Assembly: GCF_020165855.1 (NCBI RefSeq)
Contig: NZ_JAIUFY010000005.1
Location: 1-64,000, forward strand
Direction of reading: 5' to 3'
DNA: 64,000 bases
Origin: Celeribacter litoreus
GTDB lineage: Bacteria; Pseudomonadota; Alphaproteobacteria; Rhodobacterales; Rhodobacteraceae
Part shown: positions 1 to 64,000 of the stretch, in pieces
Numbering within the stretch: the stretch's first letter is position 1
Layout of the letters: every line of letters begins with the position of its first letter
Translations under genes and position numbers: made by a program
Notes under the pieces: generated by a model
Seen by the model: the letters and a program-made list of their open reading frames with translations, nothing else
What the model was told of the DNA's origin: nothing
The model's database searches: none

Positions 1-1
1 C

Positions 2-79
2 GCTCAAGGCGCCGACGAAGGAAAAACCCAAACTTTCCCCGTCAAAATCGACGGGCAGGCCGTGCTGATCGGCCTGTAA
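2..79 (+). CDS. nirD: NirD-like nitrite reductase small subunit, C-terminal end (partial)
   Basis: Only the last 25 residues and the stop are in the window; the gene enters from the left edge. The tail AQGADEGKTQTFPVKIDG followed by a short hydrophobic end resembles the C-terminus of the Rieske-like small subunit of assimilatory NADH-nitrite reductase, which typically ends in a GADEG-x-FPVK-G-L pattern. The formate/nitrite channel gene immediately downstream fits a nirB-nirD-transporter operon. The fragment is short, so the call rests on the tail pattern plus context. The alternative is another small ferredoxin-like protein. Confidence 0.6.
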   Translation, partial: AQGADEGKTQTFPVKIDGQAVLIGL

Positions 80-110
80 TACCTAAAACCCGGAAAAAAA
101 CTGGGAAAAA

Positions 111-134
111 TGCGTTGCAGAAAAATGTAACGCA
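111..134. repeat. Imperfect inverted repeat between nirD and the nitrite channel gene
   Basis: Arms TGCGTTGCA and TGTAACGCA (8 of 9 paired) flank a 6-base A-rich loop. It lies in the 124-base gap before the channel gene. It could be an mRNA hairpin or a regulator site. No T-run follows, so a terminator is unlikely. Confidence 0.3.
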
Positions 135-203
135 AACGGCTTTCCTTTGTCTGGCGGCAGAGGGGAGATCAATCGTGGAAAAGTCAAAAACAGGGACAGT
201 TCA

Positions 204-1043
204 ATGGCTTATGTACAACCAAAGGAATTCGCCGCCAAAATGGTCGATGCGGGTGAATCCAAAATCTTCATGGCGACCAAAGACACTCTGATCCGTGCTT
301 ACATGGCCGGTGCAATTCTCGCACTTGCTGCTGCTTTCGCGGTGACCATCGCAGTGAACACCGGCAACTTCCTCGTTGCTTCGCTGCTCTTCCCCGTCGG
401 GTTCTGCACCCTCTATCTTTTGGGCTTCGACCTCCTCACCGGTGTTTTCACCCTCGCGCCGCTCGCAGTGATCGCGAAACGTCCGGGCTGCACCTGGAAA
501 GGCGTTTTCCGCAACTGGGGTCTCGTATTCTGCGGCAACTTCGCAGGTGCAATGACCACTGCAATCCTGATGGCGATCGTGTTCACCACTGGTTTCTCTC
601 AAGAACCAAATGCGGTTGGTCAGAAGATCGGTTCCATCGGTGAAGCCCGTACGCTCGGTTACGCTGCTGCTGGCGGCGCAGGCCTCCTGACCGTGTTCAC
701 CCGTGCAGTTCTCTGCAACTGGATGGTGTCCACCGGTGTTGTGGCTGCAATGATGTCCAACTCCGTCTCCGGGAAAATCATGGCCATGTGGATGCCGATC
801 CTTGTGTTCTTCTATCTCGGCTTCGAGCACTCCATCGTGAACATGTTCCTCTTCCCGTCGGGCATCATGCTGGGTGGTGAGTTCACCTGGGCTGACTACT
901 TCATCTACAACGAGATCCCTGTTGTTTTGGGTAACCTCGTTGGTGGTCTGACCTTCGTCGGCGGCATGATCTACGCAACGCACTTCAAAGAGTCGCCGAA
1001 GCGTAACGCCACTGTCGCAGCTGACGCGATGCCGGCTGAATAA
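204..1043 (+). CDS. Formate/nitrite transporter family channel (NirC-like)
   Basis: Inner-membrane FNT channel of 279 residues, likely carrying nitrite for assimilation. Hydrophobic segments run throughout, consistent with six membrane helices. The family signature GFEHSIVNMFLFP with the conserved pore histidine is present, as are RAVLCNWMVS and GNLVGG. The start at 204 (MAYVQPKEF) is preferred over the upstream in-frame start at 147, because the extra 19 residues are polar and unlike the family; a weak GGGACA lies just upstream. It follows the NirD tail and is closed by a terminator, so it is probably the last gene of a nirBD operon. NirC rather than FocA is inferred from the neighbours. Confidence 0.88.
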   Translation: MAYVQPKEFAAKMVDAGESKIFMATKDTLIRAYMAGAILALAAAFAVTIAVNTGNFLVASLLFPVGFCTLYLLGFDLLTGVFTLAPLAVIAKRPGCTWKGVFRNWGLVFCGNFAGAMTTAILMAIVFTTGFSQEPNAVGQKIGSIGEARTLGYAAAGGAGLLTVFTRAVLCNWMVSTGVVAAMMSNSVSGKIMAMWMPILVFFYLGFEHSIVNMFLFPSGIMLGGEFTWADYFIYNEIPVVLGNLVGGLTFVGGMIYATHFKESPKRNATVAADAMPAE

Positions 1044-1060
1044 TCGGATTTCCCCGATCA

Positions 1061-1089
1061 GGCCCCGCTTTTGCGGGGCCTGTCTTCTC
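1061..1089 (+). terminator. Rho-independent terminator after the nitrite channel gene
   Basis: A GGCCCCGC stem with a TTTT loop pairs with GCGGGGCC and is followed by a T-rich tract. It lies 18 bases past the stop codon and only 25 bases before the next ATG, so the kinase-phosphatase gene may depend on read-through or a promoter in the channel gene. Confidence 0.8.
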
Positions 1090-1104
1090 TAGGGAGGCCA
1101 AGCG

Positions 1105-2826
1105 ATGCCGAAGGATGTAGCCCCGTTGACACTGACAGTCTCAATCGGCCGCTACTCGGACGCGGGCCGGAAACCTGAAAACCAGGATTGCTGTGGCGCA
1201 CGTATTCCGGAGGGGAGTGAACTCTCTCTGAAAGGGATCACGCTCGCAGTCGCAGACGGAATTTCCTCCAGTGAGATTAGCCTAGAAGCCTCGGAAGCGA
1301 GTGTTCAGGCTCTCCTGACAGATTACTACGCAACGTCCGACGCTTGGACCGCGCGGACCGCAGCCACGACTGTTATCTCTGCGATGAATGCGTGGCTCTA
1401 TGGGCAGAACGTGTCGCTCGGCGACATGAATGTCGGAAAGATTTGCACCCTCTCGGCTTTGATCCTCAAAGGGCGCGACGGGCACATATTTCACCTCGGC
1501 GACAGCCGTGTCAGCCGTTTGATTGATGGCTCTCTCGAACCACTGACTGTTGATCACAGGACAGTTCTCTCGAACGAGGAGAGCTATCTCGCGCGTGGCA
1601 TGGGCCTCGATGCGCAGGTGATGGTCGATTACCGGCGCGTTTCGCTCACGGAAGGTGAGGTTTTCGTTCTGACGACCGATGGTGTCCATGAGGTCATTGA
1701 TGCCGAGGACGTCAAGGCTGCGCTCGAAGAGCCTGATCTCGATGCGGCTGCCAAGCGGCTCGGCCAGATCGCTTTTGACAAAGGGTCGGATGACAATCTC
1801 ACAGTCATGCTCGCGCAGGTGGAGACGCTGCCCGAGGGAGAAGATGCCCTCGAACTAGACCTTGCGAAGCTCCCGCTTCCCGCGCTGCCAAAGGCGGGTG
1901 AGGTCATTGATGGATTTCGCATCCTGCGGCCCGTCAATTCGACGGCGCGGTCGCACGTCTATCTGGCCGAGGGGTTGGATGGCGGCAAAGTCGCGCTCAA
2001 AATTCCGACGGTCGAAATGGCGGATGATGCCGCCTATCTCAATCGTTTCGTTTTAGAAGAGTGGATCGCACGACGTTTGTCGTCCTCTCATGTGCTGCGC
2101 GCCGCAAAGGGGCCGGAGACGCGCACGGCGCTTTATGTTGTTACCGAATGGGTTGAGGGGCGGACGCTCCGGCAGTGGATGGATGACCATCCGGAGCCGG
2201 ATCTCGACAAGGTCCGAGACATCATCAGCCAGATTGTCGTCGGCCTCCGCGCGTTCCATCGCAAGGAAATGCTCCATCAGGATCTGCGCCCCGAGAACAT
2301 AATGATCGACGACGACGGGACAGTAAAAATCATCGACCTCGGCTCGACCTCCGTCGCGGGTGTCGAGGAGGCAACTGCAGGTGTCCTCGGGCTTATGCCT
2401 GGCACGTTCCAATATACGGCTCCGGAGTATTTCTCTGGCGACTTTGTGACATGGCGCTCCGATCAATATTCACTCGGCGTGATCGCCTATGAACTTTTGA
2501 CAGGGCGGCTCCCCTACGGGGCCGAGGTCGCCCGCATTGAGAACCGTCGTGACCTTCTCCGGCTGAAATACCGACCAGCGCGGGACGACGAGAGTCCGGT
2601 GCCCGCGTGGATGGACGCGGCGCTCAAACGCGCGACGCAGCCGGAAGCGGGGCGTCGATACGATGCACTATCCGAATTCGTGGCAGAACTGAAACGACCA
2701 GGACAAACCTGGCAAGCTGCGCGACATGTGCCACTGATGGAAAAAAATCCGGTGCGCTTTTGGCAGGGGGTTTCGGCAGCACTCGCAGTGCTCTCGATCG
2801 CTCTGACCCTTCAATTACTGAACTGA
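1105..2826 (+). CDS. Bifunctional PP2C-type protein phosphatase / Ser-Thr protein kinase, membrane-anchored
   Basis: A 573-residue fusion. Residues about 10-240 form a PPM/PP2C phosphatase: ENQD motif with D28, VADG with D51, a HLGDSR strand, TTDGVHE, and GSDDN near the end. Residues about 268-530 form a Hanks-type kinase: ALKIP lysine K299, catalytic loop HQDLRPEN with D393, DLG with D411 in place of DFG, and an APE segment. HQD replaces the usual HRD. Residues about 551-572 are a single hydrophobic tail, suggesting a tail-anchored cytoplasmic enzyme. GGGAGG precedes the ATG. It sits between the nitrite channel and cyanase genes, which suggests reversible phosphorylation acts on inorganic-nitrogen uptake; the substrate is unknown. 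Confidence 0.9.
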   Translation: MPKDVAPLTLTVSIGRYSDAGRKPENQDCCGARIPEGSELSLKGITLAVADGISSSEISLEASEASVQALLTDYYATSDAWTARTAATTVISAMNAWLYGQNVSLGDMNVGKICTLSALILKGRDGHIFHLGDSRVSRLIDGSLEPLTVDHRTVLSNEESYLARGMGLDAQVMVDYRRVSLTEGEVFVLTTDGVHEVIDAEDVKAALEEPDLDAAAKRLGQIAFDKGSDDNLTVMLAQVETLPEGEDALELDLAKLPLPALPKAGEVIDGFRILRPVNSTARSHVYLAEGLDGGKVALKIPTVEMADDAAYLNRFVLEEWIARRLSSSHVLRAAKGPETRTALYVVTEWVEGRTLRQWMDDHPEPDLDKVRDIISQIVVGLRAFHRKEMLHQDLRPENIMIDDDGTVKIIDLGSTSVAGVEEATAGVLGLMPGTFQYTAPEYFSGDFVTWRSDQYSLGVIAYELLTGRLPYGAEVARIENRRDLLRLKYRPARDDESPVPAWMDAALKRATQPEAGRRYDALSEFVAELKRPGQTWQAARHVPLMEKNPVRFWQGVSAALAVLSIALTLQLLN

Positions 2827-2843
2827 CTGACAGGAGAGACACA

Positions 2844-3311
2844 ATGAAAGATATCATGATCGACGAACTGCTGACCAAAGAGGATGTCACTGCTCTCATC
2901 CTCATCGCGAAGAAGAAACAAGGCCTGACATGGGAAGGCATCGCCGAAACCATCGGCATGTCGCCCGTCTTCACCCACTCCGCATGCATGAGCATGAACG
3001 CCTTTCCACAGGACAAAGCCGAAGCTCTGGTTGCTGCGCTCGGTCTGCCTGCCGAGGCGGTTGATGTGCTGGTCGAGAGCCCGACGAAGACGTTTGATTA
3101 TACCGTTCCGACCGATCCATGCATCTATCGCTTCTACGAAATCGTCGGCGTCTACGGCCCGACGCTCAAGGCGCTGATCCACGAGAAATTCGGCGACGGC
3201 ATCATGTCCGCAATCGACTTCGACATGTCCGTCGAGCGCATCGAGAACCCGAAAGGCGACCGCGTCGAAGTCAAAATGTCCGGCAAATACCTGCAGTACA
3301 ACGCTTGGTAA
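2844..3311 (+). CDS. cynS: Cyanate hydratase (cyanase)
   Basis: Cytosolic enzyme that breaks cyanate down with bicarbonate to ammonia and CO2, giving the cell nitrogen and detoxifying cyanate. The 155-residue length matches the family. The N-terminal helical part (about 1-85) is followed by the catalytic domain. R96 and E99 in YRFYE and S122 in IMSAIDF fall at the same positions as the catalytic triad of the E. coli enzyme. The ATG at 2844 has GGAGAG upstream; a longer open frame from 2607 lies over the kinase gene and is not used. It begins 17 bases after the kinase-phosphatase stop, so the two are probably co-transcribed. Confidence 0.96.
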   Translation: MKDIMIDELLTKEDVTALILIAKKKQGLTWEGIAETIGMSPVFTHSACMSMNAFPQDKAEALVAALGLPAEAVDVLVESPTKTFDYTVPTDPCIYRFYEIVGVYGPTLKALIHEKFGDGIMSAIDFDMSVERIENPKGDRVEVKMSGKYLQYNAW

Positions 3312-3340
3312 GTGCCTTTGGCATACATTAGATCAGGATT

Positions 3341-3371
3341 GGCCCGGAGCATGATGCCCCGGGCCTTTTTG
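3341..3371 (+). terminator. Rho-independent terminator after cynS
   Basis: GGCCCGG pairs with CCGGGCC and is followed by TTTTTGT. It ends the nitrogen operon and abuts the convergent pump gene. Confidence 0.85.
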
Positions 3372-3373
3372 TA

Positions 3374-6300
3374 TTAAGAAGCTCTGCGCGCGTTCTTGTC
3401 TGCGACATAGCGCACGAGCACATAGAATGCGGGGACGAGGAAGATGCCGATAAATGTCGCTGTCGCCATCCCGCCCAAGACGCCAAAGCCGATGGCGTTC
3501 TGTGCCTTCGCACCCGCTCCCGTTGCCGTGGCGAGCGGAAGCACGCCGAGCATGAATGCGAGCGAGGTCATCAGGATCGGGCGAAGACGAAGGCGTGCTG
3601 CTTCAATCGCCGCATCGACGGTCTTGCGCCCTTTCTCTTCAAGGTCTTTCGCGAACTCGACGATCAGGATCGCGTTCTTCGCGGCGAGGCCGATGGTCGT
3701 CAGGATGCCGACTTTGAAGTAAACGTCATTCGACTGATCAAAAAGCCACGCAAAGAGCAGGGCGCCAAAGACCCCGACCGGCACGGCAAGCATGACGGAG
3801 AACGGGATGCTCCAGCTTTCGTAGAGGGCCGCGAGGCAGAGAAAGACGACGAGCACAGACAGGGCATAGAGATACGGCGCCTGATTGCCGGACTGTCGTT
3901 CCTGATAGGACAGGCCCGTCCACGCGACGCCGTAGCCGCCGTCGAGGCTTTCAGCGAGCTCCTGAATGGCGTCCATGGCTTCGCCTGAACTGACGCCTGA
4001 TGCGGGAGACCCGGAAATCTCGATGGAGCTGATGGCATCCATCCGAGACAGGGACGGCGCATTCGACACCCATTCCGTCGTGACGAAGGATGAGAAGGGA
4101 ACCATTTCGCCCGACGTATTGCGCGCATACCAGCTTTCGATGTCCTCGGGCTGCATCCGATAGGCCGCGTCGGCCATCACGATCACGGGCCGCAAAGAGC
4201 CGTTCAGGTCGAAGTCATTCACGGATCGCCCGGCAAAGATTGTCGACAGGATGGAGTTCACTTCGCTCACCGAGACGCCAAAGCTCTCTGCCTTTTGTTG
4301 GTCAATGATAAGTTTAAGGACAGCTTCGTTTTCGGTGCCGGACACATTGATGTTCTGGAACCGTCCGTCCGCATCCGCAATCGTTTCGAGTTCTTCCGCC
4401 GCCGCGCGCAGGGCCTCAACGCCATTGCTCGCGTAGTCCACGAGTTGCATTGAGAAGCCCGACGTATTGCCGAGGCCCTGAATGGCAGGCGGCTGCATGA
4501 ACATCACCGAGCCAGCGCGCAGCCCCGCAAATTTCGCCGTGGCGCGACCTGCGATGGAGGAGGCGGAGAGGTTATCATCTTCGCGCTCATCGAAGTCTTT
4601 GAGTTTCACAAAGATCATCGCGGTGTTCTGACCAGACCCTCCGAAGCCGAAACCGAGCGTTGCGAAGGTCGTCTCAACGGCGTCGCTTTCCTCGTTGAGA
4701 AGGTAATTTTCGACCTGCTCAACGACTTGTTGGGTCTGCGGTGTCGTTGAGCCCTCGGAGAGGTTCACCATCACCATAAGAACGCCTTGGTCCTCTTGCG
4801 GCAGGAAGGACGACGGCAGCTTTGAGTAGAGGCCCCAAGCGCCGAGAACGAGTGCTAGTAGGACGCCGAGCATGAGAACCGGTTTCTTCAAAATCCGCGA
4901 CACGCCTGATGTGTAGGCATTGTTTGCGCGGTCGAAATTCCGGTTGAACCAACGCGCAGGGGCGATCCCTTCGTTCTCCTTTGAGGGCTTCAGAATTGTT
5001 GCGCACAAGGCAGGCGTGAGGATGAGGGCGACCAATGCCGAGAGGGCCATCGCGCTAATGATCGTGACAGAGAACTGACGATAGATCACGCCGGTCGAAC
5101 CGCCGAAGAAGGCCATCGGCAGGAAAACCGCAGACAGAACGAGGGCGATCCCGACCAGTGCGCCGGTGATCTCGCTCATACTTTTCTCGGTGGCAGGCAG
5201 CGGTGCGAGGCCCTCGTCCTCAATCGTGCGTTCTACGTTCTCCACCACCACAATTGCATCATCGACCAAGAGACCGATGGCGAGCACCATTGCGAACATG
5301 GTCAGGGTGTTGATCGAATAGCCGAGGACCGCGAGCACTGCGAAGGTGCCCGCGAGCACGACGGGAACGGCGATGATTGGAATGATCGTCGCACGCCATT
5401 TTTGCAGGAACACGAGGATCACGAGGAACACGAGCGCAACCGCTTCGATCAGGGTGTGATAGACCTTTTCGATTGAGAGTTCGACGAACGGGGAGGTGTC
5501 ATAGGCGTAGGCGAACTCGACGCCTTCGGGCAGGGAGGCTTCGAGTTCCGAGAGCGTTGCACGCACCGCTTGGGCCGTATCGACCGCGTTTGCGCCCGTC
5601 GCGAGGTTGACGCCAAAGCCGGAGGCATTCTCGCCGTTGAAACGGGCGTCTGAGCCATATGACTCTTGCCCAATCTCGATATCAGCTACATCGCCCAAGA
5701 GAACGGTGCTGCCGTCTTCCTCGGTTGTGAGGAGTATATTCTCGAATTCGGCCACGGAGGTGAGCTGGCTCTGGGCCGTGATCGTGGCGGTGAACTGTTG
5801 TCCGGTCACAACGGGTTGCGCGCCCAAGGTCCCGACGGACACCGTGCTGTTTTGGGCCTGCACCGCACTTGTCACATCGGCGGGCGTCAGGTTGTATTGC
5901 GCGAGGCGAAGAGGATCGAGCCAGATTCGCATAGCGTAGCCGGAACCAAAGCTATTGATGCCGCCGACACCCTCGGTCCGCTGTACCGGACCGGACACCT
6001 GATTTTCCATGATGTTGCCGAGTTCAACCGTCGAATAGCTCCCGTCGGTAGACACAATCGCGCCGATCATCAGGATCGAAGACGTCGAACGCGACACGCG
6101 CACGCCGGAGGATTGTACGGTGTCCGGCAGCTGGCTTTCGACCTGTGAGATTTTTGATTGGACCTCGTTTTGCGCGTCGACCGGATCGACGCTTTCGCCA
6201 AACACGAGCGAGATAGACGACGAACTCTCGCGCGAAGTGCTCTGCATGTAGAGCACGCCATCGAGGCCGGTAAGGGCGTCTTCCATGACAGACGTCACAG

Positions 6301-6478
6301 AGTTTTCGACCGCGTCGGCAGTCGCGCCCGAATAGCTCGCGGAGATGCGGACAGTCGTTGGGGCGATGTCCGGATATTGGGAGACGGGAAGTTGTGTGAA
6401 GGCGAAGGCTCCGGCGAGTGCCGTGACGATGGCCAGCACCCAAGCGAAGACGGGGCGGTGGATGAAAAAGCGCACCAT
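3374..6478 (-). CDS. HAE1-type RND multidrug efflux permease
   Basis: Inner-membrane proton-driven drug exporter of 1034 residues, close to AcrB length. It starts MVRFFIHRPVFAWV, typical of the family; 17 more residues upstream (from 6529) lie inside the preceding gene and are discarded. The proton-relay pair D406-D407 is in LLVDDAIVVVENVER, and the second-half relay lysine is in GLAAKNAILIVEF. Two large periplasmic loops (about 30-335 and 560-870) separate the two membrane halves. It begins 4 bases after its adaptor gene, so the two form one operon. No outer-membrane channel or regulator gene lies beside it; it probably borrows a TolC encoded elsewhere. Confidence 0.95.
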   Translation of the reverse strand: MVRFFIHRPVFAWVLAIVTALAGAFAFTQLPVSQYPDIAPTTVRISASYSGATADAVENSVTSVMEDALTGLDGVLYMQSTSRESSSSISLVFGESVDPVDAQNEVQSKISQVESQLPDTVQSSGVRVSRSTSSILMIGAIVSTDGSYSTVELGNIMENQVSGPVQRTEGVGGINSFGSGYAMRIWLDPLRLAQYNLTPADVTSAVQAQNSTVSVGTLGAQPVVTGQQFTATITAQSQLTSVAEFENILLTTEEDGSTVLLGDVADIEIGQESYGSDARFNGENASGFGVNLATGANAVDTAQAVRATLSELEASLPEGVEFAYAYDTSPFVELSIEKVYHTLIEAVALVFLVILVFLQKWRATIIPIIAVPVVLAGTFAVLAVLGYSINTLTMFAMVLAIGLLVDDAIVVVENVERTIEDEGLAPLPATEKSMSEITGALVGIALVLSAVFLPMAFFGGSTGVIYRQFSVTIISAMALSALVALILTPALCATILKPSKENEGIAPARWFNRNFDRANNAYTSGVSRILKKPVLMLGVLLALVLGAWGLYSKLPSSFLPQEDQGVLMVMVNLSEGSTTPQTQQVVEQVENYLLNEESDAVETTFATLGFGFGGSGQNTAMIFVKLKDFDEREDDNLSASSIAGRATAKFAGLRAGSVMFMQPPAIQGLGNTSGFSMQLVDYASNGVEALRAAAEELETIADADGRFQNINVSGTENEAVLKLIIDQQKAESFGVSVSEVNSILSTIFAGRSVNDFDLNGSLRPVIVMADAAYRMQPEDIESWYARNTSGEMVPFSSFVTTEWVSNAPSLSRMDAISSIEISGSPASGVSSGEAMDAIQELAESLDGGYGVAWTGLSYQERQSGNQAPYLYALSVLVVFLCLAALYESWSIPFSVMLAVPVGVFGALLFAWLFDQSNDVYFKVGILTTIGLAAKNAILIVEFAKDLEEKGRKTVDAAIEAARLRLRPILMTSLAFMLGVLPLATATGAGAKAQNAIGFGVLGGMATATFIGIFLVPAFYVLVRYVADKNARRAS

Positions 6479-6482
6479 GGTC

Positions 6483-7640
6483 TTATTCGCTTTCCGCGGT
6501 CTCGGCGTCTTCGACAACGCCTTCGGCATTGATGATCACCGGAACCGTCGTGATCTCTGCACCGTCTCGGAGGTTCGAGAGGCCTTCGAGAATGACCTGA
6601 TCACCTGCCTCAATCCCATCGGTTACGATCCATGCGTTCTGGTAGCTGCCGCTGTAGGTCAGCGTAACTTGCTCTGCCTTGCCGTCCTGCGCGACAAAGG
6701 CTGTCAACGTGCCGTCTGACTGACGGGTCGTGGCGCGTTGCGGAACGAGGATGGCTTGGGTCGTTCCGAGCGTGATGTCCACGCGGAGGAATTGGCCGGG
6801 CAGGATCATGCGGTCGGGATTGGGGAATTCGAAGCGCAGATCAATGGTGCCTGTGGTGGTGGAGACAGTCACACCTGGCGTGACCAGCGTCCCCTTTTCC
6901 ACCGAAACGTCGCCATTTTCGAGCGTGAGTTCGACATCCAATTCCTCACCCGGTGACAGGCTGCCGTCGGAGAAAAGCTCTCGAATCCGCATACGGCGCG
7001 CAGAACTTTCGGAAACATCGACATAGATTGGGTCGAGGCGGGTAACGGTGGTGAGGGTGTCGCTCTGGTTCGCGGTGACAAGAGAGCCAACCGAGAATTG
7101 CGCAACGTCGGGAATGCCGGTGATCGGGCTGGTGATGTCGACACGCGCCAGATTAAGTTGAGCGGTCTGGAGGGAGGCTTCCGCGCTTTTCACCTCTGCT
7201 TTCGCTTGTGCAAGCGTGGCGCGGGCGGCTTCGAGTTCGGACGTCGAAGCCCCGACACCTTCGAGTTTGGCGTAACGATCATAGCTCGCCTGCGCGGTGC
7301 TGAGGCCGGCCTCTGCGCTGTCGCGCGCGGCCTCGGCGGAGGCGAGGGCTGCCTCGTAAGTCTCGGAATCGAGGCGGAACAGGACGTCACCACTCGAAAC
7401 CGGTCGCCCGGGCGTATAAACGATCTCTTCGATCAACCCTTCGACGCGGGGACGGATTTCCGTTTCCTCATAGGCCACTGCACGACCGGGCAGCGTAATT
7501 GTGAAGGGCACATCGGCGACACTGACCTCCATCACACCGACTTCGGTGGGACCTGAGTTCATTCCGGGAAAGCCCTGAGAAAAAACGGGTTGTCCTGCGG
7601 TGGCGGCGAGCAGTGCCGCGAGTGCAATCATTTTGCGCAT
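6483..7640 (-). CDS. RND efflux periplasmic adaptor (membrane fusion protein, AcrA/MexA-like)
   Basis: A 385-residue periplasmic adaptor that links the RND pump to an outer-membrane channel. Residues 1-21 form a signal peptide ending near VFSQG; no lipobox cysteine is present, so it is not obviously a lipoprotein like AcrA. A split lipoyl domain (GLIEEIVYTPGRPVSSGDVLF and ITSPITGIPDVAQ) brackets an alanine-rich coiled-coil hairpin at about 97-165, then beta-barrel and membrane-proximal domains. AAAGGA lies upstream of the ATG. First gene of the pump operon. Confidence 0.93.
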   Translation of the reverse strand: MRKMIALAALLAATAGQPVFSQGFPGMNSGPTEVGVMEVSVADVPFTITLPGRAVAYEETEIRPRVEGLIEEIVYTPGRPVSSGDVLFRLDSETYEAALASAEAARDSAEAGLSTAQASYDRYAKLEGVGASTSELEAARATLAQAKAEVKSAEASLQTAQLNLARVDITSPITGIPDVAQFSVGSLVTANQSDTLTTVTRLDPIYVDVSESSARRMRIRELFSDGSLSPGEELDVELTLENGDVSVEKGTLVTPGVTVSTTTGTIDLRFEFPNPDRMILPGQFLRVDITLGTTQAILVPQRATTRQSDGTLTAFVAQDGKAEQVTLTYSGSYQNAWIVTDGIEAGDQVILEGLSNLRDGAEITTVPVIINAEGVVEDAETAESE

Positions 7641-7750
7641 GTCGTGTCCTTTGTCCCTGTGCGTTTCAGAGAGGCCGTGCGTTGAGACCTTTGAGGTTGA
7701 ACGCGCATGTGCCGCACTTCAGTCTGGGCGATTTTCGCAACTGGACTGTG

Positions 7751-7782
7751 TAGAAAAAGCCGTGATGCGGGGGCACCACGGC
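7751..7782 (-). terminator. Terminator for the YqjD/YqjE-like operon
   Basis: On the minus strand the stem GCCGTG/CACGGC is followed by TTTTTCT. It lies 30-60 bases beyond the stop of the YqjE-like gene, in the 171-base gap before the pump operon. The rest of this gap should hold the pump promoter, but I cannot mark it. Confidence 0.6.
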
Positions 7783-7811
7783 TATCATACCCCCAGTCGG
7801 GCAAATTTACT

Positions 7812-8138
7812 TTATTTGCGGACATGCCCTCGCGCGGAGTATCCGGCGCCAAGCCCTTCTAGAAACGCCTGAGAAACGAGGCCCATCGGGCTCGGTTGCT
7901 CCGGCGGCGGGGCCGGTTGTCGTTTCACGCGCGTGGCGGCCAAAGTCAGCAATGCCGCACCTGTGTAGACACACCCGATGATCAAGGCTGCGTTTGCAGT
8001 GCCCTGTAGGTCAACGAGCAAAATCCACGCCGCGAGGGTGAGGAACCCCAATCCGATGATCAACAGCAACCCGCCAGCCAGACCAAGAGTGGTCCGTCGT
8101 GCGAGATCTTGCGCTTTCTCTGCAAGAGGAATGCCCAT
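7812..8138 (-). CDS. YqjE-like / phage-holin-family small membrane protein
   Basis: A 108-residue protein with two hydrophobic helices (about 19-40 and 48-67) between a basic amphipathic N-terminus and a proline-rich linker. The layout fits the Actinobacterial holin-X/YqjE group of inner-membrane proteins of unknown function; nothing here suggests a lytic phage role. It starts 2 bases after the YqjD-like gene, copying the yqjD-yqjE pairing seen in many proteobacteria. The divergent EcfG-type promoter upstream of the pair puts it in the general stress regulon. Confidence 0.7.
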   Translation of the reverse strand: MGIPLAEKAQDLARRTTLGLAGGLLLIIGLGFLTLAAWILLVDLQGTANAALIIGCVYTGAALLTLAATRVKRQPAPPPEQPSPMGLVSQAFLEGLGAGYSARGHVRK

Positions 8139-8140
8139 CG

Positions 8141-8461
8141 TTATTTCCGGTTCGCGAGAAGCCCAACAACAAAACCTGCAGCCGCAGCGATACCCATGGC
8201 CGCAGCGGGGTTCTCGCGGACTTTGTCTTCGGTCTTGTGATATGTGTCTTCGGCTTTCTCAGCCGCTTTCTCGGCACCCTCAGTCGCTCGCGCCTGAAGT
8301 TGGTGCACTTTGTTGCGCATGTTGTCGGAAATCTCGCTTCCCTTGGCCTCGCCAACGCCTTTGAGCGTTTGGGTCAGGGCGTGGATGTCTGCCTTCAAAA
8401 CATCCATTTCCTTACGCAGGTCATCGAGGGTCGGCTCAGTCTTTTTAGCAGCTTGTGCCAT
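8141..8461 (-). CDS. YqjD/ElaB-like DUF883 family protein
   Basis: A 106-residue protein: a long charged coiled-coil region (about 10-80) rich in Ala, Glu and Lys, then ENPAAAMG and one C-terminal hydrophobic helix ending GLLANRK. This is the signature of DUF883 proteins such as YqjD and ElaB, which are tail-anchored in the inner membrane and bind ribosomes in stationary phase in E. coli; that role is known for the family, not shown here. AAAGGAG precedes the ATG. Transcription is probably from the EcfG-like promoter at 8491-8515. Confidence 0.82.
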   Translation of the reverse strand: MAQAAKKTEPTLDDLRKEMDVLKADIHALTQTLKGVGEAKGSEISDNMRNKVHQLQARATEGAEKAAEKAEDTYHKTEDKVRENPAAAMGIAAAAGFVVGLLANRK

Positions 8462-8490
8462 TAGAAATCTCCTTTGTCTGTTACCGATTC

Positions 8491-8515
8491 AACGGGCTCA
8501 GAGAGGGATTGTTCC
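8491..8515 (-). promoter_or_regulatory. EcfG-type (general stress) promoter for the YqjD/YqjE pair
   Basis: On the minus strand GGAAC (8515-8511), 16 bases, then CGTT (8494-8491). This matches the alphaproteobacterial EcfG consensus GGAAC-N16/17-CGTT. It lies 30 bases before the YqjD-like start. Confidence 0.75.
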
Positions 8516-8537
8516 AAATTATTTCGAACTTGTTTTT

Positions 8538-8564
8538 GGAACCAGACGTGGAGCGCGCACGTTT
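8538..8564 (+). promoter_or_regulatory. EcfG-type (general stress) promoter for the DUF1328 gene
   Basis: GGAAC (8538-8542), 17 bases, CGTTT (8560-8564). It lies 52 bases before the DUF1328 start and 22 bases from the oppositely facing EcfG promoter. It may also transcribe dps further downstream. Confidence 0.75.
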
Positions 8565-8616
8565 TCTTGGTGAACGCGTCGATGATGGCGCACCCCAATT
8601 TTGAAAGGAGATTACC

Positions 8617-8790
8617 ATGCTTGGTTGGGCTCTTACATTCTTCGTTGTCGCTTTGATTGCGGCTGTTTTCGGCTTTGGCGGGATCGCCTCCGCATCTGCG
8701 GGCGTCGCTCAAATCCTGTTCTTCCTGTTCCTGATTTTGTTCGTTGTTGCGGTCGTCGCTCGTGCAGTTCGTGGCAAGCCGCCGGTCTAA
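8617..8790 (+). CDS. DUF1328 (YtjA-like) small membrane protein
   Basis: A 57-residue protein, [20 protein letters not shown] at the N-terminus, then [12 protein letters not shown] and a second hydrophobic helix ending [11 protein letters not shown]. This two-helix arrangement with a small-residue linker is the DUF1328/YtjA family, whose function is unknown. AAAGGAG sits 7 bases before the ATG. An EcfG-type promoter lies directly upstream, so it is probably stress-induced. Confidence 0.9.
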
Positions 8791-8842
8791 TCACCGAGCG
8801 CTCGAGCAACTCATATTGGAATGAAATAGAAGGAGAAATCTC

Positions 8843-9340
8843 ATGGCACATGCTCTCAAAATGCTGTCCGATACAGAGCCGCATTCTGTCGCGGACGAAA
8901 GCGTCCAGAACGTAGCCTCCGGTCTGGAGAAGGTGTTGTCCGACACCTACAGCCTCTTAATCAAAACGCACGTCTACCACTGGAACGTGACGGGTCCGTT
9001 GTTTCATTCGCTCCATACGTTGACCGAAGAGCAGTATCAGGACCTGTTCGCTGCGACAGACACGCTCGCCGAACGTATCCGTGCGCTGGGCCATCTCGCC
9101 CCGAATGCGTTTAAAGATGTTGTTGAAAGCAAGGCGATCGGCGAACCGTCGAACAAACCGTCAGCGGCAGAGATGATTGAAGAGCTCGCGACAGATCACG
9201 ACCGGATCGCGCGTCGGCTCGTCGCTCTGACCAAGATCTCGGAAGAGGCGAATGATCCGGTGTCGGCAGACCTTGCAACCACACGTGCTGCCTTTCACCA
9301 GAAAGCGTCTTGGATGTTGCGCTCGATGATCCAGAGCTAA
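8843..9340 (+). CDS. dps: Dps-family ferritin-like DNA protection protein
   Basis: A 165-residue dodecamer-forming miniferritin that oxidises and stores iron with peroxide and protects DNA. The inter-subunit ferroxidase ligands are visible: H46 in YHWNVTG, H58, D73 and E77 in DTLAERI, at spacings identical to E. coli Dps (H51, H63, D78, E82). The position of E. coli D67 is E62 here, a conservative change. AGGAG lies 8 bases before the ATG. It follows the DUF1328 gene by 52 bases with no terminator between, so it can be read from the EcfG-type promoter at 8538, which fits its stress role. Confidence 0.92.
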   Translation: MAHALKMLSDTEPHSVADESVQNVASGLEKVLSDTYSLLIKTHVYHWNVTGPLFHSLHTLTEEQYQDLFAATDTLAERIRALGHLAPNAFKDVVESKAIGEPSNKPSAAEMIEELATDHDRIARRLVALTKISEEANDPVSADLATTRAAFHQKASWMLRSMIQS

Positions 9341-9359
9341 GATTTCTGATCTACCCAGA

Positions 9360-9395
9360 AAAAACGCCCGCCGAAAACTCGGCGGGCGTTTTTTG
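9360..9395. terminator. Bidirectional terminator between dps and phyR
   Basis: A 16-base arm AAAAAACGCCCGCCGA pairs with TCGGCGGGCGTTTTTT around a 4-base loop. The A and T runs on each side let it stop both the rightward dps and the leftward phyR transcripts. Confidence 0.9.
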
Positions 9396-9410
9396 TCTCA
9401 TGTGGAACGG

Positions 9411-10217
9411 TTAGGCGACGGCTTCGGAGCTTGCGAAGAACATGGCCTGGCTCACAGCAGAGCGCACCTGTTGCTCGGTGTAGGGCTTCGTGATGACGAA
9501 GGCCGGTTCCGGACGCTCACCGGTGAGAAGGCGTTCCGGGAACGCAGTGATGAAGATCACCGGCATGTCTCCGGTCGTTTTCAGGATGTCGTTCACAGCA
9601 TCGATACCGGAGGAACCGTCTGCGAGCTGAATGTCGGACAGAATGAGGTCCGGCTGATCTTTCTTTGCGAGTTCGACAGCATCAGATGCGATGCGTGCAA
9701 CACCGGTGATCTGATGACCCATCTCTGCCACGATGTCCTGCAGGTCGAGCGCGATGATGGTTTCGTCCTCAATGATCATGATGCGGCCAGAGACGCTATC
9801 AACCATCTCTTTCGTTGCGATATTGAGAAGTTTCTCAACTTCTTCTGGGGTCTCGTCGATGATGAACCCGATTTCAGCAACAGAGAATTCTTCGATGGTG
9901 TTGAGCAGAAGCACTTCGCGTGTATTCGGCGTCAGGCGTGCCAGATGCTGTTGAGCACGCTCGGCCAATCCGGTTTCACTCTCGCCTACCGGGGCACCTG
10001 CACTGGACCAAATCACGTGGAAGGCACGGAAAAGAGAGCATTTTTCGGATTGGCCCATTTCAAAAACGCCACGGTCACTCAGAAGCGCCTCAAGGGTCGC
10101 TGCGGCATACATATCGCCGCTTTGCTGGTTCCCTGTGAGGGCGCGGGCGTAGCGACGCAGGTAGGGGAGAAGCGAAGCAACCTTGACGGAAAGCATGGTC
10201 GAATGATCGTCTGACAT
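9411..10217 (-). CDS. phyR: PhyR general stress response anti-anti-sigma response regulator
   Basis: A 268-residue protein with the inverted layout unique to PhyR: an ECF-sigma-like domain (about 8-135) followed by a receiver domain (about 144-262). The receiver has acidic E150-D151, phospho-acceptor D195 in LILSDIQLADG, a FITAFPE segment of the FATGUY type and the ITKPY lysine. When phosphorylated, the sigma-like part binds NepR and frees EcfG; this is established for the family. It is divergent from nepR-ecfG across 103 bases that carry a mirror-image EcfG promoter, so it should be induced by its own output. Confidence 0.96.
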   Translation of the reverse strand: MSDDHSTMLSVKVASLLPYLRRYARALTGNQQSGDMYAAATLEALLSDRGVFEMGQSEKCSLFRAFHVIWSSAGAPVGESETGLAERAQQHLARLTPNTREVLLLNTIEEFSVAEIGFIIDETPEEVEKLLNIATKEMVDSVSGRIMIIEDETIIALDLQDIVAEMGHQITGVARIASDAVELAKKDQPDLILSDIQLADGSSGIDAVNDILKTTGDMPVIFITAFPERLLTGERPEPAFVITKPYTEQQVRSAVSQAMFFASSEAVA

Positions 10218-10241
10218 ATGTGGTGTCCACTTTTTTGAATT

Positions 10242-10284
10242 TTCTTGGAACCAAACGCAGCATCTTGGCGTTTGGTTCCAAGAA
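10242..10284. promoter_or_regulatory. Mirror-image EcfG promoter pair shared by phyR and nepR-ecfG
   Basis: A perfect inverted repeat with 17-base arms TTCTTGGAACCAAACGC and its complement around a 9-base spacer. Each strand reads GGAAC-N17-CGTT, because the -10 element of one promoter is nested beside the -35 of the other. The plus-strand copy is GGAAC 10247-10251 with CGTT at 10269-10272; the minus-strand copy is GGAAC 10279-10275 with CGTT at 10257-10254. Both transcripts would therefore be autoregulated by EcfG from one site. Confidence 0.85.
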
Positions 10285-10320
10285 AAGTGAAATTAACAGG
10301 ATTGGGCGAAGGGTGCCTCA

Positions 10321-10464
10321 ATGAAAGATAACGAAAAGGCGAAGCGCGAGCAGCAGATTGATGAAAATTTGCGGCGTGTCTATCAAAAGGTCGTCGAAGA
10401 AGATGTGCCCGACCGGTTCAAAGAACTTCTGGAGCAGTTGCGTGCCCAGGAGACCAGCCAATGA
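10321..10464 (+). CDS. nepR: NepR anti-sigma factor
   Basis: A 47-residue acidic helical protein. The core QIDENLRRVYQKVVEEDVPD is the NepR family signature: a first helix, a short linker and a second helix that together clamp the sigma factor. It inhibits EcfG until phosphorylated PhyR captures it. GAAGGG lies upstream of the ATG. The stop overlaps the EcfG start as ATGA, which gives tight translational coupling and a fixed ratio of anti-sigma to sigma. The plus-strand half of the mirror promoter lies 48 bases upstream. Confidence 0.93.
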   Translation: MKDNEKAKREQQIDENLRRVYQKVVEEDVPDRFKELLEQLRAQETSQ

Positions 10465-11042
10465 GTGAACCGGAAACAGCACCGCGTGACCCGCGCGAGG
10501 AAATCGTCGAACACTTGCGCCCGATGCGCGCGTTCGCAATGAGTTTGACGCGAAATTCCGCCGCAGCCGACGATCTCGTTCAAGACGCCATTATGAAAGC
10601 ATGGCAGAACATCGAAAAGTTCGAAGCTGGCACCAACATGCGTGCGTGGCTCTTCACGATCCTGCGCAACACCTTCTATTCCAATCGTCGCAAAGCGAAG
10701 CGCGAGGTGGCCGATGTCGATGGTGCGATGGCGGCAACGCTGTCAGAAAAGCCTGCGCATGACGGTCGACTCGCTATGAAGGATTTTGAGAAAGCATTCG
10801 CGCAATTGCCCGATGAGCAGCGTGAAGCTCTCATCCTTGTCGGGGCTTCCGGCTTTACCTATGAAGAAGCAGCTATCACCTGTGGCGTCGCCGTGGGCAC
10901 CATCAAAAGCCGCGTCAATCGCGGACGAAACACGCTCTGCGAAATGCTGGATCTGAAAGATGACGAGACGATGGAAATGACAGACCGCGCGACGATGGCC
11001 GTTGTGTTTGAAATGACACCGCCTCAACGTTTTTCCAGCTAA
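10461..11042 (+). CDS. ecfG: EcfG general stress sigma factor (ECF15 group)
   Basis: A 193-residue ECF sigma factor. Region 2 is seen in NSAAADDLVQDAIMKAWQ, which contacts the -10 element. Region 4 has LPDEQREALILVGASGFTYEEAA and the recognition helix GVAVGTIKSRVNRGR. The short acidic N-terminus and the pairing with NepR identify it as EcfG. It should read the GGAAC-N16/17-CGTT promoters seen here at 8491, 8538 and 10242. It overlaps nepR by 4 bases, and the sensor kinase starts 12 bases after it. Confidence 0.95.
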   Translation: MSEPETAPRDPREEIVEHLRPMRAFAMSLTRNSAAADDLVQDAIMKAWQNIEKFEAGTNMRAWLFTILRNTFYSNRRKAKREVADVDGAMAATLSEKPAHDGRLAMKDFEKAFAQLPDEQREALILVGASGFTYEEAAITCGVAVGTIKSRVNRGRNTLCEMLDLKDDETMEMTDRATMAVVFEMTPPQRFSS

Positions 11043-11054
11043 ACGTCATCCTGA

Positions 11055-12791
11055 ATGCCGAACCAGAGATACCAAATGCGCGGCCTCGGGGCAAAGATTG
11101 CTTCCATGCTGGCGATCGCCCTGTTGCCGATCGGTTTGATCGCGATGCTTCAAAACGTCGAATTGGCGCGCGAGGCAAATCGGCGAGACGAAGCCAACCT
11201 TATTTCGAGGACCTCCTCCATTGCTGCAGAGCAAGAGGACCTGTTGCAGCGCGCAGTCGGCGCTGCGCAGGTGATCGGGACAATGGCGCCCACTCTGAGC
11301 ATCTCTCAGAGCTATTGCGAGCGCACGCTGCAGGGGTATCTCGCCGAGGCACAGGTGTTCACGTTCGCGGGTTTCGTGGATGCCGAGGGACATCTGAATT
11401 GCACATCGAATGGCGCAGATGTCGATATTTCCGCACTCGATAGCTACCAGCAAATGCGTGACGCGCCGCGCATTCGCGCGCGGCTTTTGACGAGGTCTCC
11501 GGCGGCCCCGACGATTGACAGTCCTGAAATCTTGCTTTCAGTTCCCGTTCTCCGGAATGGCAATTACGATGGTCATTCTTCGATCACCTTCCGGCAGGAC
11601 CTGTTTCTGTCTCGCCTTCTGGAAGACGAGGCGTCGGATCATCCGAACGAAATCGTGATCTTCAATGCTGACGGGGACATTCTGGCGTCGGATCTCGGAA
11701 TGGATGGGATCGAAGATCGGCTGCCGCTGTATCGACCTCTGGAGATGCTCGCGTCTGACGGTGAGCAGGTCTTCCGTGGTCGCTCGCGCGCGAAAGATGA
11801 CGAAGTCTTCTCCGTCGTGAGTATGATCCCCGGGGCAATTTATGCTCTGGCGATCTGGACGCCGCCGACCGCTAAATGGATTGCGATTCTCAAATCATTC
11901 GCGGCCCCTTTGCTCTTCCCCGTCATCATGTGGGGCGGCTCGCTCCTCGTGGCCTACTTTGCCGTGGAACGTCTTGTGATCCGGCCCATTCGCCATCTGC
12001 GCGCGCGGATGCTTGTGTTCATGCGGTCCCGAACTGTCGGAGAATCCTCCCTCGATCGCCATACGCCAGCAGAGCTACTGGATATGGAAGAAACCTGGAA
12101 CCGGCTGACTGAAAGCGTGCTTCATGACGAGGCCGAGCTCGAAGACATGGTGCGTGAGAAAGCTGTGCTGCTCAAAGAGGTGCACCACCGAGTCAAAAAC
12201 AACCTTCAACTCATTTCGTCCATGCTCGGGCTTCGCTTGAGAAAGGCAAAGTCCGAGGACGCGAAGGCCGCATTGAAGGATATTCAGGGGCGGGTGATGA
12301 GTCTTGCGACAGTGCACCAGAGTCTGTCGCAGACCTCTGAGCAAAGCGGCGTCGCCGCCCGCGATCTGACCCGCGCCATTGTGCAGAACGTGATCGCTGC
12401 CAGCAGAACGCAAGAAATGAGTTTCCAGGTTGAGGAAGACTATGAAACTTTCTTCCTGTTCCCGGATCAGGCGGTGCCGCTCTCCCTGATCGTTTCCGAG
12501 GGGTTGACCAATGCGATCAAGTATATCGGCTACTCCGCCGAGGGCATCGCGCGTCTCAAAATTTCGCTGCGCGAAGAGGACGAAGGTCTGGCTGTGCTCG
12601 AGATCGCCAATACCGTTGGCGAGCGATTGGTGAATGAAGAGGTGAGTGAGGGCACGGGGATGGGGAGCCGGTTCATTGGCGGCTTTGTGTCCCAACTCGG
12701 CGGCCGCATCGAAGTCGATGAGGCGGACGGGTGGTATAAGCTCCGAGTGCATTTCCCGATTGCCGAATTCGACGAAGCCGCCGGTCTCTAA
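11055..12791 (+). CDS. Membrane sensor histidine kinase, HWE/HisKA_2 family, probable PhyR kinase
   Basis: A 578-residue sensor. One membrane helix (about 15-32) and a second (about 277-305) enclose an extracytoplasmic sensing domain of roughly 240 residues containing two cysteines (SYCERT, LNCTS). A HAMP-like segment follows. The phosphorylation motif EVHHRVKNNLQL places the phospho-histidine at H378, and the HATPase part has EGLTNAIKY and GTGMGSRFIGGF. HWE/HisKA_2 kinases next to phyR usually phosphorylate PhyR; position 12 bases after ecfG supports that here. The cysteines could make a redox-sensitive disulfide, but that is only a guess. Confidence 0.9.
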   Translation: MPNQRYQMRGLGAKIASMLAIALLPIGLIAMLQNVELAREANRRDEANLISRTSSIAAEQEDLLQRAVGAAQVIGTMAPTLSISQSYCERTLQGYLAEAQVFTFAGFVDAEGHLNCTSNGADVDISALDSYQQMRDAPRIRARLLTRSPAAPTIDSPEILLSVPVLRNGNYDGHSSITFRQDLFLSRLLEDEASDHPNEIVIFNADGDILASDLGMDGIEDRLPLYRPLEMLASDGEQVFRGRSRAKDDEVFSVVSMIPGAIYALAIWTPPTAKWIAILKSFAAPLLFPVIMWGGSLLVAYFAVERLVIRPIRHLRARMLVFMRSRTVGESSLDRHTPAELLDMEETWNRLTESVLHDEAELEDMVREKAVLLKEVHHRVKNNLQLISSMLGLRLRKAKSEDAKAALKDIQGRVMSLATVHQSLSQTSEQSGVAARDLTRAIVQNVIAASRTQEMSFQVEEDYETFFLFPDQAVPLSLIVSEGLTNAIKYIGYSAEGIARLKISLREEDEGLAVLEIANTVGERLVNEEVSEGTGMGSRFIGGFVSQLGGRIEVDEADGWYKLRVHFPIAEFDEAAGL

Positions 12792-12937
12792 TTCATTCGG
12801 CGCGCGTGCTGAAAAAATCACCGTGCCGAATGCGAATTTAAGCCGTAAGATTGGTCTGAGCGCGATTTCGCGTGAAGCGCACACGCGGCCTTTATAGGCT
12901 TGAATGGAAATGAAGAACTCAGGGCGGTAACCGGCCA

Positions 12938-15900
12938 ATGGCGATTTACGCATCTATCCATCACGTCACCCATTACAAATACGACCGTAATATTGAACTA
13001 GGCCCACAGATTGTCCGTCTACGGCCCGCACCGCACTCGCGCACACGCGTCATTTCACATTCCCTAAAGGTCACGCCAGAGGGGCACTTCGTAAATCACC
13101 AGCAGGACCCCTATGGCAATTGGCAGGCGCGCTTTGTGTTCCCTGAGCCAGTCCGGGAGTTCAAGATTGAGGTCGACCTCGTCGCCGATATGACGGTCTA
13201 CAACCCCTTCGACTTCTTCGTCGAAGAGAGCGCCGAACATTGGCCTTTCGAGTATCCCGAAGAGATCAAGGAAGACCTGTCGATCTACCGTACGCCGGAA
13301 CCCGAGGGGCCGCTCCTCGCTCAGTTCGTGGGCCAGATTGATTTTACAGAGACGCGGACGGTCGATTTTCTCGTCGGATTGAACTCCAAGATCTCGGATT
13401 TCGTGGACTACACCATCCGCATGGAGCCGGGTGTTCAGACGCCGGATGAGACCCTGCAGCTGAAATCCGGCTCTTGCCGTGATAGCTCTTGGTTGCTCGT
13501 TCAGGTGCTCCGCCATCTTGGCTTCGCGGCACGGTTCGTCTCCGGCTATCTTATCCAGTTGAAGCCTGATCTTGAGGCGCTCGATGGTCCGTCGGGCACG
13601 GATCATGATTTCACCGACTTGCACGCATGGTGTGAGGTCTTCCTCCCGGGCGCGGGTTGGATTGGGCTCGACCCGACTTCGGGTCTGCTCACTGGGGAGA
13701 GCCACATCCCTCTCGCGGCCACGCCGCATTATCAAAACGCGGCTCCGATTTCCGGCGGCTATTCGTCGGTCGGCACGCCGCAAGTGACCTTTGACTTTGA
13801 TATGCAGATCAAACGCGTCGCAGAGCATCCGCGGATCACAAAGCCGTTCTCTGAAGAGTCTTGGGACCGCCTTAACGCGTTGGGCAAGAAGGTTGATGAG
13901 GCTCTAACTGAGGGGGATGTGCGCCTGACGATGGGCGGTGAGCCGACATTTGTGTCCATCGATGATTTCGAGAGTGACGAATGGAACACCGCTGCCGTCG
14001 GTCCGCAAAAACGTGCACTGGCCGATGATCTGATCCGTCGCCTTCGTGATCGCTTCGCGCCCGGCGGCTTCCTGCATTACGGTCAAGGCAAATGGTATCC
14101 TGGGGAGAGTCTTCCGCGGTGGACTTTCTCTCTCTATTGGCGCCATGACGGGAAACCTGTTTGGAGAAATCCGGACCTGATTGCCAAGGAAGACACGCCT
14201 GCTCCTGCCAACGCCGAGGATGCTGGTGCGTTCATGACGAAATTTGCCGAGAACCTCGGCGTCGATCCGATTTGCGCACAGCCCGCCTATGAGGATCCCG
14301 GTGAGTGGATTCTGAAAGAGGCGCTCTTGCCGGACAATGTTTCGCCGGAGAATTCGAAGCTCAAAAACCCTGAAGATCGTGCACGTTATGCCCGCGTGTT
14401 CGAACGCGGGCTTACGGAGCCGTCGGGGTATGTCCTGCCCATCCAGCGCTGGCAGTCAAAAGCCGGGTCGCGCTGGCTTTCTGAGGTTTGGAAAACCCGT
14501 CGCGGTCATCTATTCCTCGTCCCCGGGGATAGCCCGGTTGGTTTCCGTCTTCCGTTGGGCGCCCTGCCACATATTCCGCCTGCGTCCTTCCCCTATTCCT
14601 ATCCGGCCGATCCGATGATCGACCATGCGCCTTTGCCTGATTTCCACGCGGAAATTTCTGAGCGCCGCAAGAAAATCGAAGAGGAAATCGCACGCCTTGC
14701 TGCGGAGGAGGCTGCGGCAGAAGCAAAAGAGGCAAAAGAAAAAGCAGACATTCTGCCAGAAGTATCAAAAGAGCATACTCAGCCGGTATCCGAGGGGCAG
14801 CGCGATGAGACAGAGCGACAGGTCCTTATCGGGCAGGGGATTGATCCCTCCAAAAGTGAGGTGCGAACAGCCATCGCGATTGAGCCGCGCGATGGTCGCC
14901 TGTGTCTCTTTATGCCACCCTGTGAGGCGCTCGAAGATTATCTTGAGCTTTTGACTGCGGCGGAAGAAACCGCTGCCGAGCTAGGTCTTCCAATCCACGT
15001 AGAGGGCTATTCGCCACCTGAAGACCCGCGTTTGAACGTGATCCGCGTCGCCCCCGACCCTGGTGTGATCGAAGTGAACATTCACCCCTCGCACAGCTGG
15101 GACGACTGTGTTGCGACGACCGAAGCGATTTATGAAGAGGCGCGTCAATCGCGTCTCGGGGCGGACAAGTTTATGATCGACGGTCGACACACCGGCACCG
15201 GCGGCGGCAACCACGTCGTTGTGGGTGGCGCGACTCCGTCAGATTCTCCGTTCTTGCGCCGTCCTGACCTGCTCAAGTCGCTGATCCTGATCTGGCAACG
15301 CCACCCGTCGCTGTCCTATCTGTTCTCAGGTCTTTTCATCGGGCCGACGTCCCAGGCGCCACGGATCGACGAAGCGCGGCACGATACGCTCTATGAGCTT
15401 GAGATTGCACTTTCTCAGATCAAGCCGCCGACTGAAGGCAGTGTGCCGCCGGCTTGGCTCGTGGACCGTTTGTTGCGGAATATGCTGACCGACGTGACAG
15501 GCAACACGCACCGCGCAGAGATTTGTATCGACAAACTCTTCTCGCCGGATGGTCCGACAGGGCGTCTCGGCCTCGTGGAATTCCGTGGTTTCGAGATGCC
15601 GCCCGACCCGCGCATGAGCCTCGCCCAACAGCTTCTCCTCCGCGCCATCATCGCGCGGTGTTGGAACGCGCCGGTCGAAGGCAAGCCGGTGCGCTGGGGC
15701 ACGGTGCTGCACGACCGCTTTATGCTGCCTCATTACCTCTGGGAAGACCTACTGTCGCTGCTCGCGGACCTCAAACACCACGGGTTCGAGATGGATCCGG
15801 AGTGGTTCAAGGCTCAGGCCGAATTCCGGTTCCCGTTCTGTGGTCAGATCGAAGCAGAGGGTGTGCACCTCGAGGTGCGTCAGGCGTTGGAGCCGTGGCA

Positions 15901-16381
15901 TGTGCTCGGCGAGACCGGCGCGATTGGTGGCACGGTTCGCTACACAGATAGCTCGGTCGAGCGTCTGCAGGTGAAGATGACGACGCTACATCAGGATCGT
16001 TATCGGATCATGTGCAACCGCCGTCCTGTGCCGCTGGCAAAGACCCAAGCTTCGGGTGTGTCTGTCGCAGGAGTCAGGTTCAAAGCATGGCAGCCGCCAG
16101 AAGCTTTGCACCCCGTTCTACCCGTCAATGCGCCGTTGCATTTCGACATCTACGACGATTGGACGGGTCGCGCGATTGCCGGCTGCACTTATCATGTTGC
16201 GCATCCCGGGGGGCGGAACTACGACACGTTCCCAGTCAATGGAAACGAAGCGGAAGCGCGGCGACTGGCGCGGTTTGAGCCAAACGGTCATAGCCCTGGG
16301 GCCTACACGGCCGCCACAGAGGTGCCGCATCCCGAGTTTCCTTTGACGCTTGACCTGAGACGTCCCATCGGGCTCGTTTAA
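12938..16381 (+). CDS. Transglutaminase-like protein fused to DUF2126 putative amidoligase
   Basis: An 1147-residue protein. Residues 1-90 are a transglutaminase N-terminal beta domain; about 150-260 is the papain-like core with C180 in SGSCRDSSW, H229 in LHAWCEVF and D245 in GLDPTSG. A charged Ala/Glu/Lys coiled linker (about 565-610) leads to the DUF2126 region (about 640-1130), a predicted glutamine-synthetase-like amidoligase with HTGTGGGNHVVVGG and EFRGFEMPPDPRMS motifs. There is no signal peptide, so it should act in the cytoplasm. It is first in a cluster with ATP-grasp/alpha-E and a second transglutaminase, predicted from comparative genomics to build or trim peptide tags. The substrate is unknown. 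Confidence 0.88.
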   Translation: MAIYASIHHVTHYKYDRNIELGPQIVRLRPAPHSRTRVISHSLKVTPEGHFVNHQQDPYGNWQARFVFPEPVREFKIEVDLVADMTVYNPFDFFVEESAEHWPFEYPEEIKEDLSIYRTPEPEGPLLAQFVGQIDFTETRTVDFLVGLNSKISDFVDYTIRMEPGVQTPDETLQLKSGSCRDSSWLLVQVLRHLGFAARFVSGYLIQLKPDLEALDGPSGTDHDFTDLHAWCEVFLPGAGWIGLDPTSGLLTGESHIPLAATPHYQNAAPISGGYSSVGTPQVTFDFDMQIKRVAEHPRITKPFSEESWDRLNALGKKVDEALTEGDVRLTMGGEPTFVSIDDFESDEWNTAAVGPQKRALADDLIRRLRDRFAPGGFLHYGQGKWYPGESLPRWTFSLYWRHDGKPVWRNPDLIAKEDTPAPANAEDAGAFMTKFAENLGVDPICAQPAYEDPGEWILKEALLPDNVSPENSKLKNPEDRARYARVFERGLTEPSGYVLPIQRWQSKAGSRWLSEVWKTRRGHLFLVPGDSPVGFRLPLGALPHIPPASFPYSYPADPMIDHAPLPDFHAEISERRKKIEEEIARLAAEEAAAEAKEAKEKADILPEVSKEHTQPVSEGQRDETERQVLIGQGIDPSKSEVRTAIAIEPRDGRLCLFMPPCEALEDYLELLTAAEETAAELGLPIHVEGYSPPEDPRLNVIRVAPDPGVIEVNIHPSHSWDDCVATTEAIYEEARQSRLGADKFMIDGRHTGTGGGNHVVVGGATPSDSPFLRRPDLLKSLILIWQRHPSLSYLFSGLFIGPTSQAPRIDEARHDTLYELEIALSQIKPPTEGSVPPAWLVDRLLRNMLTDVTGNTHRAEICIDKLFSPDGPTGRLGLVEFRGFEMPPDPRMSLAQQLLLRAIIARCWNAPVEGKPVRWGTVLHDRFMLPHYLWEDLLSLLADLKHHGFEMDPEWFKAQAEFRFPFCGQIEAEGVHLEVRQALEPWHVLGETGAIGGTVRYTDSSVERLQVKMTTLHQDRYRIMCNRRPVPLAKTQASGVSVAGVRFKAWQPPEALHPVLPVNAPLHFDIYDDWTGRAIAGCTYHVAHPGGRNYDTFPVNGNEAEARRLARFEPNGHSPGAYTAATEVPHPEFPLTLDLRRPIGLV

Positions 16382-16422
16382 ATCAGTGCGCATCATGCGC
16401 AAGCCAAGGACCGCAGCCACCG

Positions 16423-18834
16423 ATGTCTCAAGCGCAGCCAGAGGCCATGGATATTCTCGCTCGTTATCAACGCCTTCCGGGGGTTGCTGACGAGCTGTTT
16501 GATCCAGCGGGACATATGCGTCCCGTATGGCGTCGGTTTGTTGCGCGCTTTTTGCGTTTGTCGTCGGATGATATTCGGGCGAGGTTTGAGCGCGGGGATC
16601 AGTATCTTCGGGATGCGGGCGTGTTTTATCGCCAATATTCCAACGATCCGCTCGCAGAACGGGATTGGCCGCTGAGCCATATTCCTGTGATCCTCCACGA
16701 GCAGGAGTGGGACCAAATTTGCGCGGGTCTCACCCAGCGCGCGAATTTGTTGGAACAGGTCATGGCCGATCTCTATGGCCCTGCGAGACTTGTCGCAGAT
16801 GGACATCTGCCTGCGGAGTTGATCGCACGCTCGGAGCAGTGGCTGCGGCCAATGGTCGGGGTGCCTCCGCGCGGCGGGCATTATCTGCACTTTCTGGCCT
16901 TCGAGATCGGGCGTTCTCCGGATGGCACCTGGTTCGTTGTCGGGGATCGGACACAGGCCCCGTCGGGTGCTGGTTTCGCGCTTGAAAACCGGATGGCGAC
17001 AGGGCGCATCTTTCCGGAACGCTTTCCGCGCGCACACATCCACAAGCTTGCGGGCTTTTTCGGGACGTTCCGCGATGCGATGGAGGATTTGGCGTCCCCG
17101 TCCTACAAACGTCCCAAAGTCAGTGCGATCCTGACACCGGGCCCCTCGAACGACACCTATTACGAACACACATATATCGCCCGCTACCTCGGGATGATGC
17201 TCCTCGAAGGGGAGGACATTGTTGTCGAAAACGGTGAGGCGATGGTGCGCACCATCGAAGGGTTGCAGCCTTTGGGGATGTTGTGGCGCCGTATTGATGC
17301 GACTTTCGGCGATCCTCTGGAATTCGACGAAAACTCGCACATTGGTGCGCCGGGCCTGATGGATGCGGTGAGGTCGGGAGAGTTGGGGCTAGCGAACGCA
17401 TTCGGCTCCGGCATTCTGGAATCTCGAGCGATGATGGCGTTCCTGCCGCGCGTGGCCGAGGTTCTGACCGGCGGGCCTCTGATGATCCCGAACATCGCGA
17501 CATGGTGGTGCGGCGGAGAGGCCGAACGCGCCTATGTACGTGAGAATGTCGAGAATATGCTGATCGGACCCGCGGATGCTGTGAACCTGCCGTTTGACCT
17601 TGATTCAAGCACAGCGCTTGGCGGGAAGTTTATGGGCGACGCCAAGGAAAGCATTTCCGACTGGCTCGAACGCGAAGGTGATCGTCTCGTGGGACAGGAG
17701 GCTGTGACGCTTTCGACGACGCCCGCTTGGGAAGATACCGAAGACGGTGGTCAGGTCGTTCCGCGTCCGATGACCGTTCGCGTGTTCGCGGCTCGCACCG
17801 CAACGGGTTGGCAGTTCATGAAGGGCGGTTATGCGCGGATTGGTCGGTCCAACGATGCGACAGCGCTCGCGATGCAAAGCGGTGGTTCCGTTGCTGACGT
17901 CTGGATCGTCGCCGACAAACCGCTCCCGAAAGTGGTTTCGCGGACGGACGAGCCGGATAATTATCGACGGACCAGTCCGGGCACTTTGCCCGCACGCGCG
18001 GCAGATAACCTTTATTGGCTCGGGCGCTATGTTGAGCGCACCGAAGATGCGGTGCGTCTGATCAGAGCCTATCACTTGCGTCTCGCCGCGACGGATAATC
18101 GCAACGATGTGCGCCTCAAGACACTCTACGCTTACATGGAAGGGTTCGGCTTTGATTTGAACGAAACCTTTCCGACCACGTTGATCCAGCGAATTCAAGC
18201 TACGCTGGCCTGTGCGTCCAAGGTGCGGGACCGGTTTTCGACCGACGGGATGCTGGCGCTGAAAGATTTGCTGAAGACCGCGAAACGGATGCAGGAGACG
18301 GTGCAGCCAGGAGATGACTGCGCGCGTGCGATGTCCGTGTTGATCCGGAAGATGGCGGGGATCAGCGGTCTCGTGCACGAAAATATGTATCGCTCGGCGG
18401 GATGGCGTTTTCTGAGCTTTGGGCGTGCGCTTGAGCGTGCCGATGCCGTTGCGGCGGTCCTTGCGGAATTTGCCGATCCGGATGCGCCGGAGGGGTCGCT
18501 CGACCTCGCGGTGGAGGTTGGGGACTCAATCATCACTCACCAACGGCGGTATCGTGTTGAGACGAGCCGCAATGCGGTTGTCGACCTTCTTGCGCTGGAT
18601 GCGGACAACCCGCGTGGGCTGTTGTTCTTGATCCGTCAGTTGGGAATTCATGGCGCGGCTTTGCCGGATGCGGAGCGTGACGGCCGGCCGTCGGACGTGA
18701 TGAAGGCAATCCTGCCGCTTGAGACCGAATTGGCCTGTGCGACGCCGGAGGAGCTCACAAGCGAGCGCATTCTTTCGATCCGTTCTGATCTGGGCCGGAT
18801 TTCGGACCTTCTGACGACGGTCTACCTGAGGTGA
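16423..18834 (+). CDS. Circularly permuted ATP-grasp protein fused to alpha-E domain
   Basis: An 803-residue fusion. The first half (about 10-490) is the circularly permuted type 2 ATP-grasp (DUF404/DUF407) domain, recognisable by GVPPRGGHYLHF, TPGPSNDTYYEHTYIARYLG and PNIATWWCGGE. The second half (about 525-800) is the helical alpha-E (DUF403) domain starting at LPARAADNLYWLGRYVERTED. In many genomes these are two genes; here they are one. ATP-grasp enzymes form amide bonds through acyl phosphates, so peptide-bond formation with the neighbouring amidoligase is a reasonable inference. It begins 41 bases after the first transglutaminase gene and ends 3 bases before the next. Confidence 0.9.
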   Translation: MSQAQPEAMDILARYQRLPGVADELFDPAGHMRPVWRRFVARFLRLSSDDIRARFERGDQYLRDAGVFYRQYSNDPLAERDWPLSHIPVILHEQEWDQICAGLTQRANLLEQVMADLYGPARLVADGHLPAELIARSEQWLRPMVGVPPRGGHYLHFLAFEIGRSPDGTWFVVGDRTQAPSGAGFALENRMATGRIFPERFPRAHIHKLAGFFGTFRDAMEDLASPSYKRPKVSAILTPGPSNDTYYEHTYIARYLGMMLLEGEDIVVENGEAMVRTIEGLQPLGMLWRRIDATFGDPLEFDENSHIGAPGLMDAVRSGELGLANAFGSGILESRAMMAFLPRVAEVLTGGPLMIPNIATWWCGGEAERAYVRENVENMLIGPADAVNLPFDLDSSTALGGKFMGDAKESISDWLEREGDRLVGQEAVTLSTTPAWEDTEDGGQVVPRPMTVRVFAARTATGWQFMKGGYARIGRSNDATALAMQSGGSVADVWIVADKPLPKVVSRTDEPDNYRRTSPGTLPARAADNLYWLGRYVERTEDAVRLIRAYHLRLAATDNRNDVRLKTLYAYMEGFGFDLNETFPTTLIQRIQATLACASKVRDRFSTDGMLALKDLLKTAKRMQETVQPGDDCARAMSVLIRKMAGISGLVHENMYRSAGWRFLSFGRALERADAVAAVLAEFADPDAPEGSLDLAVEVGDSIITHQRRYRVETSRNAVVDLLALDADNPRGLLFLIRQLGIHGAALPDAERDGRPSDVMKAILPLETELACATPEELTSERILSIRSDLGRISDLLTTVYLR

Positions 18835-18837
18835 CGC

Positions 18838-19734
18838 ATGCTCTATGATCTCGGATTGACCATCACCTACAGTTACGCGAGCCCATCGGATCGGGCGCGA
18901 ACGATCCTGCGTCTTCTGCCCGCGAATGTCCCTGGCGTTCAAACCGTGCGGCAGCGGCTACTCGAGATTATGCCTTTGCCGGAAGAGCGTCGCGACGGGC
19001 GGGACTTTTTCGGAAATGAGACGAGTATGGTCGCGTGGCATTCGCCGATTTCGGAACTGTCGCTCAAAGTAACGGCTCAGGTCGAACGCTTTGAACCCGC
19101 GCCACTTTTCGACTTTTCGCCGCCTTTGGAGCAGTTGCCGCAGGAGTTGGCGGGGCTTCAGTCCCTTGATCCGGAAGCGCCGCACCATTTCCGCTGCGCC
19201 TCACCGCGGGTTTCGACGTTCGACGAAATTACAGCCTACGCGAAAGAGTGCCTGACGGATGGTGTGACGGTGCTCGGGGCGATTGAGGCCGTCGGGCGGG
19301 CGCTTCATAAGGACATGAAGTTCGACGCGGAGGCCACGGATGTGGATACGCCGCTACAGGATGCGTTTGAGAAACGTCACGGCGTCTGTCAGGATTTTGC
19401 GCATATCATGATCTCTGCTCTGCGCGGGATCGGCATTCCTGCCGCCTATGCGTCGGGCTTTCTCCGCACCTTTGCGCCGCCGGGGCAGCCGCGTCTCGAA
19501 GGGGCCGATGCGATGCACGCGTGGGTGCGGGCGTGGGCCGGCAATCAAATGGGCTGGGTGGAGTTTGACCCCACCAACGACCAGTTCGCCGGTGGGGACT
19601 ATATCACGATCGGTTATGGTCGCGATTATGGAGATGTTGCGCCGGTGCGCGGCGCGATGCGGTCTTCGGGAGAGCACACCACGACCCAAGCCGTCGATGT
19701 GATCCCCCATGAGGACGCAGTCGCCTCAGACTGA
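18838..19734 (+). CDS. Stand-alone transglutaminase-like cysteine peptidase
   Basis: A 298-residue protein with an N-terminal beta domain (1-100, starting MLYDLGLTITYSYASPSDRAR) and a papain-like core. The triad is C184 in HGVCQDFAH, H227 in AMHAWVRAW and D244 in VEFDPTN. There is no signal peptide. Bacterial members mostly act as peptidases or amidases rather than cross-linkers. Three bases separate it from the ATP-grasp/alpha-E gene, so it is in the same operon. Its stop region overlaps the convergent glutathione transferase gene by 9 bases. In other genomes a proteasome-like Anbu gene often joins this set; none is in this window. Confidence 0.88.
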   Translation: MLYDLGLTITYSYASPSDRARTILRLLPANVPGVQTVRQRLLEIMPLPEERRDGRDFFGNETSMVAWHSPISELSLKVTAQVERFEPAPLFDFSPPLEQLPQELAGLQSLDPEAPHHFRCASPRVSTFDEITAYAKECLTDGVTVLGAIEAVGRALHKDMKFDAEATDVDTPLQDAFEKRHGVCQDFAHIMISALRGIGIPAAYASGFLRTFAPPGQPRLEGADAMHAWVRAWAGNQMGWVEFDPTNDQFAGGDYITIGYGRDYGDVAPVRGAMRSSGEHTTTQAVDVIPHEDAVASD

Positions 19735-20688
19735 GGCCAGAAGCTCATCGATGTGAGCTGGGCCGACCGGACGGATGCGGGTCGGGTTCAGCGACTTGAT
19801 CGAGTAATATCCGCGCGTGATGTGATCCATGTTCACGGTTTCTGCGACGCCTGGGAGGCGGAAGATGCGCTCCATGTAAGCAGACAGACGCGGGTAATCA
19901 GCGATCTGTTTCAGGTTACATTTGAAGATGCCGTGATAGGCAGCGTCAAAGCGGATGAGCGTGACGAAAGTCCGGATGTCCGTTTCTGTAATCCGGTCGC
20001 CGAAGAGGTAATCGCCGGTGAGGCGCTCTTCCAACATATCGAGCGTTTCGAAGACGCCTTGGACGGCCTCATCATAGGCTTCCTGCGACGACGCGAATCC
20101 GGCTTTGTAAACGCCGTTGTTCAGGTTGTCGTAGATCACCGGGTTCAGGGCGTCGATTTCAGACGCAAGATCGTCTGGATAGAGACGCGGTGTCGGTGGG
20201 ACGATCTCGTCAAACGCCGTGTCGAACATGCGCACGATGTCGGCGCTCTCGTTGTTCACGAGCGTATTGGTTTTCATATCCCACAGAACCGGCACCGTCG
20301 CACGACCGGACACGTGCGGGTCAGCTCGCGTGTAAAGTTCGTGCATATACTCGGAGCCAAAGAGCGGGTCCGCATCGGCACCGTCATATCCACCGAAGGC
20401 CCAGCCCTGATCTGTTAGCGTCGGATTGACGACGGTCACAGGGATGATGTCTTCGAGGCCTTTGAGCTTGCGTGCGATGAGCGTGCGCGAGGCCCAAGGG
20501 CAGATGAGAGCGACGTAGAGGCGGTAGCGTCCGGCTTCGGCTTTGAAGCCTGCTTCTCCGGTCGGCCCAGCCGAGCCGTCCGGAGTGATCCAGTTACGGA
20601 AGCTTGAAACCTGCCGAACGAAACGGCCTTTTTTGTCGGCTTTTTGAACCGGGTCCCAGCTTTTGGCCCATTTTCCGTCAACAAGCAT
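19726..20688 (-). CDS. Glutathionyl-hydroquinone reductase (Xi-class GST, YqjG/ECM4-like)
   Basis: A 320-residue cytosolic enzyme that reduces glutathionylated hydroquinones. The catalytic cysteine is in ALICPWASRT, the CPWA motif that separates this class from ordinary GSTs. It is longer than normal GSTs, as the class requires, and shows VNNESADIVRMF for glutathione binding and a helical C-terminal domain. The start at 20688 (MLVDGKWAKSW) has GAGGA upstream; the 21 residues ahead of it in the open frame are not family-like. Last gene of a probable four-gene operon, 10 bases after the YgiD-like dioxygenase. Confidence 0.93.
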   Translation of the reverse strand: MLVDGKWAKSWDPVQKADKKGRFVRQVSSFRNWITPDGSAGPTGEAGFKAEAGRYRLYVALICPWASRTLIARKLKGLEDIIPVTVVNPTLTDQGWAFGGYDGADADPLFGSEYMHELYTRADPHVSGRATVPVLWDMKTNTLVNNESADIVRMFDTAFDEIVPPTPRLYPDDLASEIDALNPVIYDNLNNGVYKAGFASSQEAYDEAVQGVFETLDMLEERLTGDYLFGDRITETDIRTFVTLIRFDAAYHGIFKCNLKQIADYPRLSAYMERIFRLPGVAETVNMDHITRGYYSIKSLNPTRIRPVGPAHIDELLASV

Positions 20689-20698
20689 AGTTACGTCC

Positions 20699-21517
20699 TC
20701 AGTAATAGATAAAGCTGCGCATCGAGACAGAGGCGATGTCAATCGTGTCATTCATGAACATCAGCTCGTCTTCTGGCAAGGAGGCGCCAGCGATTGTGAG
20801 CGCAGGCAGGTAGTGGTCGACCGACGGGTGCGCCATTTTAAGCAGATTTCCCAGACCGGCTCGGTCTGTGATCGTTTTATGATCACGCGCCTGCAGACGA
20901 TCCGCGACGAGGGTGTCGAATTCTTCGGCCCAGTCATACGGGCGTCCGCCAAAACGCATGGTGCGCAGGTTGTGAACGATGTTGCCGGAGCCGAGGATCA
21001 GAACGCCACGGTTGCGGAGGTCCTGAAGGGCCTGACCGATTTCGAGGTGGTGGCCGAGGTCTTTTGTCATGTCGATCGACAGCTGGAACACCGGTACGTC
21101 TGCATTCGGGTAAAGGAATTTCAGAACGGACCAAGCGCCGTGGTCGAGACCCCAAGTGTCGTCACCTTCTGCGTGGTGGCTTGCGAGGAGGCTCACGACC
21201 TCTTTCGCGACATCCGGTGCGCCCGGTGCGGGGTATTGCTCCGCGAAGAGCTCCTGGGGAAAGCCGTAAAAGTCGTGGATCGTTTTCGGCATTTTCGAGA
21301 CATCGACGAGGGTCGAACCGCGGGTCATCCAGTGCGCGGAAACGACGAGGATAGCTTGCGGTTGGGGCAGAGCTTCTCCGAGACGTTTCCAGCTACGGGA
21401 ATAGCTGTTGTCTTCGATGGCGTTCATCGGGCTGCCGTGTCCTAGAAAGACGACCGGCAGGCGATCAGAGGATTTGAGGCTGTCTTTGAGCCGTTGGAGC
21501 TGTTGAACAATGCTCAT
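20699..21517 (-). CDS. ygiD: Class III extradiol dioxygenase, YgiD/4,5-DOPA dioxygenase family
   Basis: A 272-residue metal-dependent ring-cleavage dioxygenase. Metal-ligand histidines are seen in FLGHGSPMNAIE, VVSAHW and GSGNIVHNLR; HHAEGDDTWGLDHGAW is also typical. E. coli YgiD cleaves L-DOPA at the 4,5 bond and plant relatives make betalains; the physiological substrate in bacteria is unclear. AAAGGAG precedes the ATG. The companion quinone-handling genes (DoxX, hydroquinone reductase) suggest a role in coping with catechols or quinones. Confidence 0.9.
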   Translation of the reverse strand: MSIVQQLQRLKDSLKSSDRLPVVFLGHGSPMNAIEDNSYSRSWKRLGEALPQPQAILVVSAHWMTRGSTLVDVSKMPKTIHDFYGFPQELFAEQYPAPGAPDVAKEVVSLLASHHAEGDDTWGLDHGAWSVLKFLYPNADVPVFQLSIDMTKDLGHHLEIGQALQDLRNRGVLILGSGNIVHNLRTMRFGGRPYDWAEEFDTLVADRLQARDHKTITDRAGLGNLLKMAHPSVDHYLPALTIAGASLPEDELMFMNDTIDIASVSMRSFIYY

Positions 21518-21560
21518 GTCGGTCTCCTTTCAAGGACGGAGGCATAGAGTTGGGTGGAAG

Positions 21561-21583
21561 GGCCACGCCAGTTTGGCGTGGCC
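21561..21583. terminator. Strong hairpin between the DoxX and dioxygenase genes
   Basis: GGCCACGCCA and TGGCGTGGCC pair perfectly around a 3-base loop. It lies just after the doxX stop in the leftward operon. No good T-run follows on the minus strand, so it may act as an attenuator or mRNA stabiliser that lowers the downstream pair rather than a full stop. Confidence 0.5.
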
Positions 21584-21591
21584 TTTGCATC

Positions 21592-21996
21592 TTATTTGCG
21601 TTTGAGCGGGTAGAGCGCGTAAGGCCCGTCGCCCAGCAGTACCAGAGAGGCCTGCACCAGTGCCCACATTGCCGGATATTCCCAGCCACCGCCAGCGTTA
21701 GACCAGTTAAAGCCTGCGCCCCAGTGAGCGAAGATTGCTGCGCCGACGAGCGGGAAGACGAGCGCGGCGGACACGAGGCGGGTCGCAATGCCGAGGATGA
21801 GGGCGATACCGCCGCCAATCTCTGCGATCATGGTCAGGTAGCCGAGAGCGCCCGGAAGACCAATGCTCTCAAAGAACCCTGCGGTCCCGGCAGGGGTGAA
21901 GACAAAGAGCTTCACCAGGCCGTGAAAGAGGAACAGGACGCCCGTGGTTACACGAAGGAGGAGGGCGGCATACGGTGCAGTTTTCAGGTCGATCAT
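21592..21996 (-). CDS. DoxX family membrane protein
   Basis: A 134-residue protein with four hydrophobic helices. The family pattern is clear: LLRVTTGVLFLFHGLVKL at the start, AEIGGGIALILG in the second helix and a LVFPLVGAAIFAHW third helix. DoxX proteins are small inner-membrane proteins linked to quinone or thiol redox; the exact role is unsettled. GGAGA is upstream of the ATG. It follows the F420-reductase-like gene by 21 bases. Confidence 0.88.
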   Translation of the reverse strand: MIDLKTAPYAALLLRVTTGVLFLFHGLVKLFVFTPAGTAGFFESIGLPGALGYLTMIAEIGGGIALILGIATRLVSAALVFPLVGAAIFAHWGAGFNWSNAGGGWEYPAMWALVQASLVLLGDGPYALYPLKRK

Positions 21997-22017
21997 ATCT
22001 TGTCTCCGATCTAAAGG

Positions 22018-22644
22018 TTACGCTGCAATCCAAGCAGGCGCGATGTTGGTGCCTTGGCCGAGCATGTAGCCGAAGCTGATGTTCATGTAGCCAAGCGGTT
22101 CGAGGTAACGGGCGTTGCCGAGGCCACCAGCGTCGCGGGCGTCAAAGCCGGTGTCGTTTGCGAGAGCGATCACACGTGCTTTTGCATCTGCGTCGTCAGA
22201 GGCGACAAACGTCTGGATCTTGCGGCCGTCGAGGGTCAGGTCGCCTGCGTAGAGCTGCGCGAAGACCGTATTGAATGCTTTTACCACAGGTGCGTCGACC
22301 AGTTTGGCAATTTCTTCTGCTGCGGAGGTCGTGTGGCCAACTTGCAGAGCGGAGAAGTCTTCGGTCACAGGGTTGGAGAGGTCTACAACGATCTTGCCTT
22401 TGAAGTCGTTGTTTTTGGCAACTTCGAGGCTTGCGTTGTAAGGGGTTGCAAGGATGACGACTTCGGCTTGTTTGATGGCCGTTGCGACGTCTGCAGCTTG
22501 GACAGTGACGCCAGCTTCTTTGAGTTTGGCTGCCGCTTCTGCGCCGCCTTTCTCGTCAGAGAGGACAACCCCGTGAGAGGTTTTGCCGATTGCAGATGCG
22601 AGGCCGGAGCCGATGTTGCCAGAGCCGATGATTGCGATGTTCAT
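22018..22644 (-). CDS. NADPH-dependent F420 reductase-like / NAD(P)-binding oxidoreductase
   Basis: A 208-residue Rossmann-fold protein starting MNIAIIGSGNIGSGLASAIG, with EVVILATPYNA, VDLSNPV and VKAFNTVFAQLY. This matches the short NADPH-dependent F420-reductase-like/NADP oxidoreductase family found in bacteria that lack F420, so the true acceptor may be a flavin or quinone. The start at 22644 has AAAGGA; the longer open frame to 22893 overlaps the divergent LysR gene and is rejected. First gene of the operon with DoxX, dioxygenase and hydroquinone reductase. Confidence 0.85.
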   Translation of the reverse strand: MNIAIIGSGNIGSGLASAIGKTSHGVVLSDEKGGAEAAAKLKEAGVTVQAADVATAIKQAEVVILATPYNASLEVAKNNDFKGKIVVDLSNPVTEDFSALQVGHTTSAAEEIAKLVDAPVVKAFNTVFAQLYAGDLTLDGRKIQTFVASDDADAKARVIALANDTGFDARDAGGLGNARYLEPLGYMNISFGYMLGQGTNIAPAWIAA

Positions 22645-22795
22645 AGTGTTGGTCCTTTGTTTCGGTGCGTCCCAGCGTGGTCGCCGTTGCTGACGCTTTG
22701 TTTCTTTCGATGACCTGAAGATGCCTCTTGCGGCTGCGGAATAAAATGGCGAAGGTATGGAATAACCTTCTCCAATTTGTTCGCAATGGTGGATC

Positions 22796-23695
22796 ATGGA
22801 TTTAGTTGATGGATTGCGCGCCTTCGTGGCGACGGCTGAGACCGGCTCGTTCACGGCGGCGGCAGACAGGCTCGGCATCTCGAACCGGCTCACGTCGAAA
22901 TACGTTGCAGAACTCGAAGAGCGTCTCGGAGTTCGTCTCCTTCAGCGCACCACGCGCAAAGTCGGCCTCACCTCGTCCGGCGAAGAGTTGCTCGCGCGGG
23001 CGCCTGCGCTCTTGGATGAGATGGACGACATGCTGGGCGCAGTCACTGAGGACACGCGTGGCTATTCCGGCACGCTGCGCATCTCCGCGCCGGTGACGTT
23101 CGGGGAAGTTTACGTTAAGGACCTACTGAGCCGCTTCGCGAAACCGCACCCCGACCTCACGATCGATCTGCGCCTCAATGACGCCTATGTAGATTTGGCA
23201 AGTGAGGGGATTGATTTGGCCTTCCGGATCGGCACCCCGAGCGTCTCGGCGCTAAAATCCCGCAAGATCGGCGGCATCCGCACGATCGTCGTCGCGTCGC
23301 CAGAGTATCTCGCAGAGCACGGTAGGCCCGAGAAACCCGAGGATTTGCTCTCTCATCGGTGTTTGGTGGATACGAACCGGAGAAATCCGTCGCGCTGGGT
23401 TTTCCCCTCCGAAGGCACGGATATCGTCGTGGATGTCCCGTCGAGCTTTATGGTGAACAGTGCGAGGGTGGCGCGTGATTTGGCGCTAAGGGGAGAGGGC
23501 ATCGCCTACTGTCCGACCTTCATTGCCGCTGAGGATGTTGAGGAGGGCCGCCTCGTCGAACTTATGCCGGATTACGCCTATTCGGATCACCCTGTGAGCG
23601 TGGTCTATCTCGAAGGCCGCACTTTGCCGCGTAAGGTCCGTGCCCTGATCGACTTCGCTGTGAAAGACTACCGGCAGGCCGAGAGCGGCGGATAA
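22796..23695 (+). CDS. LysR-family transcriptional regulator
   Basis: A 299-residue LTTR. The N-terminal winged helix-turn-helix is in AFVATAETGSFTAAADRLGI and the following SKYVAELEERLGVRLLQRTTRK. The effector domain (about 90-293) includes LRISAPVTFGEVYVKDLL and LRLNDAYVDLASEGIDLAFRIG, typical of the CrgA-like subgroup that often governs quinone or aldehyde stress genes. It is divergent from the F420-reductase-like gene across 151 bases, the classical arrangement for control of that operon. Confidence 0.9.
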   Translation: MDLVDGLRAFVATAETGSFTAAADRLGISNRLTSKYVAELEERLGVRLLQRTTRKVGLTSSGEELLARAPALLDEMDDMLGAVTEDTRGYSGTLRISAPVTFGEVYVKDLLSRFAKPHPDLTIDLRLNDAYVDLASEGIDLAFRIGTPSVSALKSRKIGGIRTIVVASPEYLAEHGRPEKPEDLLSHRCLVDTNRRNPSRWVFPSEGTDIVVDVPSSFMVNSARVARDLALRGEGIAYCPTFIAAEDVEEGRLVELMPDYAYSDHPVSVVYLEGRTLPRKVRALIDFAVKDYRQAESGG

Positions 23696-23808
23696 ATATG
23701 CGAAACTTGACCTGAGCCAAGGTCAGGGCGCACCATGAGACGATAGCGTGAAACCCGGATCGCGCCCGCTGGAGCGGGACGCATGACACAAATCGGGAGA
23801 CTGCCGTC

Positions 23809-25722
23809 ATGAAAACTGTCACCATCCTAGGACCTTCACAATCCGGCAAATCGTCATTGGCCGCGGCTCTTGCCGGGCTGGATGCGGGACGCGCCCGCAG
23901 CCTGAATATGTTCGGTGAGACCGCGGTTACCCTATTTAATTATCTCGATCAGGATTGGGCCTTCCTCGAATGCGCAGGAGGCAGTGATGCCCTCGCACAA
24001 GTGGGAACCGCCTTGGCCGCGAGCGACGCTGCCGTGCTCTGTGTCCCTGCTGATCCCGACGCTGCAGTCTTGGCCGCGCCGTATCTCCGACTTCTCGAGG
24101 CATCCGGTCTACCGACCATGATTTTCCTAAACAAAATGGACGCTGCCCAAGGTCGCACCGCGGAAATCGCGGCCGCGCTTCAGACCTATTCGGCCCACGG
24201 CATTGTCCTCCGCGAAATCCCGATCCGCGAGGGCGACGAGATCACCGGCGTTGTCGATCTGATTTCCGAGCGCGCATGGGCCTTCCATGAGGGTGAGCGC
24301 TCGTCCCTCGTTGAAATGCCGGACAGCGCGCGCGCCCGTGAGGAGGAGGCCCGCGCCGAACTGCTCGAACAGCTTTCCGATTATGACGATCACCTCCTGG
24401 AAGAACTCATTGAGGATCAGAAACCGCTCACCGAAGAGCTCTACGACGTGGCGACTCGCGTCCTGCAGCATCACGACCTGATTCCCGCATTCCTCGGCTC
24501 CGCGTCCCATGGCTTCGGCCTCACCCGCCTGATGAAGAGCCTGCGTCACGAGGTGCCTGGCGTAGAGGCGCTCTCTGAAAGATTGGAGGACACTCCTGTC
24601 GCCGTCGGTATTTTTGGCGATCAGATCAAGCACCTCGGCAAAACCGTTCTCATCCGCGCCGTCGGCCAGCCCGTTCAGCCCGGCTCTGTCGTGATGGGCG
24701 AAACCATCGGCTCGATTGTCGATATCGATACCAAAACGGCTGTCACTGAACTCAAACCGGGCGACGTCGGTTTGACCGTCAAAACAGAGCACCTTGCACT
24801 GCGCGCACCGGTTTACGGCGCAAATGGCGCGCTCGACACTCCCGATTGGGCCAGCGCACATAAACCGAAAAACCGTGTGCTGATTGCCCCCGAAAGCGAT
24901 CGTGACGAAGCCCGTCTTTCGACTGCGCTGGGCAAACTCGCGGATATCGATCCGGGTCTGTCCGTTGGACAAGACGGGTTGAGCGGGAAAACTGTGCTCG
25001 CCACCCAGGGTGTGCTTCATCAGCGCCGTGTCCTTGAAAAACTCTCCGACGTTTTCGGGATCAATGTCGCGACCGAAGTCATTCCTCCTGCCCTGCGTGA
25101 AACCATCTCGAAAGCGGGAGGCACCCATTACCGTCACCGCAAACAGTCCGGTGGTGCAGGGCAGTTCGCAGATGTGGTGATCGAAGTTGCGCCTCTGCCG
25201 CGCGGCTCCGGCTTTGTGTTCGCGGAGACCGTCAAGGGCGGCGCCGTTCCGCGGAACTACATGTCTGCGGTCGAGGCCGGTGTGCGTGAGGCATTGGAAT
25301 CTGGTCCAAACGGACTGCAGGTGGTCGACGTCCAAGTGACCCTGACTGATGGCAAACACCACGCCGTTGACAGCTCCGATTTCGCGTTCCGCATGGCCGC
25401 AAAATCCGCAGTTCGTGAGGCGTTGGCCGGATGTAAACCGGTTGTTTTGCAACCGATCGACCGGATCGCGATCCATGTCCCGAGCATCTACTCCGGTGGT
25501 TTGATGCCGCTTGTGTCTGGCTTGAAGGGCCAAGTCCTCGGCTTTGATGCGCATCCGGATGCACCCGGTTGGGATGTCTTTAACGCGCTCCTGCCGTCGA
25601 ATGCCGAGGCCGAACTTTTCCTCGCGCTTGGCTCTGCGACACGCGGCACGGCGTGGTTCCAGACCGAACTCGACCACTACGAGGAAACGTTTGAAGACCT
25701 CGCCAAGTTGATGCCAGCCTGA
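23809..25722 (+). CDS. Divergent EF-G paralogue with degenerate GTPase domain
   Basis: A 637-residue relative of elongation factor G, about 60 shorter than canonical EF-G. The P-loop is intact (GPSQSGKSS, G8-S15) and NKMD is at 108-111. But the G3 motif DTPGH is replaced by ECAGG (54-58), which removes the catalytic histidine and magnesium-binding aspartate. The segment between P-loop and G3 is about 40 residues, so most of switch I is missing. Domains II-V look complete, with GAGQFADVVIEV, GAVPRNYMSAVEAGV and a C-terminal VSGLKGQVLGFDAHPD. Translocation activity is doubtful; a ribosome-associated regulatory or rescue role is inference. Single-gene unit with its own terminator. Confidence 0.85.
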   Translation: MKTVTILGPSQSGKSSLAAALAGLDAGRARSLNMFGETAVTLFNYLDQDWAFLECAGGSDALAQVGTALAASDAAVLCVPADPDAAVLAAPYLRLLEASGLPTMIFLNKMDAAQGRTAEIAAALQTYSAHGIVLREIPIREGDEITGVVDLISERAWAFHEGERSSLVEMPDSARAREEEARAELLEQLSDYDDHLLEELIEDQKPLTEELYDVATRVLQHHDLIPAFLGSASHGFGLTRLMKSLRHEVPGVEALSERLEDTPVAVGIFGDQIKHLGKTVLIRAVGQPVQPGSVVMGETIGSIVDIDTKTAVTELKPGDVGLTVKTEHLALRAPVYGANGALDTPDWASAHKPKNRVLIAPESDRDEARLSTALGKLADIDPGLSVGQDGLSGKTVLATQGVLHQRRVLEKLSDVFGINVATEVIPPALRETISKAGGTHYRHRKQSGGAGQFADVVIEVAPLPRGSGFVFAETVKGGAVPRNYMSAVEAGVREALESGPNGLQVVDVQVTLTDGKHHAVDSSDFAFRMAAKSAVREALAGCKPVVLQPIDRIAIHVPSIYSGGLMPLVSGLKGQVLGFDAHPDAPGWDVFNALLPSNAEAELFLALGSATRGTAWFQTELDHYEETFEDLAKLMPA

Positions 25723-25746
25723 TCCGAAAGTCATTTTTGAAAGTGT

Positions 25747-25784
25747 GCCGCCGCCGTTGGGAAACCTGCGGCGGCGCTGTTTTG
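25747..25784 (+). terminator. Terminator after the EF-G paralogue
   Basis: GCCGCCGC pairs with GCGGCGGC around a 13-base loop and is followed by GCTGTTTTG. Confidence 0.7.
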
Positions 25785-25832
25785 AGATGTGGTGAGGTTT
25801 ACTTAAGGAAGACACGTTAGCCTGATGGGGGA

Positions 25833-26732
25833 ATGAACGACGGACACACCAAATTGCACCGCCCAATTGCTTTTCTCGGGGCCTCGGGCCGTATCGGTCG
25901 CTTGCTACAGGCAGTTGAAAGGCGGCGTCCGGACCCTTTGCGCAGGTTTGCATGGCAATATCGGCACGGCGTAGATGTCGGCGCATCTCGGTTTCTCTGG
26001 AGCGACTTCTCCGACCCCTCACCATTCATTGATGCGCATGCGCGGTTTGGCTTCCAAACACTCTGCGTGTTCACAGGGGCGGCAGGTCAGGCGATCTTTT
26101 CCCGTGAGCTGCAGGAGCACGTTGCGCTCACATCCGCGTCCCTGACGGCCGCTCAGTCGGCTGGCATCTCGCGTGTCCTCGTTGCGTCGTCCTCTGCCAT
26201 ATACGGTGCGGCGATCGCCCGTCCCTTTCGCGAAACCGATCCCGCCCAGCCGATCAACGCCTATGGCGCCGCAAAGCGAGAGGTTGAACGCCTTTGCTCC
26301 CGATATCGCGCGCAAACCGGACTGGAGATATGCGCGCTGAGGATTGGCAATGTCGCGGGCGCGGACAGTCTGCTCGGACGTCTATGTCCCGAGACGCGGG
26401 AGCAGATCGTCTTGGATGTTTTCCCGGACGGAGCTGGGCCACGAAGGTCATATGTGGGAGCGCATAGCCTCTACGACATATTATGTGCCTTGAGTGATTG
26501 CGCTAGTCGTCTGCCCGAGCGTTTGAATGTCGGTGGATGCACTCCCGTGTCGATGGACCAGCTCTTGAAAGCGGCAGATATTCAGTGGGTTGCGCGACAA
26601 TGCGCGAGCGAGGGGCATCAGAACATCACTTTAGACTGTAAGCTTCTTGGCTCTCTTTGCCCCGAGGTCAGCGGAGCCTCTCACGCATCAGACCTCGTTT
26701 CGGAGTGGCGCTCACTGAGGGCGATGCAATGA
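25833..26732 (+). CDS. NAD-dependent epimerase/dehydratase (extended SDR)
   Basis: A 299-residue extended short-chain dehydrogenase. It has the nucleotide-binding GASGRIGR, the SSSAIYG strand and the catalytic YGAAK (YxxxK). It is probably a nucleotide-sugar 4-ketoreductase. With the next two genes, a small phosphoglycosyl transferase and a WbpM-type 4,6-dehydratase, the trio resembles the WreQ-WreU-WreV set that makes UDP-N-acetylquinovosamine and loads it on undecaprenyl phosphate in Rhizobium etli. That assignment is inference by gene order and family. It overlaps the next gene by ATGA. Confidence 0.78.
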   Translation: MNDGHTKLHRPIAFLGASGRIGRLLQAVERRRPDPLRRFAWQYRHGVDVGASRFLWSDFSDPSPFIDAHARFGFQTLCVFTGAAGQAIFSRELQEHVALTSASLTAAQSAGISRVLVASSSAIYGAAIARPFRETDPAQPINAYGAAKREVERLCSRYRAQTGLEICALRIGNVAGADSLLGRLCPETREQIVLDVFPDGAGPRRSYVGAHSLYDILCALSDCASRLPERLNVGGCTPVSMDQLLKAADIQWVARQCASEGHQNITLDCKLLGSLCPEVSGASHASDLVSEWRSLRAMQ

Positions 26733-27340
26733 CGTTCTCGAAACGAATATTTGACCTCGTTTGGGCATTGGGCCTGATGGTCATTCTCGCTCCGATTATC
26801 TCAGGCGTGTTCCTTGCGGTCCTCCTTATCGACGGGCGACCTGTCTTCTACGTTTCAGAGAGGATGAAGGCGCCAGAACAGGGCTTTCGGCTCATTAAAT
26901 TCCGCACGATGCAGATCGTGAAGAATGACAGTGGTGTGTCTGGCGGAGACAAGGCCGCCCGGATTACGCGAACGGGGGCTTTCCTGAGACGAACGCGGCT
27001 GGATGAACTGCCACAGCTTTGGAATATCCTGAGTGGCGACATGTCCTTTGTTGGGCCTCGCCCGCCCCTTCGTCTCTACGTGGCGCGTTGTCCCGAGATT
27101 TACCGGACCGTCCTGCAAAGCCGTCCGGGCGTCACCGGCCTCGCGAGCCTTTATTTTCACAAACATGAAGCAAGTCTGCTCGCTCCTTGTGCATCCTCTG
27201 AGGAAACCGATGAAGTCTATGTCCGGCGCTGCGTGCCACGAAAGGCGCGCCTCGACCTGATTTATCAAAGAAACAGGTCTCTTTTGCTGGATGTTAAAAT
27301 CTTGGCAAGGACGCTCGGCGTAATCTTTGCGCATCGTTAG
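26729..27340 (+). CDS. Undecaprenyl-phosphate phosphoglycosyl transferase (PglC-like small PGT)
   Basis: A 203-residue monotopic membrane enzyme that transfers a sugar 1-phosphate from a UDP-sugar to undecaprenyl phosphate, starting a surface glycan. It has the N-terminal re-entrant helix KRIFDLVWALGLMVILAP, then GFRLIKFRTM, RTRLDELPQLWNILSGDMS with the catalytic Asp-Glu pair, and FVGPRPP. The start at 26729 overlaps the SDR stop as ATGA; the longer frame from 26657 is inside the SDR gene. Being the short catalytic form without the extra N-terminal helices of WbaP, it matches the initiating enzyme of N-acetyl-sugar glycans. Confidence 0.9.
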   Translation: MTFSKRIFDLVWALGLMVILAPIISGVFLAVLLIDGRPVFYVSERMKAPEQGFRLIKFRTMQIVKNDSGVSGGDKAARITRTGAFLRRTRLDELPQLWNILSGDMSFVGPRPPLRLYVARCPEIYRTVLQSRPGVTGLASLYFHKHEASLLAPCASSEETDEVYVRRCVPRKARLDLIYQRNRSLLLDVKILARTLGVIFAHR

Positions 27341-29297
27341 ATACGGGATTCGATCCCGCGTGGGAAAGTCGGCAGATCAGGTGTATAAGAAGGTTCTCAT
27401 CGCAGGTTTAACCACGCTGCCGCCCGCAGTTGTCAGACTCATTCTTATGAGTTCCGACTGTGCTGTATTGGTGCTGTCTCTGACGCTTACAACGATTTTT
27501 CTTCATGGCGTTCCAGCAGACGTATGGCCTCCTGAACAGTTTTGGGCCTACGCGGCTACTTTGGTTGCGGGCGCTGTTTCTGTCACATTATTCCGTCTTC
27601 ATCGGATCAAGTTGGTCATTCTAAGTGCTTCTGATGTATTAACTATTTTGCACTCGAGTGCAGTGATCGCGTCGATCTGTTTTGTGACGACATGGCTTGG
27701 CGGGGGCTCTCGCGCAGTCGAAATGGGGATCGGTGTTGGTGTGTTTGCTTTTGCTGGTTTGACTGGCTCGCGTGCGCTTGCCGTCAAGGTTTTGAGCGGG
27801 ACCCGTCATCAACTTTGCAAGCGTCGCAAAGTGGCGATTTTCGGGGCAGGAACTGCGGGTGTTCGTGCTGCCAGCACGCTGAGTAGAACGACATCTGCAC
27901 AAGTTGCCGGATTCTTCGATGACAACCGATCTCTACAAGGGATGGAGATTGGCGGAGTGCCGGTTTGGTCCCCGGAAGCCATGGTCTCAAAGATCAGGAA
28001 ACATCACATCGAGACACTTGTCATTGCTTTGCCGGACGCTGCGCAAAGCCGCCGTGCCAGGGTGCGTGATCTTTGCGAGACTGCGGGCGTTAAGGTTGAG
28101 TTTTTGCCGAACTCGATTGATCTCCTCGTGTCGGGTGCGGGGCCGCGCCTGCGGGGCGTTGATGCGCGAGACCTTTTGGACCGTCAGAATGTCGATCTGA
28201 ACCTCCCCGAAGTCGGGGCGAATTACACGGGCCGCGTGATCATGGTCACTGGCGCAGGCGGGTCGATCGGGTCGGAGTTGTGTCAGCAACTGCTGAACTT
28301 CAGACCGGCAAAGATCGTGCTATTCGATATGAGCGAGTTCAATCTGTATTCCATCGATATGGCGCTAAAGCGCCGAGCGGAAGAATTCGGTGTCGATATC
28401 GAGCCATATCTCGGGACGATCACAGACCGGGCCAGACTACAGCATGTGATCAGGTCTCAACGCGTCGAGATCATTTTGCACGCCGCCGCCTACAAGCACG
28501 TGCCGATGGTGGAGGGAAATGTGGTTGAGGGCGTGCGAAATAACATTTTTGGAACGAAACGCCTCGCCGAGGTCGCTGTCGAGACTGGTGTCTCGCAGTT
28601 TGTGTTGGTGTCGAGTGACAAAGCTGTGCGCCCCAAGGGGCTCATGGGCGCGACCAAGCGCATTTCGGAACTGATCTTGCAGGACATGCAGACAAGGAAC
28701 GACCGAACGAAATTTTCTATGGTCCGCTTCGGAAATGTGCTCGGGTCCTCGGGATCAATGTTGCCTCTGTTCGTCTCACAGATCGACGCCGGTGGGCCTG
28801 TCACTGTCACGCATCCCGATGCCAGCCGCTACTTTATGACCGTACAAGAAGCCTCGCGCCTCGTGCTTCTCGCGGGGGCATTTGCAGAGGGGGGAGATGT
28901 TTTCGTTCTTGATATGGGAGAGCCGCAGAGCATTCTCGCGATCGCGAAGAAGCTGATCCAGCTTTCGGGACTGGCTGTTCGAGATCCGATCTCTGGCGAG
29001 GGAGATGTCGAAATCGCCTTCATCGGTTTGCGGCCCGGGGAAAAGCTTCACGAAGAGCTCTTTTGGGATCCCGACAATCTATTCTCGACCCATCACCCGA
29101 AGATCTTCCGCGCACAAGAAGCCTGTCTAAGCCAATTCGAGGTGGCAGGTTTGCTCAGAGAACTGCAGCATGCGATTGACGCTTCAGATGAAGACCGCGT
29201 GAGGTCGGTCGCCTTGGGGTATGCGCGCGGGTGCTCCCAAACGCGGCGTCTCGGAATTTCTCACGACGTGCCTGTGCGAGAAAAACGCTGCCTGTAG
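27327..29297 (+). CDS. WbpM/FlaA1-family UDP-GlcNAc 4,6-dehydratase, membrane-anchored
   Basis: A 656-residue protein. Four hydrophobic helices (about 38-152) are followed by a first Rossmann domain (KVAIFGAGTAGVRAAS, about 167) and a catalytic SDR domain starting VTGAGGSIGSELCQQ (about 309). The active-site segment is SSDKAVRPKGLMGATKR, with methionine in place of the usual tyrosine as in other WbpM-type inverting and retaining dehydratases. It makes UDP-4-keto-6-deoxy-GlcNAc for surface glycans. It overlaps the transferase by 14 bases; an alternative GTG start is at 27360. Confidence 0.9.
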   Translation: MRIVRYGIRSRVGKSADQVYKKVLIAGLTTLPPAVVRLILMSSDCAVLVLSLTLTTIFLHGVPADVWPPEQFWAYAATLVAGAVSVTLFRLHRIKLVILSASDVLTILHSSAVIASICFVTTWLGGGSRAVEMGIGVGVFAFAGLTGSRALAVKVLSGTRHQLCKRRKVAIFGAGTAGVRAASTLSRTTSAQVAGFFDDNRSLQGMEIGGVPVWSPEAMVSKIRKHHIETLVIALPDAAQSRRARVRDLCETAGVKVEFLPNSIDLLVSGAGPRLRGVDARDLLDRQNVDLNLPEVGANYTGRVIMVTGAGGSIGSELCQQLLNFRPAKIVLFDMSEFNLYSIDMALKRRAEEFGVDIEPYLGTITDRARLQHVIRSQRVEIILHAAAYKHVPMVEGNVVEGVRNNIFGTKRLAEVAVETGVSQFVLVSSDKAVRPKGLMGATKRISELILQDMQTRNDRTKFSMVRFGNVLGSSGSMLPLFVSQIDAGGPVTVTHPDASRYFMTVQEASRLVLLAGAFAEGGDVFVLDMGEPQSILAIAKKLIQLSGLAVRDPISGEGDVEIAFIGLRPGEKLHEELFWDPDNLFSTHHPKIFRAQEACLSQFEVAGLLRELQHAIDASDEDRVRSVALGYARGCSQTRRLGISHDVPVREKRCL

Positions 29298-29360
29298 AGA
29301 CAAGTTCCCTGTATAGACGCACGGAATGTCGTCCGTGAGAGTTCTGGGGGGAGCGTCGGA

Positions 29361-30533
29361 ATGATAAAGGGGTTTCCGATTTTCGTGCTTGCCTATGGGC
29401 TTAGCCAATTCTACCGCGCATGCCTTGCGGTGTTTGCTCCTGTTTTGAAAACAGACATCGGACTCGGTCCCGAACAGATATCCTCGGCTCTGGGCGTCTG
29501 GTTCCTCGCCTTCGCGGCCATGCAAATCCCTGTGGGTTGGCTATTGGACCACTGGTCGCCGAAAGCCACTGCGAGTGTGCTGCTCATCGTCGGAGGGGGC
29601 CTCGGGGCAATCGTATTTTCCTTCGCGCAGGGGCCGACGGCCGTCTCAGTAGCAATGGGATTGATCGGGATCGGATGCTCGCCTGTCTTGATGGCCGGTC
29701 TTTACATCGTCGCGCGAAGCGCCCCGCCGGCGCGGTTTGGCACATTGGTCGGCCTCATTCTCGGCCTTGGGTCTCTAGGGAATGTAGCGGCATCCGTGCC
29801 GCTGACCTTCTCGCTCAACTTGATCGGGTGGCGCGCCACGCTCTGGGTTCTGGCGATTTTGGCGGGGTTCATAGCATTCCTTTTTTATCGCTTCGTGAAC
29901 GACCCTCCGCGGCTCAAACCCAGTGATGGGGCCGGAAAAGGGTTGCGTGATTTGCTCCGGCTGAAATCTCTTTATCCGATCTTTCTTATCGCGATGGTCG
30001 CCTATGCGCCCGGGGCTGGACTTCGGGGGAGTTGGATTGGGTCATATCTGACGGACGTGTTCGGGGCCTCCCCTGCGCAGATCGGCACCGCGACCTTGTG
30101 TATGGCGTTCGCGATGATCGGCGGTGCACTTGCGTTCGGGCCGATCGACCGCCTCATCAGAAGCTACAAGTGGATCGTCGGGGGAAGTGCAGCAATCACC
30201 TTCATTGCGGCATGCTGCCTGTGGTTGGGATTGGGCGAAACGTCCATCGTGGGCTCTGTCGTCCTGTTTGCTTTCGTCGGCTTCTTCGCCTCGAATTATC
30301 CGCAGATCATGAACCACGGGCGGAGCGTGATCCCTCCGGAACTCGTCGGGCGCGGGGTGACGCTCATCAATCTGTTTTCGATTGGCGGCGTCGGGTTGTC
30401 CCAGATGGTCACAGCGCGATTGTTCGCGAGCGGGGCCGCGTCATCCGGCTATTCGATGGTCTTCGGCTACTATGCCCTCTCACTGGTCGTTGGTGGCAGC
30501 GTGTATCTGCTTTTCGCACGCGATCCGCGCTGA
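29361..30533 (+). CDS. MFS transporter
   Basis: A 390-residue carrier with about 12 hydrophobic helices and a central loop near residue 195. The first-half motif GWLLDHWSPKATAS is a relaxed form of the MFS loop 2-3 signature. There is no substrate clue in the sequence. It sits 63 bases after the dehydratase and 51 bases before the KpsS-like gene on the same strand, so it could belong to the polysaccharide unit or be independent. It is not a Wzx flippase by length or pattern. Confidence 0.82.
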   Translation: MIKGFPIFVLAYGLSQFYRACLAVFAPVLKTDIGLGPEQISSALGVWFLAFAAMQIPVGWLLDHWSPKATASVLLIVGGGLGAIVFSFAQGPTAVSVAMGLIGIGCSPVLMAGLYIVARSAPPARFGTLVGLILGLGSLGNVAASVPLTFSLNLIGWRATLWVLAILAGFIAFLFYRFVNDPPRLKPSDGAGKGLRDLLRLKSLYPIFLIAMVAYAPGAGLRGSWIGSYLTDVFGASPAQIGTATLCMAFAMIGGALAFGPIDRLIRSYKWIVGGSAAITFIAACCLWLGLGETSIVGSVVLFAFVGFFASNYPQIMNHGRSVIPPELVGRGVTLINLFSIGGVGLSQMVTARLFASGAASSGYSMVFGYYALSLVVGGSVYLLFARDPR

Positions 30534-30584
30534 GGCTTGTCCGGTGCCGAGCGCTGATCTAGGAAGAAGCGGAAAGGCGGGCCG

Positions 30585-31724
30585 ATGATCACCTATCTCA
30601 AGGGCTTTCGGAAAAACAAAGACAGCTTCATGGCCTCTGTTGCGGAATGCGATGGGGGTGGTCGCGTTCTTTGGTTCATTCCGCTGTCGCTTCGTGATTT
30701 CCCTGAGACTGATGCTCGTGTAGCCGAAGCCCTCGCCGTCGCCAAAAGACAGCCCAAAGGCCCTGTGTCTCGCGTTCTGAAGAGCCTCTTGATCCGCCTG
30801 CAATACAACGGCTCCCGTCGCTATTTCTCGCGTCACCGAGAGGCAATTGCAATGTGCTGGAACGGTTTGACCGGCTCCCGACGCGTCTTCATGGAGGGCG
30901 CGCGGGATGCAGGTGTTCCGACACTCTATGCGGAACTTGCGCCGTTCCCGGGACGCATGCAGTTGGACCACACAGGGGTCAATGCGTGCGGGTCCTTGCC
31001 GCGTGACCCGAGGTTTTACACGGCGTGGGCCAATGGGAATTCCGAGCGACAGGGCGACGGTTGGCGCGAGCTCGGCGCGAACCTCACGGCGCGGGCGTCG
31101 CGCCGCGCGGACGTCGGGCAGAAATCGGGATCTGCGCTTGCGGGCGAGAACTTTATCTTTGTGCCGCTTCAGGTCCCCAACGACAGCCAGATCACAATGT
31201 TTTCCGGTTGGGTGGGGTCGGTCCCAAATATGATCGAGATGCTCGCACTCACGGCCCCCTCGCTGCCCGAGGGGTGGCATATCCGGATCAAGGAACATCC
31301 GTCGGCCAAGACATCCCTCGCGGAGGTTTTGGAGCGGGCCGTCGAGACGTCGGGGAACCGCATTATCATCGACAACGAAACGGATACCTTCGATCAGGTC
31401 CGTGCGAGCAAGGCCGTGCTGACGATCAACTCTTCGGTCGGTTTGCAGGCCTTTTTCTACGACAAACCGGTCATCGTGCTCGGGGAAGCGTTTTTCGCGC
31501 TGCCGGGTCTGGTGCATCCTGTCGGCGCGATAAATGCGCTGGATCAGACCATGGAAGAGGGGGAATCGCTTGGCTTTGATCCGGCTCTGCGGGCCGCTTT
31601 CATGAATTATCTTGATGAGGTCCATTTCCCAAAAGTGTCCGTGGACGCGGATGGGCGGGTCTCAGTCGATGAATTTGCCGCAAAGTCGTGCATTCGTGCC
31701 GCCCGTGCGGCGATGGGGCATTAA
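30585..31724 (+). CDS. Capsular polysaccharide biosynthesis/export-like protein (KpsS/KpsC-type fold)
   Basis: A 379-residue cytoplasmic protein. The C-terminal half carries the Capsule_synth pattern: FIFVPLQVPNDSQI, RIKEHPSAKTS, VLTINSSVGLQAFFYDKPV and IVLGEAFF, in the order seen in KpsS and KpsC, which build the poly-Kdo linker of group 2 capsules. The N-terminal half (WFIPLSLRDFPETDAR) is less familiar. No KpsC partner, ABC exporter or other capsule gene is nearby, so it may act on a different glycan. AGGAAG and GGAAAGG lie upstream of the ATG. Confidence 0.75.
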   Translation: MITYLKGFRKNKDSFMASVAECDGGGRVLWFIPLSLRDFPETDARVAEALAVAKRQPKGPVSRVLKSLLIRLQYNGSRRYFSRHREAIAMCWNGLTGSRRVFMEGARDAGVPTLYAELAPFPGRMQLDHTGVNACGSLPRDPRFYTAWANGNSERQGDGWRELGANLTARASRRADVGQKSGSALAGENFIFVPLQVPNDSQITMFSGWVGSVPNMIEMLALTAPSLPEGWHIRIKEHPSAKTSLAEVLERAVETSGNRIIIDNETDTFDQVRASKAVLTINSSVGLQAFFYDKPVIVLGEAFFALPGLVHPVGAINALDQTMEEGESLGFDPALRAAFMNYLDEVHFPKVSVDADGRVSVDEFAAKSCIRAARAAMGH

Positions 31725-31796
31725 GCCTCTTTTCTCCAAAGCCCCTTTCTTGTAAGGCTCCGCGCCAGTCACCCTTAGACTGATGAGGAGACCCAA

Positions 31797-32819
31797 ATGG
31801 GCTATAAAGTCGTCGTCGCTGGCGCCACGGGCAATGTGGGCCGCGAAATGCTGAACATCCTCGCCGAGCGCGAGTTCCCTGTGGATGAGATTGCGGTGCT
31901 GGCATCGCGTAAGTCTCTCGGCACTGAAGTGAGCTTTGGCGACAAGACCCTGACCACCCAGGACCTCGACACGTTCGATTTCGCGGGCTGGGACATGGCT
32001 CTCTTCGCAGTTGGCTCCGAGGCAACGAAAAAATACGCGCCGAAAGCAGCGGCTGCCGGTTGTGTCGTGATCGATAACTCATCGCTCTACCGCTACGATC
32101 CGGAAATCCCGCTGATCGTGCCGGAAGTGAACCCCGACGCGATCGAGATGTATTCCAACAAAAACATCATCGCGAACCCGAACTGTTCTACCGCACAGAT
32201 GGTTGTGGCTCTGAAGCCGCTCCACGACCGTGCGAAGATCAAACGCGTTGTCGTCTCCACCTACCAGTCCGTGTCCGGCTCAGGTAAAGCGGCGATTGAC
32301 GAGCTTTGGGACCAGACCAAGGGCATGTATGTCCCGGGTCAGGAAGTTGAACCGAAGGTCTACCCGAAACAGATCGCCTTCAACGTGATCCCGCACATCG
32401 ATGTGTTCATGGACAGCGGCGACACCAAAGAAGAGTGGAAAATGATCGCCGAGACGAAGAAAATCGTTGACCCGTCGATCAAAGTCACCGCGACCTGTGT
32501 GCGTGTGCCCGTCTTCGTTGGTCACTCCGAGAGCATCAACATCGAAACCGAGGACTTCCTCGACGAGGATGAAGCCCGTGAAATCCTGCGCACCGCGCCG
32601 GGTATCCTCGTGGTCGATAAACGTGAGCCGGGCGGCTACGTCACTCCGGTCGAGTGCGTCGGCGACTTCGCGACCTTCGTGTCCCGCATCCGTCAGGACG
32701 TCACCGTTGAAAACGGTCTGAACCTGTGGTGCGTGTCCGACAACCTGCGCAAAGGCGCGGCGCTGAACGCGGTGCAGATCGCTGAACTGCTCGGTCGTCG
32801 GGTTCTCAAGAAGGGCTAA
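31797..32819 (+). CDS. asd: Aspartate-semialdehyde dehydrogenase
   Basis: A 340-residue cytosolic enzyme that reduces beta-aspartyl phosphate to aspartate semialdehyde with NADPH, a branch point for lysine, threonine and methionine. The NADP-binding start is VVAGATGNVGREML; the catalytic cysteine is C130 in ANPNCSTAQM; the substrate-binding STYQSVSGSGK and VFVGHSESINIE with the catalytic histidine follow. GAGGAG lies 7 bases before the ATG. It stands alone between two same-strand neighbours and has its own terminator. Confidence 0.97.
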   Translation: MGYKVVVAGATGNVGREMLNILAEREFPVDEIAVLASRKSLGTEVSFGDKTLTTQDLDTFDFAGWDMALFAVGSEATKKYAPKAAAAGCVVIDNSSLYRYDPEIPLIVPEVNPDAIEMYSNKNIIANPNCSTAQMVVALKPLHDRAKIKRVVVSTYQSVSGSGKAAIDELWDQTKGMYVPGQEVEPKVYPKQIAFNVIPHIDVFMDSGDTKEEWKMIAETKKIVDPSIKVTATCVRVPVFVGHSESINIETEDFLDEDEAREILRTAPGILVVDKREPGGYVTPVECVGDFATFVSRIRQDVTVENGLNLWCVSDNLRKGAALNAVQIAELLGRRVLKKG

Positions 32820-32846
32820 TTCGCCCTGACATAGGTAAAGAATTCC

Positions 32847-32871
32847 AAAGGGCGCTTTCGGGCGCCCTTTT
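32847..32871 (+). terminator. Terminator after asd
   Basis: AAAGGGCGC pairs with GCGCCCTTT around a 6-base loop, ending in TTTT. Confidence 0.85.
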
Positions 32872-32983
32872 CTGTTTCGGCGGGGTTTCGCTCCCCCGTG
32901 CATGGCACGGTCCGCTCGCGGGGATATGTCTTGCGTTGAGCGAAGAGTTCTAAGACCCTTGCCTCAAGCCATTGGAGGAAATC

Positions 32984-34627
32984 ATGTTCTCGCTCATTCA
33001 AAGTCGCCTTTTAGCGTCCACGGCACTTTGCGCCGCTCTTTTTTCACCCTCCGCCTTCGCTGATCAGTTCGACGTTCATAGCGTCGTGAAGGACGTCACC
33101 CTCTATCCCAACGGGGCGATGATCCACCGTAAGGTGACTGTGAGCCTCCCTGCGGGTGAGCACACGATCACGATGGCGGATATTCCCTCAATCACGGAGA
33201 CCGAGTTTGTGTCCCTGATCGTCGAGGTTGATGGGCGCGCGGTGGGGTCTCTGTCCTATGAAGAAAAGACCCTGACTGAAGCAGAGCTCTACGCGTCAGA
33301 GACCGCTCAGGCCGCCAAGGAACGCTTGGAGGCACTGGAAGACCAGCTTCGCGCGAAAGAGGCAGATCTTTCCGCAATCCAGCTGGAGGCAACGGCGGCC
33401 GAAGATACACTCGCCTACCTGCAAAAGTTGGGGAATGCGGAGACGCAGGACCCTGTGAACATGGCAGGCATCGCCCGCATGATCCGCGAAGAATCCCTCG
33501 CCGCGCGCCTCGCGATTCAGGACGCAAAAGAGCGGGCCTTCGTTGCGGATCGCGATTTGACCGAACTCCGTGAAGAGGTCGCAAAGGCCCGCCTTGACCT
33601 TGAGAGCTTGGTCCCAACGGATGTGGAGCGCCTGCACATCACTGTTCCCGTGACCGTGTCCGCGCCTGCGGATGTGGAGGTGAGTGTGTCCTACATGACC
33701 GACGACGCCTATTGGGAGCCGCGCTATCAGGCGGTTCTCGATACGGAGGCGGAGACGCTTGCTCTGCGCCGCACCATTGTGGCCGTTCAGGAGACGGGTG
33801 AGCCATGGTTCGACGTGGCGCTGACCGCAGCAACAGATGACCCACGCCGCCGTGCGGCCCCGAGCAACATCTATGAACGGGTTCGCCGTCTTTACGAGCC
33901 GCATCCGAATTTGCGAAGTGCGATGAGTCTTGAAAGCGACTCGCGCGGCTATGCGGAACCTGTCATGGAGTCGCCGGTTGTCATTGAAGATCGCGCAACC
34001 GTCCAGCTTGCGGGGCTAAGTCAGACCTACGACGTCGGCGTCATTGAACGCCTCCTTTCAGAGCGCTCCCAAACAGAATTTGCATTGAGCTCAGTGGAAT
34101 TTGAGCCGGAGATCGTCGTCCGTGCGGTGCCGCTTTATGAAGATACAGGATACCTGATCGCCTCTTTCACCAATGAGAGCGGAGAGCTTTTGGTCCCAGG
34201 TGAGGTGCGTCTCATTCGTGATGGCGTGACCCTCGGGACCACCATGCTTGATGCGCTCGTCGATGGCGGTGAGCTTGATATGGCGTTTGGCCCGATTGAC
34301 GGGATTCAGGTGTCGCGCATCCTCGAGAGCCGCAACGAGGGCGACCGCGGCATCGTCTCCAAATCGAACGAAGAGGAGAGCGCGTGGCGGATCGAGGTCG
34401 AAAACCTCACCTTCAAAACGTGGCCCATCGAAGTACTGGATCGCGTTTCGGTCACTGAGCAGGAAGACCTGAAAATCGAATGGACGGCCACGCCGATGCC
34501 GGATGAGCAGGGGTATGAGGATCGCCGTGGGGTGCTCGCATGGCGGTTTGACCTCGCGCCTGCGGAGATGAAGACGATCAAGCTCTCGGAGAAACTTCGC
34601 TGGCCGGAGGACTATGTGCTCGATTGA
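32984..34627 (+). CDS. DUF4139 / mucoidy-inhibitor MuiA family exported protein
   Basis: A 547-residue secreted protein. Residues 1-26 form a signal peptide ending PSAFA. The N-terminal DUF4140-like part includes VTLYPNGAMIHRKV, then a coiled coil at about 82-205 and a beta-rich DUF4139 part with VSYMTDDAYWEPRYQA and ESAWRIEVENL. The family name comes from a MuiA protein said to suppress mucoidy; no molecular role is established. TGGAGGA sits 4 bases before the ATG at 32984, so this start is preferred over the TTG at 32972. A 17-base inverted repeat follows the gene. Confidence 0.82.
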   Translation: MFSLIQSRLLASTALCAALFSPSAFADQFDVHSVVKDVTLYPNGAMIHRKVTVSLPAGEHTITMADIPSITETEFVSLIVEVDGRAVGSLSYEEKTLTEAELYASETAQAAKERLEALEDQLRAKEADLSAIQLEATAAEDTLAYLQKLGNAETQDPVNMAGIARMIREESLAARLAIQDAKERAFVADRDLTELREEVAKARLDLESLVPTDVERLHITVPVTVSAPADVEVSVSYMTDDAYWEPRYQAVLDTEAETLALRRTIVAVQETGEPWFDVALTAATDDPRRRAAPSNIYERVRRLYEPHPNLRSAMSLESDSRGYAEPVMESPVVIEDRATVQLAGLSQTYDVGVIERLLSERSQTEFALSSVEFEPEIVVRAVPLYEDTGYLIASFTNESGELLVPGEVRLIRDGVTLGTTMLDALVDGGELDMAFGPIDGIQVSRILESRNEGDRGIVSKSNEEESAWRIEVENLTFKTWPIEVLDRVSVTEQEDLKIEWTATPMPDEQGYEDRRGVLAWRFDLAPAEMKTIKLSEKLRWPEDYVLD

Positions 34628-34704
34628 TCGTGACAGGTTGAAGCGTCTTTTAACTATTCTTAATGGTCGGCCCATTCTCTTTTAACGTCTGGAAATAGAA
34701 AGTA

Positions 34705-34747
34705 AATTTGAGGCAGTCTCGCGGCAACTTCGAGACTGCCTCAAATT
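34705..34747. repeat. Perfect 17-base inverted repeat after the MuiA-like gene
   Basis: AATTTGAGGCAGTCTCG (34705-34721) and its exact complement (34731-34747) flank a 9-base loop. The arm ends are A- and T-rich, and the right side runs into TGTTCTT. It is probably the terminator of the upstream gene, but unusually long and perfect; a protein-binding site or a remnant of a small mobile repeat are alternatives. Confidence 0.6.
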
Positions 34748-34869
34748 GTTCTTATGTGCCGTTTCTCATGCGTTTGAGACTGTGGTCGAATGGTCCCGGA
34801 TGCAGGGTCAGAGTGATCAAGAGGCCCTTTCCATCCCCTCGAAATTAAAGCGAGAGAAAGGATAGGGCC

Positions 34870-35142
34870 ATGACTGACTATGCCGAAAAAGCGCGTGAAG
34901 GGCGGGCAGTTGCATTGAGCCTGCAAGAAAGCGGTGGTGTGGTGTTTTTCCCAGAAGGCTTTGATGATCACATCCATTGCCCTGTGGAGACGACCCGACG
35001 TGTCGTGACCCAGATGAGCAAACCTCTCTTCGTGCGCTCCGAGTCCGCGCATTTCTTCAGGCATGAAAAAGGCGCAGGGGACTGTCACCCCGCGCCTTAC
35101 CTGTTGTCTGCTGACCTATTGGTCGTCGCCGGTCGGGCCTAA
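34870..35142 (+). CDS. Small hypothetical protein (doubtful)
   Basis: An open frame of 90 residues with a fair ribosome site (AAAGGA) 7 bases before the ATG. The first 68 residues have ordinary composition (MTDYAEKAREGRAVALSLQE) with no motif I recognise. The last 22 residues run through the hairpin that looks like the carbonic anhydrase terminator, so either the gene is not real or two signals overlap. If it is not real, 34628-35144 holds only the inverted repeat and the terminator. Confidence 0.4.
   Translation: MTDYAEKAREGRAVALSLQESGGVVFFPEGFDDHIHCPVETTRRVVTQMSKPLFVRSESAHFFRHEKGAGDCHPAPYLLSADLLVVAGRA
35064..35101 (-). terminator. Terminator for the carbonic anhydrase gene
   Basis: On the minus strand AAGGCGC-GGGG arms close around a 7-base loop, followed by a T-run (plus-strand GAAAAAGG). 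It lies about 45 bases past the carbonic anhydrase stop and inside the doubtful ORF at 34870. Confidence 0.65.
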
Positions 35143-35144
35143 CC

Positions 35145-35792
35145 TTAGACCGGCACGAACTCTTTCGTGTCAGGCTCATACTGAAGCAGGTCGCCATCGC
35201 CGATATCGGTCCAGAGACCGTGGAGCGTGAGGTTGCCGCTGTTGACGGCTTCCTGGACGAACGGGAAGGTCATCAGGTTCTCAAGCGAGATCAGGATGGA
35301 CTCTTTTTCAAGCGCCGCTTTACGGTCGGCTTCAGGAACTTCGAGCACACGCTCATAGCCCGGGCGCAGGATGTCCATCCAGCGACCGACGAAGGACGAT
35401 TTCTGTTCAAGCTCAGGCGCGTGGCCGGAGCACATGTCGTAGCAGCCCTGAACGCCGCCACAGCTGGAGTGCCCGAGGACGACGATATGGGCGACTTTGA
35501 GTGCGGTGACTGCATACTCGATCGCAGCAGACGTGCCGTGGTGGTCGCCATCGTCGGTGAACGGCGGGACCAGGTTCGCGATGTTGCGGTGGATGAAGAA
35601 CTCGCCCTGATCAGCGCCGAAAATCGAGGTCACATGAACGCGTGAATCGCAGCATGAGATGATAAAGGCGCGCGGACGCTGCCCTTCGGTTGCGAGGCGT
35701 TTGTACCAAGATTTGTTCTCGGAAAAGGTCGTTGCTTTCCAGCCATGGTAGCGTTGGACCATATAGCTGGGAAGTGGGCGTGCGTATTTCAT
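35145..35792 (-). CDS. Beta-class carbonic anhydrase
   Basis: A 215-residue zinc enzyme that interconverts CO2 and bicarbonate. The zinc ligands are C47 and D49 with R51 in SCCDSRV, then H108 and C111 in GHSSCGGV. The start at 35792 (MKYARPLPSYMV) has GGAGAG 10 bases upstream; a TTG at 35828 would add 12 residues. Bicarbonate is a co-substrate of cyanase, encoded near the other end of the window, but there is no physical link between the two. Confidence 0.95.
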   Translation of the reverse strand: MKYARPLPSYMVQRYHGWKATTFSENKSWYKRLATEGQRPRAFIISCCDSRVHVTSIFGADQGEFFIHRNIANLVPPFTDDGDHHGTSAAIEYAVTALKVAHIVVLGHSSCGGVQGCYDMCSGHAPELEQKSSFVGRWMDILRPGYERVLEVPEADRKAALEKESILISLENLMTFPFVQEAVNSGNLTLHGLWTDIGDGDLLQYEPDTKEFVPV

Positions 35793-35954
35793 GGCGCGAA
35801 ACTCTCCGTTGCGGATCTCGTCAGTCAATCAACGAGAATGTAGTGACAGTTTTCGTGAATTTCGAGAGGAAAACCCTGCTGCGTGAAACCTTTTCTTGAG
35901 ACGTTGGTCGCAAAGTGTCTGTGCGCGTGGGGCGCATAATAAGTGGGTGATAAG

Positions 35955-36332
35955 ATGGTGGTGGTGAAATTGCGGCCGGATGCGGCCGTGACATTCGATC
36001 GTGAGCGGTTGGATCAACTTTATGCGGAGTTGGGTCGATCAGGAGCAGACGATGTGATTTCCAAAGCGATGGAAGAGTTGGCGGTGCGGTTGGCGAAGGT
36101 GGGCAATGCCCATAAGAAAGGGGATTTCCCTCAGGTTCAGAAATCGGCGCGGTCCATGATTGCGATCTCGGATCAGATCGGGATGGTGACGCTCGCTCGT
36201 GTCGCGGGGGCTGTGAATGAACTGGCCCAGTCAGGCGATTATGTCGCGCTCGCCGCTTGCGTGTCGCGATTGGTGAGGATTGGTGAGAACTCTCTTCTCG
36301 CGATTTGGGATCATCAAGGGGCGTCGTTGTGA
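35955..36332 (+). CDS. Small helical protein, possibly a degenerate Hpt domain
   Basis: A 125-residue protein. After a short N-terminal beta-like segment (MVVVKLRPDAAVTFDRERLD), residues about 33-120 look all-helical. The stretch KSARSMIAISDQIGMVTLARVAGAV has the spacing of an Hpt phosphotransfer motif (AHxLKGxxxxxGxxxL), but arginine stands where the phospho-histidine should be. So it may be an inactive Hpt-like adaptor. The ATG at 35955 is preferred; a GTG at 35943 is possible. It precedes the leucyl aminopeptidase gene by 105 bases. I do not recognise a named family. Confidence 0.7.
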   Translation: MVVVKLRPDAAVTFDRERLDQLYAELGRSGADDVISKAMEELAVRLAKVGNAHKKGDFPQVQKSARSMIAISDQIGMVTLARVAGAVNELAQSGDYVALAACVSRLVRIGENSLLAIWDHQGASL

Positions 36333-36437
36333 CTGTTTGCGGAGAAACCGAACCGTGATGGGGCGGGTGCGTGAACTGGCTTGCAGGCGGCAGGGGATGC
36401 GATAGTCTGACCCCGCACGCCACGAAAGGTTTCCACT

Positions 36438-37820
36438 ATGTCGCTCTCTTTTGCCTCGGTCGCAGAGAATTCTGTTCCGTTGTTTCTCGTCACGCCTGAC
36501 ACGCTTGAGGCTTGTTTGGAAGGGCTGCCACCCGCACAGGCCGCTTGGGTGCGCTCTCAAGGGTTTACGGCAGGTGCTGGTGCCGTATGCGTGCTTCCGG
36601 GCGATGGCGGTATTGCCGGTGCAATCGCGGGGCTCGGAGATGAAAAAGCGCGGGCGCGCGGACGGTTTGCACTTGGCGGTATCCGTGTGAAGCTTCCCAA
36701 AGGGCTTTATCATCTCGTGTCGGAGCTATCTGGTGAGGCGCTAGACGAACAGCTCCTCGGGTGGTTGCTTGCCGGATATGTGTTTGATGCCTATGCAAAA
36801 GCATCGGCTCCCGAGGCGGAACTTGTGGCGCCAGAAGGTATCGATGCCGCGCGTCTGGAGGCAATTGCCGCAGGCGAGGCTCTGACGCGCGATCTTATCA
36901 ACACGCCTGCCAATGATATGGGACCTGCAGAGTTGGAGGCCGCTGCACGCGACCTCGCTCAGTCTTTCGGGGCCGAGATCGATGTCACCGTCGGCGCTGA
37001 TCTTATTTCGGCCAATTTCCCGATGATCCATGCCGTTGGGCGGGCGTCGCCACGTGCGCCGCGTTTGATTGACATGCGGTGGGGGCAGGAAGGTCCTCGG
37101 CTGACGCTCGTCGGGAAAGGCGTCTGTTTCGACACAGGCGGCCTGAACATCAAGCCGGGTGCGTCTATGGGGCTCATGAAAAAGGATATGGGCGGGGCTG
37201 CGACGGTGCTCGGGCTCGCCATGATGATCATGGCGCTGAACCTGCCGCTGCAGTTGCGTGTTCTTGTCCCCGCTGTCGAGAATGCTGTTGGTGGCGCTGC
37301 ATTCCGTCCGCAGGATATTTTGCCTTCGCGGAAGGGCCTCACGGTTGAAATCAACAATACAGACGCCGAAGGTCGCCTTGTCCTCGCCGATGCATTGGCG
37401 CTCGCCGATGAAACGCCGCCGGACCTGCTGATTTCTATGGCCACACTTACGGGTGCGGCCCGCGTTGCAGTTGGCGCTGATCTCGCGCCGTTCTTCTCGA
37501 CCGTGCAGGAAGATGCCGCAGCCATTTCTGATGCCAGCCGGTCTGTGGCCGATCCGCTCTGGCAGTTGCCGTATTGGGAACCCTATGAGTCGATGATCGA
37601 ACCGGGGGTGGCTGATCTCGACAATGCGCCTGCGGGCGGTATGGCGGGGGCGATTACGGCAGCGCTCTTCTTGCGCCGCTTTGTGACCGAGACCCCGCGC
37701 TACATGCACTTCGATATCTACGGCTGGAACCGCGCCGCGGCACCTGCGCGCACGAAGGGCGGTGTAGGGCAGGGCGCGCGCGCGATCCTTGCGGCTCTTC
37801 CAGATCTGTTGAAACTATGA
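36438..37820 (+). CDS. Leucyl aminopeptidase (M17 family)
   Basis: A 460-residue di-metal aminopeptidase that removes N-terminal residues from peptides in the cytosol. The C-terminal catalytic domain has LVGKGVCFDTGGLNIKPG, MKKDMGGAA and the signature NNTDAEGRLVLADAL with its metal-binding Asp and Glu. The N-terminal domain (1-150) is weakly conserved, as usual. GAAAGG lies upstream. It overlaps the NlpC/P60 gene by ATGA, a pairing common in alphaproteobacteria and suggestive of joint peptide or murein-peptide turnover. Confidence 0.95.
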   Translation: MSLSFASVAENSVPLFLVTPDTLEACLEGLPPAQAAWVRSQGFTAGAGAVCVLPGDGGIAGAIAGLGDEKARARGRFALGGIRVKLPKGLYHLVSELSGEALDEQLLGWLLAGYVFDAYAKASAPEAELVAPEGIDAARLEAIAAGEALTRDLINTPANDMGPAELEAAARDLAQSFGAEIDVTVGADLISANFPMIHAVGRASPRAPRLIDMRWGQEGPRLTLVGKGVCFDTGGLNIKPGASMGLMKKDMGGAATVLGLAMMIMALNLPLQLRVLVPAVENAVGGAAFRPQDILPSRKGLTVEINNTDAEGRLVLADALALADETPPDLLISMATLTGAARVAVGADLAPFFSTVQEDAAAISDASRSVADPLWQLPYWEPYESMIEPGVADLDNAPAGGMAGAITAALFLRRFVTETPRYMHFDIYGWNRAAAPARTKGGVGQGARAILAALPDLLKL

Positions 37821-38629
37821 CTGACCGTCGATTGACGCCAGCAAATGCCCGTGTAGCGCTCGCAGGTTTTGCGACAGCGGGTCAGATCGAACTTACGCCG
37901 ACGCCGTTTCGCGTATCGCTTCCCGTTGCTGATCTCCGTGCGTCACCAGATGGTCCGCGGGATCGCCAGCTCCTTTGGGGAGAGCAATTCGACGTCCTGG
38001 AATTGCGTGACGGATGGGCGTTCGGTGTGGCAAAGCGGGACGGCTATGTTGGGTACGTTGAAGAATCGGACCTCGACCCGTATCTCGCGCCGACGCACCT
38101 CGTGTCTGCACGGGCGACGCATCTCTATCCCGTCGATGATTTTAAGGCTGAGGCGGTAACATCCCTATCCTTCGGGTCGCGCTTGCGCGTCGTGGCAGAG
38201 CGAAAGAAGTTTCTCGAGGTTGAGGGCGGATACTACGTGCCCAAGGCGCATGTTCGTTTGATTGAACGTCCCTTTTCCGATCCTGTGACCATCGCACAGA
38301 TGCTTTTCGGGGCGCCCTATTTGTGGGGCGGGAACTCGGCCTTCGGGATCGATTGCTCGGGGTTGGTGCAGGCTGCTCTCTTGACCTGTGCGATTGATTG
38401 CCCCGGAGACAGCGATCTTCAGATGTCGCTCGGCGCACCGGCGGAAGGCGGGTATCAGAGAGGCGATCTATTGTTCTGGAGAGGGCACATCGCGCTTTGC
38501 GTCGATTCAGATGTTCTGATCCACGCAAACGCGCACCATATGGCTGTCGCGTATGAGCCGATTGAAAAGGCCATCGCGCGGATCGAGGCGCAGGGCGACG
38601 GTCGGCTCACCGCGCATAAGAGGCTCTAA
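37817..38629 (+). CDS. NlpC/P60 family cell-wall peptidase
   Basis: A 270-residue protein with two SH3-like regions (about 35-90 and 95-150) and a C-terminal NlpC/P60 domain. The catalytic residues are C180 in GIDCSGLVQ, H224 in RGHIALCV and H236 in IHANAHHM. Such enzymes cut gamma-D-Glu to diamino acid bonds in murein peptides. No signal peptide is visible, so it may process recycled muropeptides in the cytoplasm, in keeping with its coupling to the aminopeptidase gene. Confidence 0.92.
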   Translation: MTDRRLTPANARVALAGFATAGQIELTPTPFRVSLPVADLRASPDGPRDRQLLWGEQFDVLELRDGWAFGVAKRDGYVGYVEESDLDPYLAPTHLVSARATHLYPVDDFKAEAVTSLSFGSRLRVVAERKKFLEVEGGYYVPKAHVRLIERPFSDPVTIAQMLFGAPYLWGGNSAFGIDCSGLVQAALLTCAIDCPGDSDLQMSLGAPAEGGYQRGDLLFWRGHIALCVDSDVLIHANAHHMAVAYEPIEKAIARIEAQGDGRLTAHKRL

Positions 38630-38634
38630 GGTTT

Positions 38635-38994
38635 CTAGTCGATTGGGCGAATGAGCTTGCGCTCGAGAATGCGGAGCACCATCCGTAAATCGGAGCCGCG
38701 TTTCAGGATTTGCCCGTCCATACCGATCACGGCATACATGCCCTGTTTTCCGCGGAGTTTCGGGCGCTTTTCAATGCGATAGATCGGGTGCTCCGCCGTC
38801 CGGCGAAACACGGAGAAGACGGCGACATCTCTCAGGAAAGACATCCCATAGTCGCGCCACTCTCCGGCGGCAACCATGCGTCCATAAAGGCCCAAGATCG
38901 TGCCGAGCTCATGGCGATCGAACGCAACCTTGTCTGGTTGAGACGCGGAATGCGGCGTAGGGCCCGGAAATGGGGTAGGGGGCTGTGCGTTCAT
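38635..38994 (-). CDS. DUF2794 family protein
   Basis: A 119-residue protein. A proline-rich N-terminus is followed by VAFDRHELGTILGLYGRMVAAGEWRDYGM and VFRRTAEHPIYRIEKRPKL, matching the DUF2794 family of alphaproteobacteria. Function is unknown. It is convergent with the NlpC/P60 gene, 5 bases apart. The 268-base region upstream of it (38995-39262) shows no clear gene; I saw no named RNA or terminator there. Confidence 0.85.
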   Translation of the reverse strand: MNAQPPTPFPGPTPHSASQPDKVAFDRHELGTILGLYGRMVAAGEWRDYGMSFLRDVAVFSVFRRTAEHPIYRIEKRPKLRGKQGMYAVIGMDGQILKRGSDLRMVLRILERKLIRPID

Positions 38995-39262
38995 GAATTA
39001 AAGGTGGAGCCAATCACGTCACAAATCAAGGTGTCACAAACACAGGTTGAGCTTTGCCACACTTTTGCCACAAATAAATCCCCGCATTTTCTCTTTGGCC
39101 CCCTCATTTGGCCGGTTTCGAACTCCAAGACGTGTGTCCAGAGCGAGAACGCTTTACCCGGTGTCGCGGTTAACAGCCCCCACCTTGTTCGCGGCGCCGG
39201 GGATCCCGCTCTCCTTGCCATTTTCGCCAAGGAAGTAGGGAGGACGGCCCGATCCTAAAATT

Positions 39263-39544
39263 CTAACCGCAGCTCGCACCGAGAATGTCTCCAGCCTCGT
39301 TCAGGAGAATGTTCAGCCGCGCGGGATTATGGTCCATCGTGACGGCCATTCCGGGACGGATGATCCTATGTGGGGTCGGGAGCTCAATCCCCTCAAGCGC
39401 TGCCACTGGCTCGCCGATGAGCGGCGCAATGACGTCGACTCCGCAGGACACCTCCGAAGTTTCCGCGGCGGGGGCTGTCTCGGCTTCTCCTTGACAGGCT
39501 GCGAGGCCGAGAAAAGTCGAAGCGATCAGATGAAATCTCTTCAT
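39263..39544 (-). CDS. Peptidase inhibitor I78 family lipoprotein
   Basis: A 93-residue lipoprotein: signal peptide MKRFHLIASTFLGLAAC with the lipobox cysteine at 17, a short acidic linker, then an I78 domain. The domain is seen in CGVDVIAPLIGEPVAAL, RIIRPGMAVTMDHNPARLN and a closing CG, with two cysteines that can pair. I78 proteins inhibit serine peptidases in fungi; the bacterial role is not well defined. It overlaps the TetR gene by 4 bases, so both are made from one transcript. Confidence 0.85.
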   Translation of the reverse strand: MKRFHLIASTFLGLAACQGEAETAPAAETSEVSCGVDVIAPLIGEPVAALEGIELPTPHRIIRPGMAVTMDHNPARLNILLNEAGDILGASCG

Positions 39545-40164
39545 TTTCGAACTCCGTAGCGGGCGATAAACATTTCGACGGCACTATCGACGATGTGGCT
39601 GCGCTCTTTTTCAGATGTTTCGGTGATGAGGCCGAGCGCAAAGAGCAGAGGGTTGCGCACTTTGCACAGGTCAGCGAACTGTTCTGCCGCAAGCTCCGTA
39701 TCCGGAATGCTGAGTTCTCCCCGTGCGACGCAGGTGGCGAGATATTGGGAGAGGCGGGCTTTTACCAAGCCCGGACCGCTGGCGTAGAACTTTTCCCCGA
39801 GTTCGGGAAATCGTTCGCTCTCTGCAATGGCAATGCGATAGACGGCACGGCCGAAGTCCGAGAGCACGAAGTCGAGTATCCTGCGTCCGGCAGAAGGGAG
39901 CACGACTTCGGCTGGCAGACTCTCATCCATCCGTTCCTGAAAGGAGTCAGCTTGCCGCCGGCTCTCTTGCGTTGCGATTTCTATGAAGAGAACGCGCTTG
40001 TCCGGAAAGTAGCTGTAGAGGGTCGCTTTCGAGACCTGCGCCGCCCGCGCGATATCGTCGACGGACGCGCCCTCAAACCCGTCGCGGAGAAATACCGTGC
40101 GCGCGCCTTCAAGAACCTGATCGAATTTTCGACCTTTTTTGATAGCTGGTTTGGTCTGCGTCAT
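39541..40164 (-). CDS. TetR/AcrR family transcriptional regulator
   Basis: A 207-residue repressor. The helix-turn-helix lies in SVDDIARAAQVSKATLYSYF (about 34-53), followed by a helical ligand-binding domain including RRILDFVLSDFGRAVYRIAI and PGLVKARLSQYL. The ATG at 40164 has GGAGGA upstream; the longer frame to 40287 has no ribosome site. It is divergent from mbfA, and a 22-base palindrome between them is a likely operator. Its tail (KERSHIVDSAVEMF) is typical of AcrR-like members. Confidence 0.9.
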   Translation of the reverse strand: MTQTKPAIKKGRKFDQVLEGARTVFLRDGFEGASVDDIARAAQVSKATLYSYFPDKRVLFIEIATQESRRQADSFQERMDESLPAEVVLPSAGRRILDFVLSDFGRAVYRIAIAESERFPELGEKFYASGPGLVKARLSQYLATCVARGELSIPDTELAAEQFADLCKVRNPLLFALGLITETSEKERSHIVDSAVEMFIARYGVRK

Positions 40165-40292
40165 GGTTCCTCCGATCTGTCGAGTCTTAGAATGATGATC
40201 AAGGGCTGAAAAGAAAAAGGCAGGCACGACGGCCCGCCCCAGTGTTCGACAGGGATGTGTCGAAGGTGCCGCACGACAGAGCGGCACGCAGA

Positions 40293-40314
40293 ATCTAAAC
40301 TGAATAGTTTAGAT
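40293..40314. promoter_or_regulatory. Palindromic operator, probably for the TetR regulator
   Basis: ATCTAAACT and AGTTTAGAT flank GAAT, a perfect 9-base-arm palindrome in the 256-base divergent region. Size and symmetry fit a TetR-family operator. It lies 129 bases before tetR and 107 before mbfA. Confidence 0.65.
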
Positions 40315-40388
40315 GTGCAAGTGTGCGTAAACGGTTGCTATCTCACTGCGACGATTTAACAGTTGTCGCCAAAGTTGGTTCTGCATAT

Positions 40389-40405
40389 TTTAGAACCATT
40401 CTAAA
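40389..40405. promoter_or_regulatory. Iron control element (Irr-type box) before mbfA
   Basis: TTTAGAACCATTCTAAA is a perfect 7-base-arm palindrome matching the ICE motif bound by Irr in alphaproteobacteria. It ends 15 bases before the chosen mbfA start, placing it over the likely promoter or transcript start, as expected for a repressor of iron-export genes. Confidence 0.8.
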
Positions 40406-40420
40406 TTGAAAGGCCTTATG

Positions 40421-41398
40421 ATGTTCCCCGGCTTCACCTCGCGCAAACGGTTTTCTGATCTTTCAGAGCAAGAAGTATTGGCTCTGGCGATCTCCTCAGA
40501 AGAGGACGATGCGCGAATTTATCGCCAGTATGCGGGGTATTTGCGGGAAGAATTTCCGAGCAGCGCGCGGGTCTTTGACGAGATGGCGGTGGAGGAAGAC
40601 GGGCATCGTGAAGCGCTGATCAAACTGCACCAAAAGCGGTTCGGTGATGTTATCCCGCTCATCCGTCGTGAACATGTTTCCGGCTACTACGCGCGTAACC
40701 CAGTTTGGCTCATTGAAAATCTCGGCCTCGAACGTATCCGTGAGGAGGCGCAGGCGATGGAGCAAGGCGCGGAGCGGTTCTATCGCAAGGCCGCTGAACG
40801 CACGCAGGATGCAGATACGCGCGCCCTGCTCGGTCGTCTCGCGGCGGCAGAGGCAGGCCACGACAAAATGGCAGGTGATCTGGAGGCCAAGCACCTCGAT
40901 GAGGATACGCGCTCAGAGGAAGATCAGTCCGCACATCGTCAATTTGTGCTGACATGGGTTCAGCCGGGTCTTGCCGGTCTCATGGATGGGTCGGTCTCCA
41001 CACTCGCGCCGATCTTTGCGACGGCCTTTGCGACACAGAACACGCATACGACGTTTCTCGTTGGTCTGGCGGCGTCTGTCGGGGCAGGTATTTCCATGGG
41101 CTTTACGGAGGCTGCGTCGGACGACGGGGAGTTGTCGGGACGGGGGTCTCCGGTCAAGCGTGGCGTAGCTTCCGGTGTCATGACGACCGTTGGCGGGTTG
41201 GGCCATGCCTTGCCCTACCTGATCCCGCATTTCTGGACGGCTACGATCATTGCGATGGTTGTCGTCTTCGTGGAGCTCTGGGCCATCGCGTGGATTCAGA
41301 AGAAATACATGAACACGCCCTTCATGCGCGCGGCCTTTCAGGTTGTGTTCGGGGGCGCCTTGGTGTTCGCTGCTGGGGTGTTGATCGGCGGCGGGTAA
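40421..41398 (+). CDS. mbfA: Membrane-bound ferritin MbfA (ferritin-like plus VIT1 domain)
   Basis: A 325-residue iron exporter. The N-terminal ferritin-like domain (about 12-150) carries EEDDARIYRQYA and AVEEDGHREALI, supplying the di-iron ligands. The C-terminal VIT1/CCC1-like membrane part (about 170-325) has GLAGLMDGSVSTLAPIFATA and GAGISMGFTEAASDDGE. MbfA pumps ferrous iron out under iron excess or acid and peroxide stress and is Irr-controlled in Bradyrhizobium and Agrobacterium. AAAGG is 7 bases before the ATG at 40421; the adjacent ATG at 40418 is possible. An ICE box lies directly upstream. Confidence 0.93.
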   Translation: MFPGFTSRKRFSDLSEQEVLALAISSEEDDARIYRQYAGYLREEFPSSARVFDEMAVEEDGHREALIKLHQKRFGDVIPLIRREHVSGYYARNPVWLIENLGLERIREEAQAMEQGAERFYRKAAERTQDADTRALLGRLAAAEAGHDKMAGDLEAKHLDEDTRSEEDQSAHRQFVLTWVQPGLAGLMDGSVSTLAPIFATAFATQNTHTTFLVGLAASVGAGISMGFTEAASDDGELSGRGSPVKRGVASGVMTTVGGLGHALPYLIPHFWTATIIAMVVVFVELWAIAWIQKKYMNTPFMRAAFQVVFGGALVFAAGVLIGGG

Positions 41399-41430
41399 AC
41401 CCGTCGCAGCCCTGAGAGAAGACCGGTTTC

Positions 41431-41889
41431 GTGACCAGAATATATGTTGATGCAGACGCCTGTCCGGTGAAAGCCGAGGCCGAAAAGGTCGCGACGCGGC
41501 ACAAAATCCAGTGTCTATTCGTCTGCAACGGGGGGCTCCGGCCGTCACAAAATCCTTATGTTGAAATGATATTCGTGCCGGATGGACCCGATGTCGCGGA
41601 CATGTGGATTGCTGAACGTGCCGGTCGTGGCGATGTGGTCGTGACGGGCGATATTCCGTTGGCGGCAAAGGCCGTGGAGGCCGGTGCACGAACGCTAAAG
41701 CACGATGGCGAGGCCTTCACGCCTTCAAACATCGGCAACGCACTCGCGACGCGGGACCTGATGTATGATCTGCGCGCGGCGGACCCTTTCCGCCAAGGCG
41801 GGGGTAGACCTTTCTCGAAAGCGGATCGTTCCCGCTTTCTCGATGCATTGGAGCGGGCCGTGCAGGCGGCCAAAAGAGACAGTCAATGA
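41431..41889 (+). CDS. YaiI/YqxD family protein (DUF188)
   Basis: A 152-residue protein of the UPF0178 family, starting from GTG. The pattern RIYVDADACPVKAEAEKVA, then GPDVADMWIAERAGRGDVVVTGDIPLA, is the family hallmark and resembles a PIN-like nuclease fold. Function is unproven. It is 32 bases after mbfA and overlaps the next HAD gene by ATGA, so it may be part of the iron-controlled transcript. Confidence 0.9.
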   Translation: MTRIYVDADACPVKAEAEKVATRHKIQCLFVCNGGLRPSQNPYVEMIFVPDGPDVADMWIAERAGRGDVVVTGDIPLAAKAVEAGARTLKHDGEAFTPSNIGNALATRDLMYDLRAADPFRQGGGRPFSKADRSRFLDALERAVQAAKRDSQ

Positions 41890-42506
41890 CCGTAGAAGCC
41901 GTAATTTTCGACATCGGAAACGTATTGATCGAATGGCAGCCAGAGCGCCATTATGACGCCGTGATCGGTGAAGCTCGCCGCAAAGAGATGTTTGATGCCG
42001 TCGATCTGCATCAGATGAATGACCTTGTGGATCAGGGGCACAGTTTCCGTGAGACGGTTCTGGGTGCGGCAGACAGCTATCCCGAGTTCCGCGAGGAAAT
42101 CCGGATGTGGTATTTCGACTGGATCAAAATGGCGACGCCCGAAATCCCGCACTCTGTCCGTCTCCTGCGCGCGCTCCGGTCACGTGGGGTTCCTGTCTTT
42201 GCCCTGTCAAATTTCGGGATTGAGAGCTTCGCCTTTGCCGAGACCCAATATCCATTCCTGACCGAGTTCGACCGCCGCTACATTTCCGGCCACATGGGCT
42301 GCGTGAAGCCGCATTCCCTGATTTACGAGATGCTGGAAGCGGACTGCAAAATTTCTCCCGAGAACCTGCTTTTCACTGATGATCGACACGAAAATGTCGC
42401 GATGGCGCAGTCACGGGGCTGGCAAACGCACGTGTTTGAAGGTCCCGAAGGCTGGGCGAACCGTTTGGTCGCCGAAGGTCTTTTGAGCGCGGAAGAGGCG
42501 GCTTAA
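41886..42506 (+). CDS. HAD-superfamily hydrolase, YihX-like
   Basis: A 206-residue HAD phosphatase. Motif I is FDIGNVLIEW, in which the second acid is Asn-flanked as in the YihX/epoxide-hydrolase-like subgroup; the helical cap lies at about 20-85; motif II is FALSNFG; motif III includes HMGCVKPHSLIYEM; motif IV is FTDDRHENV. E. coli YihX dephosphorylates alpha-glucose 1-phosphate, but the substrate here cannot be told. It is translationally coupled to the YaiI gene and overlaps the convergent MFS gene by 4 bases. Confidence 0.88.
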   Translation: MTVEAVIFDIGNVLIEWQPERHYDAVIGEARRKEMFDAVDLHQMNDLVDQGHSFRETVLGAADSYPEFREEIRMWYFDWIKMATPEIPHSVRLLRALRSRGVPVFALSNFGIESFAFAETQYPFLTEFDRRYISGHMGCVKPHSLIYEMLEADCKISPENLLFTDDRHENVAMAQSRGWQTHVFEGPEGWANRLVAEGLLSAEEAA

Positions 42507-43756
42507 GCGAGCGCTTTCTCGACGCGTTTGCCGAGGGGAATTTCCTTCACGGGCAAATGCACGATTGCAGAGAACGCCCCGACGCCGACACCGATCCACC
42601 AGACCAGTGTATAGTCGCCGTAGAGGTCATAGAGACGACCGCCGAGCCACACGCCAAGGAACGCGCCGAGCTGGTGGGAGAAAAAGACGATCCCATAGAG
42701 CGTACCCATATAGCGCAGGCCATAGATGTGTGCGACCAAGCCGGAGGTCAGCGGCACAGTCGCGAGCCAGAGCGCGCCCATGGACACCGAGAAGATGAGC
42801 ACGGACGTCGGTGTGATCGGAAGGGCGATGAAGATCGCGGCTGCAATGGTTCGGCCGAGGTAAATACCTGACAGAAGGTATTTTTTTGAGTACCGCTTGC
42901 CAAGATACCCCGCGAGAAGCGTGCCGCCAATGTTGGCGAGGCCAATCAGTGAGATCGAGACGGCGCCTAGGGCCGAAGTCGAGGTAACCCCGAGGCTTGC
43001 CAAAGTGCCCGTCGGATCAATCGCGCCGCACATTTCCGTCACGAGCGCGGGAAAATGCGCGGTGATAAAGGCGAGCTGATAGCCGCATGAGAAAAAGCCG
43101 AGGAAGATCAGTGCATAGGACGGATCGCGAAAGGCTTTGCCGAGAATGGAGCCAAAGCTTTCTTCAAGCTCCGCTTTGCTCGCGGCTTCTGGGCTCCGCA
43201 TCATCGGAAGTGTCAGGAGCGTCGCGAGGACGGCAGCCGCGAAGACGATAAAGACGGTCTGCCAGGACATGAAACTCAGCATCCATTCTGCCATCGGCGC
43301 GCCAAAGACCTGACCGGCGGATCCTGCTGCAGTGGCAATCGCGAGCGACATGGAGCGGTTCTCATCCGAAGACGCGCGCCCGACAACGGCGAGGATCACG
43401 CCAAATCCGGTGCCAGCGACCCCGAACCCGACCAGCGTTTCATAGAACTGGTGTGCGACGGGGGAGACGGCGAAGGACGAAAGTACGAGGCCCGCTGCGT
43501 ATGTAAAAGCGCCAATGATAATCGCTTTGCGATCCCCGATGCGCTCCGCGATCGCGCCGAAAATTGGCTGGCCAATCCCCCAAAACAGGTTCTGGATCGC
43601 AATGGCGAGCGAGAATTCGGCACGCGGCCAATTGAATTCTTCCGCAATCGGGATCTGAAACACGCCGAACGACGCACGGATCGCAAAGCTTACGAGAATG
43701 ACGATACAGCCCGCGATGAGAACCGGGGTGATGAGGGGCGTGCGCGTGTCGGACAT
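42503..43756 (-). CDS. MFS transporter (OFA/monocarboxylate-like)
   Basis: A 417-residue carrier with about 12 hydrophobic helices. ASFGVFQIPIAEEFNWPRAEFSLA and GQPIFGAIAERIGDRKAII, with the MFS loop signature, resemble the OFA or monocarboxylate-porter group. The start at 43756 has AAAGGAG; the 16 extra residues upstream are not membrane-like and are left out. The substrate is unknown. It is divergent from zapE with 111 bases between. Confidence 0.87.
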   Translation of the reverse strand: MSDTRTPLITPVLIAGCIVILVSFAIRASFGVFQIPIAEEFNWPRAEFSLAIAIQNLFWGIGQPIFGAIAERIGDRKAIIIGAFTYAAGLVLSSFAVSPVAHQFYETLVGFGVAGTGFGVILAVVGRASSDENRSMSLAIATAAGSAGQVFGAPMAEWMLSFMSWQTVFIVFAAAVLATLLTLPMMRSPEAASKAELEESFGSILGKAFRDPSYALIFLGFFSCGYQLAFITAHFPALVTEMCGAIDPTGTLASLGVTSTSALGAVSISLIGLANIGGTLLAGYLGKRYSKKYLLSGIYLGRTIAAAIFIALPITPTSVLIFSVSMGALWLATVPLTSGLVAHIYGLRYMGTLYGIVFFSHQLGAFLGVWLGGRLYDLYGDYTLVWWIGVGVGAFSAIVHLPVKEIPLGKRVEKALA

Positions 43757-43867
43757 AAGTGTCTCCTTTCGCCAAACATCCCCGAAAACAGCGTCGTGCG
43801 TCAATTGAATGATGGAGATGGCCTACATCATCTTTCCTTATGCAACTGCGGCAGGTAAGCACATCCC

Positions 43868-44947
43868 ATGACGACTCTGATGGAAATTTACGATGCCCGC
43901 GTGGCTGAGGGAACCTTGCGTCCGGACCCGGCGCAGGTGGCCGTATTGCCATTGCTGGAGCGTGTTCGCGCCGATCTCGCACAGATGCCAGCAAAGAAGG
44001 GGCTTTTGTCCCTCATCGGGGGCAGGAAAAAGCCTGAACCTGTTCGTGGCCTATATCTCTGGGGTGGCGTCGGCCGTGGTAAATCCATGTTGATGGACCT
44101 GTTCTATGAACATTCGCCCGTTCCCGCCCGCCGCGTCCATTTCCACGCCTTCATGCAAGAGGTGCAGGCAGGCATCGAGGCGGCGCGGAAATCCGGCGTC
44201 TCTGATGCAATCGCCCCTGTTGTCGAAGGTATCGCCAGCGAAATCAGGCTTTTGTGCTTTGATGAAATGCAGATCACGGACATCGCCGATGCGATGATCG
44301 TCGGGCGTTTGTTCGAAGGTCTGTTCGCGAAGGGCGTTGCGATTGTCACCACGTCAAACCGCGTGCCGGACGATCTCTATAAGGACGGTCTGAACCGGCA
44401 GCTTTTCCTGCCATTTATTGAATTGATCAAGGAACGCCTCGACGTTCACCACCTGCATTCACCGGTTGATTATCGGCAAGGGCGTTTGACCGGAACGCCG
44501 GTCTATTTTCATCCTGTTACCGCAGATGTGCGTGCGACAATCAATGATATTTGGGGCGATCTTACGGGAAATGCCACAGAGAGCCTGACGCTCAAGGTCA
44601 AAGGTCGTGACGTGGTTTTGCCCCGTTTCCATAACGGGATCGCGCGCGCGACCTTCTGGGATCTGTGCGGGCAGATGTTCGGGCCGGGCGACTATCTCGT
44701 GATTGCCGACGCTGTGAAATTGCTCATCCTTGAAGATATCCCACGCCTGACGCGCGGGAACTTTAATGAAGCGAAGCGTTTTGTGACGCTCATCGACGCG
44801 CTCTATGAGGCGAAGGTGCGCACCGTTTGCACCGCCGTTGACGAGCCGGAGCGCCTCTATATCGAGGGCGCCGGCGCGTTCGAGTTTGAACGCACCGCTT
44901 CACGTCTGCGCGAAATGCAAGACAAGGATTGGGGCGAAGAGGCGTAA
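43868..44947 (+). CDS. zapE: Cell division protein ZapE (AFG1-like ATPase)
   Basis: A 359-residue P-loop ATPase that interacts with FtsZ at the division ring in E. coli and is related to mitochondrial AFG1. Walker A is WGGVGRGKSML (G66-S73); Walker B is LLCFDEMQITD; TTSNRVPDDLYKDGLNR contains the sensor region and the family-specific segment. RVHFHAFM is also typical. The ATG at 43868 has a weak ribosome site (GGCAGG). The next gene is convergent, 10 bases away. Confidence 0.94.
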   Translation: MTTLMEIYDARVAEGTLRPDPAQVAVLPLLERVRADLAQMPAKKGLLSLIGGRKKPEPVRGLYLWGGVGRGKSMLMDLFYEHSPVPARRVHFHAFMQEVQAGIEAARKSGVSDAIAPVVEGIASEIRLLCFDEMQITDIADAMIVGRLFEGLFAKGVAIVTTSNRVPDDLYKDGLNRQLFLPFIELIKERLDVHHLHSPVDYRQGRLTGTPVYFHPVTADVRATINDIWGDLTGNATESLTLKVKGRDVVLPRFHNGIARATFWDLCGQMFGPGDYLVIADAVKLLILEDIPRLTRGNFNEAKRFVTLIDALYEAKVRTVCTAVDEPERLYIEGAGAFEFERTASRLREMQDKDWGEEA

Positions 44948-44957
44948 GGCTAATCGC

Positions 44958-45986
44958 TTAGCCTATCGCCAGAATTTCCCGAACGCGCGGAGCGACTTCC
45001 TCACCGAAGAGCTTGATCGTGTCCATGATGGCATCATGGCTCACAGGACCTGCGGAGTATTTCAGGTCAAACCGATCAAGCCCGAGCACGGACACGGTTG
45101 CCGCGATTTTTTGCGCCACGGTGTCCGGCGAACCGACGTAGAGCGCGCCCTGTTCCACCTCATGATCGAAGGCGTCGCGGGTCAGCGGGGGCCAGCCACG
45201 GGTGCGGCCGATACGTGCATGCATGATCCGGTAGCCTTCAAAATACCGATCGCGCGCTTCCTTATCAGTTTTGGCGATGTGTCCCGGAGAGTGCGCGCCA
45301 AGCGGGAGCATCGGGGCGCCCATCTTTTTCCGGACATCCCGATAGAGGTCTGCATAGGGTTTGAAGCGGGCCGGATTGCCGCCAATGATGGCGAGTGCCA
45401 TCGAAATGTCGTTCGTCGCTGCGCGGACCACGGACTCCGGCGTGCCGCCGACCCCAATCCAGACCGGAATGGGCTTTTCTGGACGCGGATAGACGACCTG
45501 CTGCTTCAGGGCGGTGCGGTGACGGCCTTGCCAGCTTACCTTTTCTTCGGTCGCAAGGCGCTTGAAGAGATCGAATTTCTCTTCGAAGAGCATTTCGTAA
45601 TCGGACAGGTCAAAACCGAACAGCGGGAAGGATTCAGTAAAGGAACCGCGCCCGAGCGTAATTTCCGCACGACCGTTCGAGATTGCCTGAATCGTCGAGA
45701 AGCGTTGGAAGACGCGGATCGGATCGTCGGAAGACAGCACTGTCACGGCCGAGGTGAGTTTGATGCGTGAGGTCTGCGCCGCAATTGCTGCGAGCACCGG
45801 CTCAATCGCGGAGACCGCGAAGTCGGGGCGGTGGTGTTCGCCGAGGCCGAAGACATCCAGACCGACTTTGTCGGACAGGACGCCCTCAGCGATGACGTTT
45901 CGGATGACCTGACCGTGCGGCAGATCATTCCCATTCTCGTCCCATGTGACGTCGCCAAACGTGTCTACGCCGAATTCCAAAGTCAT
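44958..45986 (-). CDS. LLM-class flavin-dependent oxidoreductase
   Basis: A 342-residue luciferase-like monooxygenase-family protein. FGLGEHHRPDFAVSAIEPVLAAIAAQTSRIKLTSAV runs across its second strand and helix, with ITLGRGSFTESFPLFG and PVWIGVGGTPESVVRA further on. These proteins use FMN or FMNH2; the substrate cannot be told. GGAGA is 8 bases before the ATG. It lies 90 bases after folC on the same strand, so it may have its own promoter. Confidence 0.88.
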   Translation of the reverse strand: MTLEFGVDTFGDVTWDENGNDLPHGQVIRNVIAEGVLSDKVGLDVFGLGEHHRPDFAVSAIEPVLAAIAAQTSRIKLTSAVTVLSSDDPIRVFQRFSTIQAISNGRAEITLGRGSFTESFPLFGFDLSDYEMLFEEKFDLFKRLATEEKVSWQGRHRTALKQQVVYPRPEKPIPVWIGVGGTPESVVRAATNDISMALAIIGGNPARFKPYADLYRDVRKKMGAPMLPLGAHSPGHIAKTDKEARDRYFEGYRIMHARIGRTRGWPPLTRDAFDHEVEQGALYVGSPDTVAQKIAATVSVLGLDRFDLKYSAGPVSHDAIMDTIKLFGEEVAPRVREILAIG

Positions 45987-46076
45987 GTGGTATCTCCTGT
46001 GTTACGGACAGAGATACGCGCGCAGACATCCATATCAAAGACGCGCGCGCGCACAGACTCTGTTCAGGAAACGCCA

Positions 46077-47351
46077 TCAGCCGTTGGTCTGAAGGATGTT
46101 TCCTGCAAGGTAGAGTGAGCCACAGATCAGGATGCGGGCGTCCGGCGTGTGCTCCACAATGGATTTCACAGCCGCCATGACACTGTCTGCTTCGGTCGCG
46201 TCAAACCCTTCTGCGCGCGCTATTGTAGCTGTCTCGTCAGAAGAAAGCGTTGCGGGGGCATCCGGGATAGACACTGCGATGAGGCGTTCGGTGTGACGTG
46301 CGAGCGGCTGGAGGTAACCGCCGACGTCTTTCGTGCCGAGCATGCCGCAGACCATGTAAGTCGGGCGCTTCGGCAGGCGGTCGAGAGCCTCTGCCAGCGC
46401 ATCACCTGCGGCGGGGTTGTGGCCACCGTCGAGCCAGAGTTCTGCCTTCGGCGCCGCTTCGATCAGCGGACCGGTTTTCAGGCGTTGCATCCGGGCGGGC
46501 CAATAGGCATCGGTGAGCGCAGCCTCAAAAGACACGTCGTCGAATCCAAGCTGACGCAAGGCTGCAATGGCCGCGCCTGCGTTCAGAACTTGGTGATGAC
46601 CGAGCAGCGTGGGCAGAGGAAGATCACGAAGTCCGTTCTCGTCCTGATAGATCAGGCGGCCGCGTTCTTCCCAGACATGCCAGTGCTGTCCATAGACCAT
46701 GAGCGGCGCACCAAGACGTGCTGCGGTTGCTTCGATAACTTCGAGGGCTTCGTCCGGCTGTGGGCCAACAATGCAGGGGACGCCACGCTTGATGATGCCG
46801 GCTTTCTCAGACGCAATCTCACGTAGCGTTTCGCCGAGGAATTGCGTGTGGTCCACCGAGATCGGCGTGATGATGGTCAAAGCGGGATCTTCGATGACGT
46901 TGGTCGCATCGAGGCGTCCGCCGAGGCCAACCTCCAGCAGCGTGTAATCCGCAGGCGTGCGGGACATCGCGAGGAGACCCGCGACCGTCGTGATCTCGAA
47001 GTAGGTGATCGGTTCACCGCCGTTGGCGCGCTCGCACTCTTCGAGAACTTCCATCAGATCAGCTTCGGAGATCAGCTCTCCTGCGAGACGGATACGTTCA
47101 TGGAAGCGCGCGAGGTGAGGCGACGTGTACGCATGCACAGTTTTGCCACCGGCTTCGAGACCTGCGCGGATCATCGCCTGGGTCGAGCCTTTGCCGTTTG
47201 TTCCGGCGATATGGATCACAGGCGGCAGTTTTCGCTCCGGATGATCCAACGCGTCAAGAAGGCGCCAGACACGATCCAGGACAAGATCAATGATCTTCGG
47301 GTGCAGTGACATCAGCCGGTCGAGGATGACGTCGGACGTTTGGGGCGTCAC
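46077..47351 (-). CDS. folC: Bifunctional folylpolyglutamate synthase / dihydrofolate synthase
   Basis: A 424-residue Mur-ligase-family enzyme that joins glutamate to dihydropteroate and adds further glutamates to folates. The P-loop is AGTNGKGST (G50-S56); [30 protein letters not shown] and [16 protein letters not shown] are the folate-ligase signatures. It starts at GTG, overlapping the accD stop as GTGA, so it is coupled to accD. This accD-folC order is common in proteobacteria. Confidence 0.96.
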
Positions 47352-48280
47352 TTTGCGTCGCCTTCGGGCTTCTCGAGGGCTTTAGGCGCCTCTTCAGCGG
47401 ATGGCGGAGGCAGATCGCCTGCGACCACAGGAGGCAATCCGCCAAGCATACGGAGAATCGTCGCAAGCTCTTCCTTGAGCTTGTTCCGGTGAGTGACGCG
47501 GTCGAGCATCCCGTGATCAAGCAGGTATTCAGCACGCTGGAAGCCCTCTGGGAGCTTCTCGCGGATCGTTTGCTCGATCACGCGCGGACCTGCAAAACAG
47601 ATGAGCGCGTTCGGCTCGGAGATCTGCACATCGCCCAGCATCGCGTAGGAGGCAGTCACGCCACCTGTCGTCGGGTGGGTGAGCACCACGATATAGGGAA
47701 GACCTGCTTCTTTTAGCATCTCAATGGCGACGGTCGTGCGCGGCATCTGCATCAAGGACAGGATGCCCTCCTGCATACGGGCGCCACCGGCTGCGGAGAA
47801 CATGATGAAGGGGCGTTTCAGCGCAATCGCACGCTCAACACCCGCGATGAAAGCGTTGCCGACATACATCCCCATGGAACCGCCCATGAAGGAGAAGTCC
47901 TGTGCCGCACAAACGACGGGAGTGCGAGAGATCTCGCCTTCAGCCACGAGCATGGCTTCTTTTTCGCCGGTGTTCTTCTGTGCGGATTTCATGCGATCCG
48001 GATATTTCTTCTGATCGCGGAATTTCAGCGGGTCTTCGATGGGTTCCGGGACTGCGACCTCGACAAAGATGCCGCCATCAAACAACGCGGAGAAACGCTC
48101 ACGCGGTGTGATGTGCATATGGTGGTCGCAGTTGGTGCAGACGTTCTGGTTGTCCGCCAATTCGCGGTGGAACAACATGGTGCCGCACTCCGGGCATTTC
48201 GTCCACAAATTGTCCGGCGTATCGCGCTTGGAAAAGAGCGAGTTGATCTTCGGACGGACGTAGTTGGAAATCCAGTTCAT
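47348..48280 (-). CDS. accD: Acetyl-CoA carboxylase carboxyltransferase subunit beta
   Basis: A 310-residue subunit that, with AccA, moves the carboxyl group from biotin to acetyl-CoA for fatty-acid synthesis. The N-terminal zinc ribbon has C29, C32, C48 and C51 (CPEC and CTNC). The crotonase-like core has [30 protein letters not shown] and [16 protein letters not shown]. The start at 48280 ([12 protein letters not shown]) is used because the family begins this way. The extra 21 residues up to 48343 are not conserved-looking. Confidence 0.97.
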
Positions 48281-48343
48281 GCGCGGACCTTTGGACGTGA
48301 CGTTACTTCGCTTCCAGATAAGGGGAGTGATCGGAAATTGCAA

Positions 48344-49249
48344 TCAACGCCTGATCGCAAGACGCGCTACGAGCCAACTCACGAAGAGAAGAAGCGACTG
48401 CATGATGATAACCAGTGGGTCAGAGTAGAGTGCCGAGGGGTCAGACGTCTGCACATAGAGCGCAAATCCCGACATGCGATCCAATTGCGCAGCCAAGAGA
48501 ATGGCGGAGGCGTTGTTGACGAGATGAAGTGCAATTGCGGGGCCTATTGTCCCGGAACGCATGGTCAAATCGCCCGAAAGAAGGCCGAATCCCATTGCCC
48601 AGAGGACCGGAAAGAGGCCTGCCATTCCCTCTGCGGCGCCGTCCAGGTGAGCGAGGCCGAATAGCACGGAAGAGGCAACCAGCCCGAGGCTATATGATCC
48701 GGTACTTGCCGCGATTTGGCTCTGTAAGTAACCGCGAAAAAAGAGTTCTTCGGCCAAAACTTGGATCAGGAGCGCCAAAAGGGCGATCGGGAGCCACATG
48801 AGCCAAAGAGGCAGCGACAGGTTCCGAACCATATCAACTTCGGCCTCCCAGGGTAGAAGGAGGCTCAAAAAAGTAAATGCGGCGACCCATTTCAGAGTGG
48901 TGAGAAACTGTGCGCGCATGACCCGACTGTCGCCTGTCAATTCCCGCAGATTGCGATCGTGCAGGCGGCGCGCCATCAGCACGGTCCCGAACAGCAGGAG
49001 AAAGAAACTCGCGAGTAGAGTGAACAAACCGCCCGGTGTGGTGCCGATCGCGATGCCGCGCGGGCCAAACTGCAAAGGATTCAGGTTCGGGGCGATTTGA
49101 GCGACAATAATAAAAAACAGCGGTGTCAAAAGGGCGCCGATTCCCAATGCGACCAAAAGTGAGACACCAACGCGCCAGAGTTCAGGCCGACGCATCGCAG
49201 ACGCGATGATCGGAGCATAGGGATGTGTGTTCTGCACTCGTTCGGCCAA
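48344..49249 (-). CDS. CPBP-family intramembrane glutamic endopeptidase
   Basis: A 301-residue membrane protein with about eight hydrophobic helices. The catalytic glutamates are in AEELFFRG (E167, E168); the later motifs FGLAHLD and HLVNNAS supply the histidines and asparagine. CPBP proteases cut within the membrane and often process bacteriocin-like peptides or prenylated proteins, but the target here is unknown. The apparent start is TTG at 49249, with GAGGA 12 bases upstream; a GTG four codons later is the alternative. It ends 63 bases before accD. Confidence 0.85.
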   Translation of the reverse strand: MAERVQNTHPYAPIIASAMRRPELWRVGVSLLVALGIGALLTPLFFIIVAQIAPNLNPLQFGPRGIAIGTTPGGLFTLLASFFLLLFGTVLMARRLHDRNLRELTGDSRVMRAQFLTTLKWVAAFTFLSLLLPWEAEVDMVRNLSLPLWLMWLPIALLALLIQVLAEELFFRGYLQSQIAASTGSYSLGLVASSVLFGLAHLDGAAEGMAGLFPVLWAMGFGLLSGDLTMRSGTIGPAIALHLVNNASAILLAAQLDRMSGFALYVQTSDPSALYSDPLVIIMQSLLLFVSWLVARLAIRR

Positions 49250-49454
49250 CCTGTGCGTTTCCTCGTAGAAGATGGTTTCGCCCTTTGCGTATCACGCGGG
49301 CCGACTGTCGGAAAGCGCGAGAAACCGCCGATCCGGCTGGTCCTTTGCTTGCAGACAGAGCGGGAACACCTGTATGCCCCCGCCACCGTGGCGGATCGCA
49401 CGTTTAGGCCTCAACTGCGAGGTGAGAGCGCCAATCGGTACCGGAGGGACACAA

Positions 49455-50063
49455 ATGAAGCGGCTATCCACGCTATTCGTGATCAGCGCTGTTCTCAGCG
49501 CGTGCCAGATGGCTCTGCCGAATGAAGCGGGCGGCATTAAAACTGCGTCTTTAGGAGGCGGAGTTGTTGATGTTATGGCTCCGGGCGGGTTTTGCGTAGA
49601 CCCGGCCTCGCTTCGGAGCGGCTTTGTCTTGATGGGGCATTGTTCGGGGTTGAATGGACAGCATAATCCGCGGCTCAAGGGACGAACAGCTGTCATAACG
49701 CTCTCACTGTCAGATCCGCTTGATCAAACGGCGGTTTTTGAGGCGGATGAGCTCTCCCGTGTCTTTTCGACCGTTGCCGGTCGTGCGGCGCTCTCACGTT
49801 CGGGGCGTGCGGAGACCGTGACGGTGCTGGAAAGCTCTGTGAAAGACGATGCAGTTATTCTCCACGCAGTTGATCGCTCTGCAGCCACCCAAGAGGGTCT
49901 GGATGACACCTATTGGCGTGGGTTCTTTGAACTGGAAGGGCGATTGGCAACTGTGACAGTTACCCCCTTCGCAGACACGCCCATGGGGGATGCATCTGCA
50001 AAACGCCTTTTGAACGATGTGATTTCCGACCTGAAGGCGAGAAATCCAGCGGCAGCGCTCTAA
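49455..50063 (+). CDS. Hypothetical lipoprotein
   Basis: A 202-residue lipoprotein with signal peptide MKRLSTLFVISAVLSAC and lipobox cysteine at 17. Mature features: FCVDPASLRS near residue 55 and a single further cysteine in MGHCSGLNG; the rest is a mixed fold with no motif I recognise. GGAGGGA lies 5 bases before the ATG. The open frame extends 61 residues further up to 49272, but that part has no ribosome site and is basic, low-quality sequence. It is divergent from the CPBP gene. Confidence 0.8.
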   Translation: MKRLSTLFVISAVLSACQMALPNEAGGIKTASLGGGVVDVMAPGGFCVDPASLRSGFVLMGHCSGLNGQHNPRLKGRTAVITLSLSDPLDQTAVFEADELSRVFSTVAGRAALSRSGRAETVTVLESSVKDDAVILHAVDRSAATQEGLDDTYWRGFFELEGRLATVTVTPFADTPMGDASAKRLLNDVISDLKARNPAAAL

Positions 50064-50179
50064 AGGCGCAAAACAGAAGAGAAAAGGAAAACTCGTTCTG
50101 GATTTTTTGGCCGATTGTTGAGATGAAACAGCTGTAGAAGGTTTTTCGGTTCGGAAAGAAGAAAAGGGTTTTCCCGCTG

Positions 50180-50953
50180 ATGCGCACTCGCCTCAGACGA
50201 TATCTTGGCCATCGTTTCAATCAGTTGGCGACGTCGCGCTGGGCACGCCGTGCAAACAGTGCGGAACGCATGGCTTTGCCAGCGTTGCGGCGCTTGCGTG
50301 GTCAGGCGCGTGTGCTTCGCTGGGAACTCGACCGTTTTCTCTATGTTGCGGATGGGCGTTTAGCGTTGCCTTTGATGGGGTCGAACGCGATGCAGCTACC
50401 GCTTTACACGGAATGGGCCTATCGTCCGGAGCTTTGGCGTGGCCCGCTGCCTGAAAAAGGCGCCTCTGCGATGCCGAAGAAGACCATGATCGGGTCCGAG
50501 GCGACGTTTTTTCATGATTGTGAAGTCTCTGAACTGACATTCCGGCAAATTCGCAACCGATCCGAAGGCGACCTCGCGCCTTTTGGGCTGCGGCTTGAAA
50601 TCTTCCGTTTCGACGGGAGTTTTCTGTCGCTGTCAGTCGAAATGCCGCCAGAATCTTTTACGGGCCTCACAAAGCGCCACCTTGTCCGGCTGGACTACTC
50701 GGTGGATGTGGAAAGACCTCTCAAGGTTTTTGCGCGGCTCAACGTTCAACACGGTCCGAACCTCGAACAAATTGTTCGCGAAATGTCTGTGGATGGTGCC
50801 GAGGGTGCGGTCGAATTCGATCTGGCCTATTCTAACTTGAATGAAAAACGGACTGAAAAGCTCTGGGTCGATTTGATTTTCGAGGACCCCGGAATGAACC
50901 AGATTATCCTGCGGGATGCGACGTTGTCGCGGCGCCTGCGGGCAGAGCTATGA
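50180..50953 (+). CDS. Uncharacterised protein, possibly DUF6478 family
   Basis: A 257-residue soluble protein. The first 50 residues are very Arg-rich (MRTRLRRYLGHRFNQ), then LYVADGRLALPLMGSNAMQL and a beta-rich region. It resembles the rhodobacteral DUF6478 group from memory only. The following 127-residue gene starts 13 bases after its stop, so they look co-transcribed. The Arg-rich start could bind nucleic acid or membrane lipids; nothing in the sequence decides. Confidence 0.75.
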   Translation: MRTRLRRYLGHRFNQLATSRWARRANSAERMALPALRRLRGQARVLRWELDRFLYVADGRLALPLMGSNAMQLPLYTEWAYRPELWRGPLPEKGASAMPKKTMIGSEATFFHDCEVSELTFRQIRNRSEGDLAPFGLRLEIFRFDGSFLSLSVEMPPESFTGLTKRHLVRLDYSVDVERPLKVFARLNVQHGPNLEQIVREMSVDGAEGAVEFDLAYSNLNEKRTEKLWVDLIFEDPGMNQIILRDATLSRRLRAEL

Positions 50954-50966
50954 TCGGAGACGCGTG

Positions 50967-51350
50967 ATGGAAGATGTGAAGCTGATCAAGACGCGATTGC
51001 ATGCCGGTGTGTGGGAAGGAGAGCTTCACGTGCATGGCGCAACGTCTGCGCCGGAAATTGATGTGACCTGTTTCGGGGAAACCGTCGAAGGGCATTCACT
51101 CAACCAGGACCCGGATCGTCCCCATGTTTGGTTGTTCCGCTTCGACGTGCCGAGCGACAGCATTCACGACGGTGTCCAAACCTTTCTGTTTTCCGATCGT
51201 AAGAGCGGCGCGCGCCTTAGCTCTCTGAGCATTATGGCTGGAGATGCGCTCGCAGAGGACCTAAGGGCCGAAATCGACCTCCTGCGGGATGAACTTGATT
51301 TGCTCAAACGGGCGTTTCGCCGTCACTGTCTCGAAACTGGCGCAAATTGA
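50967..51350 (+). CDS. Uncharacterised protein paired with the previous gene
   Basis: A 127-residue protein: a beta-rich domain (about 1-90, with KTRLHAGVWEGELHVHG and HVWLFRFDVPSDSIHDGVQTF) followed by a C-terminal coiled coil of about 30 residues (AEDLRAEIDLLRDELDLLKR). The ATG at 50967 has CGGAGA 6 bases upstream. It may form a complex with the product of the 50180 gene, since they are adjacent and both beta-rich. No family recognised. Confidence 0.72.
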   Translation: MEDVKLIKTRLHAGVWEGELHVHGATSAPEIDVTCFGETVEGHSLNQDPDRPHVWLFRFDVPSDSIHDGVQTFLFSDRKSGARLSSLSIMAGDALAEDLRAEIDLLRDELDLLKRAFRRHCLETGAN

Positions 51351-51406
51351 TCTCGGATTGACGCTGCGTTTCGGGTGACATTTGGCCTTCAGGGCGCGCA
51401 TTTTGA

Positions 51407-53449
<2,043 letters not shown>

Positions 53450-53535
53450 GCCACCTTTGCAACACATAGACCGCGTTCAGGACATGATTTTGTCCGAATT
53501 CAACGGAGAGACTGGATTTTTTATGTTTCCATAGG

Positions 53536-53553
53536 CCAAACGATCACGTTTGG
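53536..53553. promoter_or_regulatory. Palindrome upstream of a LysR gene
   Basis: CCAAACG and CGTTTGG flank ATCA. It lies about 90 bases before the LysR start and could be its own binding site; an unstable terminator for fadH is the other reading. Confidence 0.35.
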
Positions 53554-53643
53554 GATCATGCTATTGTCCCCCGACCTCCCCATTCTTGCCTGAATTTTCG
53601 GAGATAAATGACCCATAAGAAGCGCGAATGTGGGTAATTATTG

Positions 53644-54549
53644 ATGGATCGACTGACCGAAATGGAGGCCTTCGCCACGGTTGTGGACCAAGGTGGTTTC
53701 ACGGATGCAGCGAAGAAGATGGGGATCTCGAAATCCGCAGTGTCCAAGCATGTTTCCGCGCTTGAGGCGCGTTTGGGCGCGCGTCTGCTGAACCGGACGA
53801 CGCGACGGGTGTCTCCAACGGAAATTGGTCTTGCTTACTATGATCGTGCGCGCCGAGTTTTGAATGACGCGGGCGAGGCAGATGCACTCGTGACCTCAAT
53901 GCAGAGCGCTCCGTCTGGTCTCTTGCGTATTTCAGTCGCTACGGATTTCGGCGTCAATCACCTGTCGCCAATCCTCGGGGAATTCCTGTCTGAGTTCCCG
54001 GATATTCAGGTGAACATGGTTCTGAACAATCGCTATGTGGAGCTCATCTCTGAAGGCTTCGACATGGCCGTGCGGATCGGTGAGCTTGAGGACAGTTCCC
54101 TTCGGGCCCGAAAGCTGACGGAAACGACGAAGCGCATGGTCGGATCTCCGTCCTACTTTCAGAAATTCGGGCGCCCGCAGAAGATTGACGACCTGAACGA
54201 GCATAAACTCCTGCACTACTCCAATCAGTCAAATGGTGCTGTTTGGAAGCTGACGGCCCCTTCAGGGGAAAAGCGTCAGGTGCGCACAGCCGGGTGGCTG
54301 ACGGTGAACGACGGTCAGTCGCTGCTTAACGCGTGCATCTCGGGTCTAGGGATCGCGTATCTGCCGTCTTTTCTTTACGCGGATGCGATGGAGCAGGGAC
54401 TGATCGAAGAGGCAATTCCCGATCTGCCGCCTGAGACGCAGGGCATTTACGCAGTCTATCCACCGGGCCGGTTTACCCAGCCCAAGGTGCGCGCTTTCAT
54501 TGATTTTCTCGTGGACTCGTTCGCGGAAAAGGGGCCGGATAAGTGGTGA
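53644..54549 (+). CDS. LysR-family transcriptional regulator
   Basis: A 301-residue LTTR. The DNA-binding part is EAFATVVDQGGFTDAAKKMG and SKSAVSKHVSALEARLGARL; the effector domain starts at LLRISVATDFGVNHLSPIL. It belongs to the same CrgA-like subgroup as the LysR at 22796. The ATG at 53644 follows a TTG at 53641 and is preferred. There is no divergent neighbour; its target may be fadH upstream, itself, or something distant. Confidence 0.9.
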   Translation: MDRLTEMEAFATVVDQGGFTDAAKKMGISKSAVSKHVSALEARLGARLLNRTTRRVSPTEIGLAYYDRARRVLNDAGEADALVTSMQSAPSGLLRISVATDFGVNHLSPILGEFLSEFPDIQVNMVLNNRYVELISEGFDMAVRIGELEDSSLRARKLTETTKRMVGSPSYFQKFGRPQKIDDLNEHKLLHYSNQSNGAVWKLTAPSGEKRQVRTAGWLTVNDGQSLLNACISGLGIAYLPSFLYADAMEQGLIEEAIPDLPPETQGIYAVYPPGRFTQPKVRAFIDFLVDSFAEKGPDKW

Positions 54550-54582
54550 TTTCTTCGGGTCGCGAGACGTGAAGGAATTTGG

Positions 54583-55503
54583 TTAAGGGGTCGAGGCGAG
54601 AACCGCTTCGACCCTTCTGTTTTTCTTGCGCCCCTCATCAGTCGCGTTGGAAGCGAGCGGGGCGAGAAACCCAATCCCCTCGGCGCTCAGTTGAGCGGGA
54701 GTTACCCCGTATTTTTGAATGAGATTTTCCCGCACGGCCTCAGCACGTGCGCGAGAGAGGTTTTGATTGTCCGCAAGGCTCCCGATCGCATCCGTGTGGC
54801 CAACGAGAATGATCTGCCTCTCGGGATGCACGGCGAGATATTCAGCGAGAACTCCTAGTGACACAAATCTCTCTTCATCCAGTCGGGAGGATCCGGTCGC
54901 GAAAAGCAAATCATCGAGGACAACGTGCCCTCTGCTCTCCAGCCTCTCAATGACGCTGTACCCTCCGGTTTGAATGGTGGACGTGCTTTGCTCAGGCACG
55001 ACTCTCTCGTTGTCCATAGGCGTGTTGACGGGCGTGAGCGTCGTTATCTGAATGAAGCCCGCGCTTGGCGACCTACTTGTCAAAATCATTTTGAGCGTGC
55101 TGTCATCTCCCTCAGCGAGCAGATACTCGAAATTTCCAAGATCGACGTGCATCGCTGGTTCGGGGAGGACAGGAAGCAGATAGCGGAAGTCAAAGCCTCC
55201 GCAGCTTGTATCAGCGCACGTGAACAGAATGTTGAAACCATCTGCTTCCAATTGTGCCCAGAGCGGTTCAATCAGCTGAAACGTGGTGCGTGAAGTTCCC
55301 ACAACGCGGTAGGCCACGTGGTTCAAAGCGCCTTTGGCGGTCACCGATTGGGTTCCCTCGGGACTGAATGCGCGGGTGGGGAAGGATTGGGAAACGCCTT
55401 CGATAGATCGCGCGCCGCTCTGCACCGCAGACGCTGGCAGATCCAACGCAAGCAGTGGCGTGCTGGCGCAGATAAAGGCGAGGATCGTTAGAAGGCGGCT
55501 CAT
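54583..55503 (-). CDS. OmpA-family exported protein
   Basis: A 306-residue exported protein: signal peptide of about 19 residues (ending PLLAL), an N-terminal domain of unknown type with a Cys pair (TCADTSCGG), then an OmpA/MotB-like peptidoglycan-binding domain from about 195. The latter has the LFATGSSRLDEER start, ILVGHTDAIGSLADNQ and LSRARAEAVRENL. It should tether the outer membrane to murein; there is no beta-barrel. It overlaps the GNAT gene by ATGA, the last gene of a three-gene leftward run. Confidence 0.88.
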   Translation of the reverse strand: MSRLLTILAFICASTPLLALDLPASAVQSGARSIEGVSQSFPTRAFSPEGTQSVTAKGALNHVAYRVVGTSRTTFQLIEPLWAQLEADGFNILFTCADTSCGGFDFRYLLPVLPEPAMHVDLGNFEYLLAEGDDSTLKMILTSRSPSAGFIQITTLTPVNTPMDNERVVPEQSTSTIQTGGYSVIERLESRGHVVLDDLLFATGSSRLDEERFVSLGVLAEYLAVHPERQIILVGHTDAIGSLADNQNLSRARAEAVRENLIQKYGVTPAQLSAEGIGFLAPLASNATDEGRKKNRRVEAVLASTP

Positions 55504-56231
55504 GCGATCTCCGAAAGAGCTTTTGTTCTATAGTGGTACTGAGCGACTTCGTTCATGCCAAGCGCGGAATAAAGAGACAGGGCAGGGCTGTTGGAACGCG
55601 TGACCTGTAGAGCGAGATATTTTGCCCCGTGTGCGCGCGCCCAATCCGCCGCCATCGCCATCATCGCGCGCGCCAAGCCGGCGCGTCGGAAGGGCTCGGC
55701 GATCTCCAGCGCATGCAGTGCCGCAATCTCACCATGCTGCGCAAGAAAGGCTGTGCCTGCCGGAGCTTCATGCAGGCGGCCGAGTAAAGTGGTCTTCGGA
55801 ACGCTCACACGATCCATCACCGCGAGCCGTTCGTCCCCGACACCACCGGCGGCCCAAATCTCCTTCTGGATCGCGAGGGGGGGCCAAGAGGGATAGCCGT
55901 CTTCTCGATTCGACGTCGCAAAAACATCCGCGGGGGCGCAAAGACAGGCGACCGGGTCGAACCGGCGATAGCCTTTTGTCGCCAGAAGCGCGTCAAAGCT
56001 TTCTTCACCACTGCGCACCTGAAAGAGCGCAGGTCTGTCGTCTTGCACGAAACGCGCTTCAATACTTTCAAGCGCGTCCTGCGCAAGCTCACCGTCGAGA
56101 GTTGCGGAGGACACGCGACTCCCTCCGCCTGCACCATCGCGATATTTGAACGGGCCGATCGTGGTGAGCCGCGCGGCAGGCCATGTCGCTTCGAATGCTT
56201 GATAAATTTCGGCGCGGTCAGGCGGTTTCAT
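55500..56231 (-). CDS. GNAT-family N-acetyltransferase
   Basis: A 243-residue protein with a degenerate N-terminal half and a C-terminal GNAT fold. Acetyl-CoA binding is indicated by IAEPFRRAGLARAMM, and the last strand by ALQVTRSNSPALSLYSALGM. The start at 56231 overlaps the CinA-like gene by 14 bases; the longer frame to 56417 lies inside that gene. Substrate unknown. Confidence 0.85.
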   Translation of the reverse strand: MKPPDRAEIYQAFEATWPAARLTTIGPFKYRDGAGGGSRVSSATLDGELAQDALESIEARFVQDDRPALFQVRSGEESFDALLATKGYRRFDPVACLCAPADVFATSNREDGYPSWPPLAIQKEIWAAGGVGDERLAVMDRVSVPKTTLLGRLHEAPAGTAFLAQHGEIAALHALEIAEPFRRAGLARAMMAMAADWARAHGAKYLALQVTRSNSPALSLYSALGMNEVAQYHYRTKALSEIA

Positions 56232-56961
56232 TGGCCGGGAAAATCGCCGCGAGCTCCAGAAGAGCAGCCTCGATTTGGGCGCCGTCTTGCCCCCGGATGA
56301 CGATGTTCGTGCCGAACGCGCCATCGCGAGTAAACGGGTAAGAGCCCATCGATAGGTCCGGATAGCGCTCTGCCAAATCGCCGAGCGGCCCCGCCACCGT
56401 GCTTTCCGGACGATCAATGCGATAGGTCTGCGAGAGCAACGGCTTGCCGCCGGTCAGTTGCGGCAAGAGGCCTGCGACCATCGCGCTGAAGATGTTCGGA
56501 ACGCCCGCCATAACATGCACGTTTTCTATGGAAAAACCGGGGGCAATCGAGATCGGGTTCTCAATCAGGGTCGCACCGTCAGGAATTCGGGCCATGCGCA
56601 TCCGCGGTTCATTGAATTCTACGCCGCGCCCTTCGTAATGGGCGGCGAGCAGGGCCTTTGCATCGTCACGCACCCCGATCGACACCCCGAACGCCTCCGC
56701 AATGCAGTCGGCGGTAATGTCGTCATGGGTCGGCCCGATGCCGCCAGACGTGAAGAGATGCGTGTATTTGACAGACAACTCTTTCACTGTGGCGACGATC
56801 TCTGTCGCATCATCGGCGATCATGCGGGCTTCTTTCAGATCAATCCCGACCCGTGTCAGTTCTCCGGCGAGATGGTGCATGTTCGCGTCGCGGGTGCGAC
56901 CGGACAGGATCTCGTCCCCGATGATGAGGATGGCGGCGGTGGGATTGTCTGTGTTTGGCAT
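56218..56961 (-). CDS. CinA-like molybdopterin-binding domain protein
   Basis: A 247-residue protein with the MoaB/Mog-like fold of the N-terminal half of CinA. ILIIGDEILSGRTRDANMHHLAG and FTSGGIGPTHDDITADCIAEAFG are the family signatures. It lacks the C-terminal deamidase domain of full CinA. The stand-alone form is common in alphaproteobacteria; it may hydrolyse ADP-ribose-type substrates, as shown for related proteins. AAGGA lies upstream of the ATG. Only 48 bases separate it from the divergent sfsA start, so their promoters overlap. Confidence 0.88.
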   Translation of the reverse strand: MPNTDNPTAAILIIGDEILSGRTRDANMHHLAGELTRVGIDLKEARMIADDATEIVATVKELSVKYTHLFTSGGIGPTHDDITADCIAEAFGVSIGVRDDAKALLAAHYEGRGVEFNEPRMRMARIPDGATLIENPISIAPGFSIENVHVMAGVPNIFSAMVAGLLPQLTGGKPLLSQTYRIDRPESTVAGPLGDLAERYPDLSMGSYPFTRDGAFGTNIVIRGQDGAQIEAALLELAAIFPANETA

Positions 56962-57009
56962 GGCTGATGCTCCTTGAGCGCTTCTACCCATCGGTATAGT
57001 CCTCGGTGC

Positions 57010-57702
57010 ATGCGCTTTCAAACTGAACTGCTCGCCGCGACCCTCATTCGGCGTTATAAACGCTTTCTCGCTGACATTCGTCTCGAAGACGGGCGGGAGG
57101 TGACGGCGCATTGCCCCAATCCCGGCTCCATGCTCGGGCTGGCGGAGGAAGGCACCCGGGTTTGGGTCGAGCCGAACGATGACCCAAAAAAGAAGCTGAA
57201 ATTCGGCCTTCGCCTTGTGGAATTGCCTCACGCGATGGTCGTTGTTGATACCGGCATTGCGAACAGGGTTGTCAAAGAGGCATTGCTCGCGGGCCATGTT
57301 CCTGGCTTGGATGGGGATGTTCGCTCCGAGGTGAAATACGGGAACAATTCTCGGGCGGATTTTCTGGTGGTTCAGGGCGGTCGGAACATCTGGGTCGAGG
57401 TGAAGTCCGTGACGCTCTCGCGCGAGTCTGGGCTGGCGGAGTTTCCGGACTCCAAAACGGCGCGGGGCGCCAAACATCTCGGCGAATTGTCCGCGCGCAT
57501 TGAAGACGGAGATCGGGCCGTGATGCTCTATCTCGTCTCGCGGGATGACTGTGACCGTTTCGCGCCGGCAGCCGACATTGATCCTGTCTACGCACAGGCG
57601 GAAAAGGCCGCGCGCGAGGCAGGCGTTGAGGTTATGGTCTACCCTGTGTCCATCACCCCGCAAGGGATTGCCTTTGACGCAAAGCCCATCTGCGCAGTGT
57701 AG
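57010..57702 (+). CDS. sfsA: DNA/RNA nuclease SfsA
   Basis: A 230-residue protein, the usual family length. It starts MRFQTELLAATLIRRYKRF; AHCPNPGSM, SEVKYGNNSRADFLV and WVEVKSVTLS (a PD-(D/E)XK-type nuclease core) and FPDSKTARGAKHL are all present. Called sugar-fermentation stimulation protein in E. coli, it is now thought to be a nuclease. It is followed 52 bases later by the MetAP gene, an order common in rhodobacteria. Confidence 0.94.
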   Translation: MRFQTELLAATLIRRYKRFLADIRLEDGREVTAHCPNPGSMLGLAEEGTRVWVEPNDDPKKKLKFGLRLVELPHAMVVVDTGIANRVVKEALLAGHVPGLDGDVRSEVKYGNNSRADFLVVQGGRNIWVEVKSVTLSRESGLAEFPDSKTARGAKHLGELSARIEDGDRAVMLYLVSRDDCDRFAPAADIDPVYAQAEKAAREAGVEVMVYPVSITPQGIAFDAKPICAV

Positions 57703-57754
57703 GTGCATGCCCCACTGGTCCTTTTGGCTGTAAGGCCTTATATGGACCCCGAAA

Positions 57755-58588
57755 GTGAATGGAGTGAAAGCCTTGGACGATACGCATCGCGGCCGCATTA
57801 CGAGAGACGGAATTCGGATCCACGAGGAGGCCGATTTCGCAGGAATGCACGCAGCAGGCAAAGTGGCTGCGCAGATCCTCGACGAAGTTGCCGAATTGGT
57901 TGTGCCCGGCGCGACGACCGGCGAACTCGACGCGTTCATCGAGCGGCGCGTCACCGAACTCGGGACGACCTCCGCGACGATCGGCTACAAGGGCTACAAA
58001 CACGCCTCCTGTATTTCGGTGAACCACGTGGTTTGCCACGGCATTCCAGGTGACAAAAAGCTCAAAGATGGCGACATTCTCAACATCGACGTCACCGTGA
58101 TCCTCGATGGCTGGTTCGGCGATACGTCCCGCATGTATGTCGCAGGCAAACTGCCGCGCAAAGCGGAGCGCCTGATCCAAGTGACGCACGACTCTCTGAT
58201 GCTCGGGATCGAAGCGGTGAAGCCTGGCAATACGTTCGGTGACATCGGCCACGCGATTCAAACCTATGTGGAAAGCCAGCGGATGTCTGTTGTGCGCGAT
58301 TTCTGCGGGCACGGTCTCGGACGCGTGTTCCACTCCCCGCCAAATGTCCTGCACTACGGTCGCAAAGGGTCCGGTCCGGTTCTTGAGGAAGGCATGTTCT
58401 TCACGATTGAGCCGATGGTGAACATTGGACGGCCTGAGACAAAGGTTCTCTCGGACGACTGGACGGCTGTGACGCGGGACAAATCCCTGTCCGCGCAGTT
58501 CGAACACTCCATCGGTGTGACCGCAGACGGGTGCGAGATATTCACGTTGTCCCCGGGTGGCCTGTTTCACCCGACTTACAAAGTCTGA
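57755..58588 (+). CDS. map: Methionine aminopeptidase, type I
   Basis: A 277-residue enzyme that removes the N-terminal methionine of new proteins. The five metal ligands lie in NIDVTVILDGWFGDTSRMY (two Asp), GHGLGRVFH (His), FTIEPM (Glu) and QFEHSIGV (Glu). The listed start is GTG at 57755; a TTG at 57773 has GGAG 8 bases upstream and would give a start MDDTHRGRITRDG, closer to homologues. So the true start may be 18 bases later. Confidence 0.95.
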   Translation: MNGVKALDDTHRGRITRDGIRIHEEADFAGMHAAGKVAAQILDEVAELVVPGATTGELDAFIERRVTELGTTSATIGYKGYKHASCISVNHVVCHGIPGDKKLKDGDILNIDVTVILDGWFGDTSRMYVAGKLPRKAERLIQVTHDSLMLGIEAVKPGNTFGDIGHAIQTYVESQRMSVVRDFCGHGLGRVFHSPPNVLHYGRKGSGPVLEEGMFFTIEPMVNIGRPETKVLSDDWTAVTRDKSLSAQFEHSIGVTADGCEIFTLSPGGLFHPTYKV

Positions 58589-58612
58589 CAGCGCTCTTTG
58601 AACTCGGAATAG

Positions 58613-58641
58613 AAAAAGCCGCCCTACTCAGGCGGCTTTTT
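58613..58641. terminator. Bidirectional terminator between map and a HAD gene
   Basis: AAAAAGCCGCC pairs with GGCGGCTTTTT around a 7-base loop. It serves the rightward map and the leftward HAD gene. Confidence 0.9.
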
Positions 58642-58647
58642 ATGTTT

Positions 58648-59304
58648 TCAGCGCGAACCCAAACCGAGCCTCGCAGGTAACTCATGCATATCCGCAAGAT
58701 GCTCCGCGCCCTCATTGATCAGGCGCTGACCATCGCCGTGCGGATCAAAGCCGAAACACCGCATCCCCGCACGACGCGCCGCGATACAGCCGGACGGGCT
58801 ATCATCGATCACTGCACAGAACTCCGGCGCGACGCCCAACTGCTCCGCAGCGATCAGAAATAGGCCCGGTTCCGGTTTCGCCGTGCCGTGAGTGTGCGCC
58901 GAATGAATGCGTCCCTTGAGGCGGTCAAAAACGGCCGGATGTGCACCGAGTGTCACGTCCATTTTCTCCATCGGACCATTCGATCCCACGGCATAGGGGA
59001 TGGAGGCAGCATCCAGCGCGTCAAACGCGGCCTCGATGCCGGGAATGAGAGGCACACCCGAGCGGAGCATGTCGAAGACGCGCGGATACACTTCGACATC
59101 CCAATCGTCGGGAAGCGCGGCACCGGCGGCGCGGGCGCGTTCCCCCACGAGCTTCATTGTGCCGCCGACATATTTCGTCTCCAACTCATGCATGGAGATG
59201 TTGAGGCCGAAGCGCGCGAAGTCCTCAATTAGGAACTCCAGCAACGGCGGTTCGCTGTCGACAATCACGCCGTCACAGTCGAAAATTACAGCCTGAATTG
59301 TCAT
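58648..59304 (-). CDS. HAD-family phosphatase (subfamily IA)
   Basis: A 218-residue HAD-IA hydrolase. Motif I is FDCDGVIVDSEP; the cap lies at about 20-85; motif II is VGSNGPM; motif III includes KPEPGLFL; motif IV is IDDSPSG. It resembles beta-phosphoglucomutase- and phosphoglycolate-type enzymes; the substrate is not clear. It overlaps rsmD by 4 bases, in an operon with rsmD and a ferredoxin reductase-like gene. Confidence 0.9.
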   Translation of the reverse strand: MTIQAVIFDCDGVIVDSEPPLLEFLIEDFARFGLNISMHELETKYVGGTMKLVGERARAAGAALPDDWDVEVYPRVFDMLRSGVPLIPGIEAAFDALDAASIPYAVGSNGPMEKMDVTLGAHPAVFDRLKGRIHSAHTHGTAKPEPGLFLIAAEQLGVAPEFCAVIDDSPSGCIAARRAGMRCFGFDPHGDGQRLINEGAEHLADMHELPARLGLGSR

Positions 59305-59861
59305 TTCGGCTCCAGAAAGTTGATTTTTGTGTCGCCATATTTCCGCGTGTCCAAAAGCACAAGCGCATCTGGCGGCGTGATTGGCGCGCTATCTTCCCAG
59401 ACAACGAGCGCGCGCGGGGTGAGCCAGTTGCCCTCAATCGCCGCTGCAATCGCCTTTTCCCCGAGACCTTTCGCATAGGGTGGATCGAGGAAGATCAGGT
59501 CATAAGGCGCGTCCGGATTGGGTGGCAGCCGCGTCGCATCGGTCCGCATCAGGTGGGTGCGACCCTCTGCGCGACATTTGGCGATGTTCTCTGAGATGAG
59601 GCTCTGCGCCTTGCGCCCGTCATCGACAAAGGTCACGTATTCCGCGCCGCGAGAGAGGGCCTCCAACCCGAGCGCTCCCGTGCCCGCGAAAAGATCGAGC
59701 ACACGGGCGTCCTCAACGGCATCGCCATATTTGCCAGCGGTCAGAACAGAGAAGAGGCTCTCACGGACACGGTCCGTCGTCGGGCGCAGATGTGCGCCGA
59801 CATCGCCCTTCCCGATGGACGCAAGGGCCAAGCCGCGAAACTCTCCGGCAATGATCCGCAT
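59301..59861 (-). CDS. rsmD: 16S rRNA (guanine-966-N2)-methyltransferase
   Basis: A 186-residue SAM-dependent enzyme that methylates G966 of 16S rRNA. It starts MRIIAGEFRG with RPTTDRVRESLFSVL; the SAM site is DLFAGTGALGLEALSRGA and the catalytic motif is DPPY (126-129). Its start overlaps the preceding gene's stop by one base (TGATG). Confidence 0.96.
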   Translation of the reverse strand: MRIIAGEFRGLALASIGKGDVGAHLRPTTDRVRESLFSVLTAGKYGDAVEDARVLDLFAGTGALGLEALSRGAEYVTFVDDGRKAQSLISENIAKCRAEGRTHLMRTDATRLPPNPDAPYDLIFLDPPYAKGLGEKAIAAAIEGNWLTPRALVVWEDSAPITPPDALVLLDTRKYGDTKINFLEPK

Positions 59862-61066
59862 CAGCCGCGCATCAACGCTTTGAGGTCGGTTGCCGGATCG
59901 GCTACTTTCTCGGGGTCTGCAGTCTTGCCACTCTCGATCAGGCGTTTCGCGACCATGTAGCCCCGCGGATCATTCATGGCGTCAATCGCGATGAGTTGGC
60001 CGTCTTTGTAATACCAGTGCGAATGCGTGCCTTCGCCTTCGCGGACGACCACATTATCATGTCCCGTCGAGAGGCCCGCAATCTGGAGTTTGACGTCGTA
60101 TTGATCGGACCAGAACCACGGTTTTGGGGTGTAGGTGACACCTTGGCCGAGCATGTTCTTTGCGGCGACCTCTGCCTGATCAATCGCGTTGCCAACGGAC
60201 TCGAGACGCACTTGTCGTCCCGCGTGCGGGAAGGAGGCGCAATCCCCTGCGGAGTAAACGTCCGGATCGGAGGTGCAGGCGTATGCATCTGTTTTAATGC
60301 CGTTTTCAATCGTGAGACCCGCCATTTCGGCGAGTTCTGTGGCAGGCGTAATGCCAACTCCAACGATGACGAAATCCACGTCCAACGTGCTACCATCGGT
60401 GAGTTCCGCGCTCTTGACGCGCGTATCACCGTTTAGCTTCACGAGCCCAATGCCTTCACGCAGATCAACGCCATGGGACAGATGCAGTGCGCGGAAATAG
60501 TCAGAGGTCTCAACGGAGGCGACGCGCTGTAGAATGCGGTCGGACATCTCGACGAGCGTGACCTTCAGGCCCTTCTTTGCGGCAACCGCAGCGGCCTCAA
60601 GTCCGATATATCCACCGCCGACGATGAGCACAGAGGCGCCTTCTTTAAACTCCGGCGCAATTGCGTCGGCATCTGCAAGCGTGCGCATCGTGTAAACGCC
60701 GCCCAACGCGCCGCCAATTGAGGCGGGCAATAGGCGCGGTGCGGAGCCTGTGGTGAGGGCGAGTTTGTCATAAGAGAGTATTTCATCGCCAATGGAGACG
60801 GTTTTGGCAGCCGTGTCGATGCCTGTGACTTTGGCACCTATGCGCAGCGCGATGTCGGCCTCGGCGTAGTAGCTTTCCGGACGCAAGAACAACCGATCGA
60901 GGGTCATATCGCCAAGCAAGTAAGCCTTTGAGAGAGGCGGGCGCTGATACGGGGGCACGCTTTCCTCGCCGATCAAAGTGATCTCGCCTTCAAATCCCTG
61001 TCCGCGAAGGGTTGTGACGATGCTCTGGCCGGCTTGTCCGGCGCCGATAACGATAAAGTGGCTCAT
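59861..61066 (-). CDS. FAD-dependent ferredoxin/rubredoxin reductase-like oxidoreductase
   Basis: A 401-residue flavoprotein. The FAD-binding start is IVIGAGQAGQSIVTTLRGQG, then PPYQRPPLSKAYLLGD; the NAD site is LIVGGGYIGLEAAAVAAKKG; the second FAD motif is YSAGDCASFP; and the closing WFWSDQYDVKLQIAG is typical of ferredoxin reductases for P450 or dioxygenase systems. The start at 61066 (MSHFIVIG) has AGAGGA 6 bases upstream; 61072 is an alternative. It is divergent from the peroxiredoxin gene. No partner ferredoxin is nearby. Confidence 0.92.
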   Translation of the reverse strand: MSHFIVIGAGQAGQSIVTTLRGQGFEGEITLIGEESVPPYQRPPLSKAYLLGDMTLDRLFLRPESYYAEADIALRIGAKVTGIDTAAKTVSIGDEILSYDKLALTTGSAPRLLPASIGGALGGVYTMRTLADADAIAPEFKEGASVLIVGGGYIGLEAAAVAAKKGLKVTLVEMSDRILQRVASVETSDYFRALHLSHGVDLREGIGLVKLNGDTRVKSAELTDGSTLDVDFVIVGVGITPATELAEMAGLTIENGIKTDAYACTSDPDVYSAGDCASFPHAGRQVRLESVGNAIDQAEVAAKNMLGQGVTYTPKPWFWSDQYDVKLQIAGLSTGHDNVVVREGEGTHSHWYYKDGQLIAIDAMNDPRGYMVAKRLIESGKTADPEKVADPATDLKALMRG

Positions 61067-61154
61067 GCGCATTCCTCTGGTCGAAAACCGCCCCGAGCCT
61101 ATATCGTCGGAGTATAGAAACACAACGCACAGAAACGCACAGTGGAGGATCACA

Positions 61155-61652
61155 ATGACAATATCCGTCGGCGATAGCTTGCCGCTAGGGACCGTATTGG
61201 AAATGACCGATGACGGACCTGCTCCGGTCGAACTTGAGGCCGTATTGAAAGGTCGCAAAGTCGCGCTCTTTGGCCTGCCTGGTGCCTTCACCGGCCCGTG
61301 CAGCACGGCTCACCTGCCGAGCTTCATCCGGACCAAGGCGCAATTTGACGAAGCGGGGATCGACGAGGTCGTTTGCGTCGCCGTCAACGATCCGTTCGTT
61401 CTGAACGCATGGGCAAAGGACTCCGGCGCGGACAAGGTCGGTATCCGGATGCTTGGCGACGCGGAGTGCAAATTTATCAAAGCGCTTGGTCTTGACTTTA
61501 CTGCCCCGCCGATTGGCCTAATCAACCGCTCGTCCCGCTTCGCGCTCTATGCGGAAGACGGAGTGGTGAAGGTGTTCCACCTAGAAGAAGACGGTGGGCA
61601 GTGCACGGTGTCTTCTGGGGAATCTCTACTCGAAGCAATCAAAGCGCTCTAA
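61155..61652 (+). CDS. Peroxiredoxin (Prx5-like)
   Basis: A 165-residue thiol peroxidase. The peroxidatic cysteine is C49 in LPGAFTGPCSTAHLPSF, the Prx5 signature; FIKALGLDF and RSSRFALYAEDGVVKV are also typical. One more cysteine, in GECK-like AECKFIKAL, is the position used for glutathione or glutaredoxin-linked recycling in some members. GGAGGA is 6 bases before the ATG. It is divergent from the reductase gene across 88 bases. Confidence 0.93.
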   Translation: MTISVGDSLPLGTVLEMTDDGPAPVELEAVLKGRKVALFGLPGAFTGPCSTAHLPSFIRTKAQFDEAGIDEVVCVAVNDPFVLNAWAKDSGADKVGIRMLGDAECKFIKALGLDFTAPPIGLINRSSRFALYAEDGVVKVFHLEEDGGQCTVSSGESLLEAIKAL

Positions 61653-61654
61653 AT

Positions 61655-61690
61655 AAAAACGCCCGGAGATGTCTCCGGGCGTTACCATTT
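61655..61690. terminator. Bidirectional terminator between peroxiredoxin and mscS
   Basis: ACGCCCGGAGA pairs with TCTCCGGGCGT around 2 bases, with an A-run on the left and a modest T content on the right. It is best suited to stop the leftward mscS transcript (A-run reads as T-run). Confidence 0.8.
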
Positions 61691-62537
61691 ACTCTGCGGA
61701 ATTGATGAGTGTGCGGGTCGGGAACGGAATATCCACCCCAGCCTCATCAAGCGCTTCTTTGACCTGACGCTTCATGTCGGCCTGAAACTGGAAAAAGTCC
61801 GGTGCGGCAACCCAAACGCGGACCAGAAAGTCGACAGAGAAATCGCCGAGGTTGTTCACCTGAATGAATGGAGCCGGCTCGGAAAGTGCGCGCGGGTCGG
61901 AAAGGATGGTCTTGCGAATGACCTCTTCCGCCGTTTTCAGGTTTGCCCCATAGCCCACACCAAAGCTCCACTCTGCGCGGCGTGTCTGGTTCGTGGAGTA
62001 GTTGGTGATGATGTTGCCCCAAACCTGAGAGTTCGGAACAATGACCTGCACGTTGGAGAGGTCGGCCAGCTCCGTGAAGTTCAGGGAGATGTCTTTGACG
62101 GTCCCCATTTTTCCAGCCACTTCAACAAAATCGCCATTCTTGAACGGGCGGAAGAAAATGATCATCACACCTGCTGCAACGTTCGACAGGGTGCCTTGCA
62201 GAGCCAAGCCGATAGCGAGACCGGCGGCACCGATAACTGCAACAATCGAAGTTGTCTGGATGCCGAAGGTGTTCAAGACGATGAGGAAGGTGAATGCGAT
62301 AACCGCGTATCGCACGATATTGGCAAGGAAGTTGAACAGCGTGTTGTCGAGCTGCTGGTATTTATTGCTGATCGCGCGAATTCGGCGGCTAAAGAAGCCA
62401 GCGAGGAAAAAACCGATGATGAGGAGAACAAGTGCGCCGAGGATCGAGCCCGCGATACCCGCCAAGAATTCCAATGAGAGATAGTCTCCGACCGTATTCC
62501 CGTTATAAATTTCGTAATTCAGAAGCTGTTCAATCAT
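61689..62537 (-). CDS. mscS: Small-conductance mechanosensitive channel (MscS family)
   Basis: A 282-residue inner-membrane tension-gated channel. Three membrane helices lie at about 23-48, 70-90 and 96-128; the pore helix is VAVIGAAGLAIGLALQGTLSN with the glycine-alanine pattern, followed by IIFFRPFKNGDFVEV and the beta domain (VIVPNSQVWGNIITNYS). Length is close to E. coli MscS. It starts 1 base after the pterin dehydratase stop, so the two are co-transcribed. Confidence 0.94.
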   Translation of the reverse strand: MIEQLLNYEIYNGNTVGDYLSLEFLAGIAGSILGALVLLIIGFFLAGFFSRRIRAISNKYQQLDNTLFNFLANIVRYAVIAFTFLIVLNTFGIQTTSIVAVIGAAGLAIGLALQGTLSNVAAGVMIIFFRPFKNGDFVEVAGKMGTVKDISLNFTELADLSNVQVIVPNSQVWGNIITNYSTNQTRRAEWSFGVGYGANLKTAEEVIRKTILSDPRALSEPAPFIQVNNLGDFSVDFLVRVWVAAPDFFQFQADMKRQVKEALDEAGVDIPFPTRTLINSAE

Positions 62538-62538
62538 G

Positions 62539-62829
62539 TCAGGCCGCTTTCTCCATGGCTTGTGCGAGTTTGATATCTTTTCGGGTCACGCCGCCCGCGT
62601 CGTGCGTTGTCAAAACAACATCTACGGTTTTGTAGACGTTGCTCCATTCTGGATGGTGATCCATTTTTTCGGCACATAACGCGACCTCGGTCATAAACGC
62701 AAAGGCTTCGCGGAAGTTCCCGAACGTAAAGCGTTTCGAGATGGCTTTGCCGTCTTCGGCTACACGCCAGCCAGCAGACAAGAGTGGATCTAATGCTTTA
62801 TGATCAGCGTCAGAGAGTAGGTCAGTCAT
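62539..62829 (-). CDS. 4a-hydroxytetrahydrobiopterin dehydratase (PCD/DCoH)
   Basis: A 96-residue enzyme that dehydrates the carbinolamine left by aromatic amino-acid hydroxylases. The active-site motif [18 protein letters not shown] contains H58, H59 and W62; H76 is in TTHDAGG. The ATG at 62829 overlaps the preceding gene by 8 bases; a much longer open frame to 63336 is only the other gene's shadow. No phenylalanine hydroxylase gene is nearby, so it may have another pterin role. Confidence 0.95.
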
Positions 62830-64000
62830 GGTCGCTCTCGTTCTGGGTGGATTTGAAGGGGCCATAGGACGTGAGGATTTCGATTTCCTCATCGACCGCG
62901 GCGCGCTCTGCCTCAAGATAGTCTGCAATCGCTCGCCCGAACCCCGGATCGCGCGCCCAGTGGAGGGAGTGCGTCGTGTTCGGGAGATATCCGCGCGCGA
63001 GCTTGTGCTCGCCCTGTGCCCCCGCCTCCACACGAGAGAGGCCCTGCGCAATCGCGAAGTCGATGGCCTGATAATAGCAGAGCTCGAAATGCAGGCTCGG
63101 ATAGTATTCTGTGCTGCCCCAATACCGTCCAAAGAGCCGGTCGCTCCCAATAAAGTTGAGTGCGCCCGCAATAGGGTGCCCGTCTTCGATAGCGAGAACC
63201 AGCAGCACGTCGTCGCGCATCGTCTCGTGAACGAGATCGAAGAATGCGCGGGTGAGGTAGGGACTTCCCCATTTTCGCGCGCCCGTGTCCTGATAGAACT
63301 CCCAGAAGGCATCCCAATGTTCCGGCCTGAGGGCATCGCCTGTCAGTTGGATGATTTCCCCACCGAACCCTTGGGCTTGCGCACGTTCCTTGCGGATGTT
63401 CTTGCGTTTGCGCGACGAGAGGCGTGCTAGGAAGTCGTCGAATGTCCGATAGCCCTCATTGTCCCAGTGGAACTGTTGACTCGTCCGGTGCAGCAACCCC
63501 ATCGCCTTACCCGCAGCAACTTCGTCATCGGAACAGAACGTGATGTGCAGGGAAGAGAGATTGTTCTGGTCCGCGAGTTGAACAGCGCCCTGAACGAGCG
63601 CAGATAAGCCCGCAATCTCGTCTCCGGGGCGGGCCAAGAGGCGGCGTCCGGTGACGGGGGTAAAGGGCACAGCGATCTGAAGTTTCGGGTAATAGTGCCC
63701 GCCCGCCCGCTCGTATGCATGGGCCCAGCTATGGTCGAAAATATATTCGCCCTGACTGTGGCTCTTCACATACATCGGGGCGACCGCAATGACCTCATCA
63801 TCGCGCCGCGCGATCAGATGGCGCGGGGACCAGCCGGTTCCGGGGCCGACCGAGCTGCTCTCTTCCAATGCCGAGAGAAATCTGTGTGTCACGAATGGGT
63901 CTTCGGCCCGCCCGCCGTCATGGAGTGCTTCGGGGGCCGCACAGGCATCCCACTCGCGGTCAGAGATGGCCGCGAGCGAGTCAATTACGCTGATTTCAAT
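62822..64000 (-). CDS. GNAT/FemAB-like DUF482 protein (5' end beyond the window)
   Basis: The frame stays open to the right edge, so the start is outside; 392 residues are present. The visible N-terminal part [20 protein letters not shown] is typical of the family, whose core has [12 protein letters not shown]-type and [15 protein letters not shown] segments and [23 protein letters not shown]. The GNAT-like second half is INFIG/GRYWGS-type with [16 protein letters not shown]. Proteins of this kind are annotated as peptidogalycan or GNAT acyltransferases; the substrate is unknown. A GTG at 63892 is an internal codon, not the start. Confidence 0.88.

Follow-up and report, generated by a model that had tools for sequence, protein, structure and literature searches.

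Iyer et al. (2009; PMID 20023723) reportedly proposed a peptide-tagging system composed of ATP-grasp proteins, a glutamine synthetase (GS)-like ligase, Alpha-E proteins and the peptidase Anbu. This proposal is quoted in the accessible passages of PMC6376114 and PMC5666114. The ATP-grasp/Alpha-E/Anbu system is widespread, and in the literature searched no function has been assigned to it since 2009. Operons related to it are described as nitrogen-regulated, including in transcriptomes obtained under nitrogen limitation, in available parts of PMC5491218, PMC7801951, PMC8050072, PMC3325844 and PMC12316311; as far as the accessible text goes, NtrC-dependent expression is published for related operons only (PMC5491218 and PMC7801951). 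Excerpts of two papers on nitrogen regulators, in M. smegmatis (PMC3662644) and Caulobacter (PMC10274813), contained no pointer to the system.

Here, we analysed a three-gene cluster in Celeribacter litoreus, located in a window of 64,000 nucleotides (contig NZ_JAIUFY010000005.1, positions 1 to 64,000). The cluster is typical of its kind, a widespread bacterial operon that forms the DUF2126-type branch of the ATP-grasp/Alpha-E/Anbu system.

Results

Organization and conservation of the operon

All three genes lie on the forward strand. P1 (12938-16381, 1147 aa) contains the Pfam domains Bact_transglu_N, Transglut_core and DUF2126 (1323 bits), the last spanning residues 282-1141 (about 13781-16360) and fused to the N-terminal region and core of the transglutaminase. 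P2 (16423-18834, 803 aa) combines a circularly permuted ATP-grasp (CP_ATPgrasp_2, 421 bits; residues 88-473, about 16684-17841) with an Alpha-E domain (170 bits; residues 522-802, about 17986-18828), and P3 (18838-19734, 298 aa) is a stand-alone transglutaminase-like protein with Bact_transglu_N and Transglut_core. P1 and P2 are separated by 41 bases, P2 and P3 by 3 bases, and P1 starts 146 bases after a kinase gene. The open reading frames and Pfam matches agree with the initial annotation, made from the sequence alone, which had described two transglutaminases, a fused DUF2126, an ATP-grasp fused to Alpha-E and the same distance from the kinase gene.

A comparison of gene neighbourhoods in relatives showed that the order P1>P2>P3 is conserved, being kept in 75 of 80 Rhodobacterales-centred loci and in 60 of 80 hand-picked Pseudomonadota loci. 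Four of the five exceptions in the former set (L023, L033, L054 and L059) are cut by contig ends, and L083 is the one genuine exception. The cyanase and nitrite transporter genes found in the window were absent beside P1 in the 160 loci.

The Cys-His-Asp triads that had been called intact were correctly positioned and proved near-invariant among homologues. In P1, C180/H229/D245 was conserved in 160/160 alignment rows; in P3, C184 and H227 were present in 147/147 rows and D244 in 145/147, with one C and one gap in the remaining two. P3 is predicted to be an amidase/transamidase, and P1 an amidase/transamidase plus a GS-like ligase. The transglutaminase domains of both proteins would act as papain-like amidases/transamidases that undo or exchange an amide bond.

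ATP-grasp motifs are lost in the fused proteins

The E-x-N metal motif was present in 30/30 stand-alone ATP-grasps, whereas it was found in 0/148 fused (ATP-grasp plus Alpha-E) homologues; likewise, the Lys and GGxG loop was retained in 30/30 stand-alone proteins but in only 1/148 fused ones. In P2, G174 and R176 occupy the positions of the E-x-N pair of the stand-alone paralogue encoded by the same genome, and the Lys/Gly-rich loop, intact together with the pair in that paralogue, is lost. Because the E-x-N motif is missing in all fused homologues and kept in the stand-alone proteins, P2 is probably not a ligase, and we predict it to be a pseudo-ligase. The replacing residues are themselves conserved among fused homologues (R in 137/148 at the R176 position, D in 136/148 at the D175 position), and the fold of P2 was predicted with a pLDDT of 92.

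The view that amide-making and amide-cutting folds adjoin in this cluster holds for their arrangement, but the P2 ATP-grasp lacks the metal and nucleotide motifs family-wide. Of the ATP-binding and triad residues on which the initial annotation had made its interpretation depend, ATP-site motifs are thus lost in P2 and the triads are kept. We take D318, E330 and N332 to be the metal ligands of E. coli gss. Since comparing profiles produced no alignment between gss and the stand-alone ATP-grasps, the equivalence of E160/N162 to gss E330/N332 rests on the common motif and its spacing. P2 would be an ATP-grasp adapted to another role, having given up the usual handling of ATP; jointly with Alpha-E, it would bind or present substrate or partner proteins.

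DUF2126 as the candidate ligase

In a fold search with the DUF2126 model, 50/50 matches listed were glutamine synthetases or gamma-glutamylmethylamide synthetase; the best E-value was 1.9e-3, so that none reached 0.001, and TM-scores were low. The model lends moderate support to a GS-like fold, with no match at the sequence level. Because it matches glutamine synthetases, with weak E-values, DUF2126 appears likelier than P2 to be the ligase, and it would use ATP in a GS-like catalysis.

A palindrome common to P1 and glnK promoters

A dyad scan of P1 upstream regions yielded a palindrome that occurs upstream of P1 in many Rhodobacterales (held-out p about 3e-11), and a matrix was trained on P1 upstream regions only. 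At a threshold of 12.3 bits, which corresponds to a 5% background rate, this matrix recovered 24/27 glnK-amtB promoters of the same genomes, whereas permuted matrices recovered a mean of 1.9 and a maximum of 7. The glnK genes were located by tblastn in 29/30 genomes, compared with 1 and 2 of 30 by regular expressions. The matrix was needed here, as the plain string YGCC-N9-GGCR found weak support (7/29 glnK regions); even in the training set, only 41/79 P1 upstream regions reached the 5% threshold. In Rhodobacter capsulatus the P1 box, situated about 115 bases before P1, is strong (L017, 20.1 bits), and its glnK region (L233, 11.3 bits) is one of the three glnK misses. Because the P1-trained matrix recovers glnK-amtB promoters, the palindrome is probably an NtrC box. 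Nitrogen shortage would switch the operon on through NtrC, the presumed binder, in many relatives.

In the window, the NtrC-like palindrome has a degenerate match at 12807..12823 on the forward strand, 131 bases before P1. Although it sits where a box would be expected, its score of 8.3 bits is non-significant, being matched in 11% of control regions, and a search allowing 3 mismatches did not pick it up. In C. baekdonensis, the syntenic site reached 14.8 bits. The sequence CTTTATAGGCT (12890..12900, forward strand) lies within a TTATAG block conserved in four Celeribacter upstream regions and is a candidate -10 element for a promoter specific to the operon; a sigma-70 consensus scan gave no site in 12600-19900. 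Moreover, consensus patterns for EcfG, sigma-54, sigma-32, enteric NtrC, CtrA and LexA showed nothing consistent upstream of P1 in 107 regions.

The matrix was also applied to other operons. Upstream of urease and urea-transporter genes, two of the eight regions scored passed 12.3 bits (L064 ureD, 16.4; L057 urtA, 13.8) and six failed. Among four Anbu-operon upstream regions scored, L065 (21.9) and L075 (14.5) passed, and L051 (7.8) and that of this genome (11.2) failed.

Anbu and other co-occurring genes

The reported absence of Anbu is correct for the window and the cluster. Searching the whole genome, as the initial annotation had advised, revealed Anbu in a second, four-gene operon (L005) about 670 kb away. 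The two operons can be neighbours elsewhere: Anbu adjoins P1 in 11/160 loci. A gene for a zinc metallopeptidase does so in 19/160. A Peptidase_Mx search returned 0 matches in this genome and likewise 0 in every control genome, and so is no evidence of absence. Gene co-occurrence, whose loss had been named as a point against the cluster's proposed role, is conserved, with Alpha-E in 29/29 DUF2126 genomes versus 41/161 others. Anbu was present in 21/29 versus 33/161, with no match in 8/29 DUF2126 genomes. Urease (strong matches, E below 1e-40) was found in 19/29 DUF2126 genomes versus 32/161 others, compared with 8/29 versus 29/161 for the isocitrate lyase control (hand count, E below about 1e-40); within Alpha-E genomes, urease co-occurrence was not significant (p 0.15). 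In addition, urease genes lie beside P1 in 8/160 loci and urea transporter genes in 7/160.

Discussion

Our preferred reading, held tentatively and just short of an even chance, is that the cluster encodes a cytoplasmic DUF2126-type module for making and breaking amide bonds, which in many relatives nitrogen shortage induces through NtrC. DUF2126 would be the ATP-using ligase, the transglutaminases would reverse or exchange the bond, P2 would bind or present, and the product would likely be a small amide. Most likely, this product would be a gamma-glutamyl- or peptide-type amide of an amine and not a protein tag. In favour of this reading are the constant presence of Alpha-E in DUF2126 genomes, the motif loss in fused ATP-grasps, the DUF2126 fold matches, the palindrome in common with glnK, the published nitrogen regulation of related operons, and the urease and urea transporter genes beside P1 in some loci. 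Against it stand the non-significant box of the window, the P1 regions below the threshold, the urease, urea-transporter and Anbu-operon regions that fail it, the weak fold match of DUF2126 and the non-significant urease co-occurrence within Alpha-E genomes.

Peptide tagging seems rather unlikely to us. Here, proteins would receive a peptide or amino acid from the ligases, and removal of this tag or breakdown of its carrier would fall to the transglutaminases together with Anbu from the second operon. Tagging draws on the Anbu operon in the same genome, the enrichment of Anbu in DUF2126 genomes and the peptidase genes beside P1, and protein recycling is also compatible with nitrogen shortage. 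However, the DUF2126 genomes without an Anbu match speak against it, as does the fact that, for both ligase domains, the closest folds are those of small-molecule amide makers; moreover, neither peptidase activity of Anbu nor a complex with other proteins of its operon was detected, according to passages of PMC6376114. That P2 instead functions as a ligase through an atypical nucleotide site, giving a module with two working ligases, is improbable: the conserved replacing residues and the confidently predicted fold would suit such an enzyme, but metal ligands, lysine and Gly-rich loop are jointly lost in nearly all fused proteins and retained in the stand-alone ones.

Least probable is that the cluster serves the general stress response under control of the phyR-ecfG-kinase locus directly upstream. 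The kinase gene adjoins P1 here, EcfG-like sites lie near dps and between phyR and ecfG (13 GGAAC-N15-18-CGTT matches in the whole window against 2.6 expected), and no strong terminator was detected in the gap, so read-through is possible in this genome. The 146-base gap, however, holds no GGAAC-N15-18-CGTT match, as had been stated before, and the stress linkage then considered possible finds no counterpart in relatives: phyR-ecfG-kinase genes were near the cluster in 0/80 loci, counted in flanks of up to 8 kb, some shortened by contig ends. In three further Celeribacter, the operon is preceded by other genes, yet the promoter blocks are shared.

The preferred reading, a nitrogen-controlled amide module, can be extended, and we consider the extension doubtful. 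The fused ATP-grasp/Alpha-E proteins might be pseudo-ligases family-wide: of a glutathionylspermidine-synthetase-like site they would retain the substrate side but not the ATP side, and they would pass substrate to the GS-like ligase DUF2126. In concert with the Anbu operon, they would form one NtrC-controlled proteobacterial pathway handling amine nitrogen as peptide-like amides, from which Anbu and the transglutaminases would release it. Neither such a pseudo-ligase nor an NtrC box upstream of the Rhodobacterales DUF2126 operon was described in the titles, abstracts and passages searched; either may already be noted in the 2009 family paper or in supplementary material. For enzymatic assays, DUF2126 and the stand-alone ATP-grasp are now indicated rather than the fused one, with nitrogen shortage as the condition, and R. 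capsulatus, with its strong P1 box, is a convenient host.

Compared with the system predicted in 2009, the window cluster has the same domains and pairs ligase, transglutaminase and Alpha-E genes, but it lacks Anbu and its fused ATP-grasp lacks the catalytic motifs. Anbu operons (P. putida PP_2685-2688 and Yersinia bercovieri; accessible parts of PMC7801951, PMC8050072 and PMC6376114) comprise ATP-grasp, Alpha-E, transglutaminase and Anbu, as does L005 here, and that of P. putida is expressed under nitrogen limitation according to excerpts of PMC7801951 and PMC8050072; unlike the window cluster, they have no DUF2126 and their stand-alone ATP-grasp has intact motifs. In Pseudomonas, RloABC and RimK/RimB likewise link an ATP-grasp, a transglutaminase-like protein and a protease genetically, but with a membrane-bound inactive transglutaminase and retropepsin-type proteases, and they belong to other families (available text of PMC12239564). 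E. coli gss (glutathionylspermidine synthetase/amidase) has an ATP-grasp synthetase fold-related to P2 and, like P1, joins amide-making and amide-cutting domains in one protein, whereas the P1 ligase is GS-like, its hydrolase is a transglutaminase, and P2 lacks the E-x-N pair of gss. The closest solved structure to P2, in both sequence and fold, is Methylobacillus flagellatus 3n6x, a putative glutathionylspermidine synthase, although it belongs with the stand-alone proteins and its motifs are intact. Burkholderia cenocepacia I35_5080-5083, as far as the accessible passages of PMC5491218 describe it, brings together DUF404/407, DUF403, a transglutaminase and a large transglutaminase-like protein under NtrC-dependent control; its ATP-grasp and Alpha-E are separate genes, and we infer that its large protein carries DUF2126.

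Conservation of the three-gene unit and its relation to Anbu

P1 (transglutaminase + DUF2126), P2 (CP-ATP-grasp fused to Alpha-E) and P3 (transglutaminase) are co-directional on the + strand at 12938-19734 and are separated by 41 and 3 bases. The window forms the beginning of contig C8 in a genome of 3.66 Mb, and the best named relatives of P1 come from Celeribacter species, the best segments being 88-92% identical. Neighbourhoods were compared in 80 P1 loci among the matches listed (L006-L085) and in 80 hand-picked stretches (L146-L225), the latter drawn from 22 of the 29 DUF2126 genomes in a class sample (190 searched) and 58 of the 102 in a phylum sample (349 searched). The order P1>P2>P3 was found in 75/80 and 60/80 loci, respectively; the comparison across related genomes that the initial annotation had proposed thus identifies a conserved unit. 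Alignment also bore out the Cys-His-Asp triads it had named. The P1 triad is present in all 160 rows (the window and 159 of 160 locus proteins, one shorter than 900 aa being left out), in which 284 of 1147 positions are at least 98% identical, and P3 retains Cys and His in 147/147 rows (the window and 146 others) and Asp in 145/147.

A search of the whole genome for Anbu, which is missing from the window, located, at about C8:687.7-691.7 kb (L005 7733-11674), an Anbu operon of the classical type that encodes an ATP-grasp (475 aa) with intact motifs, Alpha-E (313 aa), a transglutaminase (267 aa) and Anbu (243 aa). In the class sample, Alpha-E was found in 29/29 DUF2126 genomes vs. 41/161 others, and an Anbu match in 21/29 vs. 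33/161. The other eight DUF2126 genomes, some of them incomplete, gave no Anbu match; therefore, Anbu is common alongside DUF2126 but seems not to be required. In the P1 flanks, stand-alone Alpha-E occurs in 3/80 (L006-L085) and 26/80 (L146-L225) loci, and Anbu in 3/80 and 8/80. At three loci (L166, L179 and L188), P1 occurs together with Anbu and with the ATP-grasp and Alpha-E in stand-alone form, and a fused protein was not called. Because the DUF2126 and Anbu operons are sometimes neighbours or mixed in this way, we considered them a single system.

A zinc metallopeptidase gene recurs near P1 in 8/80 (L011, L014, L019, L022, L026, L076, L081 and L083) and 11/80 (L146-L225) loci, directly adjoining P1 in 15 of these 19, and both members scanned carry Zn-ribbon and Peptidase_Mx domains. 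This metallopeptidase may be a further component of the system.

The fused ATP-grasp looks inactive as a ligase

The ATP-grasps of 148 fused proteins (P2 and 147 locus proteins) were aligned with 30 stand-alone ones (the genome's own paralogue plus 29 proteins from the loci, 400-650 aa long). An E-x-N pair is present in 30/30 stand-alone but 0/148 fused ATP-grasps, and the Lys together with the GGxG loop in 30/30 but 1/148. The initial annotation had made its reading depend in part on the ATP-binding residues, and these motifs are lost in nearly all P2-type proteins. The residues that replace them are conserved too, with R at the N position in 137/148, and P2 residues D116, R190, E248, D265, D297 and N325 are invariant in both groups (R453 nearly so). 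From this alignment P2 looks dead as a ligase, and since the replacements are conserved and the shared residues invariant, the pattern suggests that the protein has taken on another role, not that it has decayed. The fold is kept in the predicted P2 model (mean pLDDT 92.3), which best matches 3n6x (1.4e-27), followed by glutathione, glutathionylspermidine and trypanothione synthetases. An excerpt of one study describes phosphate release from ATP by a protein of Yersinia bercovieri; that protein belongs to an Anbu operon and so provides no argument for P2 activity (PMC6376114).

For DUF2126, the candidate ligase of the cluster, a PDB sequence search gave no match, and no other relevant Pfam match was obtained. 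Using its predicted model (mean pLDDT 79.0), the top 50 of 316 PDB fold matches (E up to 10) were all glutamine synthetases or gamma-glutamylmethylamide synthetase, although these matches are weak (best E 1.9e-3, none ≤0.001, low TM-scores). They agree with the 2009 proposal, which reportedly described DUF2126-type proteins as circularly permuted GS-like ligases.

Regulation of the operon: stress or nitrogen

The initial annotation had suspected a stress linkage. PhyR-like, EcfG-like and kinase genes lie upstream of the cluster, and the window contains 13 EcfG-like sites vs. 2.6 expected. These include sites upstream of a dps-like gene (8491-8563) and in the interval that separates the phyR-like gene from the ecfG-like one (10247-10279). 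Two results speak against the linkage: no phyR, ecfG or kinase gene was found within the flanks examined in 80 relatives' loci, and the 146-base gap before P1 has no EcfG-like site, as the initial annotation had itself observed. In three other Celeribacter the genes upstream are not the same, but common blocks, TTATAG among them, remain within the 130 bases preceding P1; the operon therefore probably has its own promoter. A plain sigma-70 scan found no promoter for the operon.

Upstream regions came from the window and from 78 loci, the other two of the 80 lacking upstream sequence; this gave 79 regions, 78 of them non-redundant. A dyad scan of the non-redundant regions revealed pairs of the GCC-N8/9-GGC type; spacing 9 occurred in 43/79 regions vs. 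20.0 expected on the basis of 371 controls (regions preceding other genes at these loci), and other spacings from 3 to 17 in 13-27 of 79. A 17-base symmetric matrix seeded with the dyad (TGCC-n-AAWWWTT-n-GGCA) and trained on half of the regions separated the held-out half from the controls (p about 3e-11 in both directions). Trained on all, it exceeded 8 bits in 52/79 regions, 51 of these at -108 to -165. At 12.3 bits, a threshold passed by 5% of controls, 41/79 training regions passed, as did, in an independent test, 24/27 glnK upstream regions (amtB searched in 27 genomes, glnK found in 29/30 loci, one region used per genome). With 100 column-permuted matrices, 1.9 glnK regions passed on average and never more than 7. 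The half-sites without the AT-rich core, again at this spacing (TGC-N11-GCA), occurred in 31/79 P1 regions, 11/27 glnK regions and 13% of controls. As glnK-amtB belongs to the core NtrC regulon according to an excerpt of PMC5343134, the shared palindrome is most likely NtrC's box. The genome encodes NtrC-like regulators, the best scoring 394 bits, below the model cut-off of 558.6, and a second lying 2.5 kb on. The window's own P1 site counts against this reading, being poor (8.3 bits, with 11% of controls as good); the C. baekdonensis site at the same place scored better, at 14.8 bits, whereas C. neptunius scored 7.7, and the Anbu operon of the window's genome scored 11.2 upstream (6.5% of controls).

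Excerpts of published work bear on nitrogen as well. I35_5080-5083 change by -6.0 to -9.4-fold in a Burkholderia cenocepacia ntrC mutant (PMC5491218). Genes of the Pseudomonas putida Anbu operon PP_2685-2688 rise under nitrogen limitation, although for PP_2685 (Anbu) itself one table gives 1.12 in its first column (PMC7801951; PMC3325844), and the PP_2688 promoter used as a nitrogen sensor gave a 3.7-fold response (PMC8050072). In addition, a predicted sigma-54 regulon includes the Anbu family (PMC12316311), and these domains associate with urea metabolism in marine metagenomes (PMC3597751). Neighbouring genes agree in part with a nitrogen link: urease genes lie near P1 in 8/160 loci and urea-transporter genes in 7/160, and by a rough estimate about 0.5 urease cases would be expected by chance, with about five independent lineages represented. 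At L040, L057 and L064, a urease gene cluster leads straight into P1-P2-P3 in the same direction. In the window, a formate/nitrite transporter, a PP2C-phosphatase/protein-kinase fusion and cyanate hydratase follow in a row at 147-3311 (+) and form a nitrogen-source locus some 10 kb away from P1-P2-P3; neither the transporter nor cyanase was found beside P1 in the 160 loci. Two ORFs at 3374-7640 (-) resemble, by eye, an RND efflux pump and its membrane fusion partner.

Comparison with known systems

The family-wide motif loss in the fused ATP-grasp and the NtrC-like box common to P1 and glnK appear to be new: neither was found described in the literature searched, the 2009 family paper lying outside that search. 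The initial annotation had seen a possible cluster for adding and removing a peptide or amino-acid tag; its observation stands, and its interpretation is partly right. The cluster is a typical representative of a system already known, though uncharacterised; the stand-alone ATP-grasps of this system carry the E-x-N pair at nearly the same spacing as E. coli gss (D318, E330 and N332, residues that we take to bind metal).
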